Below, one piece after another: positions 1 through 64,000 of a DNA stretch of 64,000 nt (position 1 is its first letter; each line of letters begins with the position of its first letter). The stretch covers positions 124,001 through 188,000 of the forward strand of contig JAILWG010000001.1 in the NCBI GenBank assembly GCA_025699075.1. The letters are read 5' to 3'. The stretch is from Candidatus Nitrosopumilus sp. Its GTDB lineage: Archaea > Thermoproteota > Nitrososphaeria > Nitrososphaerales > Nitrosopumilaceae. The notes under the pieces are model-generated. The model did not search any database, was not told where the DNA came from, and saw only the letters and a program-made list of their open reading frames with translations. The position numbers and the translations under genes are program-made.

Positions 1-1062
1 AATGATGTGTGGAATTCTGTTTTCTTTTTTAATTGATTTTAAACTATGATGCAATGATGAATCTCTATATCTCCACCATGTTGATATGTCTGCATCGTTT
101 TCCAATGTTTTGATAATTTTACCTGTTGTTATTTTTTTGAATTTATCTGCATTGGAAACAATTTTTTCATCATATTCTACAAATAATACACATTTGCTTT
201 TTTTATCAAATTTACATTTCATTTGATTAAATGTTGTTTTATCTACAAATTCAATTGCCGATGGATTCGTAGAATTGATGTCAAGACAGTTTTTTGCTGC
301 CTTGATAATTGATTCATATTCTGTAACAAAAAGAATTCTCTTTTTTGGTTTATTTTTAATTTGTAATTTTGCAGATAATATTATTCCTAATGTCCCCTCA
401 GAACCTATGAGTATTTTATGTGAATCTCTTTCTGTCTTTATTTTATCTAATCTATACCCTGATGAATTTTTAGATACATTTGGAAATTTTCTATTATCAA
501 TATTTTTTGTAATTTTGATTATGTCTTTTGTTATTTTATTTTTTTCTGGCAATGTGATTTTTTTTGCATTTCCATCAACAAAGGTAATCTCACTGACATT
601 ATCGATTACACTCCCGTACTTTAGACTTCTACTTCCACTTGAATTGTTTCCAAGCATTCCTCCCACCGAACAAAAAGATCCTATTGATGGATTTGGAGGA
701 AAGAATTTCTTACTCTCTTCTAATTTTCTATCTAAATTTCCTTTTATTACCCCCGTTCCAACAGTAACATGATTTTTGTGTACTCTGATTGAAGTAAAAT
801 TTTTCATGTCTAGAATTATTCCTGAATTCAAGGCACTTCCTACTAGTCCTGTACCTGCACCTCGCACTGTTACTGAAATCTTGTATTTTTTGGCAATCTT
901 TACTGTGCTGATTACATCTTTTTCATTTTTAGGAATCACTATGATTTTTGGAATTATTTTATATGAACTTGAATCAACTGAATAGAATTCCCTGAATTCT
1001 TTATTGGATAATACTTTGCCTTGAATTTTTGATTCTAGTATTTTTAATACTGGTTTTTTCAT
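1..1062 (-). CDS. FAD-binding oxidoreductase, GlcD-like (3' end cut by window edge)
   Basis: An open frame of 354 codons starts with ATG at 1062 and runs off the left edge without a stop, so the C-terminus is missing. The N-terminal half looks like an FAD_binding_4 (PCMH-type) flavin domain: RGAGTGLVGSALNSGIILDM near residues 67-86, then a SIGSFCSVGGMLGNNSSGSR stretch and IGSEGTLGIILSAKL, the usual FAD-contact segments of D-lactate/glycolate dehydrogenase relatives. The substrate cannot be read from the sequence; a 2-hydroxy acid is the family norm. It starts 9 bp after the stop of the HD-domain gene and is probably cotranscribed with it. The family assignment is firm, the substrate is not. 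Confidence 0.88.
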   Translation of the reverse strand, partial: MKKPVLKILESKIQGKVLSNKEFREFYSVDSSSYKIIPKIIVIPKNEKDVISTVKIAKKYKISVTVRGAGTGLVGSALNSGIILDMKNFTSIRVHKNHVTVGTGVIKGNLDRKLEESKKFFPPNPSIGSFCSVGGMLGNNSSGSRSLKYGSVIDNVSEITFVDGNAKKITLPEKNKITKDIIKITKNIDNRKFPNVSKNSSGYRLDKIKTERDSHKILIGSEGTLGIILSAKLQIKNKPKKRILFVTEYESIIKAAKNCLDINSTNPSAIEFVDKTTFNQMKCKFDKKSKCVLFVEYDEKIVSNADKFKKITTGKIIKTLENDADISTWWRYRDSSLHHSLKSIKKENRIPHII

Positions 1063-1071
1063 ATGATGAAT

Positions 1072-2391
1072 CTAGACCTTGATTCTATAGTAATCCCATC
1101 TTTCAGGATCAAACAATGTCACAAACTCTGCTTCTTCCTTGTCTATCCTTGCCCTGATGACGTCTCGTAATGCAAAACTTGTCATGAATTTAAATTTCAA
1201 AGAATTTGCTTGCATGATAAACATATGACGCATTTCACTACCTCCTTTCAATCCCCAATATCCCATCTTTAATGCCAAAGGTTCAAGGAAAATAGTATTT
1301 CCTAATCCATAGTTCTCATCCCTGATTTCTTCACGTAGCTTGTAATTTTCCAGTGGACCTCCTTTGGAAAATCCTATGATTTCCCCCTTTTTGTCATTCA
1401 GTCTCAATGTATTGATGATTATTTGTGGATCTTTGACTGATTCTTCAAATTTTTCTTTTTCAAATTGCAATGGTGTTGGTAGTTCTAAAAATATTTCATA
1501 TAGGGCATTGATGAATTTTGGATCTTTTCTTGTCGACATTGACTCTATTGTTGGAATTAATTTTAGATTTTCATATGAATAGTCTGCCTGAATTGTAATT
1601 TCTTGTTGTCTAATTTTCATAAATGATAATACGGTATCAAAGAAATTCTTTCTCATTTCTTTTGGAAGAACTTTGAGAATTCCTTTTGCCATATCTGTTT
1701 CTTTGTTTAGTAATTCTTCAAAATATGCAACTGCACTTCTTACAATTAATGATGGTCTCCATGCTAAAGCATGTGCATTCATTTTTGCCATTTCCATTGC
1801 CTTTGTAAAATCTCCTAATGCATATCCACTAACTCTATCTACTACTGACAGATACCATCCCATTTCCAATATGTGTTCTTGATACGATAGATTATTTCTT
1901 GTCAAATCTGAATTATCAAAAGCCTGCTGAATCTGTGCTTCTGCATTCTTCTTTAACTGCCCACTCCATGGATATGTTGTTCTTAAAATCAATGCTTTGA
2001 TAATTTCTAAATCTAAATTTGCTTGATTAATTAAATGAAGAAGTTTTTTATCCATTGAAATAAATTTCAAAACACTTTCTTCGTGAGGTTTATCTACATT
2101 TTTTTGTGGATCAAAATCATGGAACAACGCTGCCACGTATAGATATTTTATATCTTCATCTGTGAGCTCTACTGTTTTTTGTTTATTTGCTAAAAGCGAA
2201 ACATATGTCACTTCTAACTCATGATTGATGTTGTGATAGCCATAATAATCAGTTCCAAGACCTTGACTTTCAAACAAATCTATGGTATAATCTAGCATTT
2301 CTACGTAGCAGTCATCATTTAGCCCATTTTCTACCATTAAACTAAGAATTTCGTTTCTCATTGAATGTGTATTTGCAAATTGCTGCAACAT
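1072..2391 (-). CDS. HD-domain protein with C-terminal acyltransferase-like region
   Basis: 439 residues. The N-terminal part carries an HD phosphohydrolase signature: a His-rich GYHNINHELEV segment (His53, His57) and a metal-binding pair LFHDFDP (His91-Asp92). The C-terminal 110 residues (GEIIGFSKGGPLENYKL to DPERWDYYRIKV) resemble a GNAT-type fold by eye; this is an inference. The nucleotide or other substrate is unknown. The gene reads toward the FAD oxidase, with 9 bp between them, suggesting an operon. The start at 2391 is followed by a second Met after ten residues, so it could be slightly shorter. Confidence 0.75.
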   Translation of the reverse strand: MLQQFANTHSMRNEILSLMVENGLNDDCYVEMLDYTIDLFESQGLGTDYYGYHNINHELEVTYVSLLANKQKTVELTDEDIKYLYVAALFHDFDPQKNVDKPHEESVLKFISMDKKLLHLINQANLDLEIIKALILRTTYPWSGQLKKNAEAQIQQAFDNSDLTRNNLSYQEHILEMGWYLSVVDRVSGYALGDFTKAMEMAKMNAHALAWRPSLIVRSAVAYFEELLNKETDMAKGILKVLPKEMRKNFFDTVLSFMKIRQQEITIQADYSYENLKLIPTIESMSTRKDPKFINALYEIFLELPTPLQFEKEKFEESVKDPQIIINTLRLNDKKGEIIGFSKGGPLENYKLREEIRDENYGLGNTIFLEPLALKMGYWGLKGGSEMRHMFIMQANSLKFKFMTSFALRDVIRARIDKEEAEFVTLFDPERWDYYRIKV

Positions 2392-2502
2392 CTTTTGATC
2401 TTCATTCCAGTTTTTAAAGATGATCTACGTGTTTTGAATTTTGATCCATCTTATGATTATTGTTAGAAAGATTCAATAGAATTCAGATTTGGTAATTTTT
2501 GA

Positions 2503-2907
2503 ATGTCATTTAACAAGGATTTGTTGGAAAAATTGATGAATTTCAATGAAAATAACTCTCCTCAGTTTACTCTACACGTCAATGATTCTGTTTATCCTAT
2601 TTCTACTACATCCATAACTAATTCACCTATTCCTGTAAATGAGCCTACAACTAGAGGAGGGGTCTATTTTTCAGATAAATTTGCCTACAAAATGAAATGT
2701 GTGGTAAATGATCTTTCAGTAGTCCCATTACTTACCAAAAAAATGCTTGGCCCTAACACTGAATTTGGTGAATTGAAAATTACCACCAACATTGAAGATG
2801 GCGGCAGCCCTATGGATATTGAGATTTTTACCAATCTAACAAATAGTGTTCAAACTCCTGATTCCATAGAACTTAGTTTGATTATTGTACGATTAGAATC
2901 TGTTTAG
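2503..2907 (+). CDS. Conserved hypothetical protein
   Basis: 134 residues with no recognised motif and no membrane segment. Composition is ordinary for a soluble beta-rich protein (SIELSLIIVRLESV end). It is divergent from the HD-domain gene, and its stop interlocks with the stop of the J-protein gene (4 bp shared). Probably real because of its length, start context and codon use; function unknown. Confidence 0.7.
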   Translation: MSFNKDLLEKLMNFNENNSPQFTLHVNDSVYPISTTSITNSPIPVNEPTTRGGVYFSDKFAYKMKCVVNDLSVVPLLTKKMLGPNTEFGELKITTNIEDGGSPMDIEIFTNLTNSVQTPDSIELSLIIVRLESV

Positions 2908-3458
2908 TCTATTCTAAAATATTTGTCGTATTTTTCTCTACGTTCTTTATCTGATAATATTTCATATGCTTTGTTCAATCTTGCCATTTCTTCTTCAGAA
3001 TTTTGTTTTGTTTTATCTGGATGGGTCTTCTTTGCAAGTTCTCTGAATTTCCTTTTAATTTCATCTGGTGTCGCATCTTTTGTCACACCTATAATTTCAT
3101 AATAATTTGGAAGTCTATCGTTGTTTAATGCTTCTCTGAATTCTTTATCGTCTTTTGTATTCCTTCTCTGTCCTAATTCTTCATAATCGTCTCCCCAATC
3201 TGAATGATATTTTTCAAAGGTTTTGTCTTTTTTTGATTCTAATTCTTCTTTATCGTATGATGTTTTTCTTCTTAGAATGATGTCTCTTGCTAGAAACAAA
3301 AATAGGCCGATTACTGCAATCGCAAATCCTGAAAATAGAATAATTTTTTCTTCATCCGTAACTTCTAATTCCATGTCTAGATTGCTGTTTTGGGCATGTG
3401 TTGCTTGGATTCCTCCAATCAAAATTGCCAAAACAATAAAAATCCAAAATTTGTACAT
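2904..3458 (-). CDS. Membrane-anchored J-domain (DnaJ-like) protein
   Basis: 184 residues. A signal-like hydrophobic N-terminus (residues 4-22) is followed by a second membrane segment (about 40-58) and a basic RRK. The C-terminus is a J domain (about 118-182) with the HPD tripeptide at 146-148 (KKTHPDKTKQ) that stimulates Hsp70 ATPase. The J domain should face the cytoplasm and recruit DnaK to the membrane. No Gly/Phe or zinc region is present, so this is a class C J-protein, not the canonical DnaJ. It lies 9 bp after the AsnC-type regulator on the same strand. Confidence 0.88.
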   Translation of the reverse strand: MYKFWIFIVLAILIGGIQATHAQNSNLDMELEVTDEEKIILFSGFAIAVIGLFLFLARDIILRRKTSYDKEELESKKDKTFEKYHSDWGDDYEELGQRRNTKDDKEFREALNNDRLPNYYEIIGVTKDATPDEIKRKFRELAKKTHPDKTKQNSEEEMARLNKAYEILSDKERREKYDKYFRID

Positions 3459-3467
3459 TTTTCTTTC

Positions 3468-3911
3468 CTATGATAATCTGAAATCTTCTTTTGCAGTATT
3501 GAGAACCACGTGAGTTATCGTATTTTCCACATTGGGGATTGCTGCCAGGCCCTTTACAAACTTGCTTAATTCATTTCTTTCTTTGAATTTTGCAATGATT
3601 ATTGTATCTGTTGAACCTGTAATGTCATACACTCCACACACATTTTCAAATCTTGAAATTTCTTCTTCGATATCTACAACCTTGTCATTTTTGGCAATAA
3701 TTTCGATGATTGCTGTTAATGAATATCCTATTTTCTCATGATTGATAATTGCAGTATATCCCTGTATGATCTTCTCTTTTTCCAATTTCTTGATTCTGGA
3801 TAGTACTGTAACTGTGGACATGTTTAGTTTCAATGCGAGTTGTCTTGCTGACTGTCTTGCATCCACTAGCAAATTCTTGAGAATCTTTTCATCGGTTTCG
3901 TCTAGGTTCAT
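3468..3911 (-). CDS. Lrp/AsnC family transcriptional regulator
   Basis: 147 residues, the usual family size. The N-terminal helix-turn-helix (DETDEKILKNLLVDARQSAR, then LNMSTVTVLSRIKKLE) is followed by a RAM ligand/oligomerisation domain (IIEIIAKNDKVVDIEEEISR, VYDITGSTDTIIIAKF). These proteins usually bind amino acids or related small molecules and form octamers. The AT-rich divergent region up to 4031 may hold its own operator. The ligand is not predictable. Confidence 0.93.
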   Translation of the reverse strand: MNLDETDEKILKNLLVDARQSARQLALKLNMSTVTVLSRIKKLEKEKIIQGYTAIINHEKIGYSLTAIIEIIAKNDKVVDIEEEISRFENVCGVYDITGSTDTIIIAKFKERNELSKFVKGLAAIPNVENTITHVVLNTAKEDFRLS

Positions 3912-4030
3912 AATGTCTAATTGTGAAAAATATATTTAAAATTTCATTAAATTTATGTAAATTTGTTTGATTTTGCATATGTATGATTAAACCGTTCCAG
4001 ATTTAATACAAATGATGTTTTTATTGAATT

Positions 4031-4258
4031 ATGGGTGAAATTGAGGAATTGGTCATTAAAGGGCAATCTTTGATGGATGCTGGGAAATTCGACGATGCCC
4101 TTGGATTTTTTGAACAAGCACTTCTTTTGAATCAAGATGATCCGGATCTTTGGAATAACAAGGGTGTTGCACTTAGAAGCTTGGGTCGGTATGAAGAATC
4201 TATGTATTGCTTTAACAAATCTCTTGAAATTGAACCTCGTGACAAGTTTGCATCTTAA
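4031..4258 (+). CDS. Small TPR protein
   Basis: 75 residues made of about two tetratricopeptide repeats (GKFDDALGFFEQALLLNQDD, then LWNNKGVALRSLGRYEESMYCFNKSLEIEP). TPRs are helical scaffolds for protein contacts. Divergent from the AsnC-type regulator and 74 bp before a second TPR gene, from which it may have arisen by duplication. Confidence 0.85.
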   Translation: MGEIEELVIKGQSLMDAGKFDDALGFFEQALLLNQDDPDLWNNKGVALRSLGRYEESMYCFNKSLEIEPRDKFAS

Positions 4259-4332
4259 AAAATCATAATTGTTTTGGAATAACAATTTACTAACAGTCAA
4301 TCTATATTATTAACAAAATATTATCAAATGCA

Positions 4333-4830
4333 GTGAATACTAAAATTGAGAAGATGATGGCACAAGCTTTTGAATGTATTGAGGATGGGAACTATTCTGA
4401 AGCTCTGAAACTATATGATTTGGTAATAAAAGAAGACCCTGAAAATGTTAGTGTGTTAGTTGACAAAGGGGCAACTTTACAAAACATAGGAAAAATTAAA
4501 CTGGCTATTCGTTCATATGATAAAGCCCTTGAAATTTCTCCTGAAAATATAGATGCTTTATTAAACAAAGGCGCTGCATTACATTCTCAAGAAAAGTATC
4601 TTGAAGCGATAGATTGTTATGATACTGCATTAAAAATTGATAAAAAATGTGCCATGGCACTTGCATACAAGGGTCTCTCATTAGGGGAGATGGGTGAATT
4701 AAAAGATGCAATAAAGCATTTCAAAAAAGCTCTTTCTATTGACAAACATTATGATTTGGCAAGTATCTCCAAAGATCTTGCTCAGGAATTACTAAAATCA
4801 ACTAAAGGAAAAAAATCTAAAAGACAGTAA
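4333..4830 (+). CDS. TPR repeat protein
   Basis: 165 residues with four to five TPR units of the A..Y..A...P.. pattern (YSEALKLYDLVIKEDPENV, IKLAIRSYDKALEISPENI, YLEAIDCYDTALKIDKKCA, LKDAIKHFKKALSIDKHYD). It ends in a Lys/Arg-rich tail. The start is a GTG at 4333; the ATG just upstream (4328) runs straight into a stop. Its 3' end overlaps the opposing zinc-finger gene by 14 bp. The binding partner is unknown. Confidence 0.85.
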   Translation: MNTKIEKMMAQAFECIEDGNYSEALKLYDLVIKEDPENVSVLVDKGATLQNIGKIKLAIRSYDKALEISPENIDALLNKGAALHSQEKYLEAIDCYDTALKIDKKCAMALAYKGLSLGEMGELKDAIKHFKKALSIDKHYDLASISKDLAQELLKSTKGKKSKRQ

Positions 4831-4990
4831 CATCGCCAGGTGCTGGCTCTCGTTTAGTCTGTTTCTCATTCTCTTCAAAAAATTCCATATGTGCTGAATT
4901 TTGGTGTTTTCTTAATTCTTCGATATTTTCAAATCCTTCATGACACAAGTAACACTTTGGTTTATGTTCGTCTACTAGAGGAAGTACCAT
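4817..4990 (-). CDS. C2H2 zinc-finger microprotein
   Basis: 57 residues. One classical C2H2 finger is clear: CYLC, then twelve residues, then HQNSAH (Cys-x2-Cys-x12-His-x4-His) between residues 13 and 34. The rest is acidic or charged. Single-finger microproteins of this kind are a known feature of archaea; DNA, RNA or protein binding are all possible. The 3' end overlaps the TPR gene by 14 bp. Confidence 0.8.
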   Translation of the reverse strand: MVLPLVDEHKPKCYLCHEGFENIEELRKHQNSAHMEFFEENEKQTKREPAPGDVTVF

Positions 4991-5150
4991 GAATGTATTT
5001 TTCTTGCTGACTACTTATTTCTTAAGATTGTTCGAATATTTGTCAATTTGAAGAAATCTAGGTATGTGACTATTGCAATTCAAATCAGTTTTGAGTCCTA
5101 ATAATATGATTTATACTGAAATTTGTAGTTATGAATGATGAAGATGCATT

Positions 5151-5375
5151 TTAGCATTTATCGCCACAAGCAAAATTGTTTTTTTGGTTTGCCATCATCA
5201 ATTGCCATAATTCTTCTTCTGTAAATCCTGCTTTTTTCTTTGCACAATTTATGCAGTACCTCTCTTCTGGCGCTTCTGGATTTTCTATAAAATTCTCCTC
5301 TCCCAATACACAGACTTTGCAGTCTTCTCCAGAACAAGTAAACTGATCCAAATGATTATCACAATTACAAGTCAT
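5151..5375 (-). CDS. Small cysteine-rich metal-binding protein
   Basis: 74 residues with nine Cys, arranged as CNC, CSGEDCKVC, CINCAKK and a terminal CGDKC. The spacing suggests one or two zinc or iron sites. The family is not recognised. Downstream there is a gap to 4990 with no gene. Confidence 0.72.
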   Translation of the reverse strand: MTCNCDNHLDQFTCSGEDCKVCVLGEENFIENPEAPEERYCINCAKKKAGFTEEELWQLMMANQKNNFACGDKC

Positions 5376-5479
5376 TTTTCTGATTTCGCCTGTTTCTTGG
5401 ATTGTAACTGTGTATTTTTTATTTTCTAAATCTCAAATTAGTCACAAGGATTGAAATTCGTATATTTTGACATATATCC

Positions 5480-6133
5480 ATGAGAAATGACGAGAATTTT
5501 GAAATGGAAAAACCTGTGGTGATATTTGATTTTGATGGAACCATCGCCAATACTTTGGATTCCATAATAGATATTCTAAATGACCTTTCTGATGAATTTG
5601 GATTCAAAAAAATTAAAGAAAATGAGGTGGAATATCTGCGTGGAAAAAGACCTCGGGAAATTCTAAAACATCTTGGGATCTCTATTTTCAAATTGCCTTT
5701 TGTGATTCGTAAGACTAGAAAGGAGATAAATTCTCATATTGCTCTTTTAAAACCCTCTGTGGATTTATTTCCCATTTTGAAATTGCTTAAAGAAAATGGT
5801 TGTGCTTTGGGGATTGTCACTACAAATACTGAAGAGAATGTCCAAAATTTTCTACATGCAAATAACTTGGATCTCTTTGATTTCTTTTATACTGCAAAGA
5901 AGATTTTTGGTAAAGATAGAATCATCTCCAAAATTATCAAAGAAATGAATGTACAAAAATCAAATGTTTATTTTATTGGAGATGAGATACGTGACATCGA
6001 AGCTGGCAAAAAAGTGGGAATCAATACAATTGCTGTAAGTTGGGGGTATAACACTAAAAATGCTCTCATTAAAGAACATCCTGATTACTTGATAGATTCT
6101 CCTTCAGAACTTGAAAAAATCATTTTATCGTGA
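5480..6133 (+). CDS. HAD-superfamily hydrolase (phosphoglycolate phosphatase-like)
   Basis: 217 residues with all HAD motifs: motif I IFDFDGTIANT (nucleophile Asp17, acid Asp19), motif II GIVTTNT, the conserved Lys region KIFGKD, and motif III FIGDEIRDIEAGKKVG. The helical cap after motif I is type C1, as in phosphoglycolate phosphatase, PpaX and beta-phosphoglucomutase. The substrate is probably a small phosphorylated metabolite. A second in-frame ATG (5504) lies just before motif I and could be the true start. It is 52 bp before mqnE on the same strand. Confidence 0.88.
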   Translation: MRNDENFEMEKPVVIFDFDGTIANTLDSIIDILNDLSDEFGFKKIKENEVEYLRGKRPREILKHLGISIFKLPFVIRKTRKEINSHIALLKPSVDLFPILKLLKENGCALGIVTTNTEENVQNFLHANNLDLFDFFYTAKKIFGKDRIISKIIKEMNVQKSNVYFIGDEIRDIEAGKKVGINTIAVSWGYNTKNALIKEHPDYLIDSPSELEKIILS

Positions 6134-6185
6134 TAAACAAGCATAAAATTATCTGAGATTGCGATTTTTCACTAAGGAATATATC

Positions 6186-7304
6186 ATGATAGGAAAACAA
6201 ATCAATATGCTCGAACAATTAGTGGGTGACTCTCAAGCTTTAGATCGTGCTTTGGCAGGTGATGAACTTACTTACAAAGACGGTCTTGAATTAATGAATT
6301 ATGATAATTTACATTTGCTAGGTGCAGTTGCAGATAATGCCAGAAAAAAACTAGTTGGTGATACAGTAACTTTTGCTGCATCATATTACATGAACTATAC
6401 TAATGTCTGTGCAGCTAGTTGTCAAATGTGTGCATTTTATCGCAAAGAAGGTGCAGATGATGCATATACTCTGACTCCTCAAGAAATTGAACAACGTGTT
6501 GGAATTGCAAAACAAATGGGTGCAACTGAAGTTCATATTGTTGGGGGATTTCATCCTAAACTTCCTCTTGAGTACTATGAGGATATGATGAGGGCCATCA
6601 AAAAAAGTCACCCTCAACTTAACATCAAAGCATTGACTGCAGCTGAAATTTACTATTTATCAAAATTGACCAAAAATTCTACAAAGGAGATTTTGTCTCG
6701 CCTAAAGGATGCCGGACTAGATTCAATGCCTGGTGGAGGGGCTGAATTATTTCACCCTGATATTCGAGGACAGATTGTTAGAGGAAAATGTACAGGACAA
6801 CAATGGCTTGATGTAATTGAAGAAGCGCATAACATGGGTATCAAAAGCAATGTCACTATGCTTTATGGTCATATTGAAAAACCTGAACATGTTGTTGATC
6901 ATTTAATCAAAGTTAGAGAATTACAAAAGAAAACAAATGGTTTTCTTACTTTAATTCCGTTGAAATTTAGTTTAGATAATACTGAATTAGAGCAAAAACA
7001 TCTTGTTAGCAATGAATGCTCATCAGTATATGATTTGAGAATCATTGCGTTATCTCGACTAATGCTTGCAAATGTCTTAAACAACATCTCTGTATATTGG
7101 GTCGCATATGGGAAAAAGCTTGCACAAGTTGCCTTGTCTAATGGTGGCAACGATTTGGTTGGAACAGCTTTTTCTGAAGAAATCTACAAGGCTGCCGGAA
7201 AGACAACATCTTCTTCAGTTGAAGAACTGGCCACAATGGTAAAAGAAATTGGGCGTGTTCCTGCTCAACGAAATACTCATTTTGGTATTTTAAAAAAATT
7301 CTAA
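6186..7304 (+). CDS. mqnE: Radical SAM aminofutalosine synthase (MqnE-type)
   Basis: 372 residues. A radical SAM enzyme of the CofH/MqnC/MqnE group, with the 4Fe-4S triad CAASCQMC (Cys75, 79, 82). SMPGGGAELF and SNVTMLYGHIE match MqnE better than CofH or MqnC. MqnE joins an enolpyruvyl benzoate to SAM-derived adenosine to give aminofutalosine, an early step of futalosine-route menaquinone synthesis. mqnD lies 2.3 kb away on the other strand, which supports this choice. The ATG at 6186 is preferred over an upstream TTG at 6159 that would add a non-conserved tail. CofH (F420 synthesis) is the main alternative. Confidence 0.85.
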   Translation: MIGKQINMLEQLVGDSQALDRALAGDELTYKDGLELMNYDNLHLLGAVADNARKKLVGDTVTFAASYYMNYTNVCAASCQMCAFYRKEGADDAYTLTPQEIEQRVGIAKQMGATEVHIVGGFHPKLPLEYYEDMMRAIKKSHPQLNIKALTAAEIYYLSKLTKNSTKEILSRLKDAGLDSMPGGGAELFHPDIRGQIVRGKCTGQQWLDVIEEAHNMGIKSNVTMLYGHIEKPEHVVDHLIKVRELQKKTNGFLTLIPLKFSLDNTELEQKHLVSNECSSVYDLRIIALSRLMLANVLNNISVYWVAYGKKLAQVALSNGGNDLVGTAFSEEIYKAAGKTTSSSVEELATMVKEIGRVPAQRNTHFGILKKF

Positions 7305-7606
7305 TCCATTTGTTTTTTAATGGAGTCTAGTTTTTCCTCTATCTTCACATGCTTGTCCTGCCTTGAATCGATTTTGATTATTGTCTCCACTCTGGCAATT
7401 CCTAGATTATGAACTGTTTCCATCATTTGTTTTGTTGCAGAATTGATGACATCTATATTATCTGATTCCAAAATTGTTCCCATTGCATTGATTTCATATC
7501 TCAAATTCTCTATTTTTTGAATAGATTCTATAGCTTTAGCAATGTAAAAACTTACACTGCTAGTTTTGGTTGCCATTGGATATATGCTAATTTCTGCATG
7601 AATCAC
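7301..7606 (-). CDS. Thiamine-binding protein family (MTH1187/YkoF-like, UPF0045)
   Basis: 101 residues, the family size. The start AEISIYPMATKTSSVSFYIA and the central YEINAMGTILESDN and RVETIIKIDSRQDK match the MTH1187-type ferredoxin-like fold, members of which bind thiamine or its pyrimidine. The protein is likely cytoplasmic and homomultimeric. Its stop interlocks with that of mqnE (4 bp). Confidence 0.85.
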   Translation of the reverse strand: MIHAEISIYPMATKTSSVSFYIAKAIESIQKIENLRYEINAMGTILESDNIDVINSATKQMMETVHNLGIARVETIIKIDSRQDKHVKIEEKLDSIKKQMD

Positions 7607-7643
7607 TATTGGGTATGTTCTAATTTGAGATTAAAACCTTTGA

Positions 7644-7919
7644 TTATTCTGCTGGCTTCTTTTCTTTTCTTTTGGCGCTATCTTTTTTCCTTCTTGCACC
7701 AAAACTTATCAAAACAAGTAAAAATCCTACCCCAATTAAAATTCCTGATAACATCTGGTAAGCTTGATTTTGATCTTCTGCAATCATCAATTCGATAATT
7801 TCATCCTCACTCATTCCTGCCTGGCCAATAGGCTGTTCTGAGTAAGCAAAAGTGATTATTATCCCGACAACAATCATTGCAAGACCTGCAGTTAGAATTT
7901 TTTTGTCTACAAGAACCAA
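7644..7919 (-). CDS. Small two-span membrane protein
   Basis: About 91 residues from a TTG at 7919 (VLVDKKILTAGLAMIVVGII). Two hydrophobic spans enclose an acidic loop (SEDEIIELMIAEDQNQAYQ), and the protein ends in a basic Lys/Arg tail that should face the cytoplasm. The open frame continues upstream to 8237, but that part lies antisense to the neighbouring membrane gene and is low-complexity, so I cut it. A TATA-like run lies 20-30 bases before the TTG. The start is uncertain. Confidence 0.6.
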   Translation of the reverse strand: MVLVDKKILTAGLAMIVVGIIITFAYSEQPIGQAGMSEDEIIELMIAEDQNQAYQMLSGILIGVGFLLVLISFGARRKKDSAKRKEKKPAE

Positions 7920-8031
7920 CGTTATCTCTGTTTTGTTTTTATCATATATTAGGTATTTTTTTATTTTTTCTTTTGGCACTAGCCAAAAAATTATCCCTAT
8001 GTTATATGCAATGTTTTGATAAATTTGATAA

Positions 8032-8652
8032 TTGAACTCAAAAATCGAGTCTTTGATTGTATTTGGAGTGATGGGCGTAATACTTTTGCCTGCCCGATTG
8101 CTGTTTGTAGAATTTGTTTCAGATGATTGGCTTGGCTCTTTTGGAGTAATTTCTGTACTTTCTATTTTAATAATCGTTCTTGCTAAAAACAAAAAGTTGG
8201 GCTTTTTTGGAGATATGCTTGAAAGACAAATTTTCAAGTTTCAAAAAGGTAAAAGAGGAATACTGATTTTTGCTGAATCTGCATTTTTACTCGTAATTTT
8301 AGGGACAATGATTTTTGCAATTGATCAAGGTAATTCTGCTTATAATGAACAAAAGATGATTTACATTCCAGAATCCATTGATCAAAAAGAACATCTTATT
8401 GAATCTGCTAAAAATATGACTCCTTCTGATTGGATTTTTGGCACTCTTATGGCTCCTGTGGGATTTGTTACAGCATTTCCTCAAATGAGTGCCGCAATGG
8501 CGTCCATTGATTACAGACTGGATGGATGGCTAATGCATTTTTACACTGTAGGTTTTGTAGAATATCTTGAACTAGTTGGAATTTTACTTTACTATAAAAT
8601 CTCATATAGAAGAAAATCTTCTTTGGATTTGAAAATCAAAACTGCAATTTAA
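8032..8652 (+). CDS. Multi-span membrane protein of unknown function
   Basis: 206 residues with about five hydrophobic spans (LIVFGVMGVILLPARLLFV, VISVLSILIIVL, SAFLLVILGTMIFAI, DWIFGTLMAPVGFVTAF, YLELVGILLYYKI). The start is TTG; a stop codon lies immediately upstream in frame. The GFVTAFPQMSAAMASIDYRL loop may be functional. No family is recognised. The end of the gene is 3 bp from the stop of the opposing gene. Confidence 0.7.
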   Translation: MNSKIESLIVFGVMGVILLPARLLFVEFVSDDWLGSFGVISVLSILIIVLAKNKKLGFFGDMLERQIFKFQKGKRGILIFAESAFLLVILGTMIFAIDQGNSAYNEQKMIYIPESIDQKEHLIESAKNMTPSDWIFGTLMAPVGFVTAFPQMSAAMASIDYRLDGWLMHFYTVGFVEYLELVGILLYYKISYRRKSSLDLKIKTAI

Positions 8653-8655
8653 TGT

Positions 8656-8901
8656 TCATGGTTTAAAATAACCTGAATACCATTGTTGTTTTTGTTGAGC
8701 ATTTCCAAAAACATCAAATGATTTTTCAAAACATTCTATTCTCTTATCTCCCACATCGAACAATCTCTTACAATCTTCAAGAGAGAGTTGAAGATTCCTT
8801 TGGTCTCTGATGGATTTTATTTCGTCATAATTAGAATTGGCTAAAATCCCGATCCCAACTGCAATTATGATTATGACAATTACAATTATTGCATTATTCA
8901 A
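8656..8901 (-). CDS. Small single-span membrane protein
   Basis: 81 residues: an N-terminal hydrophobic anchor (NNAIIVIVIIIIAVGIGILA), then a soluble part with two Cys (LEDCKRLFDVGDKRIECFEK) that could form a disulfide outside the cell. Its start overlaps the end of the upstream gene by 8 bp, so translation is probably coupled. Confidence 0.65.
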   Translation of the reverse strand: MNNAIIVIVIIIIAVGIGILANSNYDEIKSIRDQRNLQLSLEDCKRLFDVGDKRIECFEKSFDVFGNAQQKQQWYSGYFKP

Positions 8902-9172
8902 TAAGACCGCTCCTTCTCAAAGCTTGCATGTAATGTTGAGTTTGAACTTTTGATTTTTTTGAAAAGTTGTTTTTCTCAAGCCAGTTTTGTAGGGTCTCAA
9001 ACTTGAATTTCAAGCTAGTTTTGAGCATGGATTTGCGTGTTTTTTGCCAATTCTCGTCTCTGACGGATTCAATTCTAATTTCCATTGGAATCCATTTGTA
9101 AAATTGAAATTTTGACCATTTTAATTCGCCCTCTTGGGTTCTTTTAGAAATTAGCATATCACTTCTCTGCAT
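8894..9172 (-). CDS. Small basic hypothetical protein
   Basis: 92 residues, rich in Lys, Arg and Trp, with no membrane span. The C-terminal KKSKVQTQHYMQALRRSGLIE looks helical, and a DNA- or RNA-binding role would fit the charge, but no motif is recognised. It overlaps its downstream neighbour by 8 bp and the 42-residue ORF upstream by 22 bp: three tightly packed genes. Confidence 0.62.
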   Translation of the reverse strand: MQRSDMLISKRTQEGELKWSKFQFYKWIPMEIRIESVRDENWQKTRKSMLKTSLKFKFETLQNWLEKNNFSKKSKVQTQHYMQALRRSGLIE

Positions 9173-9279
9173 TCTGGAATCAGAAATGTGGTTAGAATGA
9201 ATCCTCCTAATATGGTAATTCCTAATGTGATGAGTAATCCTGCTAAGATAGTTTTTTTCTCATCAAGTTTCATTGTCAT
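9151..9279 (-). CDS. 42-residue membrane microprotein
   Basis: MTMKLDEKKTI is followed by a strong single transmembrane helix (LAGLLITLGITILGGFILTT) and the short tail FLIPECREVIC. It overlaps the start of the 9172 gene by 22 bp. The basic start, single span and overlap with a co-oriented gene favour a real protein; nothing else supports it. Confidence 0.55.
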   Translation of the reverse strand: MTMKLDEKKTILAGLLITLGITILGGFILTTFLIPECREVIC

Positions 9280-9332
9280 GATTAAAATTTTCAATAACAG
9301 TATTTCAAGAAATTCCAGTTAATTGACTAGTG

Positions 9333-9623
9333 CTAAAATCCCTCAGGTGGTCTTTGAACAAAGACATTACACACCAGTGCATCTGTTTTCTCATCTCTGT
9401 ATTGGACATTGCACGAAACAAATTTTCCTTTAAGTGCTCGCTCTAAATCTTCTTTAGTTTTTTCTTCGTATTGCGGCTGTTCAGGATCATCTATTTTACT
9501 CATGATAATTTTTTCAACTTTTCCATATTCTTCTTGATTGTCTTTTCTGGTGTGGCTGATTAGTAATTCAAAAGCATTGTTTGTGAGGACTGCAATAACT
9601 GCGCCACCAATCCCGTCTCCCAT
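9333..9623 (-). CDS. Conserved hypothetical protein
   Basis: 96 residues. A Gly-rich start (MGDGIGGAVIAVLTNNAFELL) leads to a charged middle and a beta-rich end (FVSCNVQYRDEKTDALVCNVFVQ) with two Cys. It lies 27 bp downstream of mqnD on the same strand and may be cotranscribed; I see no link to menaquinone chemistry. Confidence 0.65.
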   Translation of the reverse strand: MGDGIGGAVIAVLTNNAFELLISHTRKDNQEEYGKVEKIIMSKIDDPEQPQYEEKTKEDLERALKGKFVSCNVQYRDEKTDALVCNVFVQRPPEGF

Positions 9624-9650
9624 ACTTGCTATTTTTTTTCTGTTCTATAA

Positions 9651-10478
9651 TTACTTGCTGGCAATACTGATCTCAAAGTCTGGCACAAGTCCTTTCTCTT
9701 TTGCCATTTTGAAAAGTTGTCTAATTGATTCTTCTCCAGAGTCTCCCATGTTCACGGTAACTTTGTTTACATACATTTTTACAAATTTCTCAATAAGACT
9801 GCGTTCTTTCCCTCTGGCATACTGCATTGCATATTCTATTGCATCGTCAAAATGCTCAATTCCAAATTCAATTGATGCTTGAAGATATTTGTCAAACTTT
9901 ACTATTGTATCCATGCCTAGGTCTGTTCTCATGACATTGATTCCTAATGGTACTGGAAGTCCTCCTGTAGTTTTATCCCACCATTCTCCAACATCTAAAA
10001 TTTTGACGTTGCCCTCCTGTTCATAGGATAGTTGCGTTTCATGAATTACCAGCCCCACGTCAACTTTGCCTGATTTCACAGCTTCTGGTATGTCGCTGAA
10101 ATTCATCTCAACATAATCAAATTTTCCAATCATTAATTGCAATAGTAAGAATGCCGAAGTCATTTTGCCAGGAATTGCAATTTTGCATTTTTTAATCTCG
10201 TCAATAGTCATCTGTTTTCTTGCCGTAACTATTGGTCCATAATTAATTCCAAAACTGCCACCGCTTCTCAAGATGGTGTATCCTGGAATGTATGCACATG
10301 CATGAACTGAAACTGCAGTGACGTCAAGTTCTGGATCTGTTGCTTTTTGATTTAATTTCTCAATATCTTCTATAACGTGATTTACTTTAAAATCTGGAGA
10401 AGGAACTTTTCCTGTAAACATTCCATAAAACATGAAAGCATCATCTGAATCCGGCGTATGCCCTACAGAGATTTCCAT
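9651..10478 (-). CDS. mqnD: 1,4-dihydroxy-6-naphthoate synthase (MqnD)
   Basis: 275 residues with a periplasmic-binding-protein-like fold. The family-typical start SVGHTPDSDDAFMFYGM and the later SVHACAYIPGYTILRSGGSFGINYGP region (split by one residue class from MqnA) identify MqnD. It converts cyclic de-hypoxanthine futalosine to 1,4-dihydroxy-6-naphthoate, a late step before prenylation. I start at 10478: an AAGGAGG motif sits just upstream and the conserved sequence begins there, eleven residues after the longest possible start. With mqnE 2.3 kb away it points to the futalosine route. Confidence 0.9.
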   Translation of the reverse strand: MEISVGHTPDSDDAFMFYGMFTGKVPSPDFKVNHVIEDIEKLNQKATDPELDVTAVSVHACAYIPGYTILRSGGSFGINYGPIVTARKQMTIDEIKKCKIAIPGKMTSAFLLLQLMIGKFDYVEMNFSDIPEAVKSGKVDVGLVIHETQLSYEQEGNVKILDVGEWWDKTTGGLPVPLGINVMRTDLGMDTIVKFDKYLQASIEFGIEHFDDAIEYAMQYARGKERSLIEKFVKMYVNKVTVNMGDSGEESIRQLFKMAKEKGLVPDFEISIASK

Positions 10479-10561
10479 ATCTGCCTCCTTGATTTTGGTA
10501 ATAAATATCAAAACCCGTGTGAAATAGTTTTTCTAATATATGTCAAAAATTAATTTCAATT

Positions 10562-11464
10562 ATGAATTCAATTGAAGCATATGAAAATGACATACATCTT
10601 CAAATGTCTTTTCTAAAATCCTTCAAAAAACAAAAAGCAATATCTACATCATGTCAAAAAAACACTCTTTTTTCAGGAAGTGGTGATTCTTTGGTTTCTT
10701 CATTACTTGCAGAATCTTTTTCTGGGGGATTGACAAGGGCAATGGACCCTCTTGATTTGTATCGGAATACATCTCTGGTCAAATCAAAGCAAGTTTACTT
10801 TGTATCTATCTCTGGAAATACTATTACCAACATCAAGGTTGCCAAGATTGCAAAAAAGTCTATTGCAATCACTTCACATTCTCAGAGTAGATTGGCCCAA
10901 GCATCTGATGAAGTCATAATGCTTCACTCTCCAAACAGTGGGATTTTCACAGCTGGGAGTATTTCTTTTCTTGAAAGTGCTCTTACTTGTATTTCTTTAG
11001 TGACAAATGTAAAAATTCCTGATTTGTCATTATTTACAAAGGCCAAGATCTTTGCAAAAAAAGCTATTATCTCAAAGCGAATTTTCGTTTTAGGAAATCT
11101 TCATACTTTTCCTATTGCAATGTATTGTGCTGCAAAATTTTATGAGATTCTGGGTTACGATGTACACTATTCCAGAATTGAGCAGTTTTCTCATATGGAA
11201 TTGTTTTCTGCAAAAAAAGGCGACACTGTAATAATTTTTGAAGAAAAAAACCCTCACACAAAACAACTGGAGAAAAACCTGAAGAAGGTTGGCATCAATG
11301 TGATTCACCCCTCTTTGCCTTCGGAGAAACTATCTCAGGTAATCTTTTGCATTTTCTTTTCACAGTTTCTCTCCCTCTATGAGGCTAAAAAGAAAAGAAA
11401 AAAAGAATGTCATTTTGTCACAGCTAAAAAGATTCGTGAGGTTTCAAACCAAATGATCTACTGA
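10562..11464 (+). CDS. SIS-domain sugar-phosphate binding protein
   Basis: 300 residues. One SIS domain is clear (TLFSGSGDSLVSSLLAESF, VYFVSISGNTITNIKVAKIA, IAITSHSQSRLAQASDEVIML), and a second, weaker one follows (RIFVLGNLHTFPIAMYCAAKFYEIL, then SHMELFSAKKGDTVIIFEE). The arrangement resembles the isomerase half of GlmS without the amidotransferase domain. It may be a sugar isomerase, deaminase or regulator. It is 48 bp upstream of the EF-2 gene, which has its own promoter-like sequence. Confidence 0.82.
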   Translation: MNSIEAYENDIHLQMSFLKSFKKQKAISTSCQKNTLFSGSGDSLVSSLLAESFSGGLTRAMDPLDLYRNTSLVKSKQVYFVSISGNTITNIKVAKIAKKSIAITSHSQSRLAQASDEVIMLHSPNSGIFTAGSISFLESALTCISLVTNVKIPDLSLFTKAKIFAKKAIISKRIFVLGNLHTFPIAMYCAAKFYEILGYDVHYSRIEQFSHMELFSAKKGDTVIIFEEKNPHTKQLEKNLKKVGINVIHPSLPSEKLSQVIFCIFFSQFLSLYEAKKKRKKECHFVTAKKIREVSNQMIY

Positions 11465-11512
11465 TCTTTTGTAAGGCTAAGGTTTAATACCTGAATCCAA
11501 AGTTTTGCGAAT

Positions 11513-13705
11513 ATGGTGAAATTCAAGTCTACAGGTGAGGTTCTAAAAATCATCAAGAACAAGGACCAAATTAGAAACTTTGGTGTAATTGCTCACGTAG
11601 ACCATGGAAAGACCACTATGAGTGACAGCCTTTTAGCCTACTCTGGAATCATTGCCCCATCAGCTGCTGGAAAAGCACTTGCAATGGACTTTGACAAGGA
11701 AGAGCAAGCAAGAGGAATTACAATTTATCAAGCAAATGTAACTTTACACTTTACTAAAAAAGATAAAGAATACGTCATCAACATGATTGACACACCTGGA
11801 CACGTTGACTTTAGTGGAAGAGTTATTCGAAGCCTCAGAGCAATTGATGGTGCAGTAGTTGTCTGTGATGCTGTAGAGGGAATTATGACTCAAACTGAAA
11901 CTGTGACCAGAATGGCACTTGAAGAGAGGGTAAAACCTGTTTTGTTTATCAACAAAGTAGATAGACTAATCAAAGAACTCCGATTAACTCCTGAAAAAAT
12001 GCAAGCCCAATTGGCAGAAGTAGTTTCAAATTTTAATACATTAATTGACACATATGCAGAACCCGAATACAAACAAAAATGGAAGGTTTCAATTCAAGAT
12101 TCTAGTGTAACTTTTGGTTCTGCAAAAGACCGATGGGCAATTAATCTTGAATTAATGAAAGAAAGAGGAATCACATTCAAAGATGTTATTGATGCATATG
12201 AAAATGAAAAAGTTCCTGAACTAGTCGAGAAGGCACCACTAGCTGATGCAGTACTTGGAATGGTTGTAAATCATCATCCTGCACCTCATGAAGCAGTGGC
12301 ATACAGAATTCCACAAATTTGGAAAGGCGATTTAGAATCTGATGTTGGAAAAGCATTACTTGCTTGTGATGATAGCGGTCCAACAATTATGATGGTTGTA
12401 AACATGGTATTAGATCCTGCAGCAGGTCCTGTAGCAATTGGAAGATTGTTTTCTGGAACCATCAAAGATGGACAAACTATCAATATCATAGATGAAAAAA
12501 GAGAGGGACGTATTCAATCTGTTAATTTCTTTATGGGCAACCAAAGAGAACAAGTTGGAGAACTAGGGGCTGGAAACATTCCTGCATTATTGGGATTAAC
12601 TGAATGTAGAGCAGGAAACACACTATCTTCTATTAAAGGGATACCTATGTTTGAGGGAGTAAAGTATGTTTCAGAACCTGTTGTACAAATTGCAATCGAA
12701 CCAAAGCATCCTAAAGATTTGCCTAAACTTGTAGAAATTTTAAAACAACTAACTATTGAGGATCCAAACCTTATTGTAAAAATCGATGAGGAGAGTGGTG
12801 AGACAATTGTTGCAGGCATGGGTGTCTTACACTTGGATGTAGCAACACATAGAATTCAAGATGCTAAATGTGAGATTGTTACTTCTGAGCCTTTGATTAA
12901 CTATAGGGAAACTGTAAAAGGTGGATGTGAGCCAATCATGGCAAAATCTCCAAATAGACACAATAAAATTTTCATGAAAGTTGAGCCTCTAGAACCTGAA
13001 ATTGCACATATGCTAAGAACTGGTGAAATCAGTGATATCAAAGACAAGAAAGTAGTTGCAGATTTACTCAAGGGTGCTGGATGGGATACTGACACAATCA
13101 AGAGAGTAATGAAATTTGATTCTCGTGGCAATGTATTGATTAACGGAACAAAAGGTGTCCAATTTGTACAAGAATCTACTGATTCTATTAATTCTGGCTT
13201 TGAAGAAGTAATGAAAGAAGGCCCTCTCTGTAAAGAACAGATGAGAGATTGTAAATTCATCTTTACTCACTTTGTTCCACACGAAGATACTGCACACAGG
13301 GGTTTATCTCAATTGGGCCCTGCATCAAGAAGAGCATGTATGGGTGCATTGCTAACTGCTGGTACTGCTGTTTTGGAGCCAACACTTGCAATTGAAGTTC
13401 GTGTTCCAACTGATCTAGTTGGTAACGTTGCAACAATTCTTTCTGGTAAACGTGGTAAAGTACTTGATATGTCTCAAAAAGGTGCATCAAGTATTGTCGT
13501 AGGTGAGATTCCAGCTTCTGAAACATTTACGCTCTCTGAAGCAATGAGGGGTCAAACAGCAGGACGTGCAACTTGGAATACTTCATTTAAGGCATGGACT
13601 GAAGTTCCTAAATCTATGTTGGGTGCAGCAGTAGCTGACATTAGAAAGAGAAAGGGATTGGCACCAGAGCCACCAGGCGTTAACGAATTTATCGATAAAG
13701 AGTAA
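11513..13705 (+). CDS. fusA: Translation elongation factor EF-2
   Basis: 730 residues, full length for archaeal EF-2. The GTPase motifs are intact: G1 AHVDHGKT (27-34), the switch ARGITIYQ, G3 DTPGHVDF and G4 NKVDR. Domain IV contains the diphthamide region TAHRGLSQLGP with the His that is modified in archaea and eukaryotes. EF-2 drives ribosome translocation using GTP. A TATA-like TTTAATA lies about 25 bases before the ATG, fitting a leaderless mRNA. Confidence 0.98.
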   Translation: MVKFKSTGEVLKIIKNKDQIRNFGVIAHVDHGKTTMSDSLLAYSGIIAPSAAGKALAMDFDKEEQARGITIYQANVTLHFTKKDKEYVINMIDTPGHVDFSGRVIRSLRAIDGAVVVCDAVEGIMTQTETVTRMALEERVKPVLFINKVDRLIKELRLTPEKMQAQLAEVVSNFNTLIDTYAEPEYKQKWKVSIQDSSVTFGSAKDRWAINLELMKERGITFKDVIDAYENEKVPELVEKAPLADAVLGMVVNHHPAPHEAVAYRIPQIWKGDLESDVGKALLACDDSGPTIMMVVNMVLDPAAGPVAIGRLFSGTIKDGQTINIIDEKREGRIQSVNFFMGNQREQVGELGAGNIPALLGLTECRAGNTLSSIKGIPMFEGVKYVSEPVVQIAIEPKHPKDLPKLVEILKQLTIEDPNLIVKIDEESGETIVAGMGVLHLDVATHRIQDAKCEIVTSEPLINYRETVKGGCEPIMAKSPNRHNKIFMKVEPLEPEIAHMLRTGEISDIKDKKVVADLLKGAGWDTDTIKRVMKFDSRGNVLINGTKGVQFVQESTDSINSGFEEVMKEGPLCKEQMRDCKFIFTHFVPHEDTAHRGLSQLGPASRRACMGALLTAGTAVLEPTLAIEVRVPTDLVGNVATILSGKRGKVLDMSQKGASSIVVGEIPASETFTLSEAMRGQTAGRATWNTSFKAWTEVPKSMLGAAVADIRKRKGLAPEPPGVNEFIDKE

Positions 13706-14003
13706 AAATAGAAACTCCTTTTATCTGAAGCATGTTTTTTCTGTGTATTTTATGGATAATTTCTTCCTGATGTTTATATCAAAAATATGTGCAATGAAAC
13801 CATGTTTCACCTGAAAAAGAAAAAAGAAATTGAGATTATACGAATCCCTCCTATTCCCCGTTTGGATAAATAAGCCTTAGAATGATTTTCAAAAATGATG
13901 AAAGCATTGAATGCTTAGTCTGAGATTTCATTATTTACCTATGATTGACATTGATTACCACTCATTACCAATAATATATATACAACTGAGATAGTGCATC
14001 ATC
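13706..14003 (+). other. Intergenic region between EF-2 and the phasin-like gene
   Basis: No ordinary gene. It holds a TTTATA box (13773-13778) about 25 bases before a 23-codon ATG frame (13802-13873, MFHLKKKKEIEIIRIPPIPR...), and a box-C/D-like motif pair around a small hairpin (13895-13923). Neither is certain. Confidence 0.4.
13974..13982 (+). promoter_or_regulatory. TATA-like box of the phasin-like gene
   Basis: An AT-only run (ATATATATA) ends 22 bases before the ATG at 14004, a normal archaeal TATA distance for a leaderless or nearly leaderless transcript. Confidence 0.6.
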
Positions 14004-14417
14004 ATGAGTACCCAATCTCAATCTAGCGATGCATTTGCAATGTACAAGCAAAACGTACAAAAATATTTTGAAAATATTTCAAAAATCACTCCACAATATT
14101 TTCAATCTGTAACAGAATTGCAAGATGAATGCATGAAAACTTGTCAAAAAACAATTAATGCTGCAGTATCAATGCAACAAGAATTTGCAAAGAAAACTGG
14201 AATTAACACTGAAATTTCAGATTCTGTAAAAACTGCAATTGTTGATACTAACAAGCAATTAGTTCAAGCAAGTACAGTAAATAATCAATTGGTAAAAACC
14301 GCAATTGATGCAACTGTTCAAAATTTCAAAACATTCAATGAAAATGTTAATGCATTTGCTGAATTAAACAAAAACATTGTCCAAACCTGGATGAATCCTT
14401 TCACACAAAAAAACTAG
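14004..14417 (+). CDS. Phasin-like helical protein
   Basis: 137 residues, almost wholly alpha-helical, with heptad-like amphipathic stretches (YKQNVQKYFENISKITPQYF, NFKTFNENVNAFAELNKNIV) and a WMNPF end. Length and pattern resemble phasins that coat polyhydroxyalkanoate granules; members of this lineage are reported to carry PHA synthase genes. No PHA synthase is in the window, so the role is an inference. The gene stands alone with its own promoter and more Gln and Ala than its neighbours, as if well expressed. Confidence 0.55.
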   Translation: MSTQSQSSDAFAMYKQNVQKYFENISKITPQYFQSVTELQDECMKTCQKTINAAVSMQQEFAKKTGINTEISDSVKTAIVDTNKQLVQASTVNNQLVKTAIDATVQNFKTFNENVNAFAELNKNIVQTWMNPFTQKN

Positions 14418-14629
14418 TGTGATTGATTTTTATTTTTTTTATACAAAATTTCATGAAATTTGATGATCTCTCATCAAACTTCACGATGTGTTAGGTGATT
14501 AGTATTTCAAAATTTGTATTTAACCTCGATGAACGATTTCTTAGTAAATATCACATTCTTCATGGCTTAGATTGTTGAAAGTTCACGAAGAGCTTATTTC
14601 TAACATATGTTACTCTAAAATGACAATCA

Positions 14630-14761
14630 TTGGTAAAAAATTACTGGGAAAAGCGTTTCAAAAAAGAACTCATAGAAGAGGAAGATAAATTAAAACAAGA
14701 AGTTGCTGCTGCAGTCAAGAAAAAGATGGATGAATTAGCAGAGTCAGATCCTGATTCTTAA
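14630..14761 (+). CDS. 43-residue charged coiled-coil microprotein
   Basis: From a TTG at 14630 the frame encodes a Lys/Glu-rich helix (YWEKRFKKELIEEEDKLKQE, then AAAVKKKMDELAESDPDS). An in-frame stop directly precedes the TTG. An ATG frame at 14620 gives only 22 residues. The stop interlocks with that of the KaiC-like gene by 4 bp, like other real convergent pairs here. Confidence 0.5.
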   Translation: MVKNYWEKRFKKELIEEEDKLKQEVAAAVKKKMDELAESDPDS

Positions 14762-16059
14762 TTTTCACAAACGCACAAACCGTTTACATTTAATTCCAAT
14801 GGATAAACTCCTTGACTGTGTTTTACGCCTCGTAATTTTCTAATTTTAATAGTTCTCTTTATTTCGTTGTTTGCCTCTCTATTATCAAGTTGAATAATTC
14901 CAGATGTTGCAAACGCTTCTGATGGAATTTCGATATTTTTGGAAGATTCTGAAATTAGTAAAGATGTTACATTGAAATTTTCTAGCGATTGAATCATTCC
15001 TTGCAATCCCTGCCTCGTGTGAAATTTGTCTGAATACTGCATTCCTAGGATGGAGATTGAATCGACTACAATTCTTTTGGCTTTGATTTTTTTTACACTG
15101 TTTAATATGAGCCTAGTCAAGTGTTCAAATGGTATTTGTTCTCCTCTGAACAGAGAGTCTTCTTTGTGCATTATTTCATCTTTAATTTTAAATGGTCTCA
15201 AATCTAATAGCAAAATTTTTCCTTTGGATATTAATTCCTCCATGTTCCATCCAAATGCTTTACAATCATTTTTTATTTCCTCGACACTCTGTGACAATGA
15301 AATATACACTCCTGGCTCTTCAAATTCTTTTGCTCCTGAATAGATGAATTGTAAACCAAATATTGTTTTTCCACTTCCTGGTGGCCCTGAAACTAATATG
15401 GAACTGTTCTTTTTGATTCCTGCTGATAATATCGAATCAAAACCTGGAATTCCAGTTTTTATCAAGTTTGAACTTTCTTTCCTATTTTGAAATATTTGAT
15501 TTTTGAATGTTGTAATGTACAAAAGACTCCCACAGATTCCAACAGTGCTTGCAATTATTTCTCCTGTAAGAAGATATGTTGTACCAATTAGTGATGCTAA
15601 TAATCCTCCTGAAAAAATCATTTGAGGATATGATCTTTTTACTTGAATGTCCTTGTAATGTTTTTTAGGTTTTTTTTGAGTCGTTTTAATTATTTTATTA
15701 GTTTCTGTGATTGCAGTTGGAATTTTTTTAAAGCAATTGTCATGAAACCAAAAATTACTTTTTCTAATTGATTTTTCATCTAGTTTGATTTCTAAATCAC
15801 ACTGGTAACATTTGATTAGTTCTTTGGATAATTCGTTTTCAACTATTTCTTCTCTTATTGGCTCAAAGATTATTGATTCATTTAATGCCATCATTCTCTG
15901 TATGTACAAATTATCCGATTTTGGGAGATTTGCCTTATTCTCTAATTTTTCAATAATATATTGAGTTCTTCCATAATCTCCAAAATTTCTTTCAAGACTC
16001 TCTCTGAGTTTTATGATTATCTCATCTGATTCCAACAATAAAATTTGAAATTTTTTCAA
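14758..16059 (-). CDS. Membrane-anchored KaiC-like RecA-superfamily ATPase with zinc finger
   Basis: 433 residues. Order: a short N-terminal module with a GDYGR...LPKSDNLYIQ pattern (27-57); a CxxC...HxxC treble-clef-like site (Cys84, Cys87, His106, Cys109); two hydrophobic spans (147-185); then a single KaiC domain from about 198 with SGPPGSGKT (Walker A, 224-232), a Walker B-like RIVVDSISILG, and the GIPGFDSIL start typical of KaiC/GvpD-type proteins. Single-domain KaiC proteins act in signalling and in assembling surface structures in archaea. The combination with a zinc site and a membrane anchor is unusual. Partner unknown. Confidence 0.85.
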   Translation of the reverse strand: MKKFQILLLESDEIIIKLRESLERNFGDYGRTQYIIEKLENKANLPKSDNLYIQRMMALNESIIFEPIREEIVENELSKELIKCYQCDLEIKLDEKSIRKSNFWFHDNCFKKIPTAITETNKIIKTTQKKPKKHYKDIQVKRSYPQMIFSGGLLASLIGTTYLLTGEIIASTVGICGSLLYITTFKNQIFQNRKESSNLIKTGIPGFDSILSAGIKKNSSILVSGPPGSGKTIFGLQFIYSGAKEFEEPGVYISLSQSVEEIKNDCKAFGWNMEELISKGKILLLDLRPFKIKDEIMHKEDSLFRGEQIPFEHLTRLILNSVKKIKAKRIVVDSISILGMQYSDKFHTRQGLQGMIQSLENFNVTSLLISESSKNIEIPSEAFATSGIIQLDNREANNEIKRTIKIRKLRGVKHSQGVYPLELNVNGLCVCEN

Positions 16060-16205
16060 GTAATGGGTTTTGAATAACCAAAATTCTCTTAGATGTCAAT
16101 TATTTCAAGATGGCGTCTCAAAAATTGTACTTAAAAAATTGTTTTTGGGCTCATCATTGCTTTGTATGTGTCCAAAAACTGTATGTGTAAGAATATTACG
16201 CGTTA

Positions 16206-16220
16206 TTTTATATATTAAAA
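16206..16220 (+). promoter_or_regulatory. TATA box of the secreted MBL-like gene
   Basis: A 15-base AT run (TTTTATATATTAAAA) ends 9 bases before the ATG at 16230. Its upstream part is at a normal TATA distance. The neighbouring repeated TGTATGTGT words (around 16158 and 16178) could be operator half-sites. Confidence 0.5.
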
Positions 16221-16229
16221 ATTCGTCCT

Positions 16230-17408
16230 ATGAATTGTAATTTGATTAGAAATCTTTTCGTACTCCCATTAATGATGATTATACTGTCTTCTGGCATTAT
16301 TCCCTATTCTTATGCCTCGGTTGAATCTGAAGCTGAAGAAGATCTTATGGCTGGTTGTAGGGATGATCAGACCTTGGTCTATCGATTTGCATACAAAGAT
16401 TATGTTTGTGTAACACCATCTACTGCTGACAGATGGGTGGAATTGGGTTTTGCAGAAATAAAACAAAAATCGACATCTGGTACTAAGGATGTATCTGATG
16501 TTGATGAAAACTCTACTTTCGAGTTAAAATATCCTGGAGCTCCTCCGCCACCCCCCAAAAAATCTACGTCCTCTTCTGATTCTGAATGTAGGGAAGGACA
16601 AGTTTTGATATATCGTTTTTCATATAATGACACTTTTTGTGTAAACAAAATTACTGCAATTACTTGGGAAAGGTTGGGATTGGCTGAAATTGCAGATGTC
16701 CAAAAATCTGCAATGATTAATGATGACTCAAAAAATGTATCAGAAATAGAAGAAGAATATTTTGAAGAAAATATAGAACCTACTCCTGAAGAAAATATAG
16801 AACCTACTACTGAAGAAAATATAGAGCCTACTCCTGAAGAAAATATAGAATCCACCATTTTTTCATATGATTCTGATTTAGATTATTCTGATTTTCCAAG
16901 GATGAAGTCTATTGATGAAAATATTTGGTTCATTGTTGATTATGATGGTTCAAGAAGTGTAATCATTGAAGGCAGTGATGGATTAATTGTGGTTGATACT
17001 TTGAATTCATACAAATCTGCAAAAAAAGTACTAGATGAATTTAAAGCATTTTCTAATAAACCTGTAAAAATTATTGTTTTTACTATGTTCAATCCTAATT
17101 TCTATAGTTCCTCTAATGCATTCCTAGAAGGGGGGGATGGTGACGTGGAGATTGTGATGCATGAAGATTTGCTAAATGCATATCTTGATGATTTTGATAA
17201 GGATATTCCAAATGCTGTTACATTTTCATCTAAATTTTCAATTGATGTATCTGGCGTGCAAATGATTCTTCAGACAGGTGATTGGGGTGATTCTTATCAA
17301 ACATATGTTTACTTACCCGATATTGGCGGGTTGCTTATAGGAGACAGTGTTGATGGTCTTTCCCCGCTAATTTTACAAATGCGTTATTTGCAAAGTTTCT
17401 TTGAATAA
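16230..17408 (+). CDS. Secreted protein with two Cys-repeat modules and a degenerate metallo-beta-lactamase-like domain
   Basis: 392 residues. Signal peptide about 1-30. Two copies of a 35-residue module follow (CRDDQTLVYRFAYKDYVCV... and CREGQVLIYRFSYNDTFCV..., residues 43-77 and 120-154), each with a Cys pair, a Trp and a GFAEI/GLAEI end. Four EENIEPTP repeats link to an MBL-like domain (about 227-390: NIWFIVDYDGSRSVIIEGSD, GLIVVDTL, VKIIVFT, GGLLIGDS). The HxHxDH zinc motif that should follow IIVFT is replaced by MFNPNF, so the domain is probably not a metal hydrolase. It likely acts outside the cell as a binding protein. Confidence 0.8.
   Translation: MNCNLIRNLFVLPLMMIILSSGIIPYSYASVESEAEEDLMAGCRDDQTLVYRFAYKDYVCVTPSTADRWVELGFAEIKQKSTSGTKDVSDVDENSTFELKYPGAPPPPPKKSTSSSDSECREGQVLIYRFSYNDTFCVNKITAITWERLGLAEIADVQKSAMINDDSKNVSEIEEEYFEENIEPTPEENIEPTTEENIEPTPEENIESTIFSYDSDLDYSDFPRMKSIDENIWFIVDYDGSRSVIIEGSDGLIVVDTLNSYKSAKKVLDEFKAFSNKPVKIIVFTMFNPNFYSSSNAFLEGGDGDVEIVMHEDLLNAYLDDFDKDIPNAVTFSSKFSIDVSGVQMILQTGDWGDSYQTYVYLPDIGGLLIGDSVDGLSPLILQMRYLQSFFE
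16764..16859 (+). repeat. 24-bp coding tandem repeat (four units)
   Basis: Four consecutive 24-base units encode EENIEPTP, EENIEPTT, EENIEPTP and EENIESTI in the linker of the secreted MBL-like protein. The acidic, proline-rich linker is likely extended. Confidence 0.9.
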
Positions 17409-17433
17409 CTTTGACCAATAATCATTAATACTT

Positions 17434-17458
17434 GACCTAATTATAATAGGTCGACCTA
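17434..17458 (+). promoter_or_regulatory. Candidate operator: GACCTA inverted and direct repeat
   Basis: GACCTA (17434-17439), its complement TAGGTC (17447-17452) and a third GACCTA (17453-17458) lie just before the ATG at 17462 of a winged-helix gene. The AT-rich centre (ATTATAA) could be the TATA box, so binding would block initiation. Autoregulation is likely but inferred. Confidence 0.6.
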
Positions 17459-17461
17459 GTT

Positions 17462-18043
17462 ATGGTGAGTCATATTGAGCCTAATGTTGAAATCTATGAG
17501 CGTGAACGAATCATTTTTGAAACAATAAAAAATAATCCAAATTTGCATCATAATGCATTGCTCAAACAGATAGTGCCTAAGTTTATGGCAAAAACAACTT
17601 TTGAAAAAACAAGAGATTCCTTATTGAAAAAAGAAATCATATCTGTTACAAAAAAAGGTAACATGAAATTTTATTCTCCTGTACAAACTTTTGAAGAAAA
17701 ATTTCGTCATAGAATAGAACAAAAAACAAATAATTCGTTTCATGATTTGAAATTACAAATAAAGAGATTGGATGCTGATTATTCTCATAAAGACATTGAT
17801 GAAAAAACAACCTTGTCTAATTCAATCCTGAAAAATTTGATCCTTACTGATAATGGGTTTACTTTTTTAGATTCATTCAAAAATCCAAAAAAGACATTAT
17901 ATCGAGATGAACACTTAACCATACAACAATTAATGAATCATGTTTTTGAAATAATACGCAGAGATAAAGATTTTGAGATTATTTTCCCTACTGTTGTAAG
18001 TAATTTGGAACCAGTAATGCCTCAAAATCCACTGGATAAATAG
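17462..18043 (+). CDS. Winged-helix DNA-binding protein
   Basis: 193 residues. The N-terminal third looks like a winged helix: ERIIFETIKNNPNLHHNALL, KTTFEKTRDSLLKKEIISVT, then the wing KKGNMKFYSP. The C-terminal part is helical without known motifs. The palindromic GACCTA site right before the start suggests autoregulation. A regulator of the upstream secreted protein is conceivable. Confidence 0.72.
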   Translation: MVSHIEPNVEIYERERIIFETIKNNPNLHHNALLKQIVPKFMAKTTFEKTRDSLLKKEIISVTKKGNMKFYSPVQTFEEKFRHRIEQKTNNSFHDLKLQIKRLDADYSHKDIDEKTTLSNSILKNLILTDNGFTFLDSFKNPKKTLYRDEHLTIQQLMNHVFEIIRRDKDFEIIFPTVVSNLEPVMPQNPLDK

Positions 18044-18086
18044 AATTTCATCTAGTTATTTATTCCGGGTCGTTTTTGAATACTTT

Positions 18087-18320
18087 ATGGGGTTGCTTTA
18101 TACAAAATTTTACATGGATTTCGATGATGATGAGTGGAAGCAAATATCCAATAACCCTATAATATTTCAAACTCTCAAAAATAACGTGAATGTAGAAATT
18201 GAAGATACTTCTCACAAATCGTATAAAATCCATTTTAAGGAAGGTGGAAAATTGCACATGTTTAGAGTAACTGGAAAATTTCGTATCACCTGGGATGACG
18301 ATGATGTTCTTGAACTCTAA
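18087..18320 (+). CDS. Small acidic hypothetical protein
   Basis: 77 residues, acidic (DFDDDEWKQ, WDDDDVLEL) with a beta-rich core (VNVEIEDTSHKSYKIHFKEG). No family recognised. Codirectional with its neighbours, 44 bp after the winged-helix gene. Confidence 0.6.
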   Translation: MGLLYTKFYMDFDDDEWKQISNNPIIFQTLKNNVNVEIEDTSHKSYKIHFKEGGKLHMFRVTGKFRITWDDDDVLEL

Positions 18321-18350
18321 AAATAATAATGGGTATTTTAAAATAATTTT

Positions 18351-18581
18351 ATGTCTTTAGAAGAACAGATCAAAGAAATAATGAGTGATTTTGAAAATGC
18401 CTCACTAGAAAAAATATTGGGCGCATTGCAAGAAATTAAACCTCATTTCAAAAATGAATCTATTTCGGAATACCTTCAAGGTAAAATCCAAAAAATTGTT
18501 GATTCTGAGGATGAATCAGAAAAAATGACACAATGCAAGGCACTAATTCCTTATTTTGATTGGTATTTGCAAGGTCAGTAA
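18351..18581 (+). CDS. Small helical hypothetical protein
   Basis: 76 residues, predicted all-helical and acidic (EEQIKEIMSDFENASLEKIL), one Cys, no membrane span. Its stop is 2 bp from the opposing gene. Function unknown. Confidence 0.62.
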   Translation: MSLEEQIKEIMSDFENASLEKILGALQEIKPHFKNESISEYLQGKIQKIVDSEDESEKMTQCKALIPYFDWYLQGQ

Positions 18582-18583
18582 AA

Positions 18584-19009
18584 CTACTCTGAAAACTGTT
18601 TAATTTTATCTAGGGCAGTTTTGATGGTATCTAGATCTTTTCTTCCTTGTGTCATATCTCCTACAAGTTTAACAAAATATTCATACCCTGTATCTTCAGC
18701 TTTGTGAATATCTGATTCATAACAGGATAATGCTTTCTCAAAAAAAGAAATGTCTTCTTGTAAGTTGTTTACATTTTGGATGGTATCTAAATTGTTTTGA
18801 ATTTTTTGTATTATTTCATCAATTTTGGGAACTGTTTTTCGTGCTTGTTGATTTAAAACCGATGCAAACATTGCTGCAGAATCTTTTAATTCTGGACTGT
18901 CATTTAGTGTCTTTAATCTATTTTTATAATGATTTAATGATTTTAGAATTATCTCATATCCTCCCTCATCTTTGAAATAAATCCCACCTAGCCAAACTTT
19001 ATCTGTCAT
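18584..19009 (-). CDS. Helical hypothetical protein
   Basis: 141 residues, mostly long helices (YEIILKSLNHYKNRLKTLND, VPKIDEIIQKIQNNLDTIQN), suggesting a helical bundle or coiled coil. No catalytic motif. Possibly a partner of the small acidic proteins on the opposite strand, but nothing shows this. Confidence 0.65.
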   Translation of the reverse strand: MTDKVWLGGIYFKDEGGYEIILKSLNHYKNRLKTLNDSPELKDSAAMFASVLNQQARKTVPKIDEIIQKIQNNLDTIQNVNNLQEDISFFEKALSCYESDIHKAEDTGYEYFVKLVGDMTQGRKDLDTIKTALDKIKQFSE

Positions 19010-19108
19010 TTCTTATTTTCTCCTCTTGGAGTTATTATAATTTGCAGTTTTTAGCACTAGTATGAATTCTACTTATTTTTAATATATCAGAAAAGACTAT
19101 TGTAATTT

Positions 19109-19300
19109 ATGATTATGAATAATCAATTCGGTATGGAAAAACTTGTTGCTTGTTGTCCAAACTGTCAAGTGGATTCACTATACTGTGGAATGATTCCTAC
19201 AGAAATTAAATCTCTGGCAAACAAAGAAGTCTTATTTTGCAAAAGATGTAAATTTGTTATTTCAGTTGATGATTATAAGAAAGCCCTATCTTCAACCTAA
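19109..19300 (+). CDS. Zinc-ribbon microprotein
   Basis: 63 residues with two Cys knuckles, CCPNC and CKRC, about 33 residues apart, the layout of a zinc ribbon. Compare the unrelated-looking ribbon at 30142-30414, with the same CPxC...CxRC pattern. It may bind nucleic acid. The stop interlocks with the opposing gene by 4 bp. Confidence 0.75.
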   Translation: MIMNNQFGMEKLVACCPNCQVDSLYCGMIPTEIKSLANKEVLFCKRCKFVISVDDYKKALSST

Positions 19301-19521
19301 ACATCAAATTGTTCTTTTATTGGGGGCTCATTCTTATTAATTAGATATAGCAATATTCCTGCTAGCGTCACCCCCATACCACTAATTCCAATAAACGTGC
19401 CTGCATTTTTGATTAAACGAAGTACTGGATCAGTTTGCCCTAGTTCTATAGAGTAAAACATAACAAGTCCTGTACCAAACATTACAATTCCTATCATTGC
19501 TATGCCTATGCTCATTTTCAT
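19297..19521 (-). CDS. Two-span membrane microprotein
   Basis: 74 residues with hydrophobic spans at the N-terminus (IGIAMIGIVMFGTGLVMFY) and in the C-terminal half (GISGMGVTLAGILLYLI). A short charged loop lies between them. Function unknown. Confidence 0.65.
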   Translation of the reverse strand: MKMSIGIAMIGIVMFGTGLVMFYSIELGQTDPVLRLIKNAGTFIGISGMGVTLAGILLYLINKNEPPIKEQFDV

Positions 19522-19620
19522 GATGAAACTAAATTTTGCTGATTAATAAATAACTAGAATCAAAATGTGCGTCCTTGTGAACACAGTAAACTCTTTTAAT
19601 TAATTTTGATTATTAATACC

Positions 19621-20430
19621 ATGAATATCTTATTTTATTTATTGATAGTTTCACTCTTGTTTTCAGTTTCTCTATCTTCAGATGCTTTTGCCCAGGCAAG
19701 TTATGATGTAAATATTCCGACTGGTGCTGCAAGTCCTGACGCTCCTTTTTTCTGGCAGAGTGAAAAAGATGGCACTGCTACAGGAAATGTAGATATTTTA
19801 ATTGATGACACCATAGTTTGGAAAAATGCTGATACTGCAGCTCACACTGTAACTTCTGGTACTCCTTCTGATGGTCCTGATGATCTTTTTGATAGTGGTT
19901 TACTTGGCCCTGGGAAACAATTTTCTTACAAATTTACTGAAATTGGTCATTATCCATACTACTGCCTTCTTCATCCGTGGATGGATGGAACTATCGTTGT
20001 CACTGCTGGATATTCAATTGTTCCAAATGTTGGAAAACAAATTGGTGATGGCTCCACATTTTTTGACGTAGAATATGATTTTAACAGATTGCTATCCTCA
20101 CCAATCATTGATGAAGAACAAAAATCAATCACGTTTGAAATTATTGGCAATACCAATTCTGACAATAATGACTTAGAACTTCGTTTACCTTCCAAATTAA
20201 TAGATGGAAAATTTATTGTTTGGGTTGATGATGAAAAAATTTCTGATTTTGAACAAGTTAAAGACGGAGATGTTAATGTTTTATTAATTTCTCTAGATTC
20301 TAATTCTAAACTATTGACCATAATTGGTACCTCGATAGTTCCTGAATTTGGAACCATGACGTTGATGATCCTTGGGATGTCAATTATGTCGATGATTATC
20401 TTGAGCCAAAAATCTAGAATTAATTTATGA
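19621..20430 (+). CDS. Secreted blue copper protein (plastocyanin-like) with PEFG-type sorting tail
   Basis: 269 residues. Signal peptide 1-25; cupredoxin domain about 28-128 with type 1 copper ligands His75 (AAHTVTSG), Cys115, His118 and Met121 (YYCLLHPWM). A beta-rich C-terminal region ends in VPEFGTMTL (PEFG at 241-244), a hydrophobic span and a basic tail, the pattern of the PEFG-CTERM surface-sorting signal described in this lineage. Such proteins are thought to carry electrons in place of c-type cytochromes. I start at the ATG at 19621, not at an upstream non-ATG codon, because the signal peptide begins there. Confidence 0.92.
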   Translation: MNILFYLLIVSLLFSVSLSSDAFAQASYDVNIPTGAASPDAPFFWQSEKDGTATGNVDILIDDTIVWKNADTAAHTVTSGTPSDGPDDLFDSGLLGPGKQFSYKFTEIGHYPYYCLLHPWMDGTIVVTAGYSIVPNVGKQIGDGSTFFDVEYDFNRLLSSPIIDEEQKSITFEIIGNTNSDNNDLELRLPSKLIDGKFIVWVDDEKISDFEQVKDGDVNVLLISLDSNSKLLTIIGTSIVPEFGTMTLMILGMSIMSMIILSQKSRINL

Positions 20431-20581
20431 TTGTCTCTTATTCATATAACTTCTCTTTATGTTAGAAAAAACAAAAATTTAACGATCATTTAGACAAAAA
20501 ATCGTCAAAAATTAATACATACGTTAATTTTTTTGATAAAGTTATTTTACTAGATTCAAGTCAAAATTAATCGAAAGCAAG

Positions 20582-22147
20582 ATGAGTGATTTAGAATGTC
20601 TATCTCTTAGCCAAACAATATCAAAAATAGATGACCTCATTGATAGTGGAAATGGCGATGTGGGAAGACTGTATCATATTCTAGAATTTTTGAAAAATAA
20701 ACGACCATTATACCATTCGGACAAAGTCTATCTTGAAAAAAAATTAAGATCTTCCTTTTCCCTCCAAGAAGAACCCAAAAAAGATAATGAATTACTCCAA
20801 CAAATACAACATCTTATTGATTCTGGACATGGTGATCCGGGAAGATTGCAATATATCTATGACACTCTAGCAAATAACAAAATACTCTACCATTCTGATT
20901 CTGTTTACCTTGAATCAAAACTGAATTCATTTACATCTACAAAACCCGCAGAAGTGATTACATCTACAAAACCCGCAGAAGTGATTACATCTACAAAACC
21001 CGCAGAAGTGATTACATCTACAAAACCCGCAGAAGTGATTACATCTACAAAACCCGCAGAAGTGATTACATCTACAAAACCCACAGAAGTGATTACATCT
21101 ACAAAACCCGCAGAAGTGATTACATCTACAAAACCCACAGAAGTGATTGTCAATCAAGATACTAAAAAAATTAAAGGCACATTGCCCAAAGGATGGTCTC
21201 ATGAAAACAAATTTGATGATTTGGAAAGAATTAATCAAAATATTACTGATGAGCAGCAAAAAATCAAAACTCAACAAAAAATCACAGATGAAATTAAAAT
21301 ACAACGAAATAATTTATCACAATTAATTTCTCATAGGAAGGAATACGAACAAAAAATAACTATGGAAAAACTCTTGCTAGAAAACCAAATCAAAGAAGAA
21401 AGAATTAAAATTGAAACTCAAACAAAACTATCAAATGAAATAATTGCACAAAAAGAAGAACTTGAGAAAGTCAAAAAAGAAAGATCTAAAATAATTAAAA
21501 AAATCGATACTGAAAAAATTAAAATTTCAAAAGAACTTTTATCTCAAAAAAGACAACTTGCTCAAGCCCAATTAGAGCAAGAAAAAATAGAAAAACAAGT
21601 GACTCAGGAGCGTGAATTATTGGCAAAAATGACTGCGGAACAAAAATCTAGGCTCATAGAACAGGCAAAAATTGCCCATGACATTATCTCCAAACAAAAT
21701 GAATTAGAAAAAACAAAACAGGATTATGATGATATTGTATCTCAGGTAAATCAAGAAAAAGAAAAATTTACAGAATCTGAAAAATTGAAAAAATTAATTA
21801 AAATCCAAGAAAAAGATCTAATCAAAGCTAAAGAAGAGCGATTGAAATTAATTAATGTAATTGCATATGAAAAAGATTTAATCACTAAAAAAACTGAAGA
21901 AGAAAAATTAAAATTAAAATCACAGACTGAATTAGCAAAACAGCTCAAAAAAGAGGAAAAGACATACAATTTGTTAAAAAAGAAACGAGAAAAAATAGAT
22001 TCTCAAATAAAGATAAAAAATCAAAAATTAAAAGAAAAACAACAAAAATTAAAAAAACAAATTGCTGAAAAAAATAAGAAATTAAAAACTATGTCAAAAA
22101 AATCTGCCCCTAAAAACACAAAACAAAAAATTAGGAAAAGTAAATAA
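20582..22147 (+). CDS. Long coiled-coil protein with two GDxGR modules and a TSTKPAEVI repeat
   Basis: 521 residues. Two copies of a short module occupy about 14-55 and 73-114 (GDVGRLYHIL...LYHSDKVYLEKKL; GDPGRLQYIY...LYHSDSVYLESKL). Eight tandem 9-residue repeats follow (118-189), and then about 320 residues of Lys/Glu/Gln-rich coiled coil with a very basic end. No membrane span or signal. It may be a cytoskeletal or scaffold protein. The same module opens the KaiC-like protein at 14758-16059. Confidence 0.8.
   Translation: MSDLECLSLSQTISKIDDLIDSGNGDVGRLYHILEFLKNKRPLYHSDKVYLEKKLRSSFSLQEEPKKDNELLQQIQHLIDSGHGDPGRLQYIYDTLANNKILYHSDSVYLESKLNSFTSTKPAEVITSTKPAEVITSTKPAEVITSTKPAEVITSTKPAEVITSTKPTEVITSTKPAEVITSTKPTEVIVNQDTKKIKGTLPKGWSHENKFDDLERINQNITDEQQKIKTQQKITDEIKIQRNNLSQLISHRKEYEQKITMEKLLLENQIKEERIKIETQTKLSNEIIAQKEELEKVKKERSKIIKKIDTEKIKISKELLSQKRQLAQAQLEQEKIEKQVTQERELLAKMTAEQKSRLIEQAKIAHDIISKQNELEKTKQDYDDIVSQVNQEKEKFTESEKLKKLIKIQEKDLIKAKEERLKLINVIAYEKDLITKKTEEEKLKLKSQTELAKQLKKEEKTYNLLKKKREKIDSQIKIKNQKLKEKQQKLKKQIAEKNKKLKTMSKKSAPKNTKQKIRKSK
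20933..21148 (+). repeat. 27-bp coding tandem repeat (eight units)
   Basis: Eight head-to-tail 27-base units encode TSTKPAEVI (six) or TSTKPTEVI (units 6 and 8). They are nearly identical at DNA level; the visible change is a G-to-A that makes Ala into Thr. This points to recent expansion by slippage or recombination. Units are contiguous and coding, so it is not a CRISPR array. Confidence 0.96.
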
Positions 22148-22765
22148 TTATTTTATTTTAACTGTGATTTCTTCCCCATTGCCTATTTGAGATGTCGTTG
22201 TTCTGACATTTGAATTTCTTTTTAAATACTCTGAATATTTTTTCATTTCTTTGCGATATTTCTCTGGATACAGCATATTGTCTGTAATGATTATTCCTCC
22301 TAATGCTACCATTGGAAAAACTAAATCAAAATATTTGATGACGTTTTCTTTGTCTGCATCAATCAAAACAAAATCAAAAAATTCATTATGTTTTTCTTGA
22401 CTTTTTAACTCTTCTAGAATTTTAATTGCTGACCCTTCCTTAATTGTAATTAAATTTGAAACATTTGCTTTTTGAAAATTTTCCTTGGCTCTTTGAATTT
22501 TGTTTGGATTTTGTTCAATTGTGATGATGTTTCCTGATTTTTCTGCAATTGCCTCTGCACACCATATTGTGGAATATCCTACCGAGGTCCCAATCTCAAG
22601 CATGTTTTTGGCATTTTTTAGGCGTAAAATTATGTTTAGCAATTCTCCGGTGTCTTTTGTGATGGCAAGCATTCTGTCTTGAGGCTTGACATCTATTTTT
22701 CTTGATTTTTCTAGATCCGACTGTTCTTCTAATTCAGAAAGTACATTTGATATGAGATCATTCAT
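22148..22765 (-). CDS. Class I SAM-dependent O-methyltransferase
   Basis: 205 residues, the size of bacterial catechol/caffeoyl-CoA-type O-methyltransferases. SAM-binding motif I MLEIGTSVGYSTIWCAEAI, the acidic pair in ITIEQNPN, the metal/substrate segment FVLIDADKENVIKYFDLVFP and GGIIITDNML are all present. The substrate is unknown. Its stop abuts the stop of the coiled-coil gene. Confidence 0.9.
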   Translation of the reverse strand: MNDLISNVLSELEEQSDLEKSRKIDVKPQDRMLAITKDTGELLNIILRLKNAKNMLEIGTSVGYSTIWCAEAIAEKSGNIITIEQNPNKIQRAKENFQKANVSNLITIKEGSAIKILEELKSQEKHNEFFDFVLIDADKENVIKYFDLVFPMVALGGIIITDNMLYPEKYRKEMKKYSEYLKRNSNVRTTTSQIGNGEEITVKIK

Positions 22766-22869
22766 TAATTCTTAGTTAAATTTATGGGATTTATTTTTGT
22801 CTTGGACATATTTGTCTTTTAGGTTCATTTGATAGCTTATATTTAGTGAAAGATTTTTTGACTTTAGAT

Positions 22870-23244
22870 ATGGTAACTAAAATTGATTTACTTGATGTGG
22901 TCCAAAAAATTCTAAATCTTGACACCAAGATGAGATTTGCAGCCATCATTGACTCTAAGGGAAATATCCGAGAAGCTATAATGAAGACAGGTAAAACCAA
23001 TTTAAAATCTCAAAAAGAGGAAGAACATTTCTGTAAACAGGTTGCACAGAGACGTTCTATGAGAAAGGAATTTGATAAATCTCTTGGTAAAGTAAGATAT
23101 GTTCATGTAGAAAGAGAAAAAGTATCTCAAATGGTAATTTACACCAAAAGAAACATTGTCTACTTTACGATGGAGCCTGAAATGCCAATAAATACAAAAA
23201 TTAGATTAATTACCAAAATTAAAAAAATAACTGCTGACCTCTGA
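22870..23244 (+). CDS. Conserved archaeal hypothetical protein (possible roadblock/profilin-like fold)
   Basis: 124 residues from the ATG at 22870, chosen because a TATATTT box lies 25-30 bases upstream; an upstream in-frame start would add eight residues. MRFAAIIDSKGNIREAIMKTG and MVIYTKRNIVYFTMEPEMP suggest a beta-alpha-beta sensor-type fold. I infer only the fold class; the family may be one of the lineage-specific DUFs. Confidence 0.68.
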   Translation: MVTKIDLLDVVQKILNLDTKMRFAAIIDSKGNIREAIMKTGKTNLKSQKEEEHFCKQVAQRRSMRKEFDKSLGKVRYVHVEREKVSQMVIYTKRNIVYFTMEPEMPINTKIRLITKIKKITADL

Positions 23245-23307
23245 TCTTTTTCATTTATTCTGGTTTACAAGACTTTGACATTTTACAAATATTTAGGTGA
23301 CTCTAAA

Positions 23308-23628
23308 ATGTTTGAATATGACAAATATTATCGTGAATGTCAACAACAAAAAAAACCCTTCATAAAAGCAAAAACCAACCCTGTACATGGAAATTATTTC
23401 ATTCAAATTGATTTGGCAACATGTGGTTACAAATTGACTGGAAAACAAGAGAAACAAATTCAAAAATTAGTGGAGGGGGAAATTGAATTTGTAAAGAATA
23501 ACTGCAAACATGCTTTTGTAGGATTCAACATCACAGATGAAATTTCATGGTTTGATGGTGTCTCTTCGGAACATTTGGATAGTTTTTGTAATTCTCTATA
23601 TGATTTGACCCAAAATACTCCTAATTAG
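23308..23628 (+). CDS. Hypothetical protein
   Basis: 106 residues from the ATG at 23308 (MFEYDKYYRECQQQKKPF); an upstream TTG at 23275 would add eleven. Contains four Cys (ATCGYKL, NNCKHAF, FCNSLYD and an early one). No family recognised. The stop interlocks with the opposing gene (4 bp). Confidence 0.62.
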   Translation: MFEYDKYYRECQQQKKPFIKAKTNPVHGNYFIQIDLATCGYKLTGKQEKQIQKLVEGEIEFVKNNCKHAFVGFNITDEISWFDGVSSEHLDSFCNSLYDLTQNTPN

Positions 23629-23831
23629 AAACGAATAAGATTTTTAAGGATTTTGTCAATTGTCTTAATTTCTTGCTTTCTTTCCTTAATTGTTGATTTG
23701 TTCCATTCTTTTGCAAATTCTGATTGTTTGTCCATTCTCTCTAGTGCCTCGATGTATTTTATCAGGTAGATTTTGTAGTCATGAAGCAAATCTAAATGCT
23801 TATTGTGATTTTTTTCAGTTGGTGTTGTCAT
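23625..23831 (-). CDS. Small coiled-coil hypothetical protein
   Basis: 68 residues from the ATG at 23831 (MTTPTEKNHNKHLDLLHDYK). Helical and charged. The longer frame to 23900 would overlap the upstream gene by 86 bp; the 17-bp overlap is more plausible and suggests translational coupling. Confidence 0.58.
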   Translation of the reverse strand: MTTPTEKNHNKHLDLLHDYKIYLIKYIEALERMDKQSEFAKEWNKSTIKERKQEIKTIDKILKNLIRF

Positions 23832-24099
23832 CCCACTCCTCTTCTTTAATGTCTGGGAACATATCTCGTATTCTCTTTTTATCTTTCTCCATTGCATCAA
23901 TTCTATTGTTCAGATGAGAAATTATTGCAGGTTCTTTTTCTAGATTTTTTTCTGATTGAATTTCTGTGATCACTTTAGTAAGTGATTTGTAATATGAGAT
24001 ATGATTTTTCTTTGATTCTTCTGATGTATCCTCATCTTTAATATCCATGATTTCTCTTGATACATTGAAAATAAGTACTTGATCCTTTTTTAGATTCAT
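23815..24099 (-). CDS. Helical hypothetical protein
   Basis: 94 residues, charged and helical (SYYKSLTKVITEIQSEKNLE, HLNNRIDAMEKDKKRIRDMF). Overlaps the next gene by 17 bp. The two probably form one transcript and perhaps one complex. Confidence 0.6.
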   Translation of the reverse strand: MNLKKDQVLIFNVSREIMDIKDEDTSEESKKNHISYYKSLTKVITEIQSEKNLEKEPAIISHLNNRIDAMEKDKKRIRDMFPDIKEEEWDDNTN

Positions 24100-24140
24100 T
24101 TGAATAATGCTTAAGTTACCTATGAAATTAAAATAATTTA

Positions 24141-24434
24141 TTGAAAAATGTCCTTATAGATCAAAATTGTAAGTGGCTAAGAAATGAGGAGAGTAAGAAA
24201 CATCTTGAAAATTACGATAAAGTGTATGAAGTTGGAATTGATTTAAAACAACGAGATTATGATGAAACATTGGCTACCTTTTGTAAAGAGCATGACTGCG
24301 AGTTGCTTACTGCAGACAATCGTGCATACATACACTTTTTCAGTGAAAAAGAAATCAACACTGTACAGATTTCAGAATTTATTTATGAGGAGAAAGCAGA
24401 TAGGCCGATCTATCTTGTAAAAATTGTGAACTAG
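24141..24434 (+). CDS. PIN-like domain protein (DUF5615-type)
   Basis: 97 residues from TTG. The start VLIDQN and the late LLTADNRAYIHFF fit the acidic active-site positions of small PIN-like proteins of the DUF5615/Mut7-C type, some of which are RNase toxins. DYDETLATFCKEHDCELLT fits the helix before the second acidic motif. An AT-rich TATA candidate lies within 20 bases of the start. The stop interlocks with the winged-helix gene on the other strand. A toxin role is not shown. Confidence 0.68.
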   Translation: MKNVLIDQNCKWLRNEESKKHLENYDKVYEVGIDLKQRDYDETLATFCKEHDCELLTADNRAYIHFFSEKEINTVQISEFIYEEKADRPIYLVKIVN

Positions 24435-24997
24435 TTTACATTTTTTGAATCTAGATGTGAGATCCTCAAATTTGCAAGAACTTCATTGAGAAAGTCGCTT
24501 TCTTCCTGGTGTGTGATGCTATTCATAATTGATTCCCAACAATCGTTGATTTTCCTTGTAATTTGTGAATACATTTTGTCTTTTTTAAATGCTGGATAAT
24601 AGGATAGCAATTTCATGATTCCTTCAGTAGACTGTATGATGTTTATTTGATGAATAATTGATCTTAGCCTTTCATGAAATGAATAATTTTCTTCTTTAAC
24701 TATTTTTTCAAAATTTGTAATTTCATCATAAATCATTTCTACTTCTTTATGTAGATTTTTGAGTTGTGTATTTACTGATTCTGATAGATTGATCAACTCA
24801 TATTCGATATGAGATCTACTGTGAACTTTCTTATCTATTTCTCCGGCTTCAACAAGTGCACTAATTTCTCTATAAACTATTTTTTCATTACCTACTTTTT
24901 CTATTACTCTTTTTGCAAGTTCTGTGCCTCTTGTTTTTCCATTTTCATTTAATATTCTAATTATCTCTGTTTTGATAATTTCTGAATTTTTATCCAT
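24431..24997 (-). CDS. Winged-helix DNA-binding protein with coiled-coil C-terminus
   Basis: 188 residues. The first 65 form a winged helix (IIKTEIIRILNENGKTRGTE, VYREISALVEAGEIDKKV, HSRSHIEYELI). The rest is a long helical region (LKNLHKEVEMIYDEITNFEK) that may dimerise. Convergent with the PIN-like gene; 14 bp downstream of the 25012-25245 gene, so likely cotranscribed with it. Confidence 0.75.
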   Translation of the reverse strand: MDKNSEIIKTEIIRILNENGKTRGTELAKRVIEKVGNEKIVYREISALVEAGEIDKKVHSRSHIEYELINLSESVNTQLKNLHKEVEMIYDEITNFEKIVKEENYSFHERLRSIIHQINIIQSTEGIMKLLSYYPAFKKDKMYSQITRKINDCWESIMNSITHQEESDFLNEVLANLRISHLDSKNVN

Positions 24998-25011
24998 GAT
25001 TGCCTCTGACC

Positions 25012-25245
25012 TTATCTTCGATATTTTTCAAGTACGGCCTTTTCTCCATTTTTATTAATTTCTGTTACTAAATTCTCTAAAATTTCAATCCCTTTCTGTA
25101 TAGGTTCTTTTTCTAAATTTTTGTACTCTAATTTCTGTTTAAGCACCATTCTCTCATTATTTACAAAACTCAAAAGTGGAACATTTTCTCCCATGTTTAG
25201 ATTTATAAAAAAATCAATGTATTCTGCAGTTGATTTTATCGCCAT
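25012..25245 (-). CDS. Small hypothetical protein
   Basis: 77 residues, soluble, helical (GIEILENLVTEINKNGEKAV). No family recognised. Probably cotranscribed with the downstream winged-helix gene. Confidence 0.58.
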   Translation of the reverse strand: MAIKSTAEYIDFFINLNMGENVPLLSFVNNERMVLKQKLEYKNLEKEPIQKGIEILENLVTEINKNGEKAVLEKYRR

Positions 25246-25323
25246 ATCTTGCTTGTTTCTTTCCTAGTATTTGTTTGAAATCATCCAATCTAGGTTTATT
25301 TACAATTTTGATGATATTCATGT

Positions 25324-25575
25324 ATGGATAGTTGTAATAGGAACATTCGTGCATATAAAAACGGAAAAACCTTTGAACAATGTAGGACTGTTGCCGAATC
25401 TATGAATCCTGATTTTAAAAAACACATTGAAGAAAACGGAAAAATTCTATGGGGTGAAATTTTGGAAAAAGTTGATCATGATGAGATTATTTACAAATTG
25501 ACCTTAAAGTTTCTTAGACGTGATGGTTATGATATTGGAAACCATAAGATTCCTGAAGTAAAGAAATTCATTTAG
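25324..25575 (+). CDS. Small hypothetical protein
   Basis: 83 residues with two Cys near the N-terminus (DSCNRNIRAY, FEQCRTVAE) and a helical remainder. Overlaps the end of the opposing membrane-protein gene by 8 bp. Function unknown. Confidence 0.58.
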   Translation: MDSCNRNIRAYKNGKTFEQCRTVAESMNPDFKKHIEENGKILWGEILEKVDHDEIIYKLTLKFLRRDGYDIGNHKIPEVKKFI

Positions 25576-26395
25576 GCTGATTTATTTTACAACTGCCATC
25601 TGCATTTCTTAATTTTTTTGCCATTACATACGGTGTAATTAGCAAGATTGGAATTGATATTGCTATAAACAAGGTTTGTAACTGCGTTAATGCAATTGAC
25701 AATGCAATTCCGCTGGCTGTTCCAACAAATATTGACAAAAATGTTCCTGCACATGTAGGACATGCAATAAATAATCCTGTTGCAGCTCCTACCGTACTTG
25801 CTCCTCGCCCTTTTTTAGAAATTGTATATGCATTAACTGCAATAACTGTGTTTAATCCCACTAAATATGACACAACTACTTGCAATACTAAATTTATTGG
25901 GATGATTTGCAATCCTACATGTTCTGTCAGATAAATTATCACTTTTGGCATATAACCTGGACCGTCACAACATGGTGCAATAAAACCTGACGGAATTGTT
26001 GCTCCATAATGATATGCAAAATTTACTTCAGGCTGATATACCAATGTCCCTGAAGCTAGCGAAAAGAAAATCCCATACCCTACAAACGTTAATACAAAGA
26101 TTTTTCTTGATTTAGGACTCCATGTTGCGATTGCTATGATTGTTGAAAGATCTTTTCCTTTTTTTTCCACTTTTTCACGATGATACCTATACATTCCAAA
26201 AGCAATGGCTCCAAATGATACTAGTAAAATTACATAAAATCCATATGCAATTCTTTGAATTGAATCAATTGCACTTGGTGTTAGTAGTTCAGGATCTTGA
26301 TATCTACCATACATCAAAAATAAAATAGCAATAGTCACAAATCCCAAAACAATCAATTTCTTGCCTTTGGTGGCACTTTTACTATCTGATGTCAT
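25568..26395 (-). CDS. Multi-span membrane protein with Cys motifs
   Basis: 275 residues and about six transmembrane helices. Two Cys motifs stand out: APCCDGPGYMPK in an outer loop and FIACPTCAGTFLS at a membrane edge. The latter looks like a redox or metal site. The tail DGSCKINQPK has one more Cys. I do not recognise the family. It lies 35 bp downstream of the CBS-TrkH gene on the same strand and may be cotranscribed with it. Confidence 0.75.
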   Translation of the reverse strand: MTSDSKSATKGKKLIVLGFVTIAILFLMYGRYQDPELLTPSAIDSIQRIAYGFYVILLVSFGAIAFGMYRYHREKVEKKGKDLSTIIAIATWSPKSRKIFVLTFVGYGIFFSLASGTLVYQPEVNFAYHYGATIPSGFIAPCCDGPGYMPKVIIYLTEHVGLQIIPINLVLQVVVSYLVGLNTVIAVNAYTISKKGRGASTVGAATGLFIACPTCAGTFLSIFVGTASGIALSIALTQLQTLFIAISIPILLITPYVMAKKLRNADGSCKINQPK

Positions 26396-26430
26396 GTTAT
26401 TCGTTTTTCACGATGAAATTAAATTCTATC

Positions 26431-28245
26431 TTAACTGAGTTTAGGAACAAAAATGTAGATAATTGCAATTATCTCCAATCTGCCAAAAATCATCAAAAAT
26501 CCCAAAACAATTTTGGTTGCAGGATCTGTGTCAAAATCAATCACTCCTGCTGAAAGCCCACCTGTTGTAATTACTCCTGCAGCCTCAAAAAATGCATTTT
26601 CAAATGAAACATCTTCTATTGCTGCAAGATGTGCTCCTGCAATAGCTGAAATAATTGGAAATAATGCAAGAATGATAAGTGTTGATGTGACTTCCTTTTT
26701 TGCTTGATGTGGCATTTCTGCGCGTTTTACTTTGTTTAACAAAGATCTTACATCTTTGAGGTGGAATAATCTGAATATTTTCAAACCTCCTGCTGTTGAA
26801 AATCCACAACCTCCAATGAACATCAAAATTATCAAAATAGTATGTGCCCCACTATTCAATCCTTCGAGACTATTTTGTTGGAGCCCTGCAGTAGTACTTG
26901 CGGATATCGAATAAAATGCACTTTGTATTGGATCAAGTTCACTGATGCCCATAAACAAAATTATTGCACTGCCTAATATTGCAAAATACACCAATACTTC
27001 TTTTCCAAGTTTTGGCGACAAGAATTTTTTTCTTACAAATGCATAGTGGAATGTAAATGGTAATGCTCCCAATATCATTGCTCCCATTAAGATAAGATGT
27101 TCTTGCCAAACCATTCCATCAAGAATTGTTGATGTTGGAAGAAATCCTCCTGTTGCAAGTGTACTCATTGCTAATGAAAAGTTATCGATAATGTTCCCTT
27201 CTCCAAACACATACAACAAAGATGCTACAATAACAATGTAAATTGAAAAGATAACTGTGATTGTTAAGAAAAGTTCTTTCATATGTAGTGTTCTGCCTGA
27301 TATGAAACCACGCATAGATTGTAATTTGGATTCTGGATAAAATGCTGTAATTACCAAATAAATGAAACTCATTCCTCCTACAAGCTGAGTATAACTTCTG
27401 AAAAACGTAAAGCTCTGAGATAGTTTTTCTGGTTCATCAAATAACGATATTCCTCCAGTAGTAAATCCAGCTGCACTTGAAAAGAATGCATTGCTGAACA
27501 TCTCTATGTTTGATTCATTGCTTGGCAAAACATAGAGATAGGGTACTGTTCCAAAAAGTGAAAGCAAAAACAGGCTTGAAAAGACCAAAATTGACGCCTG
27601 TTGAAGGTTGAGACTGGATTTTTCACCATATGAGTTTAGAAAAAACCCTGTAACAAGTAACAGCACGGTTGTAAGATAAATTCCTGTGGCTGTTGTTGTA
27701 TCTTCAAGTAAAGTGGCGACAATTGCTGGAACAAGAAGTAAAACTCCTGCAAACTGCAAAACAAAACCCAAATTTCCTAAAACTGCTTTTACCGGTGGAC
27801 TAAGAAGACGAGGCGCTGTAGCAGTTGCATCTCTAATTACATTTGCAATAACTGATTGAAAAATCATGCCAATTACTTGGTTTTTCTTTGATAAGACTGG
27901 GAGTTTTCTAATGTTGTTGTCTCTCATTTTATGTAATGCATCTTGTAATGTTGATTTTTCATTAATTGTGATTAATGGCGTACTCATGATATCTTTCAAT
28001 GTTGTATCTTCTGCGTATACTGTTACGTCGCTAACTTTACTTAGAATGTCTTCATCTGTCACAATTCCTACTGGGAGATTATTTTCATCAGTAACTATAA
28101 TGTCGTCTGTCTCATAGTGACGTAACATTCTGGCTGCCTCTCTTGTTTGTGTATGTTGTCCTAGTAACAGGACATCCTTGTCCATGTAGTTTGTAACGTA
28201 TTTGCTTAGAACGTAGGATACAGCACGTTCTGGATTTGTAGACAT
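26431..28245 (-). CDS. CBS-domain/TrkH fusion, potassium transporter
   Basis: 604 residues. Residues about 15-135 form a pair of CBS domains (DDIIVTDENNLPVGIVTDED, ITINEKSTLQDALHKMRDNN). The rest is a TrkH/KtrB channel-like subunit with the four pore loops visible (AAGFTTGGIS, STLATGGFLP, SASTTAGLQ, GVITTGGLSAG). CBS pairs bind adenine nucleotides, so the intake of K+ is probably gated by energy state or c-di-AMP-like ligands within one chain, rather than by a separate TrkA/KtrA subunit. No RCK subunit gene is in the window. Confidence 0.92.
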   Translation of the reverse strand: MSTNPERAVSYVLSKYVTNYMDKDVLLLGQHTQTREAARMLRHYETDDIIVTDENNLPVGIVTDEDILSKVSDVTVYAEDTTLKDIMSTPLITINEKSTLQDALHKMRDNNIRKLPVLSKKNQVIGMIFQSVIANVIRDATATAPRLLSPPVKAVLGNLGFVLQFAGVLLLVPAIVATLLEDTTTATGIYLTTVLLLVTGFFLNSYGEKSSLNLQQASILVFSSLFLLSLFGTVPYLYVLPSNESNIEMFSNAFFSSAAGFTTGGISLFDEPEKLSQSFTFFRSYTQLVGGMSFIYLVITAFYPESKLQSMRGFISGRTLHMKELFLTITVIFSIYIVIVASLLYVFGEGNIIDNFSLAMSTLATGGFLPTSTILDGMVWQEHLILMGAMILGALPFTFHYAFVRKKFLSPKLGKEVLVYFAILGSAIILFMGISELDPIQSAFYSISASTTAGLQQNSLEGLNSGAHTILIILMFIGGCGFSTAGGLKIFRLFHLKDVRSLLNKVKRAEMPHQAKKEVTSTLIILALFPIISAIAGAHLAAIEDVSFENAFFEAAGVITTGGLSAGVIDFDTDPATKIVLGFLMIFGRLEIIAIIYIFVPKLS

Positions 28246-28354
28246 TAAGCTTCCTTAGTTGGGGATTTTAAATAATTTGGGGTTACGCATGAATTTTGAT
28301 CGTTAAAAAATAATTCACTAAGGGTTTTCTTGTTGATCTCATTTTTTTGCTATC

Positions 28355-28360
28355 TTTATA
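28355..28360 (+). promoter_or_regulatory. TATA box of the bifunctional-nuclease-family gene
   Basis: TTTATA ends 20 bases before the ATG at 28380, a normal archaeal distance for a leaderless transcript. Confidence 0.6.
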
Positions 28361-28379
28361 AGCACTGAATCGTAAGTTT

Positions 28380-28820
28380 ATGCGTAATACAATGGAAATT
28401 GATCAAGCACAAGAGCCTGATTATGACTCTGTAAAAATTGATTATGTTGGATTTGTAGACCCTTATGCTGTTGAAGGTATGGTTGTTCTAAAAGCTGATG
28501 ATGGTAAAGAATTTCACATGAGAGCATTTTCAGGAGAAGTTGCAAAACATATCTCAAGTTTTGGTGAAAAACAAGGTGAATCAGCACCCTCAATTTACAA
28601 AATGATTGAGGAGATATGTGAACAAAATGAATTGGTTCTAGTCAAAGTGAAAATTTATGAAAGCGGTGAAGTATTACGCGCAAATCTGTACTTTACAGGG
28701 AAAAAAGACCTTGTATTGAGAAACTATCGTGCATCTGATGCAATGGCTTTAGGCGCTTTTTACAATATACCTATTTTGGTCAGGAAAAACCTTCTAAAAG
28801 AAAGTGTTGAAGCTGAGTAG
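28380..28820 (+). CDS. Bifunctional nuclease family protein (DUF151)
   Basis: 146 residues. VLKADDGKEFHMRAFSGEVA and the C-terminal YRASDAMALGAFYNIPILVR match the DUF151/BFN core, whose (R/P)SDAIALA motif is the family mark. Plant and bacterial members have been described as nucleases; the activity here is unproven. Start ATG 28380 or 28392. Divergent from the CBS-TrkH gene. Confidence 0.88.
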   Translation: MRNTMEIDQAQEPDYDSVKIDYVGFVDPYAVEGMVVLKADDGKEFHMRAFSGEVAKHISSFGEKQGESAPSIYKMIEEICEQNELVLVKVKIYESGEVLRANLYFTGKKDLVLRNYRASDAMALGAFYNIPILVRKNLLKESVEAE

Positions 28821-28881
28821 AAATTGACTATTTTTTGCTCTAATTAGAATGGTTTTTCTCCTACTAAATTGAAGGTATCTT

Positions 28882-29100
28882 ATGAATGAGCAAGAACAAC
28901 TAATGGATAATCTACTAAATGTTGATCTTGAAATAATTGATGTTGTAAGGGAACTTCATCAAAGTGATTGGGATTCTGTATCTTTAAAAGAGCAAGTTGG
29001 GGATTTATTAAAAATCCGTGATGAGATGGTACAAAAATTAATGTCTATGAAAGGTGATGATCATTCTTGTGATTGTGGACATGATCACACTCATGAGTAA
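28882..29100 (+). CDS. Small protein with His/Cys metal-binding tail
   Basis: 72 residues: a helical acidic body and the tail DDHSCDCGHDHTHE, with four His and two Cys in twelve residues, a likely site for Ni, Zn, Co or Cu. It may be a metal chaperone or store. The stop abuts the opposing gene. Confidence 0.68.
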   Translation: MNEQEQLMDNLLNVDLEIIDVVRELHQSDWDSVSLKEQVGDLLKIRDEMVQKLMSMKGDDHSCDCGHDHTHE

Positions 29101-29304
29101 CTAACTTAATTCTTCAAAAAAGTTTTCTGGAAATATTTTCTTAATCTTTTCAATTTCTGTTTGATAGTTTGAAATCTTTGATTGTATTTCTTCTCTTTCT
29201 TTTCCTGTTGTGTTTTTTCTGACTTCTTCTAGTACTTTGATTTGCTTTGTCAATGTCTTATACATGATTGAATACTCTGGAAAATTTTCAGGCAGTTCTA
29301 CCAT
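29101..29304 (-). CDS. Small coiled-coil protein
   Basis: 67 residues, mainly one charged helix (LTKQIKVLEEVRKNTTGKER, IQSKISNYQTEIEKIKKIFP). Probably a small structural or accessory protein. No family recognised. Confidence 0.58.
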   Translation of the reverse strand: MVELPENFPEYSIMYKTLTKQIKVLEEVRKNTTGKEREEIQSKISNYQTEIEKIKKIFPENFFEELS

Positions 29305-29340
29305 TAGCTAGATTAAATACACATCCCACTAATACTGGTT

Positions 29341-29733
29341 ATGAAAATTCTCATGTTTTCCTTGGTTGTTCTAGCCTTCGGAATCGGAATGTCTTTTGCT
29401 GATCCTGTGACAACGCAGACATCCTCTGAAAACAAAATCCATTATGTGGATGACCAAATTATGATTATGGCTGACATTTCCAACAATCAGGACACACAAC
29501 AAAATTTTGCTTATCTTACTCAAGTTCGAACTGATGATGATGTTGTAATCTCTTTATCTTGGTTAACTGGCTCATTGTCTCCTCGGCAATCTTTTTCTCC
29601 TGCCCAATCTTGGATTCCAACTGAACCTGGAACATATCATATTCAGGTATTTGTCTGGGAAAGCATTGATCATCCTTCAGCATTGTCTCCTCCTCTATCG
29701 ATGACTGTAAATGTGATTGAACGACAAACCTAA
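29341..29733 (+). CDS. Secreted beta-sandwich protein
   Basis: 130 residues. Signal peptide about 1-20 (ILMFSLVVLAFGIGMSFA). The mature part resembles an Ig-like or CARDB-type fold (VDDQIMIMADISNNQDTQQN, EPGTYHIQVFVWES). Function is likely structural or in adhesion at the surface; this is inferred from fold only. Confidence 0.7.
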   Translation: MKILMFSLVVLAFGIGMSFADPVTTQTSSENKIHYVDDQIMIMADISNNQDTQQNFAYLTQVRTDDDVVISLSWLTGSLSPRQSFSPAQSWIPTEPGTYHIQVFVWESIDHPSALSPPLSMTVNVIERQT

Positions 29734-29875
29734 TTGAATTTTAAAATATGCTTCATAATTCGGCAAACTCATCATCTATCAGTTATAGCTTAGAAGGTCG
29801 ATTAATCATCAGCACTACTGTTAAAATTTCATTGGTATATTATCATTCAACCTAAAAAATCAGAACCTTTTTGAT

Positions 29876-30148
29876 ATGAATAACCTTGATTATATCATGG
29901 TTAATTTTGAAAAAGAATATCAGCGTGTGGCATCACAGGTGATTCAGAGATGTCATGGGGCCATCAAAATTACCAAGCATGGAAAAATAATTGAAGTATA
30001 TGACACTAAACGTCATATTTGGAGCGATGGATTGGCGGGATTGATAATAAAAGAAGAATGTCGAAATGCAAATCTGCGAGAATGGGAATTTGCAAATGTC
30101 AGAACATATGTTATCAAGCAACTACTTGGCAAATCTGAAAATCAATAA
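29876..30148 (+). CDS. Hypothetical protein
   Basis: 90 residues; a start at the inner ATG (MVNFEKEYQRV) is also possible. KITKHGKIIEVYDTKRHIWS suggests a beta-hairpin, and the rest is helical. Overlaps the opposing zinc-ribbon gene by 7 bp. Confidence 0.58.
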   Translation: MNNLDYIMVNFEKEYQRVASQVIQRCHGAIKITKHGKIIEVYDTKRHIWSDGLAGLIIKEECRNANLREWEFANVRTYVIKQLLGKSENQ

Positions 30149-30414
30149 CCTACCTTTCTAATCAAATGTGGCTCTTTTAGCATAATTGTGTCATCTCTAG
30201 TTGAGGATAAATCAACTTGTTTGAGATTGTAATTTGTGATCACAATTAATGCCTCACATCTTGAACATAGTATTGTTTTTCCACTTGACCTTTCCTCTCT
30301 GACTATGTCTTTTTCCAATTTGTCTTCTTTTTGACATGTGGGGCATAGTCTTGGTTCCTTGAGGGTGGTGATGATTTCTTTAATGAAAATAATTCGTCCC
30401 ATATAGTAAATCAT
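30142..30414 (-). CDS. Zinc-ribbon protein
   Basis: 90 residues with CPTC and CSRC knuckles about 25 residues apart (RLCPTCQKEDK, TILCSRCEALIV). The first four residues may not be translated, as a second Met follows (MGRIIFIKE). Possible nucleic-acid or protein binder. An inverted repeat at 30460-30494 lies upstream of its start. Confidence 0.68.
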   Translation of the reverse strand: MIYYMGRIIFIKEIITTLKEPRLCPTCQKEDKLEKDIVREERSSGKTILCSRCEALIVITNYNLKQVDLSSTRDDTIMLKEPHLIRKVGY

Positions 30415-30459
30415 GAACTGTCCCTAATGAGTTGTATTGTTAATTGGTATCAGCAATCC

Positions 30460-30494
30460 ATTTTGAATGTCAAACCGTTTTAATCATTCAAAAT
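30460..30494. repeat. 10-bp perfect inverted repeat
   Basis: ATTTTGAATG (30460-30469) and CATTCAAAAT (30485-30494) are exact complements around a 15-base loop. The site is about 46 bases upstream of the zinc-ribbon gene and downstream of the RHH gene on the same strand, so it could be an operator or a transcript-end hairpin. Confidence 0.6.
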
Positions 30495-30576
30495 TAGAAC
30501 GAATGGTATTCAGTATATTCCCAATCTAACCAATTAACATTTTTTTCTAGTTTTTCTTGAAAATATGTTTTTGTAA

Positions 30577-30717
30577 TTACATTGATTTTCTTAGTAATTC
30601 GTTGACAGCCTTGGAATAACTATATGCAGATTTTATTTTTAGAATTTTCTTTGCCTGATATGCTTTAATTTTTTTATCTAGATCATCGGCAATCATGACT
30701 GTGACTCTTCTTTGCAT
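30577..30717 (-). CDS. Ribbon-helix-helix-like DNA-binding microprotein
   Basis: 46 residues. RRVTVMIADDLDKKIKAYQA gives the beta strand and first helix of an RHH (CopG/Arc-like) fold, and SYSKAVNELLRKSM the second helix. It stands alone beside the RNA candidate. It resembles the microproteins at 35039-35194 and 44960-45109. Confidence 0.68.
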   Translation of the reverse strand: MQRRVTVMIADDLDKKIKAYQAKKILKIKSAYSYSKAVNELLRKSM

Positions 30718-30919
30718 AAAAATTATCTTAGAATTCTGTATTTATACAAGAAATTATTTTTTCTATAGTGGTAATTTTTTACATCTTTAAATCATCAAAC
30801 ACATAATTATACACCTTACAATATTTTACAATATTTTCTTATATTTTTTGAAATAATTCATACTAAATCTTAAATAGTTATTTGTCTTATACTATTTGAT
30901 GTCGTTAGTTATAAAATCT
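30718..30919. other. AT-rich intergenic DNA before the RNA candidate
   Basis: No gene seen. A CTTATACTA box at about 30878-30892, upstream of the folded GC-rich element, is a candidate promoter for it. A repeated ACAATATTTT word is present (around 30820-30835). Confidence 0.4.
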
Positions 30920-31024
30920 GGCGATTAGATTGCGCGGCCCCGCAGAACAAAAAAGGCAATCAAGCGTTTAACGTTTGACCATGAGAGGGAATCTCTCAAA
31001 GTTCTGCAGTTAGGGGTTTGCGCC
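30920..31024 (+). ncRNA. Orphan structured RNA candidate
   Basis: A GC-rich 100-base island in AT-rich intergenic DNA folds into a long rod with a three-way junction. GCGC (30932-30935) pairs with 31020-31023; CCCC (30938-30941) with GGGG (31013-31016); GCAGAAC (30942-30948) exactly with GTTCTGC (31001-31007). Inside are two hairpins: CAAGCG/CGTTTG (30961-30977) and GAGAG/CTCTC (30983-30997). GATTGC (30928-30933) could also pair with GCAATC (30956-30961). A T-rich tract follows. I do not recognise it as tRNA, 5S, SRP or RNase P RNA. Strand is inferred from the upstream TATA-like sequence. Confidence 0.68.
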
Positions 31025-31068
31025 TTTCATTTCTTTTGTAGTTATAATTTTTTTAAAAATTGATTTTT

Positions 31069-32160
31069 CTATGTCACTATTTCATCTAGACGGCCTTCTT
31101 CTTGTGCCCTTTTAATTTCCATGGCAATTCTTCTGCCAACCCCAAATGTTTGTCCATATTGATATTTTGTATATGGACTAGTTGTAGCTACAATGGGGTT
31201 TCCCGGAACTCTTAATGATACATCATAAACAATTAATTCCAAATCTTTTGTGATTACACTTTGTAGTGAAAATGGTCCTATGATTCCTGGAGCATATTCT
31301 TTTTTGACTGCCGCAACAAATTTGTCTCCCATTTTGAGTACCTTTTCTAATAGTGATTCTCTAATACTTGCAGGAGTGTGACCTACCTCTATATTTTGCA
31401 AATCTATGTCCATCTCAAGTTGTTCTCTTGCAGGAAGTGCATTATAATCATGAATGTTTGTTTGTAGTCTCCTTTCAATTCCAATAAAATCTACTTGGTC
31501 TGAAATTGGTGTGTGGAAGAAATTGAAATTCATGTATGTTCCTATTGCCAGTTCTTCGATACTTGCTTTTTGAAGATCTTTTCTGTCAATTACTCCTTGT
31601 TTGATTTTTTCCTCTGACTTTTCTAGATAATCTTTGTAAGACGAAACTGTGAAAAATGCTCTTTCTAGAGGTCTCTTTTTTTCTTGAACCTTGACAATGC
31701 ATGGTTTGTTAATTCGTTTAGGATCTTTGAATAATTTTGGATATTTGATTCTGGCTTTTTCTAAAAGATAGTATTGACCTTTTTTAGCTGTTCTCTCCTC
31801 GGCTTGAAATAATTTCCTATTTCCAAAAATTGGAACTTTGAATGTATTCTCTATGGTCTTGTATCCTAAATAGACAGTTAATGATCTATGTGGCACTATA
31901 ATTGTATTTGAATCTCTTAATTCTTTTTGATATTTTGCTGATGCCATGTCTTTGAATTTATCCACTATTGTTATTTCATCTGCAATTCTCCCAAATCTCT
32001 GATATGGTCCCTCTCTTCCTTTTTGACAAAACACTCTGGTCTGAAAATCTTCATCCTTTGCACCATCCATTATTTCAAGTGCAGAGTGACTCCCAAGAAC
32101 TCCAATTTTTACATCTGAGTATTCATTGACAATTTTCTTGATCTCAGAACTTTTAATCAC
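31069..32160 (-). CDS. purP: Formate-dependent FAICAR synthetase PurP
   Basis: 363 residues, full length, GTG start. It matches archaeal PurP: IGVLGSHSALEIMDGAKDE near the start, the ATP-grasp core (INKPCIVKVQEKKRPLERAF), and the late GVGRRIAMEIKRA. PurP makes FAICAR from AICAR, formate and ATP, replacing the folate-dependent PurH step in archaea. Other pur genes lie 3.6-15 kb away. Confidence 0.95.
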   Translation of the reverse strand: MIKSSEIKKIVNEYSDVKIGVLGSHSALEIMDGAKDEDFQTRVFCQKGREGPYQRFGRIADEITIVDKFKDMASAKYQKELRDSNTIIVPHRSLTVYLGYKTIENTFKVPIFGNRKLFQAEERTAKKGQYYLLEKARIKYPKLFKDPKRINKPCIVKVQEKKRPLERAFFTVSSYKDYLEKSEEKIKQGVIDRKDLQKASIEELAIGTYMNFNFFHTPISDQVDFIGIERRLQTNIHDYNALPAREQLEMDIDLQNIEVGHTPASIRESLLEKVLKMGDKFVAAVKKEYAPGIIGPFSLQSVITKDLELIVYDVSLRVPGNPIVATTSPYTKYQYGQTFGVGRRIAMEIKRAQEEGRLDEIVT

Positions 32161-32257
32161 ATTATGCCTAGATATTGGGATCTAATATAGCTAATTTTTG
32201 ATAATTGAGATCGGTCTAAATCAATAGATTTTTCTGAATTAGAATCTGTTACGAATC

Positions 32258-32401
32258 ATGTTGTATTATTTTGAACTTCAAATGGCAGGAGTCATTCTTC
32301 TTACTGCCATGGTAATTGGTGGTATTTCATTATGGCTTAAACGAAGAAAAGAGAAACAAGAAACAGAAAATACTGAAGTTGATGAATCTCAAAGTATCTA
32401 G
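32258..32401 (+). CDS. 47-residue single-span membrane protein
   Basis: A clear transmembrane helix (MAGVILLTAMVIGGISLWL) is followed by KRRKEKQ and an acidic tail, giving an N-out/C-in orientation. The start is ATG 32258. It lies between purP (divergent) and ubiX. Function unknown. Confidence 0.65.
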   Translation: MLYYFELQMAGVILLTAMVIGGISLWLKRRKEKQETENTEVDESQSI

Positions 32402-32455
32402 TGGTAAGATATCTCTCCGATCTAATAGATAAAATACTCTGGATTACTAGATGAT

Positions 32456-33016
32456 TTGTTGAAACTAGTAATTGGAATCACTGGAAGCACTGGTGTGATT
32501 TATGGCATTAGGATGCTTGAAACTCTAAAAAAATTAAACATTGAAACTCATCTGATCCTTTCTGAGTGGGGCGAAAAATGTATTTCTATGGAGACTAATT
32601 TTACTTCAGATTATGTAAAATCTCTTGCAACAAATTTCTCTGATGAAAAAAATATGGCATCAAGCGTTTCAAGTGGAACTCATAGAATTGATGGGATGAT
32701 TGTATCTCCCTGTAGTATGAAGACACTGGCTGCAATTGCAAATGGGTATGATGATACTCTTGTAGCTCGAGCCGCAGGCGTAACAATTAAGGAATCTAGA
32801 AAATTAATTTTGATGGTACGTGAAACTCCTTTGTCTGCAATTCATTTAGAAAATATGCTGAAACTATCTAGATTAGGTGTTGTTATTTTACCTCCCGTAA
32901 CTGAATTTTACACAAAGCCAAAATCTATTGATGATATTGTAAATCATGTAGTAGGAAAATGTTTGGACCAATTTGATGTAGAGCACAATTTATACCCGCG
33001 ATGGGGTTCTCTCTAA
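32456..33016 (+). CDS. ubiX: Flavin prenyltransferase UbiX
   Basis: 186 residues. The Rossmann start LVIGITGSTGVIYGIRMLE, SSVSSGTHRIDGMIVSPCSMKTLAAIANGYDDTL (interrupted reading) and the VRETPLSAIHLENMLKL segment are hallmarks of UbiX/Pad1. UbiX makes prenylated FMN for UbiD-type decarboxylases, which also act in some futalosine-route menaquinone pathways. The start is TTG. The next gene begins 7 bp later, so they are likely cotranscribed. Confidence 0.93.
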   Translation: MLKLVIGITGSTGVIYGIRMLETLKKLNIETHLILSEWGEKCISMETNFTSDYVKSLATNFSDEKNMASSVSSGTHRIDGMIVSPCSMKTLAAIANGYDDTLVARAAGVTIKESRKLILMVRETPLSAIHLENMLKLSRLGVVILPPVTEFYTKPKSIDDIVNHVVGKCLDQFDVEHNLYPRWGSL

Positions 33017-33023
33017 ACTATAA

Positions 33024-33452
33024 TTGCCAAAGTTCTCCTTAGAAAAAATAATCAATGCAAATAGAGATGATGTCTTTGAGATTTTTTCAAATTTTGAAAA
33101 TTACCAAAAACTTGTTCCACAGCATTTCCCATCAGTAAGAACTCGCTCTATTCGTGACAACGTTTCTGTAGTTGAAGAGCACATCCTTCTTGGAGATATC
33201 GAATTTCTCATCATGGCAAAGCATGTTTCTAAACCTCCAATAACACATGATGTTTTTGTAATTGGCGGTGATGTAAAAGGCAGTCATATACGACAGGAAT
33301 TCATTGAACTTGAAAAAGGAACAAAGATTTTAGTCGATGTTGATTTGAATCTTAAAGGTAAATTGAAGATCTCAAGTATGTTTGGAAGAAATTCATTCAG
33401 GCATGATTATAGTAAAATTATAGATGATTTTGCAAAAATAGCTGAAAACTAG
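33024..33452 (+). CDS. SRPBCC (START-like) lipid-binding family protein
   Basis: 142 residues. The family start FSLEKIINANRDDVFEIFSN and the SSMFGRNSFRHDYSKIIDDF helix fit the polyketide cyclase/CoQ10-binding SRPBCC fold with a hydrophobic pocket. With UbiX 7 bp upstream, a role in quinone handling is attractive but inferred. TTG start. The stop interlocks with tatA (4 bp). Confidence 0.78.
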   Translation: MPKFSLEKIINANRDDVFEIFSNFENYQKLVPQHFPSVRTRSIRDNVSVVEEHILLGDIEFLIMAKHVSKPPITHDVFVIGGDVKGSHIRQEFIELEKGTKILVDVDLNLKGKLKISSMFGRNSFRHDYSKIIDDFAKIAEN

Positions 33453-33631
33453 TCTGATTTTGATTCGTTTTCTTTGAAATCTTTAAGCTCTTTATCTGCT
33501 TCAATTTTCCCTTTCTCGAATTCTCCCCTTGCTTTGCCAAATGTTTTTGCAAGCTCAGGAATTTTTTTTGCACCAAAAATCAATACGCCAATAACTACAA
33601 CCAAGACGATGATTTCTGTACTTCCAAGCAT
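33449..33631 (-). CDS. tatA: Twin-arginine translocase subunit TatA
   Basis: 60 residues: a short N-terminal membrane helix (TEIIVLVVVIGVLIFG), the FGAKKIPELAKTFGKARGEF amphipathic helix of TatA/TatE and a charged tail. TatA oligomerises to let folded proteins cross the membrane. It is 25 bp downstream of tatC. Confidence 0.95.
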   Translation of the reverse strand: MLGSTEIIVLVVVIGVLIFGAKKIPELAKTFGKARGEFEKGKIEADKELKDFKENESKSD

Positions 33632-33656
33632 TATCCATTATTCTTTGATTTCAGAT

Positions 33657-34448
33657 TTAAGTGTTCGACTTTTTTCTCTCCTTACGCTCGATGAATATCA
33701 TGCCTGTAGCATACAATGCAATCATTGGACCTGCTACAAACATCATTGTGACTCCTGTTCCATCTGGAGTGATCACTGCCCCAAAGATAACTATGATTAC
33801 TATGGCATAACGGATATTCTTTCTCCAAAAATCTGCATCTACCATACCTGATGCTGCTATTGCATACATTACAAGTGGAAGCTGAAATGAAAAACCAAAT
33901 GCTAGCAAAAATTGTAAAACAAATGTCACAAACTCCATTACATTTAGAAAAGTAACTAAACCTGCACCTTCTCCATATCTGTACAAAAATTCTAACATGT
34001 ATGGAATGACAACATTGTATGAAAACACACAACCTGCAATAAACAATCCTAATGCTGGCAATGAAATGTTTCTACTAACATTGATTTCATTTTCTTTCAA
34101 TGCTGGCTTGATAAATCCTACAAGTTCTTTTATGATGACTGGCATTCCTATTACCACTCCCACCAATGCTGCAACATACATTTGAGCAAAGAATGCTTGT
34201 CCTGGGGCTGTTTGAATTAATTGTACGCTTTCTGGAACCAAATTAATTCGCATGTGATTTGTGATTTGAGCTGCAATATTCTGAAGTGGTTCTAATGTAG
34301 GATAATACAAAGTAAATTCATTGATCTGAAATGGCTCTGCATGAAACATTAACAGAAATGCGGAAATCCCTCCAATAACAAGAACAATGCGTACTAATCT
34401 TTTTCTTAATTCTTCAAGATGCTGATTAATGCCTTCAAATTCGGACAT
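33657..34448 (-). CDS. tatC: Twin-arginine translocase subunit TatC
   Basis: 263 residues with six membrane spans. The conserved N-terminal HLEELRKRLVRIV and the FVLQFLLAFGFSFQLPLVMY and AVITPDGTGVTMMFVAGPM regions identify TatC, which recognises RR signal peptides. No TatB is seen, as is common in archaea. The cargo here could include copper proteins; none shown directly. Confidence 0.96.
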   Translation of the reverse strand: MSEFEGINQHLEELRKRLVRIVLVIGGISAFLLMFHAEPFQINEFTLYYPTLEPLQNIAAQITNHMRINLVPESVQLIQTAPGQAFFAQMYVAALVGVVIGMPVIIKELVGFIKPALKENEINVSRNISLPALGLFIAGCVFSYNVVIPYMLEFLYRYGEGAGLVTFLNVMEFVTFVLQFLLAFGFSFQLPLVMYAIAASGMVDADFWRKNIRYAIVIIVIFGAVITPDGTGVTMMFVAGPMIALYATGMIFIERKERKKSNT

Positions 34449-34477
34449 CTGATGTCTTTGATTCTAAACTATATCAA

Positions 34478-34945
34478 TTATGTGGGGATTGGTAGTAACT
34501 TTGCTTCTGGTAGTCCTGCTTCTTTTAGGGCTTCAGCAGTAATTCCTCCAAATTCTAATGATATTATGGCCTTTGTGTTAAATTTGGATTCCATTTCTTT
34601 GGCTAATTCTGAAATGTCTTTTGCAGAGTAGATTTCTTTTGAATCTTTTAGGAATATTCTCTCCCCTTTTTCCATCTCTTTACCATTGTATTTCCCTTGT
34701 AAGAACTTGGTAATTTCTGGCAATTCTTTTCTATCTATATTATTGTGAAAATAACAGATTCCTTTAACTGATTCATAGTCATATGCTGTTCCATTTCTAT
34801 ACATGAAAACACCGATAAAATGTGCCTCATCTTCTGGCTCTCTCACACATTTTATTTCCCAATTCAATAAATTGTTCTCATCGTATGTGTATCCTCCTAA
34901 TTCATCTGATGTAATTTTCCAATACCTCATTCTGCCCTTTGCCAT
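34478..34945 (-). CDS. Conserved hypothetical protein
   Basis: 155 residues, soluble; the start may be the inner Met (MRYWKITSDELG). No motif recognised. Its order next to tatC with 29 bp between suggests a shared transcript, but I see no link in function. Confidence 0.6.
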   Translation of the reverse strand: MAKGRMRYWKITSDELGGYTYDENNLLNWEIKCVREPEDEAHFIGVFMYRNGTAYDYESVKGICYFHNNIDRKELPEITKFLQGKYNGKEMEKGERIFLKDSKEIYSAKDISELAKEMESKFNTKAIISLEFGGITAEALKEAGLPEAKLLPIPT

Positions 34946-35038
34946 GATAAAATATTGAGAATTATTCTGATATAAATTCCATCTCTATGTGACTGCAAAT
35001 TCCTGTCTTCTTTTATACTAAATCAAGGTAATTGTGAT

Positions 35039-35194
35039 ATGGGATCTAGAATCACAGTAGTGTTAAGTCCATCAAATACTGAAAAACTTCGAAACATTCA
35101 AGCAAAGATGATTAAGACAACAACAAATTCTGTTAGCTTTTCACATGTACTAAATCTGGTAGTATCTGAGGGCTTGAAGAAATTCAAGGCATGA
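35039..35194 (+). CDS. Ribbon-helix-helix-like DNA-binding microprotein
   Basis: 51 residues: SRITVVLSPSNTEKLRNIQA and VSFSHVLNLVVSEGLKKF fit an RHH strand-helix-helix. It shares SVSFSxVxN with the 44960-45109 protein, so the two are probably paralogues. It is 19 bp before the next gene. Confidence 0.7.
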   Translation: MGSRITVVLSPSNTEKLRNIQAKMIKTTTNSVSFSHVLNLVVSEGLKKFKA

Positions 35195-35213
35195 TAAAAA
35201 TAAAAATTATTCA

Positions 35214-35621
35214 ATGATTAACTTTATTTCTAATTATATGCAATCTCCAGAAAATCCATTGTATCCAATAGAAATTGACGATTATCCTAAACTCTTCGAT
35301 TATGTGCTGACTGCCGATGGCCTAGTTTTCTTTCAAACTTTGAAAAGAAATTATGTTCTTGGCAAAGAAATGACTTTGGATGAATATAACAAACTTCGTT
35401 TATTGTATGTCTATTATGCAACTTCAAATAGAAATGCCAAAGAGGTGTATGTCTGGCAGGATATTTGCATAACTCTTGATGACAAAGGAATTCTGGAAAA
35501 AGATATGTTTCAATCAAAAGAGGATTTGAAAAATAAATTATTGATAATGGAGAATCCAAATTATCAATCTGGTCTTTATAGAAAATACACTGAATACGTT
35601 AAAGAAAATATGAATCACTAG
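35214..35621 (+). CDS. Hypothetical protein
   Basis: 135 residues, soluble and helical with many Tyr. An inner Met (MQSPENPLYP, 35238) is an alternative start. No family recognised. It follows the RHH microprotein closely and may be regulated by it. Confidence 0.6.
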   Translation: MINFISNYMQSPENPLYPIEIDDYPKLFDYVLTADGLVFFQTLKRNYVLGKEMTLDEYNKLRLLYVYYATSNRNAKEVYVWQDICITLDDKGILEKDMFQSKEDLKNKLLIMENPNYQSGLYRKYTEYVKENMNH

Positions 35622-35691
35622 TAACCGGAACTGGGCTGGCGATGTCTTAACAATACAAGTCCTCAGATCCGGAAACCTGACCATGATCTCA
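35622..35691. other. GC-rich island with CCGGAA direct repeats upstream of purS
   Basis: About 70 bases of roughly 50 percent GC in a region near one third GC. CCGGAACTG (35625-35633) recurs as CCGGAAACCTG (35669-35679). A possible TATA (CTATAAAAG, around 35698) follows. It could be an operator for the purine operon or a small RNA. No tRNA or box C/D pattern fits. Confidence 0.4.
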
Positions 35692-35759
35692 AAATAACTA
35701 TAAAAGCATAAAATTATTCGGAAGATAGATTAACCTCGATTTTATTTTTTAACTTGTTA

Positions 35760-36020
35760 ATGGCAACTTTTAATGTTCATGTGACAATTGAAAATAAGCC
35801 TGGCATCAGTGATCCTGAAGGAGATACAATTCTAAATGATTTGGTATTGAAGGGAACTCACAAAACAGTATCAAAAATTAAAACTGCAAAGATGCTGAAA
35901 TTTACGATTAAAGAAAAAGACAAAAAAACTGCTCAATCCAAAATTCAAGAAATTTGTGATGATTTGAGAATATACAATCCTATGGTTAGCAAAGTAACCG
36001 TTGACGTTTTTGAAAATTAG
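35760..36020 (+). CDS. purS: FGAM synthase subunit PurS
   Basis: 86 residues from ATG 35760 (a TTG at 35754 is possible). FNVHVTIENKPGISDPEGDTI and the later YNPMVSKVTVDVFE identify PurS, the small subunit that couples PurQ to PurL. The first gene of purSQL. Confidence 0.95.
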   Translation: MATFNVHVTIENKPGISDPEGDTILNDLVLKGTHKTVSKIKTAKMLKFTIKEKDKKTAQSKIQEICDDLRIYNPMVSKVTVDVFEN

Positions 36021-36132
36021 ACTATTTTATCTCAAATATGACTAACATCAAGAATTCATAACCTGTCTCTCTGATCGTGATGTTTTAGTTGTTAATCATA
36101 TAGTATTTGTATCTCTGAATGTTAAATTAATT

Positions 36133-36813
36133 GTGAAAGTTGGAGTTGTAGTTTTTCCTGGTAGTAATTGTGATCGTGACATGTATCATGTATTGACTGA
36201 TGTATTTCATCTTGATACGGAATATTTTTGGCATGAAAAAGGATTGCCAAAAAATATTGATGCAGTGGTTCTACCTGGTGGATTCTCTTATGGGGATAGA
36301 CTGAGAGCGGGGGTGATTGCAGCCCATAGTCCTATTATCAAGGATGTTCGAAAAATGGCTGAAAAAGGAATTCCAATTCTAGGTGTTTGTAACGGATTTC
36401 AAATCCTTGTAGAGTCTGGATTGCTTCCAGGAGTTTTACTCAAAAATGAATCACTTAATTTTATGTGTGAATGGACAAATCTGATTGTTGAAAACAACAA
36501 AACTCCATTTACCAATCAATTCAAACTCCATGAGAAAATTCCAATTCCGATAGCCAATGGTGAGGGACGATATTATGTAGATGATGACACCATGAAAAAA
36601 TTAAAGAAAAATAATCAGATTGTTTTCAGATATAGTAAGATTGTAAATGGTTCTGCAAATAGAATTGCAGGCGTATGTAATGAAGATGGAAATGTTGTAG
36701 GTATGATGCCTCATCCTGAGAGAGCAGTTGAATCTGACATCAATCCAGTTGACAATAAACCATCTTCTAAAATCTTTGAGTCGCTAATAAAAAAAATAGG
36801 TGTTGAAAATTGA
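36133..36813 (+). CDS. purQ: FGAM synthase glutaminase subunit PurQ
   Basis: 226 residues, GTG start. A class I glutamine amidotransferase with nucleophile Cys86 (PILGVCNGFQIL) and a His194/Glu196 dyad (MMPHPERAVE). It supplies ammonia to PurL in step four of purine synthesis. The end overlaps purL by 4 bp. Confidence 0.97.
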   Translation: MKVGVVVFPGSNCDRDMYHVLTDVFHLDTEYFWHEKGLPKNIDAVVLPGGFSYGDRLRAGVIAAHSPIIKDVRKMAEKGIPILGVCNGFQILVESGLLPGVLLKNESLNFMCEWTNLIVENNKTPFTNQFKLHEKIPIPIANGEGRYYVDDDTMKKLKKNNQIVFRYSKIVNGSANRIAGVCNEDGNVVGMMPHPERAVESDINPVDNKPSSKIFESLIKKIGVEN

Positions 36814-38981
36814 GTTTAGAAGAACAAGAACTATCTGAATTGAAATCAAAAATTGGCCGAAATCCTACTTCCACTGAATTGCAAATAGTAGCTGCTGAAT
36901 GGTCAGAGCACTGTTCTTACAAGTCATCAAAAAGACATCTGAAAATGTTGCCTATGGATGGCCCTCTTGTAATTAAGGAGAAAGGATATGACTCTGGTGT
37001 ATTAGATGTGGGTGATGGGTATGTTGTCACAGCTCACATTGAAAGTCATAATCATCCATCTGCAGTTGAACCTTATGGTGGGGCTGCAACTGGAGTCGGA
37101 GGTGTAATTCGAGATATTCTATCTGCAGGTACTAGACCTATCGCAATTTTTGATGGTTTAAGATTTGGAAATATTGAAAAAGATTTGCAAGCAAGATGGC
37201 TTTTCAAAAATGCAGTAACTGGAATTGCTGATTATGGAAACTGTCTAGGCATTCCAACTATTGGTGGAGAAGTTGAGTTTGATGAGTGCTATGAAAATTA
37301 TGCTTTAGTGGATGTTGCAGCATTAGGGTTTGGTAAAAAAGAAAATCTAATTAAAAATCATGCCAAGAAAGATGACATTGTTGTTTTGATGGGAGGTGCT
37401 ACCGGCAGAGATGGCATTGGTGGCTCTCAATTTGCATCTGATTCGTTAGAATCTGAAGACCGTTCTGCCGTTCAAATTCCAGATCCTTTCATTGAGAAAT
37501 TAATAATTGAAGCTGTTTTGCAGGCAAGAGACGATGGTCTGATTCATGCAATGAAGGATCTTGGTGGTGGTGGATTATCTTGTGCGATTTCGGAGACGGC
37601 TGATGCACTAGACATTGGAATTGAGATGGATGTTGATAAAGTTCACACCCGGGAGTCTGATATGCATCCTGACGAAATTATGGTGTCTGAATCTCAAGAA
37701 AGAATGCTTGTTGTTACAAGTAAATCCAAACTAAAAAAACTAGAGGAGATTTGTAAAAAATTTCATATCGGTTGCTCTGTAATTGGTCAGGTAAAATTTG
37801 ATCATCAAATGCATGTTACAAAGGGAAAGAAAACATTTGCAAATTTACCTACCGATGTTGTAGCCAATGCAACGCTTCTTGATTTACCTTCTAAAGAGCC
37901 AACTTATTTGAAAACAATTGAAACTGAAAAAAAATTCAAACCCGTATCTGATTATTCTAAAACTTTGATGAAGTTACTTGCCTCTCCAAATATTGCAAGC
38001 AAGATTTGGGTCTATGGACAATATGACCATGAAGTTGGCATTCGCACTGTAGTAAAACCTGGAGCCGATGCGGCTGTACTGAGATTAGATAACGGGAAAT
38101 ATCTTTCTGCAAAAATTGACGGTAATCCTAAACAATGCTACATCAATCCTAGGGAAGGCGCAATTGGATGCTTTGAGGAAGCATGCAGAAATGTTGTTTG
38201 TACTGGAGCAAAACCTATTGGAATGCTCGACCATCTCCAATTTGGAAATCCAAAAGATCCTGAAATATTTTGGACCTTTTTAGAATCGCTGAAAGGATTG
38301 ACTGATTTTGCTAAATCATTTGGAATTCCATGTGTGGGAGGCAAAGTGAGTCTATACAACGAGACTCCTTCAGGACCAATAAAACCAACTCCTGTTATTG
38401 GCGTCATAGGACTAATTGATAAAAAACCATCTGTTCCTCAGAAAATTTCTAAAGGTGACTGTTTGCTGATTATCGGTGACACTAAGGATGAGATGGGTGG
38501 TTCAGAATTCTTTGAATATATTCACAAGTTTGTCGGAGGAAAATGCCCCAAAGTTAACTTTGATGATTCAAAGAAAAATATGAAATCTGTCTTAAGTTTA
38601 ATCAAAAACAATCTTGTCAAATCTGTCCATGATTGCTCAAAAGGTGGATTGGCAGTTGCAGTATCTGAATTAACTATGACAAATCAAATTGGATGTAAAG
38701 TTTCATTGGATAAAGTTCCTGGCGACAAACTTGATGTTGATAGAATTTTGTTTTCAGAAAGTCATTCTCGTTATCTTTTGGCATTTGAAAAGAAAAATCT
38801 TGCACAGATTGAATCGCTTCTCAATAAGAACAAAGTCTCTTTCAAGCAAATTGGTCAATTTGGTGGTAGCGACATAGAGTTTTCAAATAAAACAAAATCA
38901 ATTATTAAACTAAATGTTGAGAGGACTCGTAAAACTTGGTTGCATTCATTACCGAACTTGGTCCTTCACGGTAAAAAATAA
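36810..38981 (+). CDS. purL: FGAM synthase large subunit PurL
   Basis: 723 residues, the normal size of small-type PurL. The typical AAEWSEHCSYKSSKRHLKML start, HIESHNHPSAVEPYGGAATG and KDLGGGGLSCAISETADA ATP/substrate motifs are present, with the two pseudo-symmetric AIRS-like halves (second half HDCSKGGLAVAVSEL). TTG start inside the purQ stop. Confidence 0.98.
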   Translation: MSLEEQELSELKSKIGRNPTSTELQIVAAEWSEHCSYKSSKRHLKMLPMDGPLVIKEKGYDSGVLDVGDGYVVTAHIESHNHPSAVEPYGGAATGVGGVIRDILSAGTRPIAIFDGLRFGNIEKDLQARWLFKNAVTGIADYGNCLGIPTIGGEVEFDECYENYALVDVAALGFGKKENLIKNHAKKDDIVVLMGGATGRDGIGGSQFASDSLESEDRSAVQIPDPFIEKLIIEAVLQARDDGLIHAMKDLGGGGLSCAISETADALDIGIEMDVDKVHTRESDMHPDEIMVSESQERMLVVTSKSKLKKLEEICKKFHIGCSVIGQVKFDHQMHVTKGKKTFANLPTDVVANATLLDLPSKEPTYLKTIETEKKFKPVSDYSKTLMKLLASPNIASKIWVYGQYDHEVGIRTVVKPGADAAVLRLDNGKYLSAKIDGNPKQCYINPREGAIGCFEEACRNVVCTGAKPIGMLDHLQFGNPKDPEIFWTFLESLKGLTDFAKSFGIPCVGGKVSLYNETPSGPIKPTPVIGVIGLIDKKPSVPQKISKGDCLLIIGDTKDEMGGSEFFEYIHKFVGGKCPKVNFDDSKKNMKSVLSLIKNNLVKSVHDCSKGGLAVAVSELTMTNQIGCKVSLDKVPGDKLDVDRILFSESHSRYLLAFEKKNLAQIESLLNKNKVSFKQIGQFGGSDIEFSNKTKSIIKLNVERTRKTWLHSLPNLVLHGKK

Positions 38982-39036
38982 TCTGATATTTTCATAATAA
39001 CCGACCTCTTTTAGCCTCAAAATACCTACTTTTCTC

Positions 39037-39234
39037 TTGAGAAAAATAGAGCTTGATGTAAAAGATAAGGACTACCTTGATTTTCTGTCTATTTGTATTG
39101 ATGAGGATTTATCTGTAGAGGAGAAACTCAAAAACATAATTCGATATCATTTGATCACCTATAGGAATCGACAAAAGATGAGAAATTCTGTGCTTTTTTC
39201 ATTTGATAAAGCAAATTCTGATCGCATAAAGTGA
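39037..39234 (+). CDS. Small charged hypothetical protein within the purine cluster
   Basis: 65 residues, start TTG (KIELDVKDKDYLDFLSICID). Helical; no family recognised. It overlaps the next small frame by one base and lies 55 bp after purL. Confidence 0.55.
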   Translation: MRKIELDVKDKDYLDFLSICIDEDLSVEEKLKNIIRYHLITYRNRQKMRNSVLFSFDKANSDRIK

Positions 39235-39359
39235 TGAGCATTTTTATTATTCAAAGTTGGATCATGGATCAGGGAATGGAGTCATTATTTGATTATTCAG
39301 CCGAGTTTTACATGTATTCTAATCTTTTGACATTAATTGAAGCACAGGAGTTAAAGTAG
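39234..39359 (+). CDS. 41-residue microprotein between small ORF and purF
   Basis: ATG at 39234 shares a base with the preceding stop (TGATG), and its stop is 2 bp before the purF start. MSIFIIQSWIMDQGMESLFD is followed by AEFYMYSNLLTLIEAQELK. A start at MDQGMES (39264) is equally possible. The tight packing argues for translation, but it might only serve coupling to purF. Confidence 0.45.
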   Translation: MSIFIIQSWIMDQGMESLFDYSAEFYMYSNLLTLIEAQELK

Positions 39360-39361
39360 AA

Positions 39362-40804
39362 TTGCCTAAAGTTAAGGAAAACTGTGGTGTTGTTGGAATT
39401 TACAGCCTGTCTGGAACAAACGTGGTTCCAATGGTTTTTGATGCTTTGAGGGCATTACAGCATAGAGGACAAGAAGCCTGGGGCTTTGCAGTGCCAAACA
39501 AACCTCCTTTTAAAAAAGTAGGATTAGTATCTCATTCTTCATCTGAATTTAAAAAAATTGCTCAAGAATATGCATCTCCATGCGTTATTGGGCATGTACG
39601 ATATTCTACAATGGGTACCAGTACTCTGGAAAATGCCCAGCCCTTGAAAGTGAAAGATCTTTGTATTGCACACAATGGAACGATTGCTAATGCTCAAGAA
39701 CTATCTAATTTAGTTGGAGGGTGTTCTTTTACTCCTCAAAATGCAAGTGACACTTTGGTTGCAGCCCAACGCCTTGTATCATTAATTTCTGAAAATGGTC
39801 AAATGGGAAAGGCCTTATCTGTTTTGAAAAATGAAATGGTGGGTTCGTATTGCTTTACTTTTATCTCTGATGATAATTCTGTCTATGCTGCTAGAGATCC
39901 TAAGGGATTCCGTCCTATGGTTTTGGGACATAAAGAGTCTGATGATACTTACATTGTAACTTCTGAATCCTCTGCAGTTACTGCAGTAGGTGCAACTCTT
40001 CAAAGAGATGTAGTTCCTGGAGAATTGATCAAATTAAGTAAGAGCGGTTTGGAAACAGAACGATTTTCAAATGATTCTTCACGTGCGCATTGCTCTTTTG
40101 AATTCACATATTTTGCACATCCTTCAAGTAACATGGAGGGTCGCAACATTTACCTTTCAAGAAAAAAAATTGGGGAATTCATGGCCAAAAAATTCCCTAT
40201 CACTGATGCTGATTTAGTAATTCCTGTACCTGATTCTGCTAGACCTGCAGCGTTAGGTTATGCTCAAGCACTTGGTGTTTCTTTTGATGAAGGTCTTCTA
40301 AAGGATAGATATAGCAAGAAAGGCCCATTGCGAAGTTTTATTGAACCTCATCAAAGTGATCGAGTTGAAATAAATCGTTGGATAATTCCAATTAGTGAAA
40401 TAATTAAAGACAAACATGTGGTGGTAATTGATGACAGTTTAGTTAGGGGCACTAGCTCCAAGGCTATTATCAAGGCTCTTCGCCGTGCAGGTGCTAAAAA
40501 AATTAGCATGCTGATAACATACCCTCAAATTAACTATCCTTGCTATGCTGGAATTGATTTTCCTTCTCAGGAAGAACTTGCAACATACACTAATGGGAAA
40601 AATATGACCAGTGAAGAAATTACTGAGATGGTAAGACAAAGTATTGGTGTTGACTTTTTGGGATATAATGACTCTGAAAATCTGGCAAATGCTGTGGGAA
40701 TTCCAAAGGAGTCTATGTGTTTTACATGCTCATCTGGCAATTACGATTCTCTTGGAATAAAACCTGATTTTACAAAGCGTGAACAAGTAAAGGCAAAAAT
40801 CTAA
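39362..40804 (+). CDS. purF: Amidophosphoribosyltransferase PurF
   Basis: 480 residues, TTG start. The N-terminal Cys glutamine amidotransferase nucleophile is Cys8 (KENCGVVGIYS), which needs removal of the first seven residues, as in other PurF propeptides. The PRTase part has the PRPP loop HVVVIDDSLVRGTSSKAI. It catalyses the first committed purine step, making phosphoribosylamine. Cys in the C-terminal SMCFTCSSG could bind an Fe-S cluster, as in Bacillus-type PurF. Confidence 0.97.
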   Translation: MPKVKENCGVVGIYSLSGTNVVPMVFDALRALQHRGQEAWGFAVPNKPPFKKVGLVSHSSSEFKKIAQEYASPCVIGHVRYSTMGTSTLENAQPLKVKDLCIAHNGTIANAQELSNLVGGCSFTPQNASDTLVAAQRLVSLISENGQMGKALSVLKNEMVGSYCFTFISDDNSVYAARDPKGFRPMVLGHKESDDTYIVTSESSAVTAVGATLQRDVVPGELIKLSKSGLETERFSNDSSRAHCSFEFTYFAHPSSNMEGRNIYLSRKKIGEFMAKKFPITDADLVIPVPDSARPAALGYAQALGVSFDEGLLKDRYSKKGPLRSFIEPHQSDRVEINRWIIPISEIIKDKHVVVIDDSLVRGTSSKAIIKALRRAGAKKISMLITYPQINYPCYAGIDFPSQEELATYTNGKNMTSEEITEMVRQSIGVDFLGYNDSENLANAVGIPKESMCFTCSSGNYDSLGIKPDFTKREQVKAKI

Positions 40805-40855
40805 AATTAATTTCTTTAAGATTTGATTAAATATGGTCTACGATGTTCTGTAAAC

Positions 40856-41134
40856 ATGCAAGCAATATGGAACGATGTAGTAATTGCCGAAAGTGATGAT
40901 ACTGTTGAGGTTGAAGGAAATCACTATTTTCCATTTGAATCAATAAAACAGGAATACTTCAAAAAAACTGAATTGACAACCATGTGTGGTTGGAAAGGAA
41001 TGGCCAATTACTATTCTGTAGATGTAAATGGTAAAATCAACAAGGACTGTGCTTGGTATTATGCTGAACCAAATGATGCTGCCATGAAAATTAAAGGTAT
41101 GGTTGCTTTTTGGAATGGCGTTCAAATAAAATAA
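40856..41134 (+). CDS. DUF427 family protein
   Basis: 92 residues from ATG 40856 (longer frame starts at 40823 without support). AIWNDVVIAESDDTVEVEGN, the HYFPFESI segment and CAWYYAEPNDAA are DUF427 traits. These small beta proteins are of unknown function. Located 51 bp after purF. Confidence 0.85.
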   Translation: MQAIWNDVVIAESDDTVEVEGNHYFPFESIKQEYFKKTELTTMCGWKGMANYYSVDVNGKINKDCAWYYAEPNDAAMKIKGMVAFWNGVQIK

Positions 41135-41238
41135 ATATTATTTTCATAAGAAATGATGATAGTTTTTTAATATAATTACCTCTTCATAAATAACTACAAT
41201 TGACTACATGAAAATGCATCCATGTTATATTTTCAAAT

Positions 41239-41526
41239 GTGTTAATCTCTCTCATGGGAATTGATTTTGTCGACACTATAGTTGTTCGCAGAAGTCTCAA
41301 CAAAGGAACTGCCTTCACAAATGAACCTACATCCCAAGCAGAGTTCATGGGTGAGCAAAACAAACAGAAAGCAATGGACAGAATGAAACTTGCAGGAGAT
41401 TTGTGGATAATGAGTGCCAAGGGAACAAGTAAAATAAAACTCACTGAAATGAGGGAACCAAAAAAAGTTGATACCGAAGGATATTACATATCAACTGGAA
41501 AGGGAACTGGAAGAATTAAAATTTAG
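41239..41526 (+). CDS. Hypothetical protein
   Basis: 95 residues; the start may be the inner Met at MGIDFVDTIVVRRSL. Gly/Lys-rich end (YYISTGKGTGRIKI). No family recognised. Confidence 0.55.
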   Translation: MLISLMGIDFVDTIVVRRSLNKGTAFTNEPTSQAEFMGEQNKQKAMDRMKLAGDLWIMSAKGTSKIKLTEMREPKKVDTEGYYISTGKGTGRIKI

Positions 41527-41652
41527 TTTTTCCAACCTTATTTTATTATATTTTTTGATATTTACATCATAAATTTACAATATACCATTTGTTGAAAATT
41601 TCTGGAATAATGGGTGTCTATGACGTTTGAATAATTCTTTCTTGTCGTAAAA

Positions 41653-42192
41653 TTATTTTGGCTCTTCTATTTCAAAACAAAGCATATTTTTGTCCTCATT
41701 TGTAATGTTCAATTTCAGAGATAGATCTTCTGCAAGTGATTTATGTGCAGATGCAAGAAAATGAGAAAAATTCTCGCTTATTCCATGATGAATGTTTAGT
41801 GAATGTATGCCATCATTTGATGTATGTTTTACTATGCCAAATCTCAATGCATTAATTTCAAGAATTTGCATCATGTTTTCAAAATTCATCTTATCATATG
41901 TTAGAAATAGGAGCTCCTTTGGAACAGTGCCTCCTAAATCTTTTGCAATTTTTTCTATGTCTTTTTGATCTAGATATTTGAAAATTTTTCCTAGCATTCT
42001 CTTAGTAATGGGAACAAAACCAATTTCATCAGCATATCTTTTCCAAGTGATGTGGTGTTTGGCGATACTATTCATCAAAGAATTAAGACTAATTCCTTTT
42101 TTTGCAGCGTCTTCTACTAGCTGGTCATATACTATTTTATCAATTCTGCTGGAAAGATTCACTGTTTTGCTGTTTCTATATTCAGAAGTCAT
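41653..42192 (-). CDS. RHH-type DNA-binding protein with C-terminal sensor-like domain
   Basis: 179 residues. The N-terminal VNLSSRIDKIVYDQLVEDAA, then KKGISLNSLMNSIAKHHITW, fits a ribbon-helix-helix. The remainder (NALRFGIVKHTSNDGIHSLN, then IHHGISENFSHFLASAH) may sense a ligand. Divergent from the histidine kinase; TATGC-type repeats lie between them. Confidence 0.72.
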   Translation of the reverse strand: MTSEYRNSKTVNLSSRIDKIVYDQLVEDAAKKGISLNSLMNSIAKHHITWKRYADEIGFVPITKRMLGKIFKYLDQKDIEKIAKDLGGTVPKELLFLTYDKMNFENMMQILEINALRFGIVKHTSNDGIHSLNIHHGISENFSHFLASAHKSLAEDLSLKLNITNEDKNMLCFEIEEPK

Positions 42193-42254
42193 TGAAAACC
42201 TCTTGATTTGATGATGCTTGTTGTTGAATTAAAATAATTTTTAAAAATTGCAAA

Positions 42255-42325
42255 TTCTGTTGAATTTTGCATGAATACATTACGCATAAGTTCTATTTAT
42301 GCATACATTATGAATTGCATAAAAA
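42255..42325. promoter_or_regulatory. Candidate operator: GCATAA inverted repeat between regulator and kinase genes
   Basis: GCATAA and TTATGC form a 6-bp perfect inverted repeat around seven bases (about 42284-42302), within a stretch where TGCAT is repeated four times. It lies in the divergent region of an RHH protein gene and a kinase gene; either could be controlled from here. Confidence 0.5.
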
Positions 42326-42426
42326 TACCTACTACTGAAAAATGTCGCATGTGATAAAACCATTCATTGCCAATGTAAACCAATCATAAAACATTGATTC
42401 TCTATGAACAAAGAGTAAAAAAGAGA

Positions 42427-43671
42427 ATGATTCTTAACATGATGTTGAATTCAAAACAAAAAATTACCTCACTTGTTTTCATTCAAGTGTTCCTTATCAT
42501 AGGTAGTTTTCTAACTCTTACCTATATTGAATCTGAATGGCTGATACTTGGAAATTCCATCAACAATGCTGGCTTGAATAGATTTTTGAGTGCAAGTGTG
42601 ATGCTTGGCTTGCATTCATCATATGAACATAATTCTGATGTCTCTTTGGATATGATAAGGGACAATTTCTATTTATTGAAAAATGGTGGATATGTTGGAG
42701 ATGATAAAATAAGGGCTATGCCTGATGAATTGATGCCTTATTGGGAAACTGCTTTTGCAGATTTTGAGATTCTTGAAAAAAATATTCTGGCCTATAATCT
42801 CCCCCAAGGAAATACTTCTGAACTTCATTCTACTATTGATTCGAATTATATGAATTTGCTAAAAAGTTCGGATGATATGGCGTCACAAATTTCTATATTT
42901 CTTGAAGAAAAAAATACACTGTTAATTCAACTACAAATCATTTTTCTCATAGTAAATTCTGCCGTGCATATATTTTTAGTATTTGTTATTTTTAGAATTT
43001 TAAACAAAGTATCTGAAGAAAAAATACGATTGGAAAAATTTGCAATAATTGGAAAACTTGGTGCAACAATAGCACATGATCTTAGAAACCCCTTAACAGT
43101 AATCAAGGGTTCTGTTGATCTCTTAAAATTAAAAAAAGAAAAATCTTTGAGTGAAAAAGAAGAAAATGAATTTAAAAAAATTGACGATGCCATTGAAAAT
43201 ATAGATTATTTGACAAAAGATGTCTTGAATTTTGCAAAAACCTCTCAACTTCATTTAGAACAAATTGGACTGCTGCAGATCATCAAAAAATCCATTAATG
43301 AAATAAATGTCCCAAATCACATTAAGATCATACTTCCTGAAAATGATTCTCAAATTAAAGCGGATAAAATAAAAATTCAAATTGTAATTTCAAATTTAAT
43401 AAAAAACGCCATTGAGGCTATTGATGGTGATGGAGTCATCACTATTGGATTAATTGATGGATTGGATAGTGTACTTTTGACTATTACTGACACTGGGCGT
43501 GGCATGGATGCTAATACACTATCATCTATTTTTGAACCCCTCTTTACGACCAAAATGAATGGTACTGGATTGGGGCTGGTAAGCTGTAAAAGAATAATTG
43601 ATGAACACGGTGGATCTATTGAGGTTTTAACTAATCCTACACGATTTTTTATTCATCTCCTAAAAAAATAA
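42427..43671 (+). CDS. Membrane sensor histidine kinase
   Basis: About 414 residues. Two membrane spans (about 12-35 and 168-190) bracket an extracellular helical sensor. Then HisKA with phospho-acceptor His217 (AHDLRNPLTVIKGSVDLL) and HATPase with N-box NLIKNAIEAIDG, G1 DTGRGMD, F-box and G2 GTGLGL. The TTG at 42394 is a longer alternative. A response regulator lies convergent, 9 bp away, and is the likely partner. Confidence 0.93.
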   Translation: MILNMMLNSKQKITSLVFIQVFLIIGSFLTLTYIESEWLILGNSINNAGLNRFLSASVMLGLHSSYEHNSDVSLDMIRDNFYLLKNGGYVGDDKIRAMPDELMPYWETAFADFEILEKNILAYNLPQGNTSELHSTIDSNYMNLLKSSDDMASQISIFLEEKNTLLIQLQIIFLIVNSAVHIFLVFVIFRILNKVSEEKIRLEKFAIIGKLGATIAHDLRNPLTVIKGSVDLLKLKKEKSLSEKEENEFKKIDDAIENIDYLTKDVLNFAKTSQLHLEQIGLLQIIKKSINEINVPNHIKIILPENDSQIKADKIKIQIVISNLIKNAIEAIDGDGVITIGLIDGLDSVLLTITDTGRGMDANTLSSIFEPLFTTKMNGTGLGLVSCKRIIDEHGGSIEVLTNPTRFFIHLLKK

Positions 43672-43680
43672 TCCTTTAAA

Positions 43681-44052
43681 TCAATTTTTTGGGTAAAATT
43701 TGGCTGTTAATTTTTTTAATTGTTCTGCAGAGTATGGCTTTTCAATCAAATCCAATGCATGTCTTTTCTTTGCTTCTGCCCATTTTGAAAAATCCGCATG
43801 TGCCGTCATGAAGATTACCTTTGCATTAGGAAATTCTTTTTCCAATTCAAAAAACGCCTCATACCCATCCATTTTTGGCATTTTTACATCTAAAAATACC
43901 AATCCTGGCCTTTCTTCTCTGTATTTGGATATTGCTTCTACTCCGTTTCTAGCTTGAATCACAGAATAACCAAAAAACTCCAAAAGGGTTGATGTGGTAT
44001 CAAGAACAGATTCGTCATCATCCACTACAAGAATTAATCCCTTGACCGTCAT
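43681..44052 (-). CDS. CheY-like response regulator receiver domain
   Basis: 123 residues, receiver only. Acidic pair Asp11-Asp12, phospho-acceptor Asp55 (LVFLDVKMPKMDG), the TAHAD switch Thr and the EKPYS Lys are all in place. With no output domain it should act by protein contact, perhaps on the HTH-like protein whose gene overlaps its start by 4 bp. Confidence 0.95.
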   Translation of the reverse strand: MTVKGLILVVDDDESVLDTTSTLLEFFGYSVIQARNGVEAISKYREERPGLVFLDVKMPKMDGYEAFFELEKEFPNAKVIFMTAHADFSKWAEAKKRHALDLIEKPYSAEQLKKLTAKFYPKN

Positions 44053-44906
44053 CTGATTTCCATCGAAATTCCCTTTAACACTTTTGAACGCTCTTTGTAA
44101 AATATTTGTGCTTCCAAAATAAATTCATCAAACCATTTTTGAAGTATTGTATCATTGTGAAAAATAACACTAAGCATTTTTTTTGAATTTTTAATTTTTT
44201 TATCGCTTTGTAATGCTGGCAAGTATAGCAATGTGATGAAAAACCAATATGATATCAAATTACCCATGATTTTTTCATTTAATGAATATGATAAATTGTT
44301 AGATTTTATATTAAAATATGAAATCAATTCCCAAAATTCAGCATTATCGACATCAATGATGTTTGGATTGTCAAACAATAGACCTTTTCCAAGTAGTTTG
44401 AGATTGTAAATATTTACTCCTATGATATTTTTTAAAAAATCCCACCTACCAAAAATTTTTGGGAGCAATATCTGATATTTCTCTGCCATTCTGTCTATTT
44501 CTTCATGACTTAAATCCAATGAATCAAGACAAAATAAAATACCAAAAAGAGATAACCTGTATCTATTTCCGGGGTTTCTTTTAGTGGATTTACTATCAAT
44601 CAAAACTAGATTCAAATCTAGTATTCCTTCTGAATGACGTCGTCTATCTGTGCGCCCTATTAACAGTCGTCTGTACTCTTTTTCTTTAGTACGAACCATT
44701 TCGTTGTTTGTTGGAAACTTGATCTTTGCCATTTCCCATGTTGTCAGGGGTCCATTTAGCGCCAAAATTTTCAGAAGGTTGTGTACATTTTGTTGGTGTT
44801 TTGATTTTGATTGGGGGTGTTTTCCGTATAATTTGGAGGCTTGTTTTCTAATAAAATACTTGTATGATAACAGATTTGGAATTCTCTCTTCATTGATAAT
44901 AACCAT
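44049..44906 (-). CDS. Putative HTH-containing protein coupled to the response regulator
   Basis: 285 residues. NVHNLLKILALNGPLTTWEMA followed by KEYRRLLIGRTDRRRHSEGI and a KRNPGNRYRLSLFG wing suggest a winged helix in the first 130 residues. The C-terminal half is helical and unfamiliar. The ATGA overlap with the receiver gene implies coupled translation, so it may be the output partner of the receiver. Confidence 0.68.
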   Translation of the reverse strand: MVIINEERIPNLLSYKYFIRKQASKLYGKHPQSKSKHQQNVHNLLKILALNGPLTTWEMAKIKFPTNNEMVRTKEKEYRRLLIGRTDRRRHSEGILDLNLVLIDSKSTKRNPGNRYRLSLFGILFCLDSLDLSHEEIDRMAEKYQILLPKIFGRWDFLKNIIGVNIYNLKLLGKGLLFDNPNIIDVDNAEFWELISYFNIKSNNLSYSLNEKIMGNLISYWFFITLLYLPALQSDKKIKNSKKMLSVIFHNDTILQKWFDEFILEAQIFYKERSKVLKGISMEIR

Positions 44907-44959
44907 ACCGCATTTGGTATGTTAAGTTAATATAAAAATCTTAATTACATAAATTAAGA

Positions 44960-45109
44960 ATGTCCAAAAGAATTACAATCGTTTTACAAGATGATTTGAT
45001 TAAAAAACTAAGAGCTAGACAGTCTAAATTAATTCAAAATAGCAGTGCATCTGTGAGTTTTTCAGGTGTGGTAAATGATCTGCTAAAAGAATGTATGAAG
45101 ACTAAATGA
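44960..45109 (+). CDS. Ribbon-helix-helix-like DNA-binding microprotein
   Basis: 49 residues: SKRITIVLQDDLIKKLRARQ and SVSFSGVVNDLLKECMK. An RHH candidate, with its own AT-rich promoter in the divergent region. Its closest match in the window is at 35039-35194. Confidence 0.7.
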   Translation: MSKRITIVLQDDLIKKLRARQSKLIQNSSASVSFSGVVNDLLKECMKTK

Positions 45110-45159
45110 TCTGCCTCCAAAGATTTAATCTTAATTATTAGAAAAACAAAGTAGAATTT

Positions 45160-45546
45160 GTGAAGCAATACACTGTAATTATTGCAGTTGGTGGAGGTGT
45201 GATTGCAATCATGTCTGTAATATTTGGCATGGATGTTTTGAAATTGTCTATTGCAACTCATGACTATGATGTTTTTGTTGATCCTATTCTTGACAAACAA
45301 AGTTTATTCATTATGGGCCGTGTAACAATTCAAAATACTGGAACTCAACCTCTCACAAACGTTCATGTGAATTTTGGCGATGGTGACACTCTGGATTTGG
45401 GCACTATCAAAACAGGTCAAAAAATTATAGTATCTCCACCACCTCAAAATTCAATGCAATTTGTAATGGTTAGTGCCGATAATGATGTTTTTGTAAGTAA
45501 GGCGTACCGTGAGATGCCTAAAATGGTAGGCATGATGGGTTCTTGA
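45160..45546 (+). CDS. Membrane-anchored extracytoplasmic beta protein
   Basis: 128 residues, GTG start. An N-terminal anchor (YTVIIAVGGGVIAIMSVIF) precedes a beta-sandwich-like domain (IMGRVTIQNTGTQPLTNVHV, NFGDGDTLDLGTIKTGQKII) resembling CARDB/FxLYD-type folds. The Met-rich end (MPKMVGMMGS) could bind copper, but this is a guess. Confidence 0.66.
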   Translation: MKQYTVIIAVGGGVIAIMSVIFGMDVLKLSIATHDYDVFVDPILDKQSLFIMGRVTIQNTGTQPLTNVHVNFGDGDTLDLGTIKTGQKIIVSPPPQNSMQFVMVSADNDVFVSKAYREMPKMVGMMGS

Positions 45547-45563
45547 TGTAATTCTAACTTTGT

Positions 45564-45764
45564 TTACTCTTCATCGATTTTTTTATTGTATTCATCAATT
45601 TCTCGATTATATTGCTCAATCTTCAGGTTCTCGTCGTCAATATTTCCTTCAAATAATTCCGGGTTTTCTTCTTGGGCTCTTTTCATTAATTTCTTGAATG
45701 TTTCTGGATCGTCTTTTTGAATTTCTAACAGAATCTTTCCTATGGATTCATCCAAATTACTCAT
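45564..45764 (-). CDS. Small acidic hypothetical protein
   Basis: 66 residues, very acidic and helical (ESIGKILLEIQKDDPETFKK, LMKRAQEENPELFEG). No family recognised. The divergent purC gene begins 84 bp away. Confidence 0.58.
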   Translation of the reverse strand: MSNLDESIGKILLEIQKDDPETFKKLMKRAQEENPELFEGNIDDENLKIEQYNREIDEYNKKIDEE

Positions 45765-45847
45765 ATTCTTATTTATTGTAAAGCCAGTATATTTATTCTC
45801 AAATCCACTGCTAGCAGTTAAATTCTATCAAAATTAGTCATAATTGT

Positions 45848-46672
45848 TTGAAGTTTCTAACCCGCGGTAAAGTAAAGGACCTATACGATGTGGATGAATC
45901 CACTATTTTGTTCAAATTTTCTGATAGGGTTTCAGCATATGATGTAAAGTTCAATCAAGATATTCCCAGAAAGGGGGAGGTTCTTTGCAAATTTGCAGAA
46001 TTTTGGTTTAATGAATTACCTGTGCCCAATCACTTTGTCCGAAGAGAGTCAGATACTGAGATTGTTGTAAAAAAAATGAAAATGCTCCCAATAGAATGTG
46101 TGGTTAGAGGTTATTTTTATGGTAGTTTGGCTAATCGATGGAAAAACGGTGAGATAACATTGTCTGAAGAGACTGATACCACATTGGCTGCAAAACTCCC
46201 TGAACCAATATTTGATCCTACCACAAAATCTGAACATGACATTCCAATAAACAAATCAAAAGCATTGGAGATGAATTTAGTTAGCGAAGAGCAATACGAT
46301 TGGTTAGAGAAAACATCTATTGATATTTACAACAAGATGGCCAAAATTGCAGATGATGCTGGATTCATTTTAGCTGATTTAAAATTAGAATTTGGTTTAC
46401 TTGATGGTAAAATAACATTGGGTGACTCCATCGGTCCTGATGAATATCGTTTATGGCCCAAAGACTCCTTTGAAGTGGGTAAAATTCAAGAAGCATATGA
46501 TAAACAAATCTTACGTGACTGGTTGACTGCCAACGGATACCAAAAACAATTTGATGATGAGCGTGATGCAGGACGAGAACCTACTGCTCCAAATATTCCT
46601 GAAGATATTATTTCAAAAATGACGGAACGATACGTCACTGCATATGAAAAAATAACAGGACACACTCTGTAA
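45848..46672 (+). CDS. purC: SAICAR synthetase PurC
   Basis: 274 residues, TTG start. [21 protein letters not shown], the [12 protein letters not shown] motif and [20 protein letters not shown] with DEYRLWP identify PurC. It joins aspartate to CAIR in purine synthesis. It is separated from the other pur genes by the two-component region. Confidence 0.97.
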
Positions 46673-47019
46673 CACTAATTCTTGGTTTGCTGATGACTGG
46701 AAGATAACTCTCAACTCGAATTTTATTTTTGCACCTTTTCCAAAATACTCCTGTTGTAGGTCATTTGACAATATCTTTTCCAGGATCTGCCTTTTTTGAT
46801 ATTTTTTTAAAATTTTAAAACTCCTACAATAATTATTCATCCTGTACTATCTTTATTGTAGTGGTATTGAAATTGTTGAATATGCTACAACTATTACTGT
46901 AGTGGAAGATATCTACATGATACCGCTACAACATTTGTTAAAGTAAACAAAAATTGATGCTATTAGACAAAAAAATATGATACAAGGATCTTTTAGATCG
47001 GTTTGAAAGGTAATCCTGT
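46673..47019. other. Long intergenic region with operator array
   Basis: No convincing gene; a 75-codon minus-strand frame overlaps purC and lacks protein character. The right half carries the TGTAGTGG repeats (see 46857-46932), presumably belonging to the ArsR-like gene. Confidence 0.55.
46857..46932. promoter_or_regulatory. Duplicated TGTAGTGG...CTACAAC operator-like site
   Basis: Two successive units each start with TGTAGTGG (46857, 46898) and end with GCTACAAC-type complement (46884-46891; CGCTACAAC 46924-46932). The pattern is an inverted repeat of about 35 bases used twice with a 41-base step, 90-160 bases before the ArsR-like gene. It looks like tandem dimer binding sites. Confidence 0.6.
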
Positions 47020-47523
47020 ATGTCTACGTTACTAGAAAAACAAATCAAAGTTAATCGTATTGTTACGACAAATATTGGACAAGCACGTGCAATTGAAGAC
47101 CCTGCACGAGCAAAAATTGTTGAAATTCTATACCATCAAGCATTATCTGCAGACCAAATTTCGACTGCTCTAAAAAAGACTGGATACAAAAAAGCACTTA
47201 CAACAGTCCGTCATCATTTGGAAATTTTAAAAGAATCTGGGCTAATTGAAATCGCAAGAATTGAAGAATCTCGTGGTGCTATCACTAAATTCTATAGCAC
47301 ATCGACAAAATTGTTGGATTTTCAGACTCCTGAGGATTTTGATTCAACATATTCTAAAATCATCAACAATACCTCAACAAAGATTGAAAAAATTCTCAAA
47401 GGATTGACGCCAAAAACCACAAAATCAAAGGGTAAAAAGTCCGAGGACTATTCTCAATACCTCGTAATGGAGATAATGAACAGGGCAATGACTAATGTTC
47501 TTGAAAAATCCAGTACAAAATAA
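47020..47523 (+). CDS. ArsR-like winged-helix transcriptional regulator
   Basis: 167 residues. ARAIEDPARAKIVEILYHQA, the recognition helix TVRHHLEILKESGLIEIAR and a wing (GAITKFYSTS) are typical of ArsR/TrmB-like winged helices. The tail is helical with a basic KTTKSKGKKSED linker. Tandem operator-like repeats lie upstream. The signal is unknown. Confidence 0.88.
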   Translation: MSTLLEKQIKVNRIVTTNIGQARAIEDPARAKIVEILYHQALSADQISTALKKTGYKKALTTVRHHLEILKESGLIEIARIEESRGAITKFYSTSTKLLDFQTPEDFDSTYSKIINNTSTKIEKILKGLTPKTTKSKGKKSEDYSQYLVMEIMNRAMTNVLEKSSTK

Positions 47524-47671
47524 TAATTAGAATGGAAATGTTGAATCAATCAAAACCGATCAGGTTATTTTTTGTGCAAAATGAAAAAATGAGCAAAAAA
47601 TACTCTAAAAAGTCATTTTTTGTTGTTGGTAATGCAAAATTATTAACAGCAAAATTGACAGGTGAAATTTG

Positions 47672-48076
47672 ATGGATGAGAAAGCAATCAAACTTTTTTC
47701 AGAAAAAAATCTCGTTTACATTGCGACAGTAATGAAAGACGGTTCCCCTCAAGTCTCCCCAGTGTGGGCAAACTATGATGATGGATATATTCTGGTAAAC
47801 ACTGCAGAAGGAAGAATAAAACACAAAAATGTTTTACGTGATCCTCGAGTTGCAGTTTCAGTAGTATCCAAAGACAATCCTCTTGACATGACAACAATTC
47901 GTGGAACTGTTGAAGAATTAATTCCAGATTATGAATACAAACATGCAGACAAACTAACTTTACAGTACATGGGTCGTGATCATTATCCTTTCAAACGTGA
48001 TGATGAAAAAAGAATTATTCTAAAAATAAAACCTTACAAAGTTTTCGTTCTTCCCGAGCTGAAGATGAACGAGTAG
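47672..48076 (+). CDS. Pyridoxamine 5'-phosphate oxidase-like flavin protein
   Basis: 134 residues from ATG 47672, preceded by GGTGA. LVYIATVMKDGSPQVSPVWA, ILVNTAEGRIKHKNVLRDPR and VAVSVVSKDN match the PPOX split-barrel family that uses FMN or F420 with small substrates. In this lineage F420 is present, so an F420-dependent reductase is plausible. Substrate unknown. Confidence 0.9.
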   Translation: MDEKAIKLFSEKNLVYIATVMKDGSPQVSPVWANYDDGYILVNTAEGRIKHKNVLRDPRVAVSVVSKDNPLDMTTIRGTVEELIPDYEYKHADKLTLQYMGRDHYPFKRDDEKRIILKIKPYKVFVLPELKMNE

Positions 48077-48087
48077 TAATTTAAAAT

Positions 48088-48111
48088 GTTTCTAAATTCG
48101 AATTTAGAAAC
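48088..48111. repeat. 24-bp palindrome, copy 1 (perfect)
   Basis: GTTTCTAAATTC followed directly by GAATTTAGAAAC: exactly self-complementary. It is between the PPOX-type gene and the histone-like gene, both of which end here, so it is not an ordinary promoter site. Confidence 0.92.
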
Positions 48112-48158
48112 ATAATACATTCAGTAGGGTGAATTAGAAAAAAGATAGCATAGACAGC

Positions 48159-48554
48159 TTAACGTCGACGTTTAGCTGCCTTTCTCTTTGGAGCGGCTTT
48201 GCGTGAAGCAGCTTTTCTCTTTGGTGCTGCTTTTCTTTTTGCTGCCTTTCTCTTTGGAGCTGCTTTTTTAGCTGCAGTTTTTCTCTTTGGAGCGGCTCTG
48301 CGTTTTACTGCTGCCTTTCTCTTTGGAGCTGCTTTTCGTTTAGCTGCAGTTTTACGTTTTGGAGCGGCTTTTCTTTTTACTGCTTTTCTCTTAGGTGCTG
48401 CACTTGCTGCATTTTTCCTACGAGTTGCTGCTGCCTTTCTCTTACGTGCTGCTGCGGCTTTTAATGCTTCAGCTGCTTTTTTAGCTGCATTTCTCTTTCG
48501 AGTTCTTGCTGCTTTTTTAGCTGCTTCTGCTCTTTTGGCTTTAGATACTGCCAT
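48159..48554 (-). CDS. Histone H1-like Lys/Ala/Arg-rich DNA-binding protein
   Basis: 131 residues, almost only Lys, Ala, Arg and Pro, with about ten APKRKAA-type units (for example KRKAAPKRKTAAKRKAAPKR). It resembles the C-terminal tail of eukaryotic histone H1 and bacterial HU/AlgP tails. It should bind DNA by charge and compact it. No globular domain is present. The repeated DNA may recombine or mutate readily. Confidence 0.85.
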   Translation of the reverse strand: MAVSKAKRAEAAKKAARTRKRNAAKKAAEALKAAAARKRKAAATRRKNAASAAPKRKAVKRKAAPKRKTAAKRKAAPKRKAAVKRRAAPKRKTAAKKAAPKRKAAKRKAAPKRKAASRKAAPKRKAAKRRR

Positions 48555-48656
48555 GACTTTTTGCGAAAATCATCTGTGTTATATGGTAAAAGTCACACAT
48601 TACTAAGCAGTATATAGAAAAATTTGACACTTTTTTTAATTTTAAAATTTTTACGA

Positions 48657-49142
48657 TCAGCAATTTGTAATGCAAATCAAAGCTGTATCAACAGTTGACT
48701 GATCTTTTTGTGGACGAATAATTATTTTGTATTGTTTGTCTTCATCAAATGGAATATCAAACTGTGTAGTTCTCTCAATTGCTTGATTTGGTTCTAACCA
48801 TTCTAGCAACAAGTCTTTTGATGAAAATTCGCCATAAACTGCTTCGTGTTTTTGTTCTTTTTCATCAACAATGTATAATTGCCCTCCTGAAAAGAGAGTT
48901 TTTTCATCTCCTATGTTTTTTGCAGTAATTCCAATCTTTACAAACGTATTTTCAGGCACAACTTCTTTGCTTCCCTCAAATGTTCCCTCAAATGTTATTG
49001 TATATTCTACAGGTCCGACAGTTACTTTTTCTCCTACTGTTGACTCTATGAAATTTGTGGTATATTGTGTATACATAAAATTCGCAATTATCATTGAAGC
49101 TATAATTGCACCAATTACAATTACTACTCCGACCCTTGCCAT
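48657..49142 (-). CDS. Membrane-anchored DUF4352-like protein
   Basis: 161 residues. An N-terminal anchor (VGVVIVIGAIIASMIIANFM) precedes a beta-sandwich (VKIGITAKNIGDEKTLFSGG, LYIVDEKEQKHEAVYGE, EWLEPNQAIERTTQFDIP) that fits the DUF4352 surface domain. Two Cys close the chain (ALICITNC). Function unknown. Confidence 0.72.
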   Translation of the reverse strand: MARVGVVIVIGAIIASMIIANFMYTQYTTNFIESTVGEKVTVGPVEYTITFEGTFEGSKEVVPENTFVKIGITAKNIGDEKTLFSGGQLYIVDEKEQKHEAVYGEFSSKDLLLEWLEPNQAIERTTQFDIPFDEDKQYKIIIRPQKDQSTVDTALICITNC

Positions 49143-49552
49143 AAATAGTCTGAAATAATTTTGGTATATAGTTGAAACGCACTAATTTATGCCCAAAACC
49201 CTACTATTTTGAACAAATTTGGGATCATTTTTTGATATTTTGTACTATCGCAAAACAGACACAGAATTAACTAGTAATTTGTTTTAGAATATCTGATCAG
49301 GCCTTGAGACAAATTCGTCATTGTTCTCTGTCTCTTGGTTTTTGATCCTTTTTTAGTCTGATTGTAATTCATCAGACACACACAGCATTATCTACTAATT
49401 TGTTATAGTGTAATTGAACAAGCCTTGAGACTGTTTTAGTCATTAATTATATTCTCGAGGTCTGTTCTTTTTTTTGCGATCTAGTTATGTTTGTCATAAT
49501 TTCATCTGACGCACAGTTATTCTTTTATTTCCCATGTTTGGGATTTGTAGCA
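49143..49552. other. Gene-free stretch with two imperfect direct repeats
   Basis: No supported gene. It contains two copies of a roughly 100-base sequence (49256-49352 and 49373-49475) and, towards the end, the promoter of the secreted-protein gene. Confidence 0.55.
49256..49475. repeat. Imperfect direct repeat, about 118-base period
   Basis: Both copies open with CAGACACA, continue with CTAxTAATTTGTT, hold GCCTTGAGAC (49301-49310; 49422-49431) and GTCATT, and end in a TCTxTTCT or GATCC word followed by a T run. The ends resemble archaeal terminators, so the copies could be two small RNA genes. Confidence 0.68.
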
Positions 49553-50083
49553 ATGAAGACAGTACTTTATGGCTCAATTTTAGCTGCTGTATTTGCAATT
49601 TCAATTGTAGGTACAGCATTTGCTGCAGGCCATCTAACTATCGTCTCCAGCTCAGTTGATGACGAGGATAGAAGCGCAACAATTGAAGTTTCTAAAAACG
49701 TCAATAGCGGAAAACCAGGTGCTTATGGATTTGGTGTTTTTGCTGAAAACGGAGTAGTTGCATTGACCACTCATGCTGGTGCAGATGATAGTAAAAAACA
49801 AGGAAATGATCCTTCAGGAGCTTGGCACACTCATCTTGTCACATTAGCTGAATCTGATATTTGTGCAAGTGGATTAAACGTAGATACCGCAACCTTTGAA
49901 GATGTTGCTACTCAAAAAATCAAAAACAAAACAATTGAGTTGACAAACATTGATGAGGCAGCAGGTACATTAACTGGACCTACTGTTGCATTCACTCTTT
50001 CATTCGAATCCGATGAAAGTGAACCACCAGTAACTCATGTTTGTGTCAATCCTACTTCAATTAATCCCCCACCTGAAGAATAA
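49553..50083 (+). CDS. Secreted protein of unknown function
   Basis: 176 residues from ATG 49553; upstream in-frame ATG has no signal-peptide logic. Signal peptide about 1-25 (YGSILAAVFAISIVGTAFAA). The mature part is beta-rich with a HAGADDSKKQGND, GAWHTHLV stretch and two later Cys (SDICASGL, THVCVNP). The His residues could bind metal. Family unknown. Confidence 0.72.
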   Translation: MKTVLYGSILAAVFAISIVGTAFAAGHLTIVSSSVDDEDRSATIEVSKNVNSGKPGAYGFGVFAENGVVALTTHAGADDSKKQGNDPSGAWHTHLVTLAESDICASGLNVDTATFEDVATQKIKNKTIELTNIDEAAGTLTGPTVAFTLSFESDESEPPVTHVCVNPTSINPPPEE

Positions 50084-50117
50084 TCTCATTTTTTCTTTAT
50101 TTTTTTACTAAAATTTA

Positions 50118-50294
50118 GGGGGTTTAGCTTTTACGCACGACTCTAAAAGATCATACTCCTTTAGCTGGGAGAGCTTGGTGGAATTAGGGTTGCATATTGT
50201 ATCCAGGCACAAGTGTTAAACCCCCCATCAAAACGCCTGATTTTGAAAATTTCACATTGTGCTCAAAGATACTAATTTTCAGGGGGGGTTTAAC
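50118..50294. other. Competing stem element built on GGGGGTTTA and TAAACCCCC
   Basis: GTTAAACCCCCC (50215-50226) pairs perfectly over 12 bp with GGGGGGTTTAAC (50283-50294), or over 11 bp (one G-T) with GGGGGTTTAGC (50118-50128). The two pairings exclude each other, as in a switch or attenuator. AACGCCT is repeated at 50232 and 50292. Confidence 0.6.
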
Positions 50295-50320
50295 GCCTAG
50301 GCTTGATTTTATAAAATTGA

Positions 50321-50476
50321 TTATTTTAGAAAATTTTCCGACATCATGATAATCCCATCCAAAATTTGTGAAAATACATTGGATGTAAACAATCTGAATT
50401 GATCAAATATGCTATTTGTGGATTCAAATGACTCATTTATTGCAGTCTCGCTAATTTGTAGAACTGAATTTATCAT
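50321..50476 (-). CDS. Possible 51-residue helical microprotein
   Basis: An ATG frame (INSVLQISETAINESFESTN, then IFDQFRLFTSNVFSQILDGI) gives one amphipathic helix. There is no context or recognised motif; it may be chance. Confidence 0.3.
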   Translation of the reverse strand: MINSVLQISETAINESFESTNSIFDQFRLFTSNVFSQILDGIIMMSENFLK

Positions 50477-51140
50477 GTTTAATTTTGACTACCTTTTGTT
50501 TTTACTGGTTGCTTGTCCATTTGGACACACATTTGATGTGAAATAAGGGGGGGTTTAGAAGAAAAATTTGCACAAAGTCCTGTTTTCTAGATGTTTTTTA
50601 TTGGAATTCTCTTTTTCTTTCTTTTGATGTAAATGATGACAGGTTCCCTAAAATGCCCATTTTTAGGGAATTCTACTTCAATTCTTTATGGACTGTTTTT
50701 ACAATGTAATGTACTGCCAAGGCAAGCCCAATCATTTTAAAGATATTATTCATTTGATTGAACCTCTCTTACTTCATATGTTTCAAGAATCTCGTCTATC
50801 ATTTTGAGGATATTCAATTTTGAATTGCCTCCAATGTCATGGTTGTGTTTTCAAGTTGTAGTTTGTTTACTCTGATGCTGACATTAATCTCGTATTTTTT
50901 TGTCGCATGTCTGAGCATGATGTTGAAGGCGTTCATTTTATAAACACCACCAAAGTTGCAATTAAGGTTAAAACAAATACCTTGTTTTTTGAAGCCTTGA
51001 ATCTTAGGATTTGGCTTTCTATGAAACCTGCTTTTGGTTTACATATTGTTGTATATTTTGTAAATTTTGTTGTTTTCATACTGTATGATGGTGAATTTAT
51101 GATAAAAGGTCCGCGTAGAACTGATAAATCATCTATTTTT

Positions 51141-51590
51141 CTAAAATGTTTTCAATAAAAATCTGGCCGTTTTATCATATTTTTCAGAAACACTATCGAT
51201 GGCCTCAAGCATTGTCTGTTGATTGATGTTCTCTTTGTCATCTAAAACAACGTAGACTCCTACTTTCTGCTTTCCATCTTCTGTGATGATTTTATTTATT
51301 GCCTGAATAGAATAGCAAAAATCTGCTACTTTTTTCTCAAATTTTTCCTTTTCTTCAGGACTAAATCCTAAATATCTTGCAATTTGATTATTTTTCATTA
51401 CTACTTTTGCACCAATCACAAGAATTCCAGGTTGTCCTTTTGGCTCAAATATGTCTACAGGAATACCTGACTGTCCTGCATGCTTTACAAGAATTTGGAA
51501 ATTGTTTTCAGGATTTTTTACTTCTTCAAAAGAAAGCCCTTCGTGAATTACCCATCTCTCAACATTGTCCCTCATTCTAGATGTGGTCAT
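51141..51590 (-). CDS. DUF2299-type protein
   Basis: About 149 residues (start at MTTSRMRDNVERW; ATG 51599 and a TTG are further options). VERWVIHEGLSFEEVKNPEN and the later VYVVLDDKENINQQTML fit DUF2299, a small two-domain archaeal family of unknown role. Palindrome copy 2 lies 67-90 bases upstream. Confidence 0.78.
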   Translation of the reverse strand: MTTSRMRDNVERWVIHEGLSFEEVKNPENNFQILVKHAGQSGIPVDIFEPKGQPGILVIGAKVVMKNNQIARYLGFSPEEKEKFEKKVADFCYSIQAINKIITEDGKQKVGVYVVLDDKENINQQTMLEAIDSVSEKYDKTARFLLKTF

Positions 51591-51656
51591 AGAAAACATC
51601 TCCAACTAGTTCTATATGATTCTAAATCCAATTGATTCATGTGCTAAATTTATAAT

Positions 51657-51680
51657 GTTTCTAAATTCGAGTTTAGAAAT
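51657..51680. repeat. 24-bp palindrome, copy 2
   Basis: GTTTCTAAATTC plus GAGTTTAGAAAT; two changes from the perfect palindrome. Lies between the DUF2299 gene and the 51716 gene. Confidence 0.9.
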
Positions 51681-51715
51681 AATAATAACTATCACCTAAA
51701 AAGCAAGTTAATTCA

Positions 51716-51943
51716 CTATATGTTTACATTAAAACCCGAATCTAAATCCGGAATTGTTACTGCAATGAAAATGTTCAGAATTATTCCGATTATCATGAAC
51801 ACAATTCCAAGGTAAAGGCAATTTCTTGCTTTATGTGGATCATCTTGCCGTAAAATGAAAAATGCTATTATTCCTCCAATGACTCCAAAAAAAATTGGTA
51901 ACAAAAACCATGCGTTACTTCTTGTTTTTTCTGAATATGTCAT
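51716..51943 (-). CDS. Two-span membrane microprotein
   Basis: 75 residues with spans FLLPIFFGVIGGIIAFFIL and LYLGIVFMIIGIILNIFIA, and a short loop between (RQDDPHKARNC). The RQDDPxKARNCLYLG pattern is typical of short DUF4190-like/TM2-like archaeal proteins. Function unknown. Confidence 0.7.
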   Translation of the reverse strand: MTYSEKTRSNAWFLLPIFFGVIGGIIAFFILRQDDPHKARNCLYLGIVFMIIGIILNIFIAVTIPDLDSGFNVNI

Positions 51944-51954
51944 GATGAACTCTC

Positions 51955-52203
51955 TTATTTTGCAACTATTGCTTTTTTCTGTAATTGTGTGATTTCAATT
52001 TCCACAGTCTCTAATGGATCCTCTACCTGATTACGCCTTATTGAAAACATTTTTGGTTTTTCAAAGTCCTCTGTACAATCAGGACATGCATATACCAGTA
52101 CCCTGTGCTCATTTGGTGCCTTTGGATTTGATAATCTTGGGTAATACACCAGTCTTGCTCCACAATCAACACAATATCTGTTGGCCCTTCTAGTTCTGAC
52201 CAA
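51955..52203 (-). CDS. Zinc-ribbon-like small protein
   Basis: 82 residues, start TTG. CVDCGARLVYYP and YACPDC give a four-Cys zinc site, and the start is very basic (VRTRRANRY). It may contact RNA. It is 11 bp upstream of the membrane microprotein, so likely cotranscribed. Confidence 0.72.
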   Translation of the reverse strand: MVRTRRANRYCVDCGARLVYYPRLSNPKAPNEHRVLVYACPDCTEDFEKPKMFSIRRNQVEDPLETVEIEITQLQKKAIVAK

Positions 52204-52293
52204 TGTAAACCTCCTGCATTATTCTTAATGTGCGATCATCTATTAGATCTAAGTTGTCTAATAGAGTAAACAAATTACTAACAACCGATCAAT

Positions 52294-52317
52294 ATTTCTA
52301 TATTCGAATTTAGAAAC
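52294..52317. repeat. 24-bp palindrome, copy 3
   Basis: ATTTCTATATTC plus GAATTTAGAAAC; the right half is exact. It is about 90 bases upstream of the zinc-ribbon gene. Confidence 0.9.
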
Positions 52318-52364
52318 ATTATAAATTTAGTATCTTGATTAATCGTTTGCTATACAAATAGAAT

Positions 52365-52388
52365 GTTTCAAAACTCGAGTTTAGAAAT
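52365..52388. repeat. 24-bp palindrome, copy 4
   Basis: GTTTCAAAACTC plus GAGTTTAGAAAT. It lies 6 bases beyond the 3' end of tRNA-Asn, where a transcript end or a recombination site would be expected. Confidence 0.88.
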
Positions 52389-52394
52389 AAGAGC

Positions 52395-52467
52395 GCCTCC
52401 CACCAGACTTGAACTGGTGACCAACCGGTTAACAGCCGGTTGCTCTACCACGCTGAGCTAGGGAGGC
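52395..52467 (-). tRNA. trnN: tRNA-Asn (GTT)
   Basis: 73 bases with a perfect 7-bp acceptor stem (GCCTCCC/GGGAGGC), D-arm GCTC...GAGC, anticodon arm ACCGG-CTGTTAA-CCGGT with anticodon GTT, and T-arm ACCAG-TTCAAGT-CTGGT. No CCA is encoded and there is no intron. It lies 6 bases from palindrome copy 4. Confidence 0.98.
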
Positions 52468-52538
52468 ACAAGTTAAGACCTTGGCAAAAGTGATTTAATC
52501 TTTGCGACTATACATAATCAACCAAAATTACAAAATGT

Positions 52539-52826
52539 TTAGTTGAATTTGGCAAAAAACTCTTTGATTTCTTTTGCATGACTTTCAACTAGTTCGATAA
52601 TTTCTAGATGCTCATCAGCTGTTGGTTCACGTTGATGAACAATTTGAAATGCACTTAGTGCGGAACCTACCATCTCTCCGACAAAAAACCCACACAAAAA
52701 ATCCCCCACATTTCCGCATTCCCAAGTCTCGCCTATTCTTGGTGATGCTCCTGCAGATTTGTACAGCTCTAATGTTTGTTGAATTAAATCTGTTGTTTGT
52801 TTTGAAAATTCAGGATCTAGAGTCAT
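52539..52826 (-). CDS. Conserved hypothetical protein after the ribosomal operon
   Basis: 95 residues, mostly helical, with two Cys (ETWECGNVGDFLCGFF) and an acidic C-terminus. No known family. It is 15 bp downstream of the L6 gene, so it is likely the last gene of the ribosomal transcript. Confidence 0.65.
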   Translation of the reverse strand: MTLDPEFSKQTTDLIQQTLELYKSAGASPRIGETWECGNVGDFLCGFFVGEMVGSALSAFQIVHQREPTADEHLEIIELVESHAKEIKEFFAKFN

Positions 52827-52841
52827 TTGAAAATTGGGATT

Positions 52842-53399
52842 CTATTTGTCTATGCCTTTTTTCTTTTCAAATGAATAAATTCCATCCAGGAAAACTCTAT
52901 GATCTTTGTTTTTTACTTTGGATTTTAGTTCAATATTTGCTGCAGTTTGAGTGATATCTGTCCATACATGTCCTGTAAGAATTACATCTTCTCCTTTAGG
53001 TTCAACTTTGGTATTTCCAACAATGTGTGTGATTCTTGGAGCTCGTTCTCCTTGGAAGTTTTCAATTAGAACATTTTTGCCCTCTACCTTTACTGTGATT
53101 GGAAAGTGAGAAAACACTAATTTCATTTTGATTGTATAGCCTGTTACCAAGCCTTCACAAATGTTTCTGATGATTGATCTTGCAGTGTGAAGAATTGCAT
53201 AGTCTCTTTTTTTCTGATTGATTGCAGTTAGTATGATTTTGCCTTCGTTTACTTGTACGTTGACTGGGATGTCTCTAAAACTTTTGTGTGTTTTTCCTAG
53301 CGGTCCTACAAATGACAGCATGTGTTTGTTTACTGTTACTGTGACTCCTTCAGGAATGTCTACTTGGTTTGTGAATTCTTCTAGTTGCTTAGTAGACAT
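52842..53399 (-). CDS. rpl6: Ribosomal protein L6
   Basis: 185 residues. The archaeal L6 start VDIPEGVTVTVNKHMLSFVG and the later VWTDITQTAANIELKS identify it. It binds 23S rRNA near the factor-binding site. It overlaps S8 by 11 bp. Confidence 0.96.
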   Translation of the reverse strand: MSTKQLEEFTNQVDIPEGVTVTVNKHMLSFVGPLGKTHKSFRDIPVNVQVNEGKIILTAINQKKRDYAILHTARSIIRNICEGLVTGYTIKMKLVFSHFPITVKVEGKNVLIENFQGERAPRITHIVGNTKVEPKGEDVILTGHVWTDITQTAANIELKSKVKNKDHRVFLDGIYSFEKKKGIDK

Positions 53400-53781
53400 A
53401 TCCGATTAAAAATCCTCCAATTCCTTTCTCTGATGCTTCGTGATGGGACATGACTCCTTGGTTTGTTGTAACAAGAAGCATTCCTCTGTCATATGCTGGC
53501 AAGTATTGTTGCTCCCAACTATTGTATTCGTCATTTTTGACTTTGAATCTTGGGGAAATTGCACCACATTTGTTGATTTTTGCTAATAATTTAATTTTGA
53601 ATTTTCCGCCTCTTTTATCGTCTATATGTTCAAATTCTCCAATATAACCGTCTTTTTGGAGTGTTTTTAAGACTTCAATACCTAATTTTGAAGTTGGAAG
53701 AATAACACAGTCTGATTTTCTTCTGGCTTCATTGTTGTATAGTGTGACAAATAGATTTGCTAAGATGTTTGTTGCTGGCAT
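53389..53781 (-). CDS. rps8: Ribosomal protein S8
   Basis: 130 residues: NILANLFVTLYNNEARRKSD, FKVKNDEYNSWEQQYLP and the C-terminal GILLVTTNQGVMSHHEASEK with IGGFLIGYVY are S8 traits. It binds the 16S central domain. Confidence 0.96.
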   Translation of the reverse strand: MPATNILANLFVTLYNNEARRKSDCVILPTSKLGIEVLKTLQKDGYIGEFEHIDDKRGGKFKIKLLAKINKCGAISPRFKVKNDEYNSWEQQYLPAYDRGMLLVTTNQGVMSHHEASEKGIGGFLIGYVY

Positions 53782-53787
53782 GTTATC

Positions 53788-53967
53788 TCACTTATTTTTC
53801 CTGAACCCTAAAGATGTTGCGACTTCTCTGAAACATCGTCTACATAGCATTAAATCATATTTTTGAATCACTGCGGTATAATCTCCACATCTTTTACACC
53901 ATCTTGAACCTCTACCAAAGTCATGCTTTTTTCTACCTGTTGCTTCATAGGATCTGTCTTTTGCCAT
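53788..53967 (-). CDS. rps14: Ribosomal protein S14 (zinc-binding, short)
   Basis: 59 residues. Four Cys in WCKRCGDYT and LCRRCFREV form the zinc site of the short archaeal S14. The start is GRKKHDFGRGSR. Its start overlaps the L5 stop by one base; S8 starts 6 bp beyond its stop. Confidence 0.95.
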   Translation of the reverse strand: MAKDRSYEATGRKKHDFGRGSRWCKRCGDYTAVIQKYDLMLCRRCFREVATSLGFRKNK

Positions 53968-54488
53968 TATGTTACGGTCACTCCAAATTCTTTTGCTAGA
54001 TAATCTTTTGCTTCTTGGCTTTTAATAATATGGTTTTTTCCAACTCTTGCTTTGTGTTTACTTCTGGTTCTGATTCCAAATCCTGGTCTTGTTAATGTAA
54101 TGGAAATTCCAAGACCTAAAATTCCTATTTGAGGATCATATTTTACACCTGGTATATCGATATGCTCATTAATTCCAAATGAGAAATTTCCAAAATTATC
54201 AAAGGATTTTCCATTAACTGTGTTTCCTTTAGCTTCGAGCAGTCTTTTTAGTAAAGCAACAGCATCATCGCCTCTGATTGTCACTGCCACTCCAATTGGC
54301 TCTCCTTTTCTGACTCCCCAATCTCTGTATGCTTCTTTTGCATTACGTGTAGATGGTTTTTTTCCAGAGATTTGCTCTAGTGCTTTTGTTGCAATGTTGA
54401 TGACATCTCCAGATTTACCTAAACCCATGTTTAAGACAACTTTCTCTAAAGAGATTTTTTTCATTGGGGATTCTGTTACTTGAGACAT
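53967..54488 (-). CDS. rpl5: Ribosomal protein L5
   Basis: 173 residues. KISLEKVVLNMGLGKSGDVI, KKPSTRNAKEAYRDWGVRKG and FSFGINEHIDIPGVKYDPQI are archaeal L5 signatures. L5 contacts 5S rRNA and the P-site tRNA. It is 4 bp from S4e. Confidence 0.97.
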   Translation of the reverse strand: MSQVTESPMKKISLEKVVLNMGLGKSGDVINIATKALEQISGKKPSTRNAKEAYRDWGVRKGEPIGVAVTIRGDDAVALLKRLLEAKGNTVNGKSFDNFGNFSFGINEHIDIPGVKYDPQIGILGLGISITLTRPGFGIRTRSKHKARVGKNHIIKSQEAKDYLAKEFGVTVT

Positions 54489-54492
54489 AAGA

Positions 54493-55209
54493 TCACTTTA
54501 ATTGAATTATTGGCTCCTCTTTTCCAATTGGCATAATGATGTCTGCAGGAATTTCAATTTTTCTGTCTTCTAGTGCAAGTATGACTCTTTTTGGAAGGAT
54601 GAATGTTCCATCTTCTATGGCTTCTATTTTACCAATTTGTCCTGCGTTGTTTCCACGTGTAACTAAACCCTGACATCCTGTTTCTAATTTTATTACTTCA
54701 ATAATTTTTTGTTCTGGAACTTGTATTAGACAAGTATCTCCAACATTTACTTTAGTATCTGAAATGATTGAACGTCCGTCATGAAAACCAATTTGTAATT
54801 TTCCTTTGTTTATTGTTGTTTTTGTGGTTACTCTGACAAGTTTTTTTGATTTTTCTGATTCATTAATTTTAATTGGTTTTAACAACTTGTCTTCTGTTGG
54901 AACTAGACGATATACATCTGAAACATCTTGTAGTTCTACAACATCCATTAGTCCTATGGCGTGATGAAGTGATTTTCGTACAACTCCATCAATTTTTACT
55001 CTTCCGGAATAGATTGCAGCTTTTGCTTCTCTTAAACTAGTAACTATGTTTAACATGTCTCTGAGAAATACTGCTGTTGGAACAGAATAGTTCTTTTTAT
55101 GTGGACCTGGTTTTACTGTAATTACAAATCTCTTGTCTTTTCTGGTAATTCCCCAGAATTGTGGGGCCATTTGACGTTTGAGTTTTTTACTACCTGAAAT
55201 GCTTACCAT
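54493..55209 (-). CDS. rps4e: Ribosomal protein S4e
   Basis: 238 residues. A protein found in archaea and eukaryotes, not bacteria. An S4-like domain (MLNIVTSLREAKAAIYSGRV) and a KOW-type tail (GLVTRGNNAGQIGKIEAIED) are visible. Confidence 0.97.
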   Translation of the reverse strand: MVSISGSKKLKRQMAPQFWGITRKDKRFVITVKPGPHKKNYSVPTAVFLRDMLNIVTSLREAKAAIYSGRVKIDGVVRKSLHHAIGLMDVVELQDVSDVYRLVPTEDKLLKPIKINESEKSKKLVRVTTKTTINKGKLQIGFHDGRSIISDTKVNVGDTCLIQVPEQKIIEVIKLETGCQGLVTRGNNAGQIGKIEAIEDGTFILPKRVILALEDRKIEIPADIIMPIGKEEPIIQLK

Positions 55210-55661
55210 TATTCCTTATCTCCTTCTTTTTTGGACTTTTCTACTCCTTTTGTTTCTTTAGGAGTCTCTTTTGTTGATTCAGATTTAGTTTCTGTCTTTG
55301 GTTGCTTTCTTGGATCTTTTCCTTCTAATTTAGAAATTCGCCATTTGTCTTCACTGTTAAGTGAAGTGACCACTAGATTGGATGTGTGAATGTAAACATC
55401 AAATTTATCTCCCTTTGTCTTTTCTTTCTTTACCCCTTCAATTGCAACACTGCTTTTTTGGGTGGATACTTTGGCTATTTTACCATCCACTCCTTTGAAT
55501 TCTCCTCTGAGAATTTTGACCGAATCTCCTTCAATGACTCTTACACTTCTTTTACCATATTTTTTATGTAGTTCTTTTGAAAGTGCACTTCCAAGCTGTT
55601 TACTTTTTGTTTGGTATGTTGCCTGATAAATCAAATTGTTGCGCATTTTTGTTGGTTTCAT
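55209..55661 (-). CDS. rpl24: Ribosomal protein L24
   Basis: 150 residues. The KOW motif [22 protein letters not shown] is clear. The last 45 residues are a charged Lys/Glu/Thr tail ([20 protein letters not shown]) that is longer than usual and probably disordered. Confidence 0.96.
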
Positions 55662-55665
55662 TTTA

Positions 55666-56088
55666 TTATACCACCATTGATGCCAAGTTAGCTACTCTTG
55701 GCCATTTTTCTGAAGCTTCTGCTGCTACTGGCCCTTTGATGTCTGTTCCTTTGGTTTCTCCTTCTGGGGTGATAAGCACTGCTGCGTTATCTTCAAAACA
55801 AACTCTTACACCGTTTAATCTTCTAACTGCATATTTTTGTCTAATGATCACTGCTCCATAAACTTGCTTTCTTAATTCTGCTGGACCTTTCTTTACCACG
55901 ACGTTGCAAAAATCACCAACAGATGCTGATGCTAGTCTTGATGATCTAGTGTGGTGTCTTGGAACATTGATTACTTCTAAAATTTTAGCCCCAGAATTAT
56001 CTGCACATACAATATTTGCACCAATTGGAATTACTTTGGTTACATATGGGCGGAATTCTTCTACTCCTTTTCCTGCTTGCTTTGCCAT
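55666..56088 (-). CDS. rpl14: Ribosomal protein L14
   Basis: 140 residues. [20 protein letters not shown] and [20 protein letters not shown], with [20 protein letters not shown], identify L14, a core 50S protein near the intersubunit bridge. Confidence 0.97.
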
Positions 56089-56411
56089 TATGCCTTAACC
56101 TCCACAACAACATATGATACAGATTTTGATATTGGTCTGCATTCTGCAGTCAACACGTGATCTCCTGCTTCAACATCTATACATCCTGGCACATGTGCAT
56201 GAATTGTACTTGTACCTCTGGCATATCTCTTAAATTTACTAAAGTAAAGTGGTGCATCTTTCTGTAATGTGATGGTTTGTTTTGCTTTGCTTCCTGTTAC
56301 TTTGCCATCAAAGAGTTTTCCTCTAATTGACAAGCCTCCGTGGAATGGACAATGCTTATCTTCACATTCTCTTGTTGGCTCTTTTACTTTCAATCCTATA
56401 TTTTGAGTCAT
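56088..56411 (-). CDS. rps17: Ribosomal protein S17
   Basis: 107 residues. An archaeal-type S17: DKHCPFHGGLSIRGKLFDG and KAKQTITLQKDAPLYFSKF, then YARGTSTIHAHVPGCIDVEA. It starts inside the Rpp29 stop (4 bp overlap). Confidence 0.96.
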   Translation of the reverse strand: MTQNIGLKVKEPTRECEDKHCPFHGGLSIRGKLFDGKVTGSKAKQTITLQKDAPLYFSKFKRYARGTSTIHAHVPGCIDVEAGDHVLTAECRPISKSVSYVVVEVKA

Positions 56412-56674
56412 GCCTTTCCTCCAATTCTATCAAATGGTCTTTTTGCAATTTTGGTACCTTCTACCATTATCTCTTTTCCCCCAATTGTAAATTTCCAATT
56501 GTTTGTAGACTTTGCAATTGTTTTTGAACCTTTTTCTGTACTAATTGTAAACATTGATTTTGTTTCATTGATGATTCTTCCATTTAATCCTATTACTTGT
56601 GGGTTAGTGGATTGGATGATTTCTGTGTTTAATCCAATAAATTCATGGGATTTTATGTTGTCTGCAGTAATCAT
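56408..56674 (-). CDS. rnp1: RNase P protein component 1 (Rpp29/Pop4)
   Basis: 88 residues. HEFIGLNTEIIQSTNPQVIG and LNGRIINETKSMFTISTEKG match archaeal Rpp29, a subunit of RNase P that helps trim tRNA 5' ends. Its place between L29 and S17 is conserved in archaea. It overlaps both neighbours by 4 bp. Confidence 0.93.
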   Translation of the reverse strand: MITADNIKSHEFIGLNTEIIQSTNPQVIGLNGRIINETKSMFTISTEKGSKTIAKSTNNWKFTIGGKEIMVEGTKIAKRPFDRIGGKA

Positions 56675-56877
56675 TTCTCTCTCCTCATTTCATTTAATCT
56701 GGTTAGCATTCTTGCAATATCATGACGTATTGGTTTTAGTTTACCACTTTCTTTTCTCAATGTTCCTTTGGAACCATCAATTCTAAGTTTGGCAAGTTCG
56801 CTGCGTGACTCGACAATTTTGCTTTTGAGATCTTTTTCATTTAATTGTTTTATTGTCTTCATGCTGAGTCTGGTCAT
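56671..56877 (-). CDS. rpl29: Ribosomal protein L29
   Basis: 68 residues, a small helical protein: [20 protein letters not shown] and [20 protein letters not shown], then [19 protein letters not shown] are the L29 pattern, sited near the exit tunnel. Overlaps S3 and Rpp29 by 4 bp each. Confidence 0.95.
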
Positions 56878-57662
56878 TTCAAGTGGGCCTCCTCTTCTTC
56901 AAGTGTATCTAATCCTTCCATCTTCTTTGCTTCCAATGCAATTCTTTCAGATTCTGATCTAGCTTTGTCTTTTTTCCCTTCTACTTTGACAACTTCAATT
57001 TTAGCACCTTCAATTTCAATTTCTTCTATTCTGATTTTTTCTTCCTTTGCTTGTTTTGCTTTGATTGCTTTTTCTGTTCTCATTTCAAATTCTGGAATGA
57101 GTTTTTCTTTTCTGGCAATTCTAATTCTAATTCCAATTAATCCCATTGCAGTCTTTACGTGAGCAATGTCTTCATCTACAATAATTTCCGCATGATGTCC
57201 TGCTCTTGGTAAAATTCCTTGAGTGTGTTTTTCAAATGCTGAACGATCTCCTCTGAGTTTTCCTGATATTGTAATTTGAACGCCCATAGCTCCTCCTTCC
57301 ATAATTTGTTTTAATGTCCACATGGTTGCTCTTCTAAAAGCTGTACCTCTCTCCAAATGTGATGCCATTCTATTACACATTACACTTGGTGCAAGCTCTG
57401 GTTTTTCAATTTCAACTACTGAAATTTGCGGATTCTTTAATTCAAAGTCTGTAGCTAGTTTATCTGTCAGTGCTCTAATACCTGAACCTTTTCTACCAAT
57501 AACTATTCCTGGTCTTGTTACATGAAGTGCAACTCTTGTTCCGACAGGGGTTTTTGAAATTTCTGCATGTGAAAAACCTGCATCTTTGATTGCTTCTCTA
57601 AGATAGTCTTTGAGTAGCATCATGTTGTAGTTATCTTTAATTACATTTTTGACTGCTGACAT
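56874..57662 (-). CDS. rps3: Ribosomal protein S3
   Basis: 262 residues. The KH domain ([20 protein letters not shown]) and the C-terminal [20 protein letters not shown] are S3 hallmarks. A 50-residue acidic/basic tail extends beyond the core. Confidence 0.97.
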
Positions 57663-57664
57663 TT

Positions 57665-58123
57665 CTAAATCTCCTTTGCCACCAATTCCACATGTGTTAA
57701 TACATTGTTCTTTGGAGTTGCTCTTCCCATTGCTCTTGGGATGAATCTTTTAACGATCACTCCTTTGTGAACTGTTGCATTTACAATTCGTAATCTGTCC
57801 AAGTCCATTCCTTTGTATTCTGCGTTTGATTCTAAATTATCTAAAACTTTGATAAACTCCTTTGCTGTTTTTTGTGGATATCTTCCAGACATTACTCCTG
57901 GGTCGGGTCTATGTCCTACTTGATTTTTATATCTTCTAAATGGTACTGCTCTATCTTTGTTGGAAACTGCAATTAGATAGTCTCTTGCTTTCTCAATGGA
58001 TAATCCTTTGATTGATATTGCAACTTCACGTGCATGCTTGTGTGAAATGTCTTTTTCTCTTAGTGAAGAACGAACATGTCTCGTTGGATCGTAATTTTGG
58101 AAAGCGTAATTGAATCTACCCAT
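57665..58123 (-). CDS. rpl22: Ribosomal protein L22
   Basis: 152 residues from ATG 58123 (a GTG at 58132 adds three). [20 protein letters not shown] and [20 protein letters not shown] identify L22, which lines the exit tunnel. It lies 2 bp before S3. Confidence 0.95.
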
Positions 58124-58128
58124 AACAA

Positions 58129-58524
58129 TCACTTCAATGGCACGTAGAGACTGGATCTTGATGCACCAACTCCAGGTGCACCGTGTGAAACTCTCTTGTT
58201 TGTTATCACATATTCTCCCAAATAATGTCCAATCATTTCAGATACAATTGAAACTGGTTGGAATTCTTTTCCAGAAAATACGTTTACTGTAACACCTACC
58301 ATGTATGGTAGAACAATCAAATCTCTAACATGTGTTTTGATAGGATTCTTTAATTTTCCTGCTTTTGCAGATTTAATTTCCTCAATTAATTTTCTTTTTC
58401 CGTCAGTAATTCCTCTTGTAAGTGATCGTCTTTGTCTGGAATTAAATAATAAGAATAATTTTTCTAGGGATAAACTGTCTAGTTCCTCTTTTGGAATGCC
58501 TCTGTATAAAAATTCTTTAACCAT
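58129..58524 (-). CDS. rps19: Ribosomal protein S19
   Basis: 131 residues: RGIPKEELDSLSLEKLFLLF, RSLTRGITDGKRKLIEEIKS and the late VSEMIGHYLGEYVITNKRV are archaeal S19 traits. It is preceded by L23 with only 47 bp between, where L2 usually sits. Confidence 0.96.
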   Translation of the reverse strand: MVKEFLYRGIPKEELDSLSLEKLFLLFNSRQRRSLTRGITDGKRKLIEEIKSAKAGKLKNPIKTHVRDLIVLPYMVGVTVNVFSGKEFQPVSIVSEMIGHYLGEYVITNKRVSHGAPGVGASRSSLYVPLK

Positions 58525-58571
58525 TTCTCTTCTTCTCCTCTGTTAGTGTACTTCGAGTTTTATGGTCCATA

Positions 58572-58838
58572 TTATAGCATTCCTATCTTTGTTGCCAAAT
58601 CTCTGGCTTTTTCGGTATTTTCAAACTGAACAAAAGCTTTTTTGCCATAAATTGTTCTTGCAGTGTTAACTTTTTTGACATTTTCTTTGTAAAGTATTTT
58701 CACTGCTTCTGAAATTTCTGTTTTATTTGCAGATCTCTCTACTATGAAACAAATTTTACTTTCATTTTCAACCATTGCAAAGGTTTTTTCTGTAATGTAT
58801 GGTTTGATGATTACTTTCATTGCTTGATCTACGTTCAT
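58572..58838 (-). CDS. rpl23: Ribosomal protein L23
   Basis: 88 residues. IIKPYITEKTFAMVENESKI and NVKKVNTARTIYGKKAFVQF identify L23, at the tunnel exit and a docking site for SRP. It starts inside the L4 stop (ATGA overlap). Confidence 0.95.
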   Translation of the reverse strand: MNVDQAMKVIIKPYITEKTFAMVENESKICFIVERSANKTEISEAVKILYKENVKKVNTARTIYGKKAFVQFENTEKARDLATKIGML

Positions 58839-59647
58839 TGTGTTTTCACCATAACCTCCAAATGTGTTGATTTTATTTTTCCAATTTCTTCAATTGCTGA
58901 TTTGGAATACACTGTTAATCTAATTGGATCTGAACCTGGTGCCAAATCTAAGACGCTTAATTCTTTAACACTTCTTACTTCTACTCCTGGAATTGCACCA
59001 ATTGCTTTTGACAAGTTAGAAGAATCTGCAGTTACAAAGAGTACGCTTTTTCCTACTTTTTTACTTCTGCCTCTGAGTCTTGATTGTCCTGAACGTGGTT
59101 TTCTTGCATTTAGTCTCTTGACATCTTGTGATAACTTCAATGAATCTAAAACTTTAGTAATTTCACTTGCTTTGGAGATTGATTCAATGTCATCTGATAC
59201 TATGATTGGGAATGATTCAATTCCGTCTATTTTGTGACCTCTTAATTCAACTAAATCTTTAGATGCTGTTGCAGCAATTGCTGAACATAATGCTAATTTG
59301 TTTTCTTTTTTGTTTAGTTTCTTGTAAATTACTTTTTCAACAATTGGTGGATGTGCTTGTCTACCGCCTCTAGTTGATGCAACTTCTGCTCCTTGACCTT
59401 GTCTGCCACCGCCACCGCCCTGCATTCTTGCAACACGAGATACACCTTGACCTGTTGGAGGATCATTTGAATCTGCAACAACATCCATACCTGCCATTGG
59501 CTTTCTTCCCTGTCTCTGGAATTTATGGGATGTTAAATTAGTGAAAGCTTTGTGAATTAATTCTCTTCTAAATGGAGTTGAGAAAATAATTGGAAGTTCT
59601 ACTTCAACATCCTTTGTTCCATTTGTTGTATATGCTGTGGTCTTCAT
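58835..59647 (-). CDS. rpl4: Ribosomal protein L4
   Basis: 270 residues of the archaeal/eukaryotic type. The loop RMQGGGGGRQGQGAEVASTR with GGRQAHPP is the typical tunnel-facing extension. It follows L3 and overlaps it by one base. Confidence 0.97.
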   Translation of the reverse strand: MKTTAYTTNGTKDVEVELPIIFSTPFRRELIHKAFTNLTSHKFQRQGRKPMAGMDVVADSNDPPTGQGVSRVARMQGGGGGRQGQGAEVASTRGGRQAHPPIVEKVIYKKLNKKENKLALCSAIAATASKDLVELRGHKIDGIESFPIIVSDDIESISKASEITKVLDSLKLSQDVKRLNARKPRSGQSRLRGRSKKVGKSVLFVTADSSNLSKAIGAIPGVEVRSVKELSVLDLAPGSDPIRLTVYSKSAIEEIGKIKSTHLEVMVKTQ

Positions 59648-60642
59648 TATACTACAACCTCCAAAATGTTTGGTTTGTTAATTTTTGCTGGCGCATTTCT
59701 AATTTGACTTCTTAACTTGATTAATCTCTTGTAAGTGCCTGGAACTGAGCCTTTAAGAATAATGAAATCTCCTTTTACTAATCCAAAGTGTTTGTAACCT
59801 CCTTCGGGATTGATTTTAATTTTATCTGATTCTGTGTTGCCCATGATTAGAATTCTTTTATCATATTCTATTCTTTGATGAAATCCAGTCTGTCCTGCTC
59901 TTGGAACTGTATACATGACACTCTGTGGTGAGATTGGACCAAGTGAACCTACTTCTCTAACTGTTTTTCTTGATTTGTGTTGTTTCTTTTTAACATTCCA
60001 TCTTCTCATTACACCTTGCCATCCGTGACCTTTAGTAATTGCTGCAACATCTACAGTTGCTCCTGTTTCAAAAATTTGATCAATTTTGATTTCCTTTCCT
60101 AATGATTCTTTAACATGTGCAAATTGTTTCTCGATATCTCCTCCACTAACCATTGCCTCAAAAATATATGGTTTCTTCATTTCTAATCCTGCGGCTCTTG
60201 GAGATACTGCAACAATTGCGTAAATCTCTTTAATTTTTCTTAATCTTGATTCTGCATTTTCGATTGAACCTGCAATGTTTTTAATTGTAATTTCTTTTGC
60301 AATGCTTTTTGGAATGTCTTCTGCATAGACATCAAACTCTGCATGTTTACCATCATGATCCTTTGAATATCCTCTAATTCCTAAAATCAAAACTGGCGGA
60401 GTAACGAGTACTGTTCCCAGACTAACTAATTGTTTACCTGCGTTAGGAACTTTGTCACGATCATCAATACTGACAACTTGAACACATCCTGCTTTGAAAC
60501 CACAGTGTGCTAAAATTTTTGGCTCATCAGTTGCAGATAGTTTTGGCCATGCTCTTATTCTTGCCTCCATGCTTTTTGCACGAACTCTTGGTGAATATGC
60601 AAGACTTCCTCTACGTGGTTGGTGTCGTTTTCGAGCTCCCAT
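59647..60642 (-). CDS. rpl3: Ribosomal protein L3
   Basis: 331 residues of the archaeal type: GARKRHQPRRGSLAYSPRVR, the GHGWQGVMRRWNVKKKQHKS loop near the peptidyl-transferase centre and GQTGFHQRIEYDKRILIMGN. It is the first ribosomal protein of the operon. Confidence 0.97.
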   Translation of the reverse strand: MGARKRHQPRRGSLAYSPRVRAKSMEARIRAWPKLSATDEPKILAHCGFKAGCVQVVSIDDRDKVPNAGKQLVSLGTVLVTPPVLILGIRGYSKDHDGKHAEFDVYAEDIPKSIAKEITIKNIAGSIENAESRLRKIKEIYAIVAVSPRAAGLEMKKPYIFEAMVSGGDIEKQFAHVKESLGKEIKIDQIFETGATVDVAAITKGHGWQGVMRRWNVKKKQHKSRKTVREVGSLGPISPQSVMYTVPRAGQTGFHQRIEYDKRILIMGNTESDKIKINPEGGYKHFGLVKGDFIILKGSVPGTYKRLIKLRSQIRNAPAKINKPNILEVVV

Positions 60643-60735
60643 GATTAAAACGAATCATCGAATTCCCTCTATTAAACCCTGTGAGATATCGTTAACCACT
60701 AAAAAAATTAAGGTTAACCAACTGTGCCTAATTTG

Positions 60736-60846
60736 TTATGGTGAAAATAATTCTGATATGGAATTCCAAATTGTATAACCTCCGATAATGATCCCTGTAG
60801 CTCCTAAACCTATTGCTAATAATAAAAAATTTTTTTTTTCAGCCAT
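60736..60846 (-). CDS. 36-residue single-span membrane microprotein
   Basis: MAEKKNFLLLAIGLGATGII then IGGYTIWNSISELFSP: a Lys start, one hydrophobic helix, and a short outer tail. The start is 6 bp after the upstream methyltransferase stop. A run of ten A/T bases makes the reading frame sensitive to sequence errors; in the other frame the protein would be nonsense. Confidence 0.62.
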   Translation of the reverse strand: MAEKKNFLLLAIGLGATGIIIGGYTIWNSISELFSP

Positions 60847-60852
60847 GTCTGA

Positions 60853-61659
60853 TTAGTTTTGAGCATTAATTATTGCTAAAGTGCCAAGAAGTGCTTCTTC
60901 TAGACGTACTGTTTCAGTAGCCTGATTTGGAAAAAAATTCAACGATTTGGCATTTTGAACTTTGTTCATCCTTCCTCCTATAATTTCATGAATTCCTTTC
61001 TCAGGAGATCCAAAAACTACTAGTGTTGGTTCATCTGATTTTGCATATTTTGATAACTGTTCATTAGTTACGGGTTTTCCCTTTCTTGATGTTAAAATTA
61101 TGTTTCCTTTCCATTCCGATAACACTGAAAATAAGTTTGCTCTTTCTTTGACCGAATAGCCCCAGTATGATGGAACATCCTTTCTGTCTATCTCTTTGAC
61201 TGACAGTCTTGGATATCCTTCTTTGAATTGAACTGTAATTCTTTTTCCGGTTGACACATTTCCGTAATATTGAATTAACTGATTAATTCCAACATCAACA
61301 AATTTTTTACCCTTCACACTAACCACTATTCCCTCTCTAATGTCTCCCGATTTAATTTTCTTTGAATTTACTGGTGTTATGTGGCTTGGGATTTTTAACG
61401 GATGTAATACTCCTGCAAATTTTAAGTCATTCATTTTTGGGAATAGTCTTCTTCTCAAAAACTGCGGCGTTTCTAAATATTTTAGAATCATTACCATGAG
61501 TGCTCCTTCTGATTTGTTACTGCCTTCTTGATACACATAGATTGTGTCAACTTTAAAAATTGCACAAGCTCTTGCTAGGACTGAAATCTTTCTTGTTTTA
61601 TCTATTTTTAATGATTCGTCTGATAATGCAGACTGTGGAATTGCAACAGATAATTTCAA
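60853..61659 (-). CDS. SPOUT-fold RNA methyltransferase (DUF171/SPOUT1-like)
   Basis: 268 residues. A SPOUT knot is indicated by LVVFGSPEKGIHEI and FFPNQATETVRLEEALLGTL at the C-terminus, while the middle (KSGDIREGIVVSVKGKKFVD) looks like an inserted OB-fold. It fits the archaeal relatives of SPOUT1/C9orf114, which methylate rRNA. Its place before the ribosomal operon is in keeping. Confidence 0.85.
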   Translation of the reverse strand: MKLSVAIPQSALSDESLKIDKTRKISVLARACAIFKVDTIYVYQEGSNKSEGALMVMILKYLETPQFLRRRLFPKMNDLKFAGVLHPLKIPSHITPVNSKKIKSGDIREGIVVSVKGKKFVDVGINQLIQYYGNVSTGKRITVQFKEGYPRLSVKEIDRKDVPSYWGYSVKERANLFSVLSEWKGNIILTSRKGKPVTNEQLSKYAKSDEPTLVVFGSPEKGIHEIIGGRMNKVQNAKSLNFFPNQATETVRLEEALLGTLAIINAQN

Positions 61660-61690
61660 CTTAATTTAATCTCGCAAGTACTTGAAATAA

Positions 61691-62428
61691 TTATTTTTGC
61701 TCGTGTGGATATTTTTCTTTAGCAGAGTTTGCATATTTTGTAATCTGTTCGTCTGATACAAGTTCATACAACCCTGTTTCTTTTTTGATATGTGCCATTC
61801 TGATGTGACTTGTTCCTTCTTTGTCTTCACTTGATAGATAAATTCCTGCAGATGCTAATATTGCTGCGTCATCAAGTGAAAGATCTTGTTTGTATGTTTT
61901 CTCTAAAAAATCCGTTACTTGATCAGAACCAGAACCGATTGCTATTGCATCATAAGAGATGTATGTTCCACTAGGATCGGTTAGATACAATTGTGGCGTG
62001 TTGTTTACAACTCCACCCAGAATCAATGCTACTCCATATGGTCTAACCCCAGCATATTGTGTGTACTGTTGGCATTGATCAGCTAAATGTTTTGCAATTG
62101 TTTCAACTTCGACTGGTTCATCATAAATCATTTTATTACTTTGAGAAAAGAATCTTGCATTGTCTACTTGACTTCTTGCATCTGGAATATATCCTGCGGC
62201 TGCAACTCCTACATGATCATCAATTTGAAAAATCTTTTGAGCGGTATCTGAAATTTGTAATTTTCTTGGTTTTTCTTCCACGGCAATAATAATTCCATCT
62301 TTACATTTTACGCCAACAGCTATTGTTCCTCTTCTTACAGTTTCAATAGCATATTCTACTTGGTATAGTCTACCGTCTGGTGAGAATACGGTGATTGCTC
62401 TATCATAACCTTGTTGTGCAGGAAGCAT
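61691..62428 (-). CDS. psmA: 20S proteasome alpha subunit
   Basis: 245 residues. The gate region QGYDRAITVFSPDGRLYQVE and YAIETVRRGTIAVGVKCKDG is diagnostic of alpha subunits, and the alpha helix H0 is complete. It forms the outer rings of the archaeal proteasome. No beta subunit is present in the window. Confidence 0.97.
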   Translation of the reverse strand: MLPAQQGYDRAITVFSPDGRLYQVEYAIETVRRGTIAVGVKCKDGIIIAVEEKPRKLQISDTAQKIFQIDDHVGVAAAGYIPDARSQVDNARFFSQSNKMIYDEPVEVETIAKHLADQCQQYTQYAGVRPYGVALILGGVVNNTPQLYLTDPSGTYISYDAIAIGSGSDQVTDFLEKTYKQDLSLDDAAILASAGIYLSSEDKEGTSHIRMAHIKKETGLYELVSDEQITKYANSAKEKYPHEQK

Positions 62429-62562
62429 TTGATTGCAATGCCTTGATTATTCAATTTAAACCATGCTCACATTTGATAATCATTCTTACTTTGATCGGAG
62501 CCTATGTTCTTTACCATATTATTAATCAAACCTTAATTTGAAACTGATTTCATTATGAATTC

Positions 62563-62979
62563 ATGAAATTTGAAATAGAGTTTTCAGGCCATGAGAATAT
62601 TCGCTCTAATCATCAAAAAACTATAGAAATTACTAAAGAATCTCACTTGACTCCACAAGGTGATTGCATTGTTGGTGTAAATGCAAAATATAGCTGTGCT
62701 GATTTACCTGAAGAATTAAAAAATAAACTCAAAAACCCTAATTCAACCGTAACTTTTTCAATCAATGTAGGAGATGATTATTTTGTCATTGAAGGAAAAG
62801 GTCATCCTGATCTTATTTTGACACACAATGAAGATATTGTTATTAGAAAAAGCGATTTTATCTGCCCAAGAACACTTGCAGTAAAATGTGACAAGGCATC
62901 TGATTTGATACCTCGTAGTATGGTAAAACAATTACAAGATCCAAAAACTATTGGAACATTTACCATCCATATTGAGTAA
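62563..62979 (+). CDS. DUF371 family protein
   Basis: 138 residues. FEIEFSGHENIRSNHQKTIE and LTPQGDCIVGVNAKYSCADL match DUF371, a small archaeal family of unknown role. Divergent from psmA. Confidence 0.86.
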   Translation: MKFEIEFSGHENIRSNHQKTIEITKESHLTPQGDCIVGVNAKYSCADLPEELKNKLKNPNSTVTFSINVGDDYFVIEGKGHPDLILTHNEDIVIRKSDFICPRTLAVKCDKASDLIPRSMVKQLQDPKTIGTFTIHIE

Positions 62980-63016
62980 CACTCACAATTTTATATGCAA
63001 TGCGTATTTCATAGTC

Positions 63017-63136
63017 ATGGGTCGTAAAACAAACTTTTTCCTATTGATTCCATTAGCAACTTTTGCTGCAATCATCATTGGCTTTGGTATGTATAATACA
63101 ATTTGCAAAAATTCAAACATTCCGATTAATTGCTAG
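63017..63136 (+). CDS. 39-residue membrane microprotein
   Basis: From ATG 63017: MGRKTNFFLLIPLATFAAII followed by IGFGMYNTICKNSNIPINC. One helix, a basic start, and two Cys in the outer tail. The longer TTG frame at 62951 is unlikely as it overlaps DUF371. Confidence 0.6.
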   Translation: MGRKTNFFLLIPLATFAAIIIGFGMYNTICKNSNIPINC

Positions 63137-63221
63137 GTGTCTGTTTCCTTTACACAATTTCCTGTTTTAGTTAATTCTACTTTAGCACGTTTCTCTTAAA
63201 GAAGAAATTGGGTTATTTTTC

Positions 63222-63563
63222 ATGGTAAAAGATACAATAGAGTTGCCTATATCAAAAAAACCTAGCGATGTTGAATTAAAAAAATTAAAAGATTATTTCA
63301 AAGAAATGCCTATTGAAGAAATTCTTACAGGGCTAAAATTTGCAAAAAATAGGTGGTCTGCAAAAGATGCTGGTACACTAAAGGTTGGAAGAAAAAGTAT
63401 CATTCAGAAAGAAGTCCATTCAGTTACTATGGAACAAGCACAATGGAGATTAAAAAATTGGAAAATGATGATTGCAAATTATCGTAGACGTGGATACAGC
63501 TATCCTACAATATCTAGAATAAAAAAAATTTTAATTCAAAAGAGCAAAAAGAAAAAAAATTAG
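63222..63563 (+). CDS. Basic hypothetical protein
   Basis: 113 residues, very basic C-terminus (RIKKILIQKSKKKKN) and a WRLKNWKMMIANYRRRGYSY helix. A nucleic-acid-binding role fits the charge. Its stop interlocks with that of the multicopper oxidase (4 bp). Confidence 0.65.
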   Translation: MVKDTIELPISKKPSDVELKKLKDYFKEMPIEEILTGLKFAKNRWSAKDAGTLKVGRKSIIQKEVHSVTMEQAQWRLKNWKMMIANYRRRGYSYPTISRIKKILIQKSKKKKN

Positions 63564-64000
63564 ATCACTTTGAAGATTGACATCATTCCTACAGAAATAT
63601 GATCATTGACGTGACAGTGGAACATCCATGTTCCCACATTATCTGGAACAAAATCAACTGTCTTAAGACTGGCTGGCATTAATTCCATAACGTCGTCTCT
63701 CATATCATTCCACAAAATCGTATTTCCGTGCCAGTGTGGTGCATGCAAATCTATTTCAGTTCCCATGCCGATTAAATACCAACGTACATGTTCACCTTTT
63801 TGCACGGTTTGTGCTGGCAAATTACCATAAACATATCCGTTGATTCCGTACATAAGATTACTTTCAACAAAATCATCATCTCCAACTAATTCTTCATTAT
63901 CACAAGTTTCATCAGTAAATGTTTCTAGATTATCACAAAGATAATTGCTAGAATTTTTGTCAGAAACTGTAAAGAGACTTGCCATTTCTCTGTCTACATC
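63560..64000 (-). CDS. Multicopper oxidase, C-terminal part (5' end cut by window edge)
   Basis: The frame stays open from the right edge: DVDREMASLFTVSDKN continues upstream of the first Met. Two copper motifs are present: HAPHWHGN (type 2/3 ligands) and the terminal WMFHCHVNDHISVGMM, whose Cys, flanking His and Met bind the type 1 and type 3 sites. It is likely a cell-surface oxidase, laccase-like or NirK-like; nitrite reductase relatives are common in this lineage. N-terminal domains are not visible. Confidence 0.9.
   Translation of the reverse strand, partial: DVDREMASLFTVSDKNSSNYLCDNLETFTDETCDNEELVGDDDFVESNLMYGINGYVYGNLPAQTVQKGEHVRWYLIGMGTEIDLHAPHWHGNTILWNDMRDDVMELMPASLKTVDFVPDNVGTWMFHCHVNDHISVGMMSIFKVI

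Follow-up and report, generated by a model that had tools for sequence, protein, structure and literature searches.

A conserved cluster of 28-bp palindromes far from the replication origin in AOA: a possible dedicated control or anchoring point on the chromosome

What is the role of four copies of one palindrome that lie, all of them between genes, within 4.3 kb of each other on a Nitrosopumilus chromosome? The cluster occupies positions 48088-52388 of the window, by which we mean the whole stretch of 64,000 nucleotides analysed here. Ammonia-oxidizing archaea (AOA) are among the most abundant cells of the ocean; little is known of how their replication ends and how their chromosomes separate, and the reviews consulted describe no dedicated system for either process. 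A 28-bp site and a ~110-aa protein that are kept over the lineage, as reported below, represent a concrete pair that can be purified. We found no mention of the motif sequence in the literature.

The sites and their neighbours

The initial annotation had reported four palindrome copies, all intergenic and one of them between convergent genes. The copies are indeed present at its coordinates, and their placement is borne out, the one between convergent genes being that at 48088; of the gene-poor 4.3-kb stretch that it described, the part where genes are sparse is mainly 50.1-51.1 kb. The relevant features of the window are:

47020-47523, + strand: ArsR-like wHTH gene, upstream of site D together with the PNPOx-family gene
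47669-48076, + strand: PNPOx-family gene, its stop just before site D
48088-48111: site D, a perfect 24-bp palindrome, 28 bp long with its AT/AT flanks (48086-48113)
51141-51605, - strand: DUF2299 gene (PF10061, 4.7e-23), downstream of site C
51657-51680: site C, upstream of the DUF2299 gene, the start codon being ~52 bp off in many relatives
51955-52203, - strand: gene of a small zinc-ribbon protein, downstream of site B
52294-52317: site B, ~92 bp upstream of the zinc-ribbon gene, with the same spacing in relatives
52365-52388: site A, which does adjoin tRNA-Asn, at 4 bp from its ARAGORN 3' end and not at 6 bp as first annotated
52393-52467, - strand: tRNA-Asn(GTT), adjoining site A

Three of the window copies match the 24-mer with no more than two mismatches, where shuffled sequences lead one to expect none; the fourth, at 52365-52388 (GTTTCAAAACTCGAGTTTAGAAAT), shows one mismatch to the degenerate core. 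The complete site is a palindrome of 28 bp with the consensus ATRTTTCWAAAYTCGARTTTWGAAAYAT and an information content of ~37 bits, a value that is somewhat inflated since the 123 distinct sites behind it were selected by pattern. Site D follows the PNPOx-family stop codon at ~12 bp, sites A and B are separated by 71 bp (start to start), and a TATA-like sequence abuts two of the window sites. Throughout the window genome (7 contigs, 85% complete), all matches with up to two mismatches fall within the 4.3-kb cluster, and a search with the 22-bp core, at up to three mismatches, returns only the four sites and one off-centre match (C4:169074).

Symmetry of the sites

The initial annotation had considered sites of one DNA-binding protein, transcript-end signals, and recombination sites bounding an island, and had raised the possibility that the 48.1-52.4 kb segment is absent from relatives. 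At positions -12, -7 and -3, the two arms of the 123 distinct sites vary independently of each other, which argues for the site of a dimeric protein and not for an RNA stem. Judging from sequence, it is very probable that a single protein binds the sites, a reading with which the independent half-sites, the restriction to one locus per genome and the matching distribution of a candidate protein (see below) are all consistent. If the palindromes were RNA hairpins serving as transcript-end signals, or else the ends of a mobile island, one could understand that site D, as a perfect inverted repeat, has a folding energy of -10 kcal/mol and that one copy adjoins a tRNA gene. However, arm pairing is lost at the variable positions, the fold of site B reaches only -2.4 kcal/mol, and there are just four copies per genome; as to the island, relatives contain the segment in synteny and keep both the gene order and the four sites. 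We give these readings next to no credence, since the pair statistics and the synteny all but refute them.

Conservation across the order

Whether the motif is kept in related genomes was a test set in advance, and it is kept far outside the genus. With up to two mismatches, it is present in 220 of 250 Nitrosopumilaceae genomes, which cover 22 of 22 genera (zero for a control with the pattern written backwards); over the order, it is found in 176 of the 222 genomes that are at least 90% complete, the reversed-pattern control being near zero. The motif-bearing families are f1 (Nitrosopumilaceae), f11 (Nitrososphaeraceae-like), f10 (Nitrosocaldus-like) and f12; in the outer families f2-f9 and f13 the motif was not found, save for one weak match in G282. 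There are usually 2-5 copies per genome, within 1-22 kb wherever the contigs permit, and there they always form a single locus.

Among 20 relatives drawn from several genera, sites A, B, C and D hold their place relative to the same neighbours, and site D, flanked by convergent genes, follows the PNPOx stop at 12-19 bp; the genera that have diverged most retain just two of the four sites. The flanks diverge in relatives whereas the palindrome cores stay constant, and, between families, the neighbour genes and the spacings differ but the palindrome is kept; in G308, one site again lies between convergent genes. The A-B spacing at 37 loci falls into classes of 60-61, 66-72 and 80-82 bp, with none at 62-65 or 73-79 bp; this pattern is suggestive of helical phasing, albeit statistically weak because the loci are related.

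A candidate binding protein

The clusters of families f1, f10 and f11 were compared, and this revealed one shared uncharacterised gene, for a protein of ~110 aa. In the window it is found at

63222-63563, + strand: gene of the candidate site-binding protein, 113 aa, with an HTH-like C-terminus

The gene lies beside, or convergent with, a cdvB/Snf7 (ESCRT-III) gene and is single-copy in nearly all carrier genomes. Its product belongs to no Pfam or NCBIfam family and has no relative in the PDB, by sequence or by fold; the model (pLDDT 82) predicts an all-helical protein of six helices, the last three of which may be read as HTH-like. It is encoded by 176 of the 222 genomes that are at least 90% complete: 171 of the 222 have both motif and protein, 41 have neither, five have the motif only (G135, G282, G298, G323, G325) and five the protein only (G005, G019, G155, G245, G246), a co-distribution that is clumped by clade and hence reflects few independent events. 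Under a looser pattern, G005 displays three sites; G161, G290 and G316 lack motif and protein alike, though they are inside motif-bearing families.

Sites are also found at the promoter of the candidate gene itself. In f10, f11 and f12, the start codon follows the end of a site at 15-39 bp, and in G178, which stands for one genus of the Nitrosopumilaceae, a site overlaps the start region; in Nitrosopumilus, where 11-13 kb separate the gene from the cluster, no clear site is seen at its promoter. As far as sequence comparison can tell, the ~110-aa protein appears to be the best candidate for the binder, and we consider it likely that it does bind the palindromes. The ArsR-like HTH protein (47020) was rejected as the binder owing to its poor distribution; it was not found in G244, which carries sites.

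Position on the chromosome

With orc1/cdc6 (PF09079) as the origin marker, the cluster lies at 0.40-0.49 of the chromosome from it in ~23 single-contig genomes of three families, the chromosome length being rounded for several of them; the distance is 0.43 in G088, 0.47 in G086, 0.45 in G285 and in G297, and 0.49 in G308. A replication origin at the cluster was considered and rejected: orc1/cdc6 lies about halfway round the chromosome from the cluster, and in N. maritimus the origin has been located next to that gene, by ORB repeats and cdc6 (PMC5797428, PMC4164010). The ribosomal spc operon is within ~60 kb of the cluster everywhere, so that the origin-distal position may be inherited synteny.

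An origin-distal set of protein sites brings to mind a Ter-like replication fork trap, where protein-bound sites halt the forks at the terminus. Such a trap would be in keeping with the origin-distal position in all single-contig genomes, with the gene of a small protein beside its own sites, one of them at its promoter, and with gene orientation, for which the cluster is a point of convergence: the best convergent switch within 50-100 kb falls on it or no more than 4 kb from it in 6 of 7 genomes, even if most of the intervals searched had the cluster at their centre and the result for one genome is not significant. The strand composition, however, points elsewhere. In three Nitrosopumilus genomes, both the polar word CTGAT and the T-A asymmetry at fourfold sites reverse 32-54 kb off, on the ribosomal side; in G222, CTGAT shows no flip within 100 kb of the cluster. 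In neither case does strand asymmetry flip at the sites. In addition, the near-perfect symmetry of the sites gives them no obvious polarity. We therefore regard a fork trap as improbable.

The compositional flip was also considered as the place of a hidden dif, and this was rejected: only a tRNA and short conserved stretches are found there. As separate observations, short words are strongly polar in G086, with CTGAT at ~3:1 on the leading side, and such polar words are almost absent in Nitrososphaeraceae; they are possibly a KOPS/ASPS-like feature of Nitrosopumilus. A nearly one-stranded block of ~48 kb that includes ribosomal genes (window 52800-64000 and beyond) points at the cluster, and its composition suggests that it is replicated head-on.

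Comparison with known systems

RTP of Bacillus subtilis is a winged-helix protein, and its Ter sites are imperfect and polar. The locus described here is similar to RTP-Ter in that the gene of a small DNA-binding-like protein lies beside its own palindromes, with a site at the promoter and in an origin-distal position, but it differs by the all-helical model, the symmetrical sites and a compositional terminus that is found elsewhere; searches of Pfam/NCBIfam and of the PDB, by sequence and fold, gave no homology of the candidate to RTP or Tus. Bacterial parS is a site of 16 bp near the origin. With ParB-parS, the AOA locus shares a few palindromes in one chromosomal region, and its outer TGTTTC/GAAACA resembles the ends of parS; on the other hand, the sites are 28 bp long and origin-distal, and the candidate protein is unlike ParB.

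Could the palindromes be dif- or res-like sites of site-specific recombination that resolves chromosome dimers? They resemble archaeal XerA-dif (PMC2958812) as 28-bp inverted repeats in an origin-distal region, their length can be divided into 11+6+11 as in dif, Thaumarchaea are reported to lack xerA (PMC2958812), and each of the 7 Nitrososphaeraceae tested has a serine resolvase gene in the cluster or next to it. Yet dif is a single copy with a defined spacer, whereas these genomes carry not one origin-distal copy but ~2-5 symmetrical ones; copies in cis, inverted as well as direct, on either side of conserved genes would cause deletions and inversions, and the gene order is conserved. The resolvase, moreover, is missing from f1, f10 and f12, and the conserved region upstream of it is a different sequence from the palindrome. 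Recombination of this type appears very unlikely, and the serine resolvase, being confined to Nitrososphaeraceae and furnished with its own upstream region, was rejected as a universal partner. The resolvase genes (PF00239) are found at G297:C1:2097984-2098589 and G308:C1:1505625-1506227, with orthologues in G295, G296, G309, G313 and G314, and their conserved upstream region is res-like.

Two partition proteins of archaea are also relevant. SegB of the Sulfolobales SegAB system is a ribbon-helix-helix protein whose sites, TCTAGA-S-TCTAGA, are spread over the chromosome and mostly intragenic (PMC12284271, PMC5120986). Its sites and ours are alike in being archaeal palindromes with one set at the promoter of the partner gene; ours, however, are confined to one locus, mostly intergenic and unrelated in sequence, as ATRTTTCWAAAYTCGARTTTWGAAAYAT does not conform to the SegB consensus (PMC12284271), and a candidate that is predicted to be all-helical and matches no Pfam family does not look SegB-like. 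AspA of pNOB8, a plasmid-borne winged-helix protein in an operon with ParB/ParA, provides another parallel, as a small HTH protein of a partition system that binds, upstream of its own gene, a palindrome of 23 bp (PMC5120986).

Local operators or a chromosomal hub?

The main rival is a purely local transcription regulator: the sites would be ordinary operators of the same or another HTH protein, autoregulated, with a few targets clustered by chance. The fixed distances to start codons (~92 bp from site B to the zinc-ribbon gene, ~52 bp from site C to the DUF2299 gene), the site at the candidate protein's own promoter in other families and the TATA-like sequences that abut two sites all speak for such operators, which we regard as a real possibility. 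Nevertheless, the targets other than the candidate protein itself differ by family while the sites are kept, site D and one site of G308 lie between convergent genes, and no site occurs at ordinary positions elsewhere in the genome. Hence, given the convergent-gene sites and the changing neighbours, the sites do not all lie at the promoters of a conserved target set.

Since gene partners change between families and some sites lie between convergent genes, we prefer a role that depends on position and acts at the level of the chromosome to a purely transcriptional one, and the sites look like a dedicated control or anchoring point on the chromosome and not like ordinary promoters; a fork trap in the strict sense, recombination of the dif type, transcript ends and a mobile island are all disfavoured. 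Thus, the following scenario can be envisaged, where protein-site binding, cooperativity and the chromosomal role are what we infer. A single dedicated protein, for which the ~110-aa HTH-like one is the most likely candidate, would occupy the four palindromes as dimers. Bound to the 2-5 origin-distal sites, with the A/B pair at near helical-turn spacing, the protein could assemble a local nucleoprotein complex, most likely used for chromosome maintenance as a centromere-like, terminus-organising or division-anchoring point, and it would autoregulate its own gene via one of the sites. Taken as a whole, this combination of a chromosome-maintenance hub with autoregulation is our tentative preference, with a chance that we put not far below even. 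The broader proposal, that AOA possess a chromosome-anchoring system of their own, unrelated to SegAB, ParABS, MatP or Xer, which consists of a new ~110-aa family and origin-distal 28-bp palindromes and is genetically linked to an ESCRT-III division gene, appears to us rather doubtful.

Other features of the region

The zinc-ribbon protein is 88-99% identical over most of Nitrosopumilaceae and less so in those genera that diverge most. Between site B and its gene, the leader (52204-52293) is unusually conserved in sequence from genus to genus. Adjoining site D, positions 48159-48554 (- strand) encode a Lys/Ala-rich protein of 131 aa, similar to a histone H1 tail, that is missing or diverged in many relatives. 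Finally, the non-coding stretch 50209-50302 contains a long inverted repeat, GTTAAACCCCCC ... GGGGGGGTTTAAC, possibly a small RNA or a terminator, and parts of this stretch are identical in two other Nitrosopumilus genomes.
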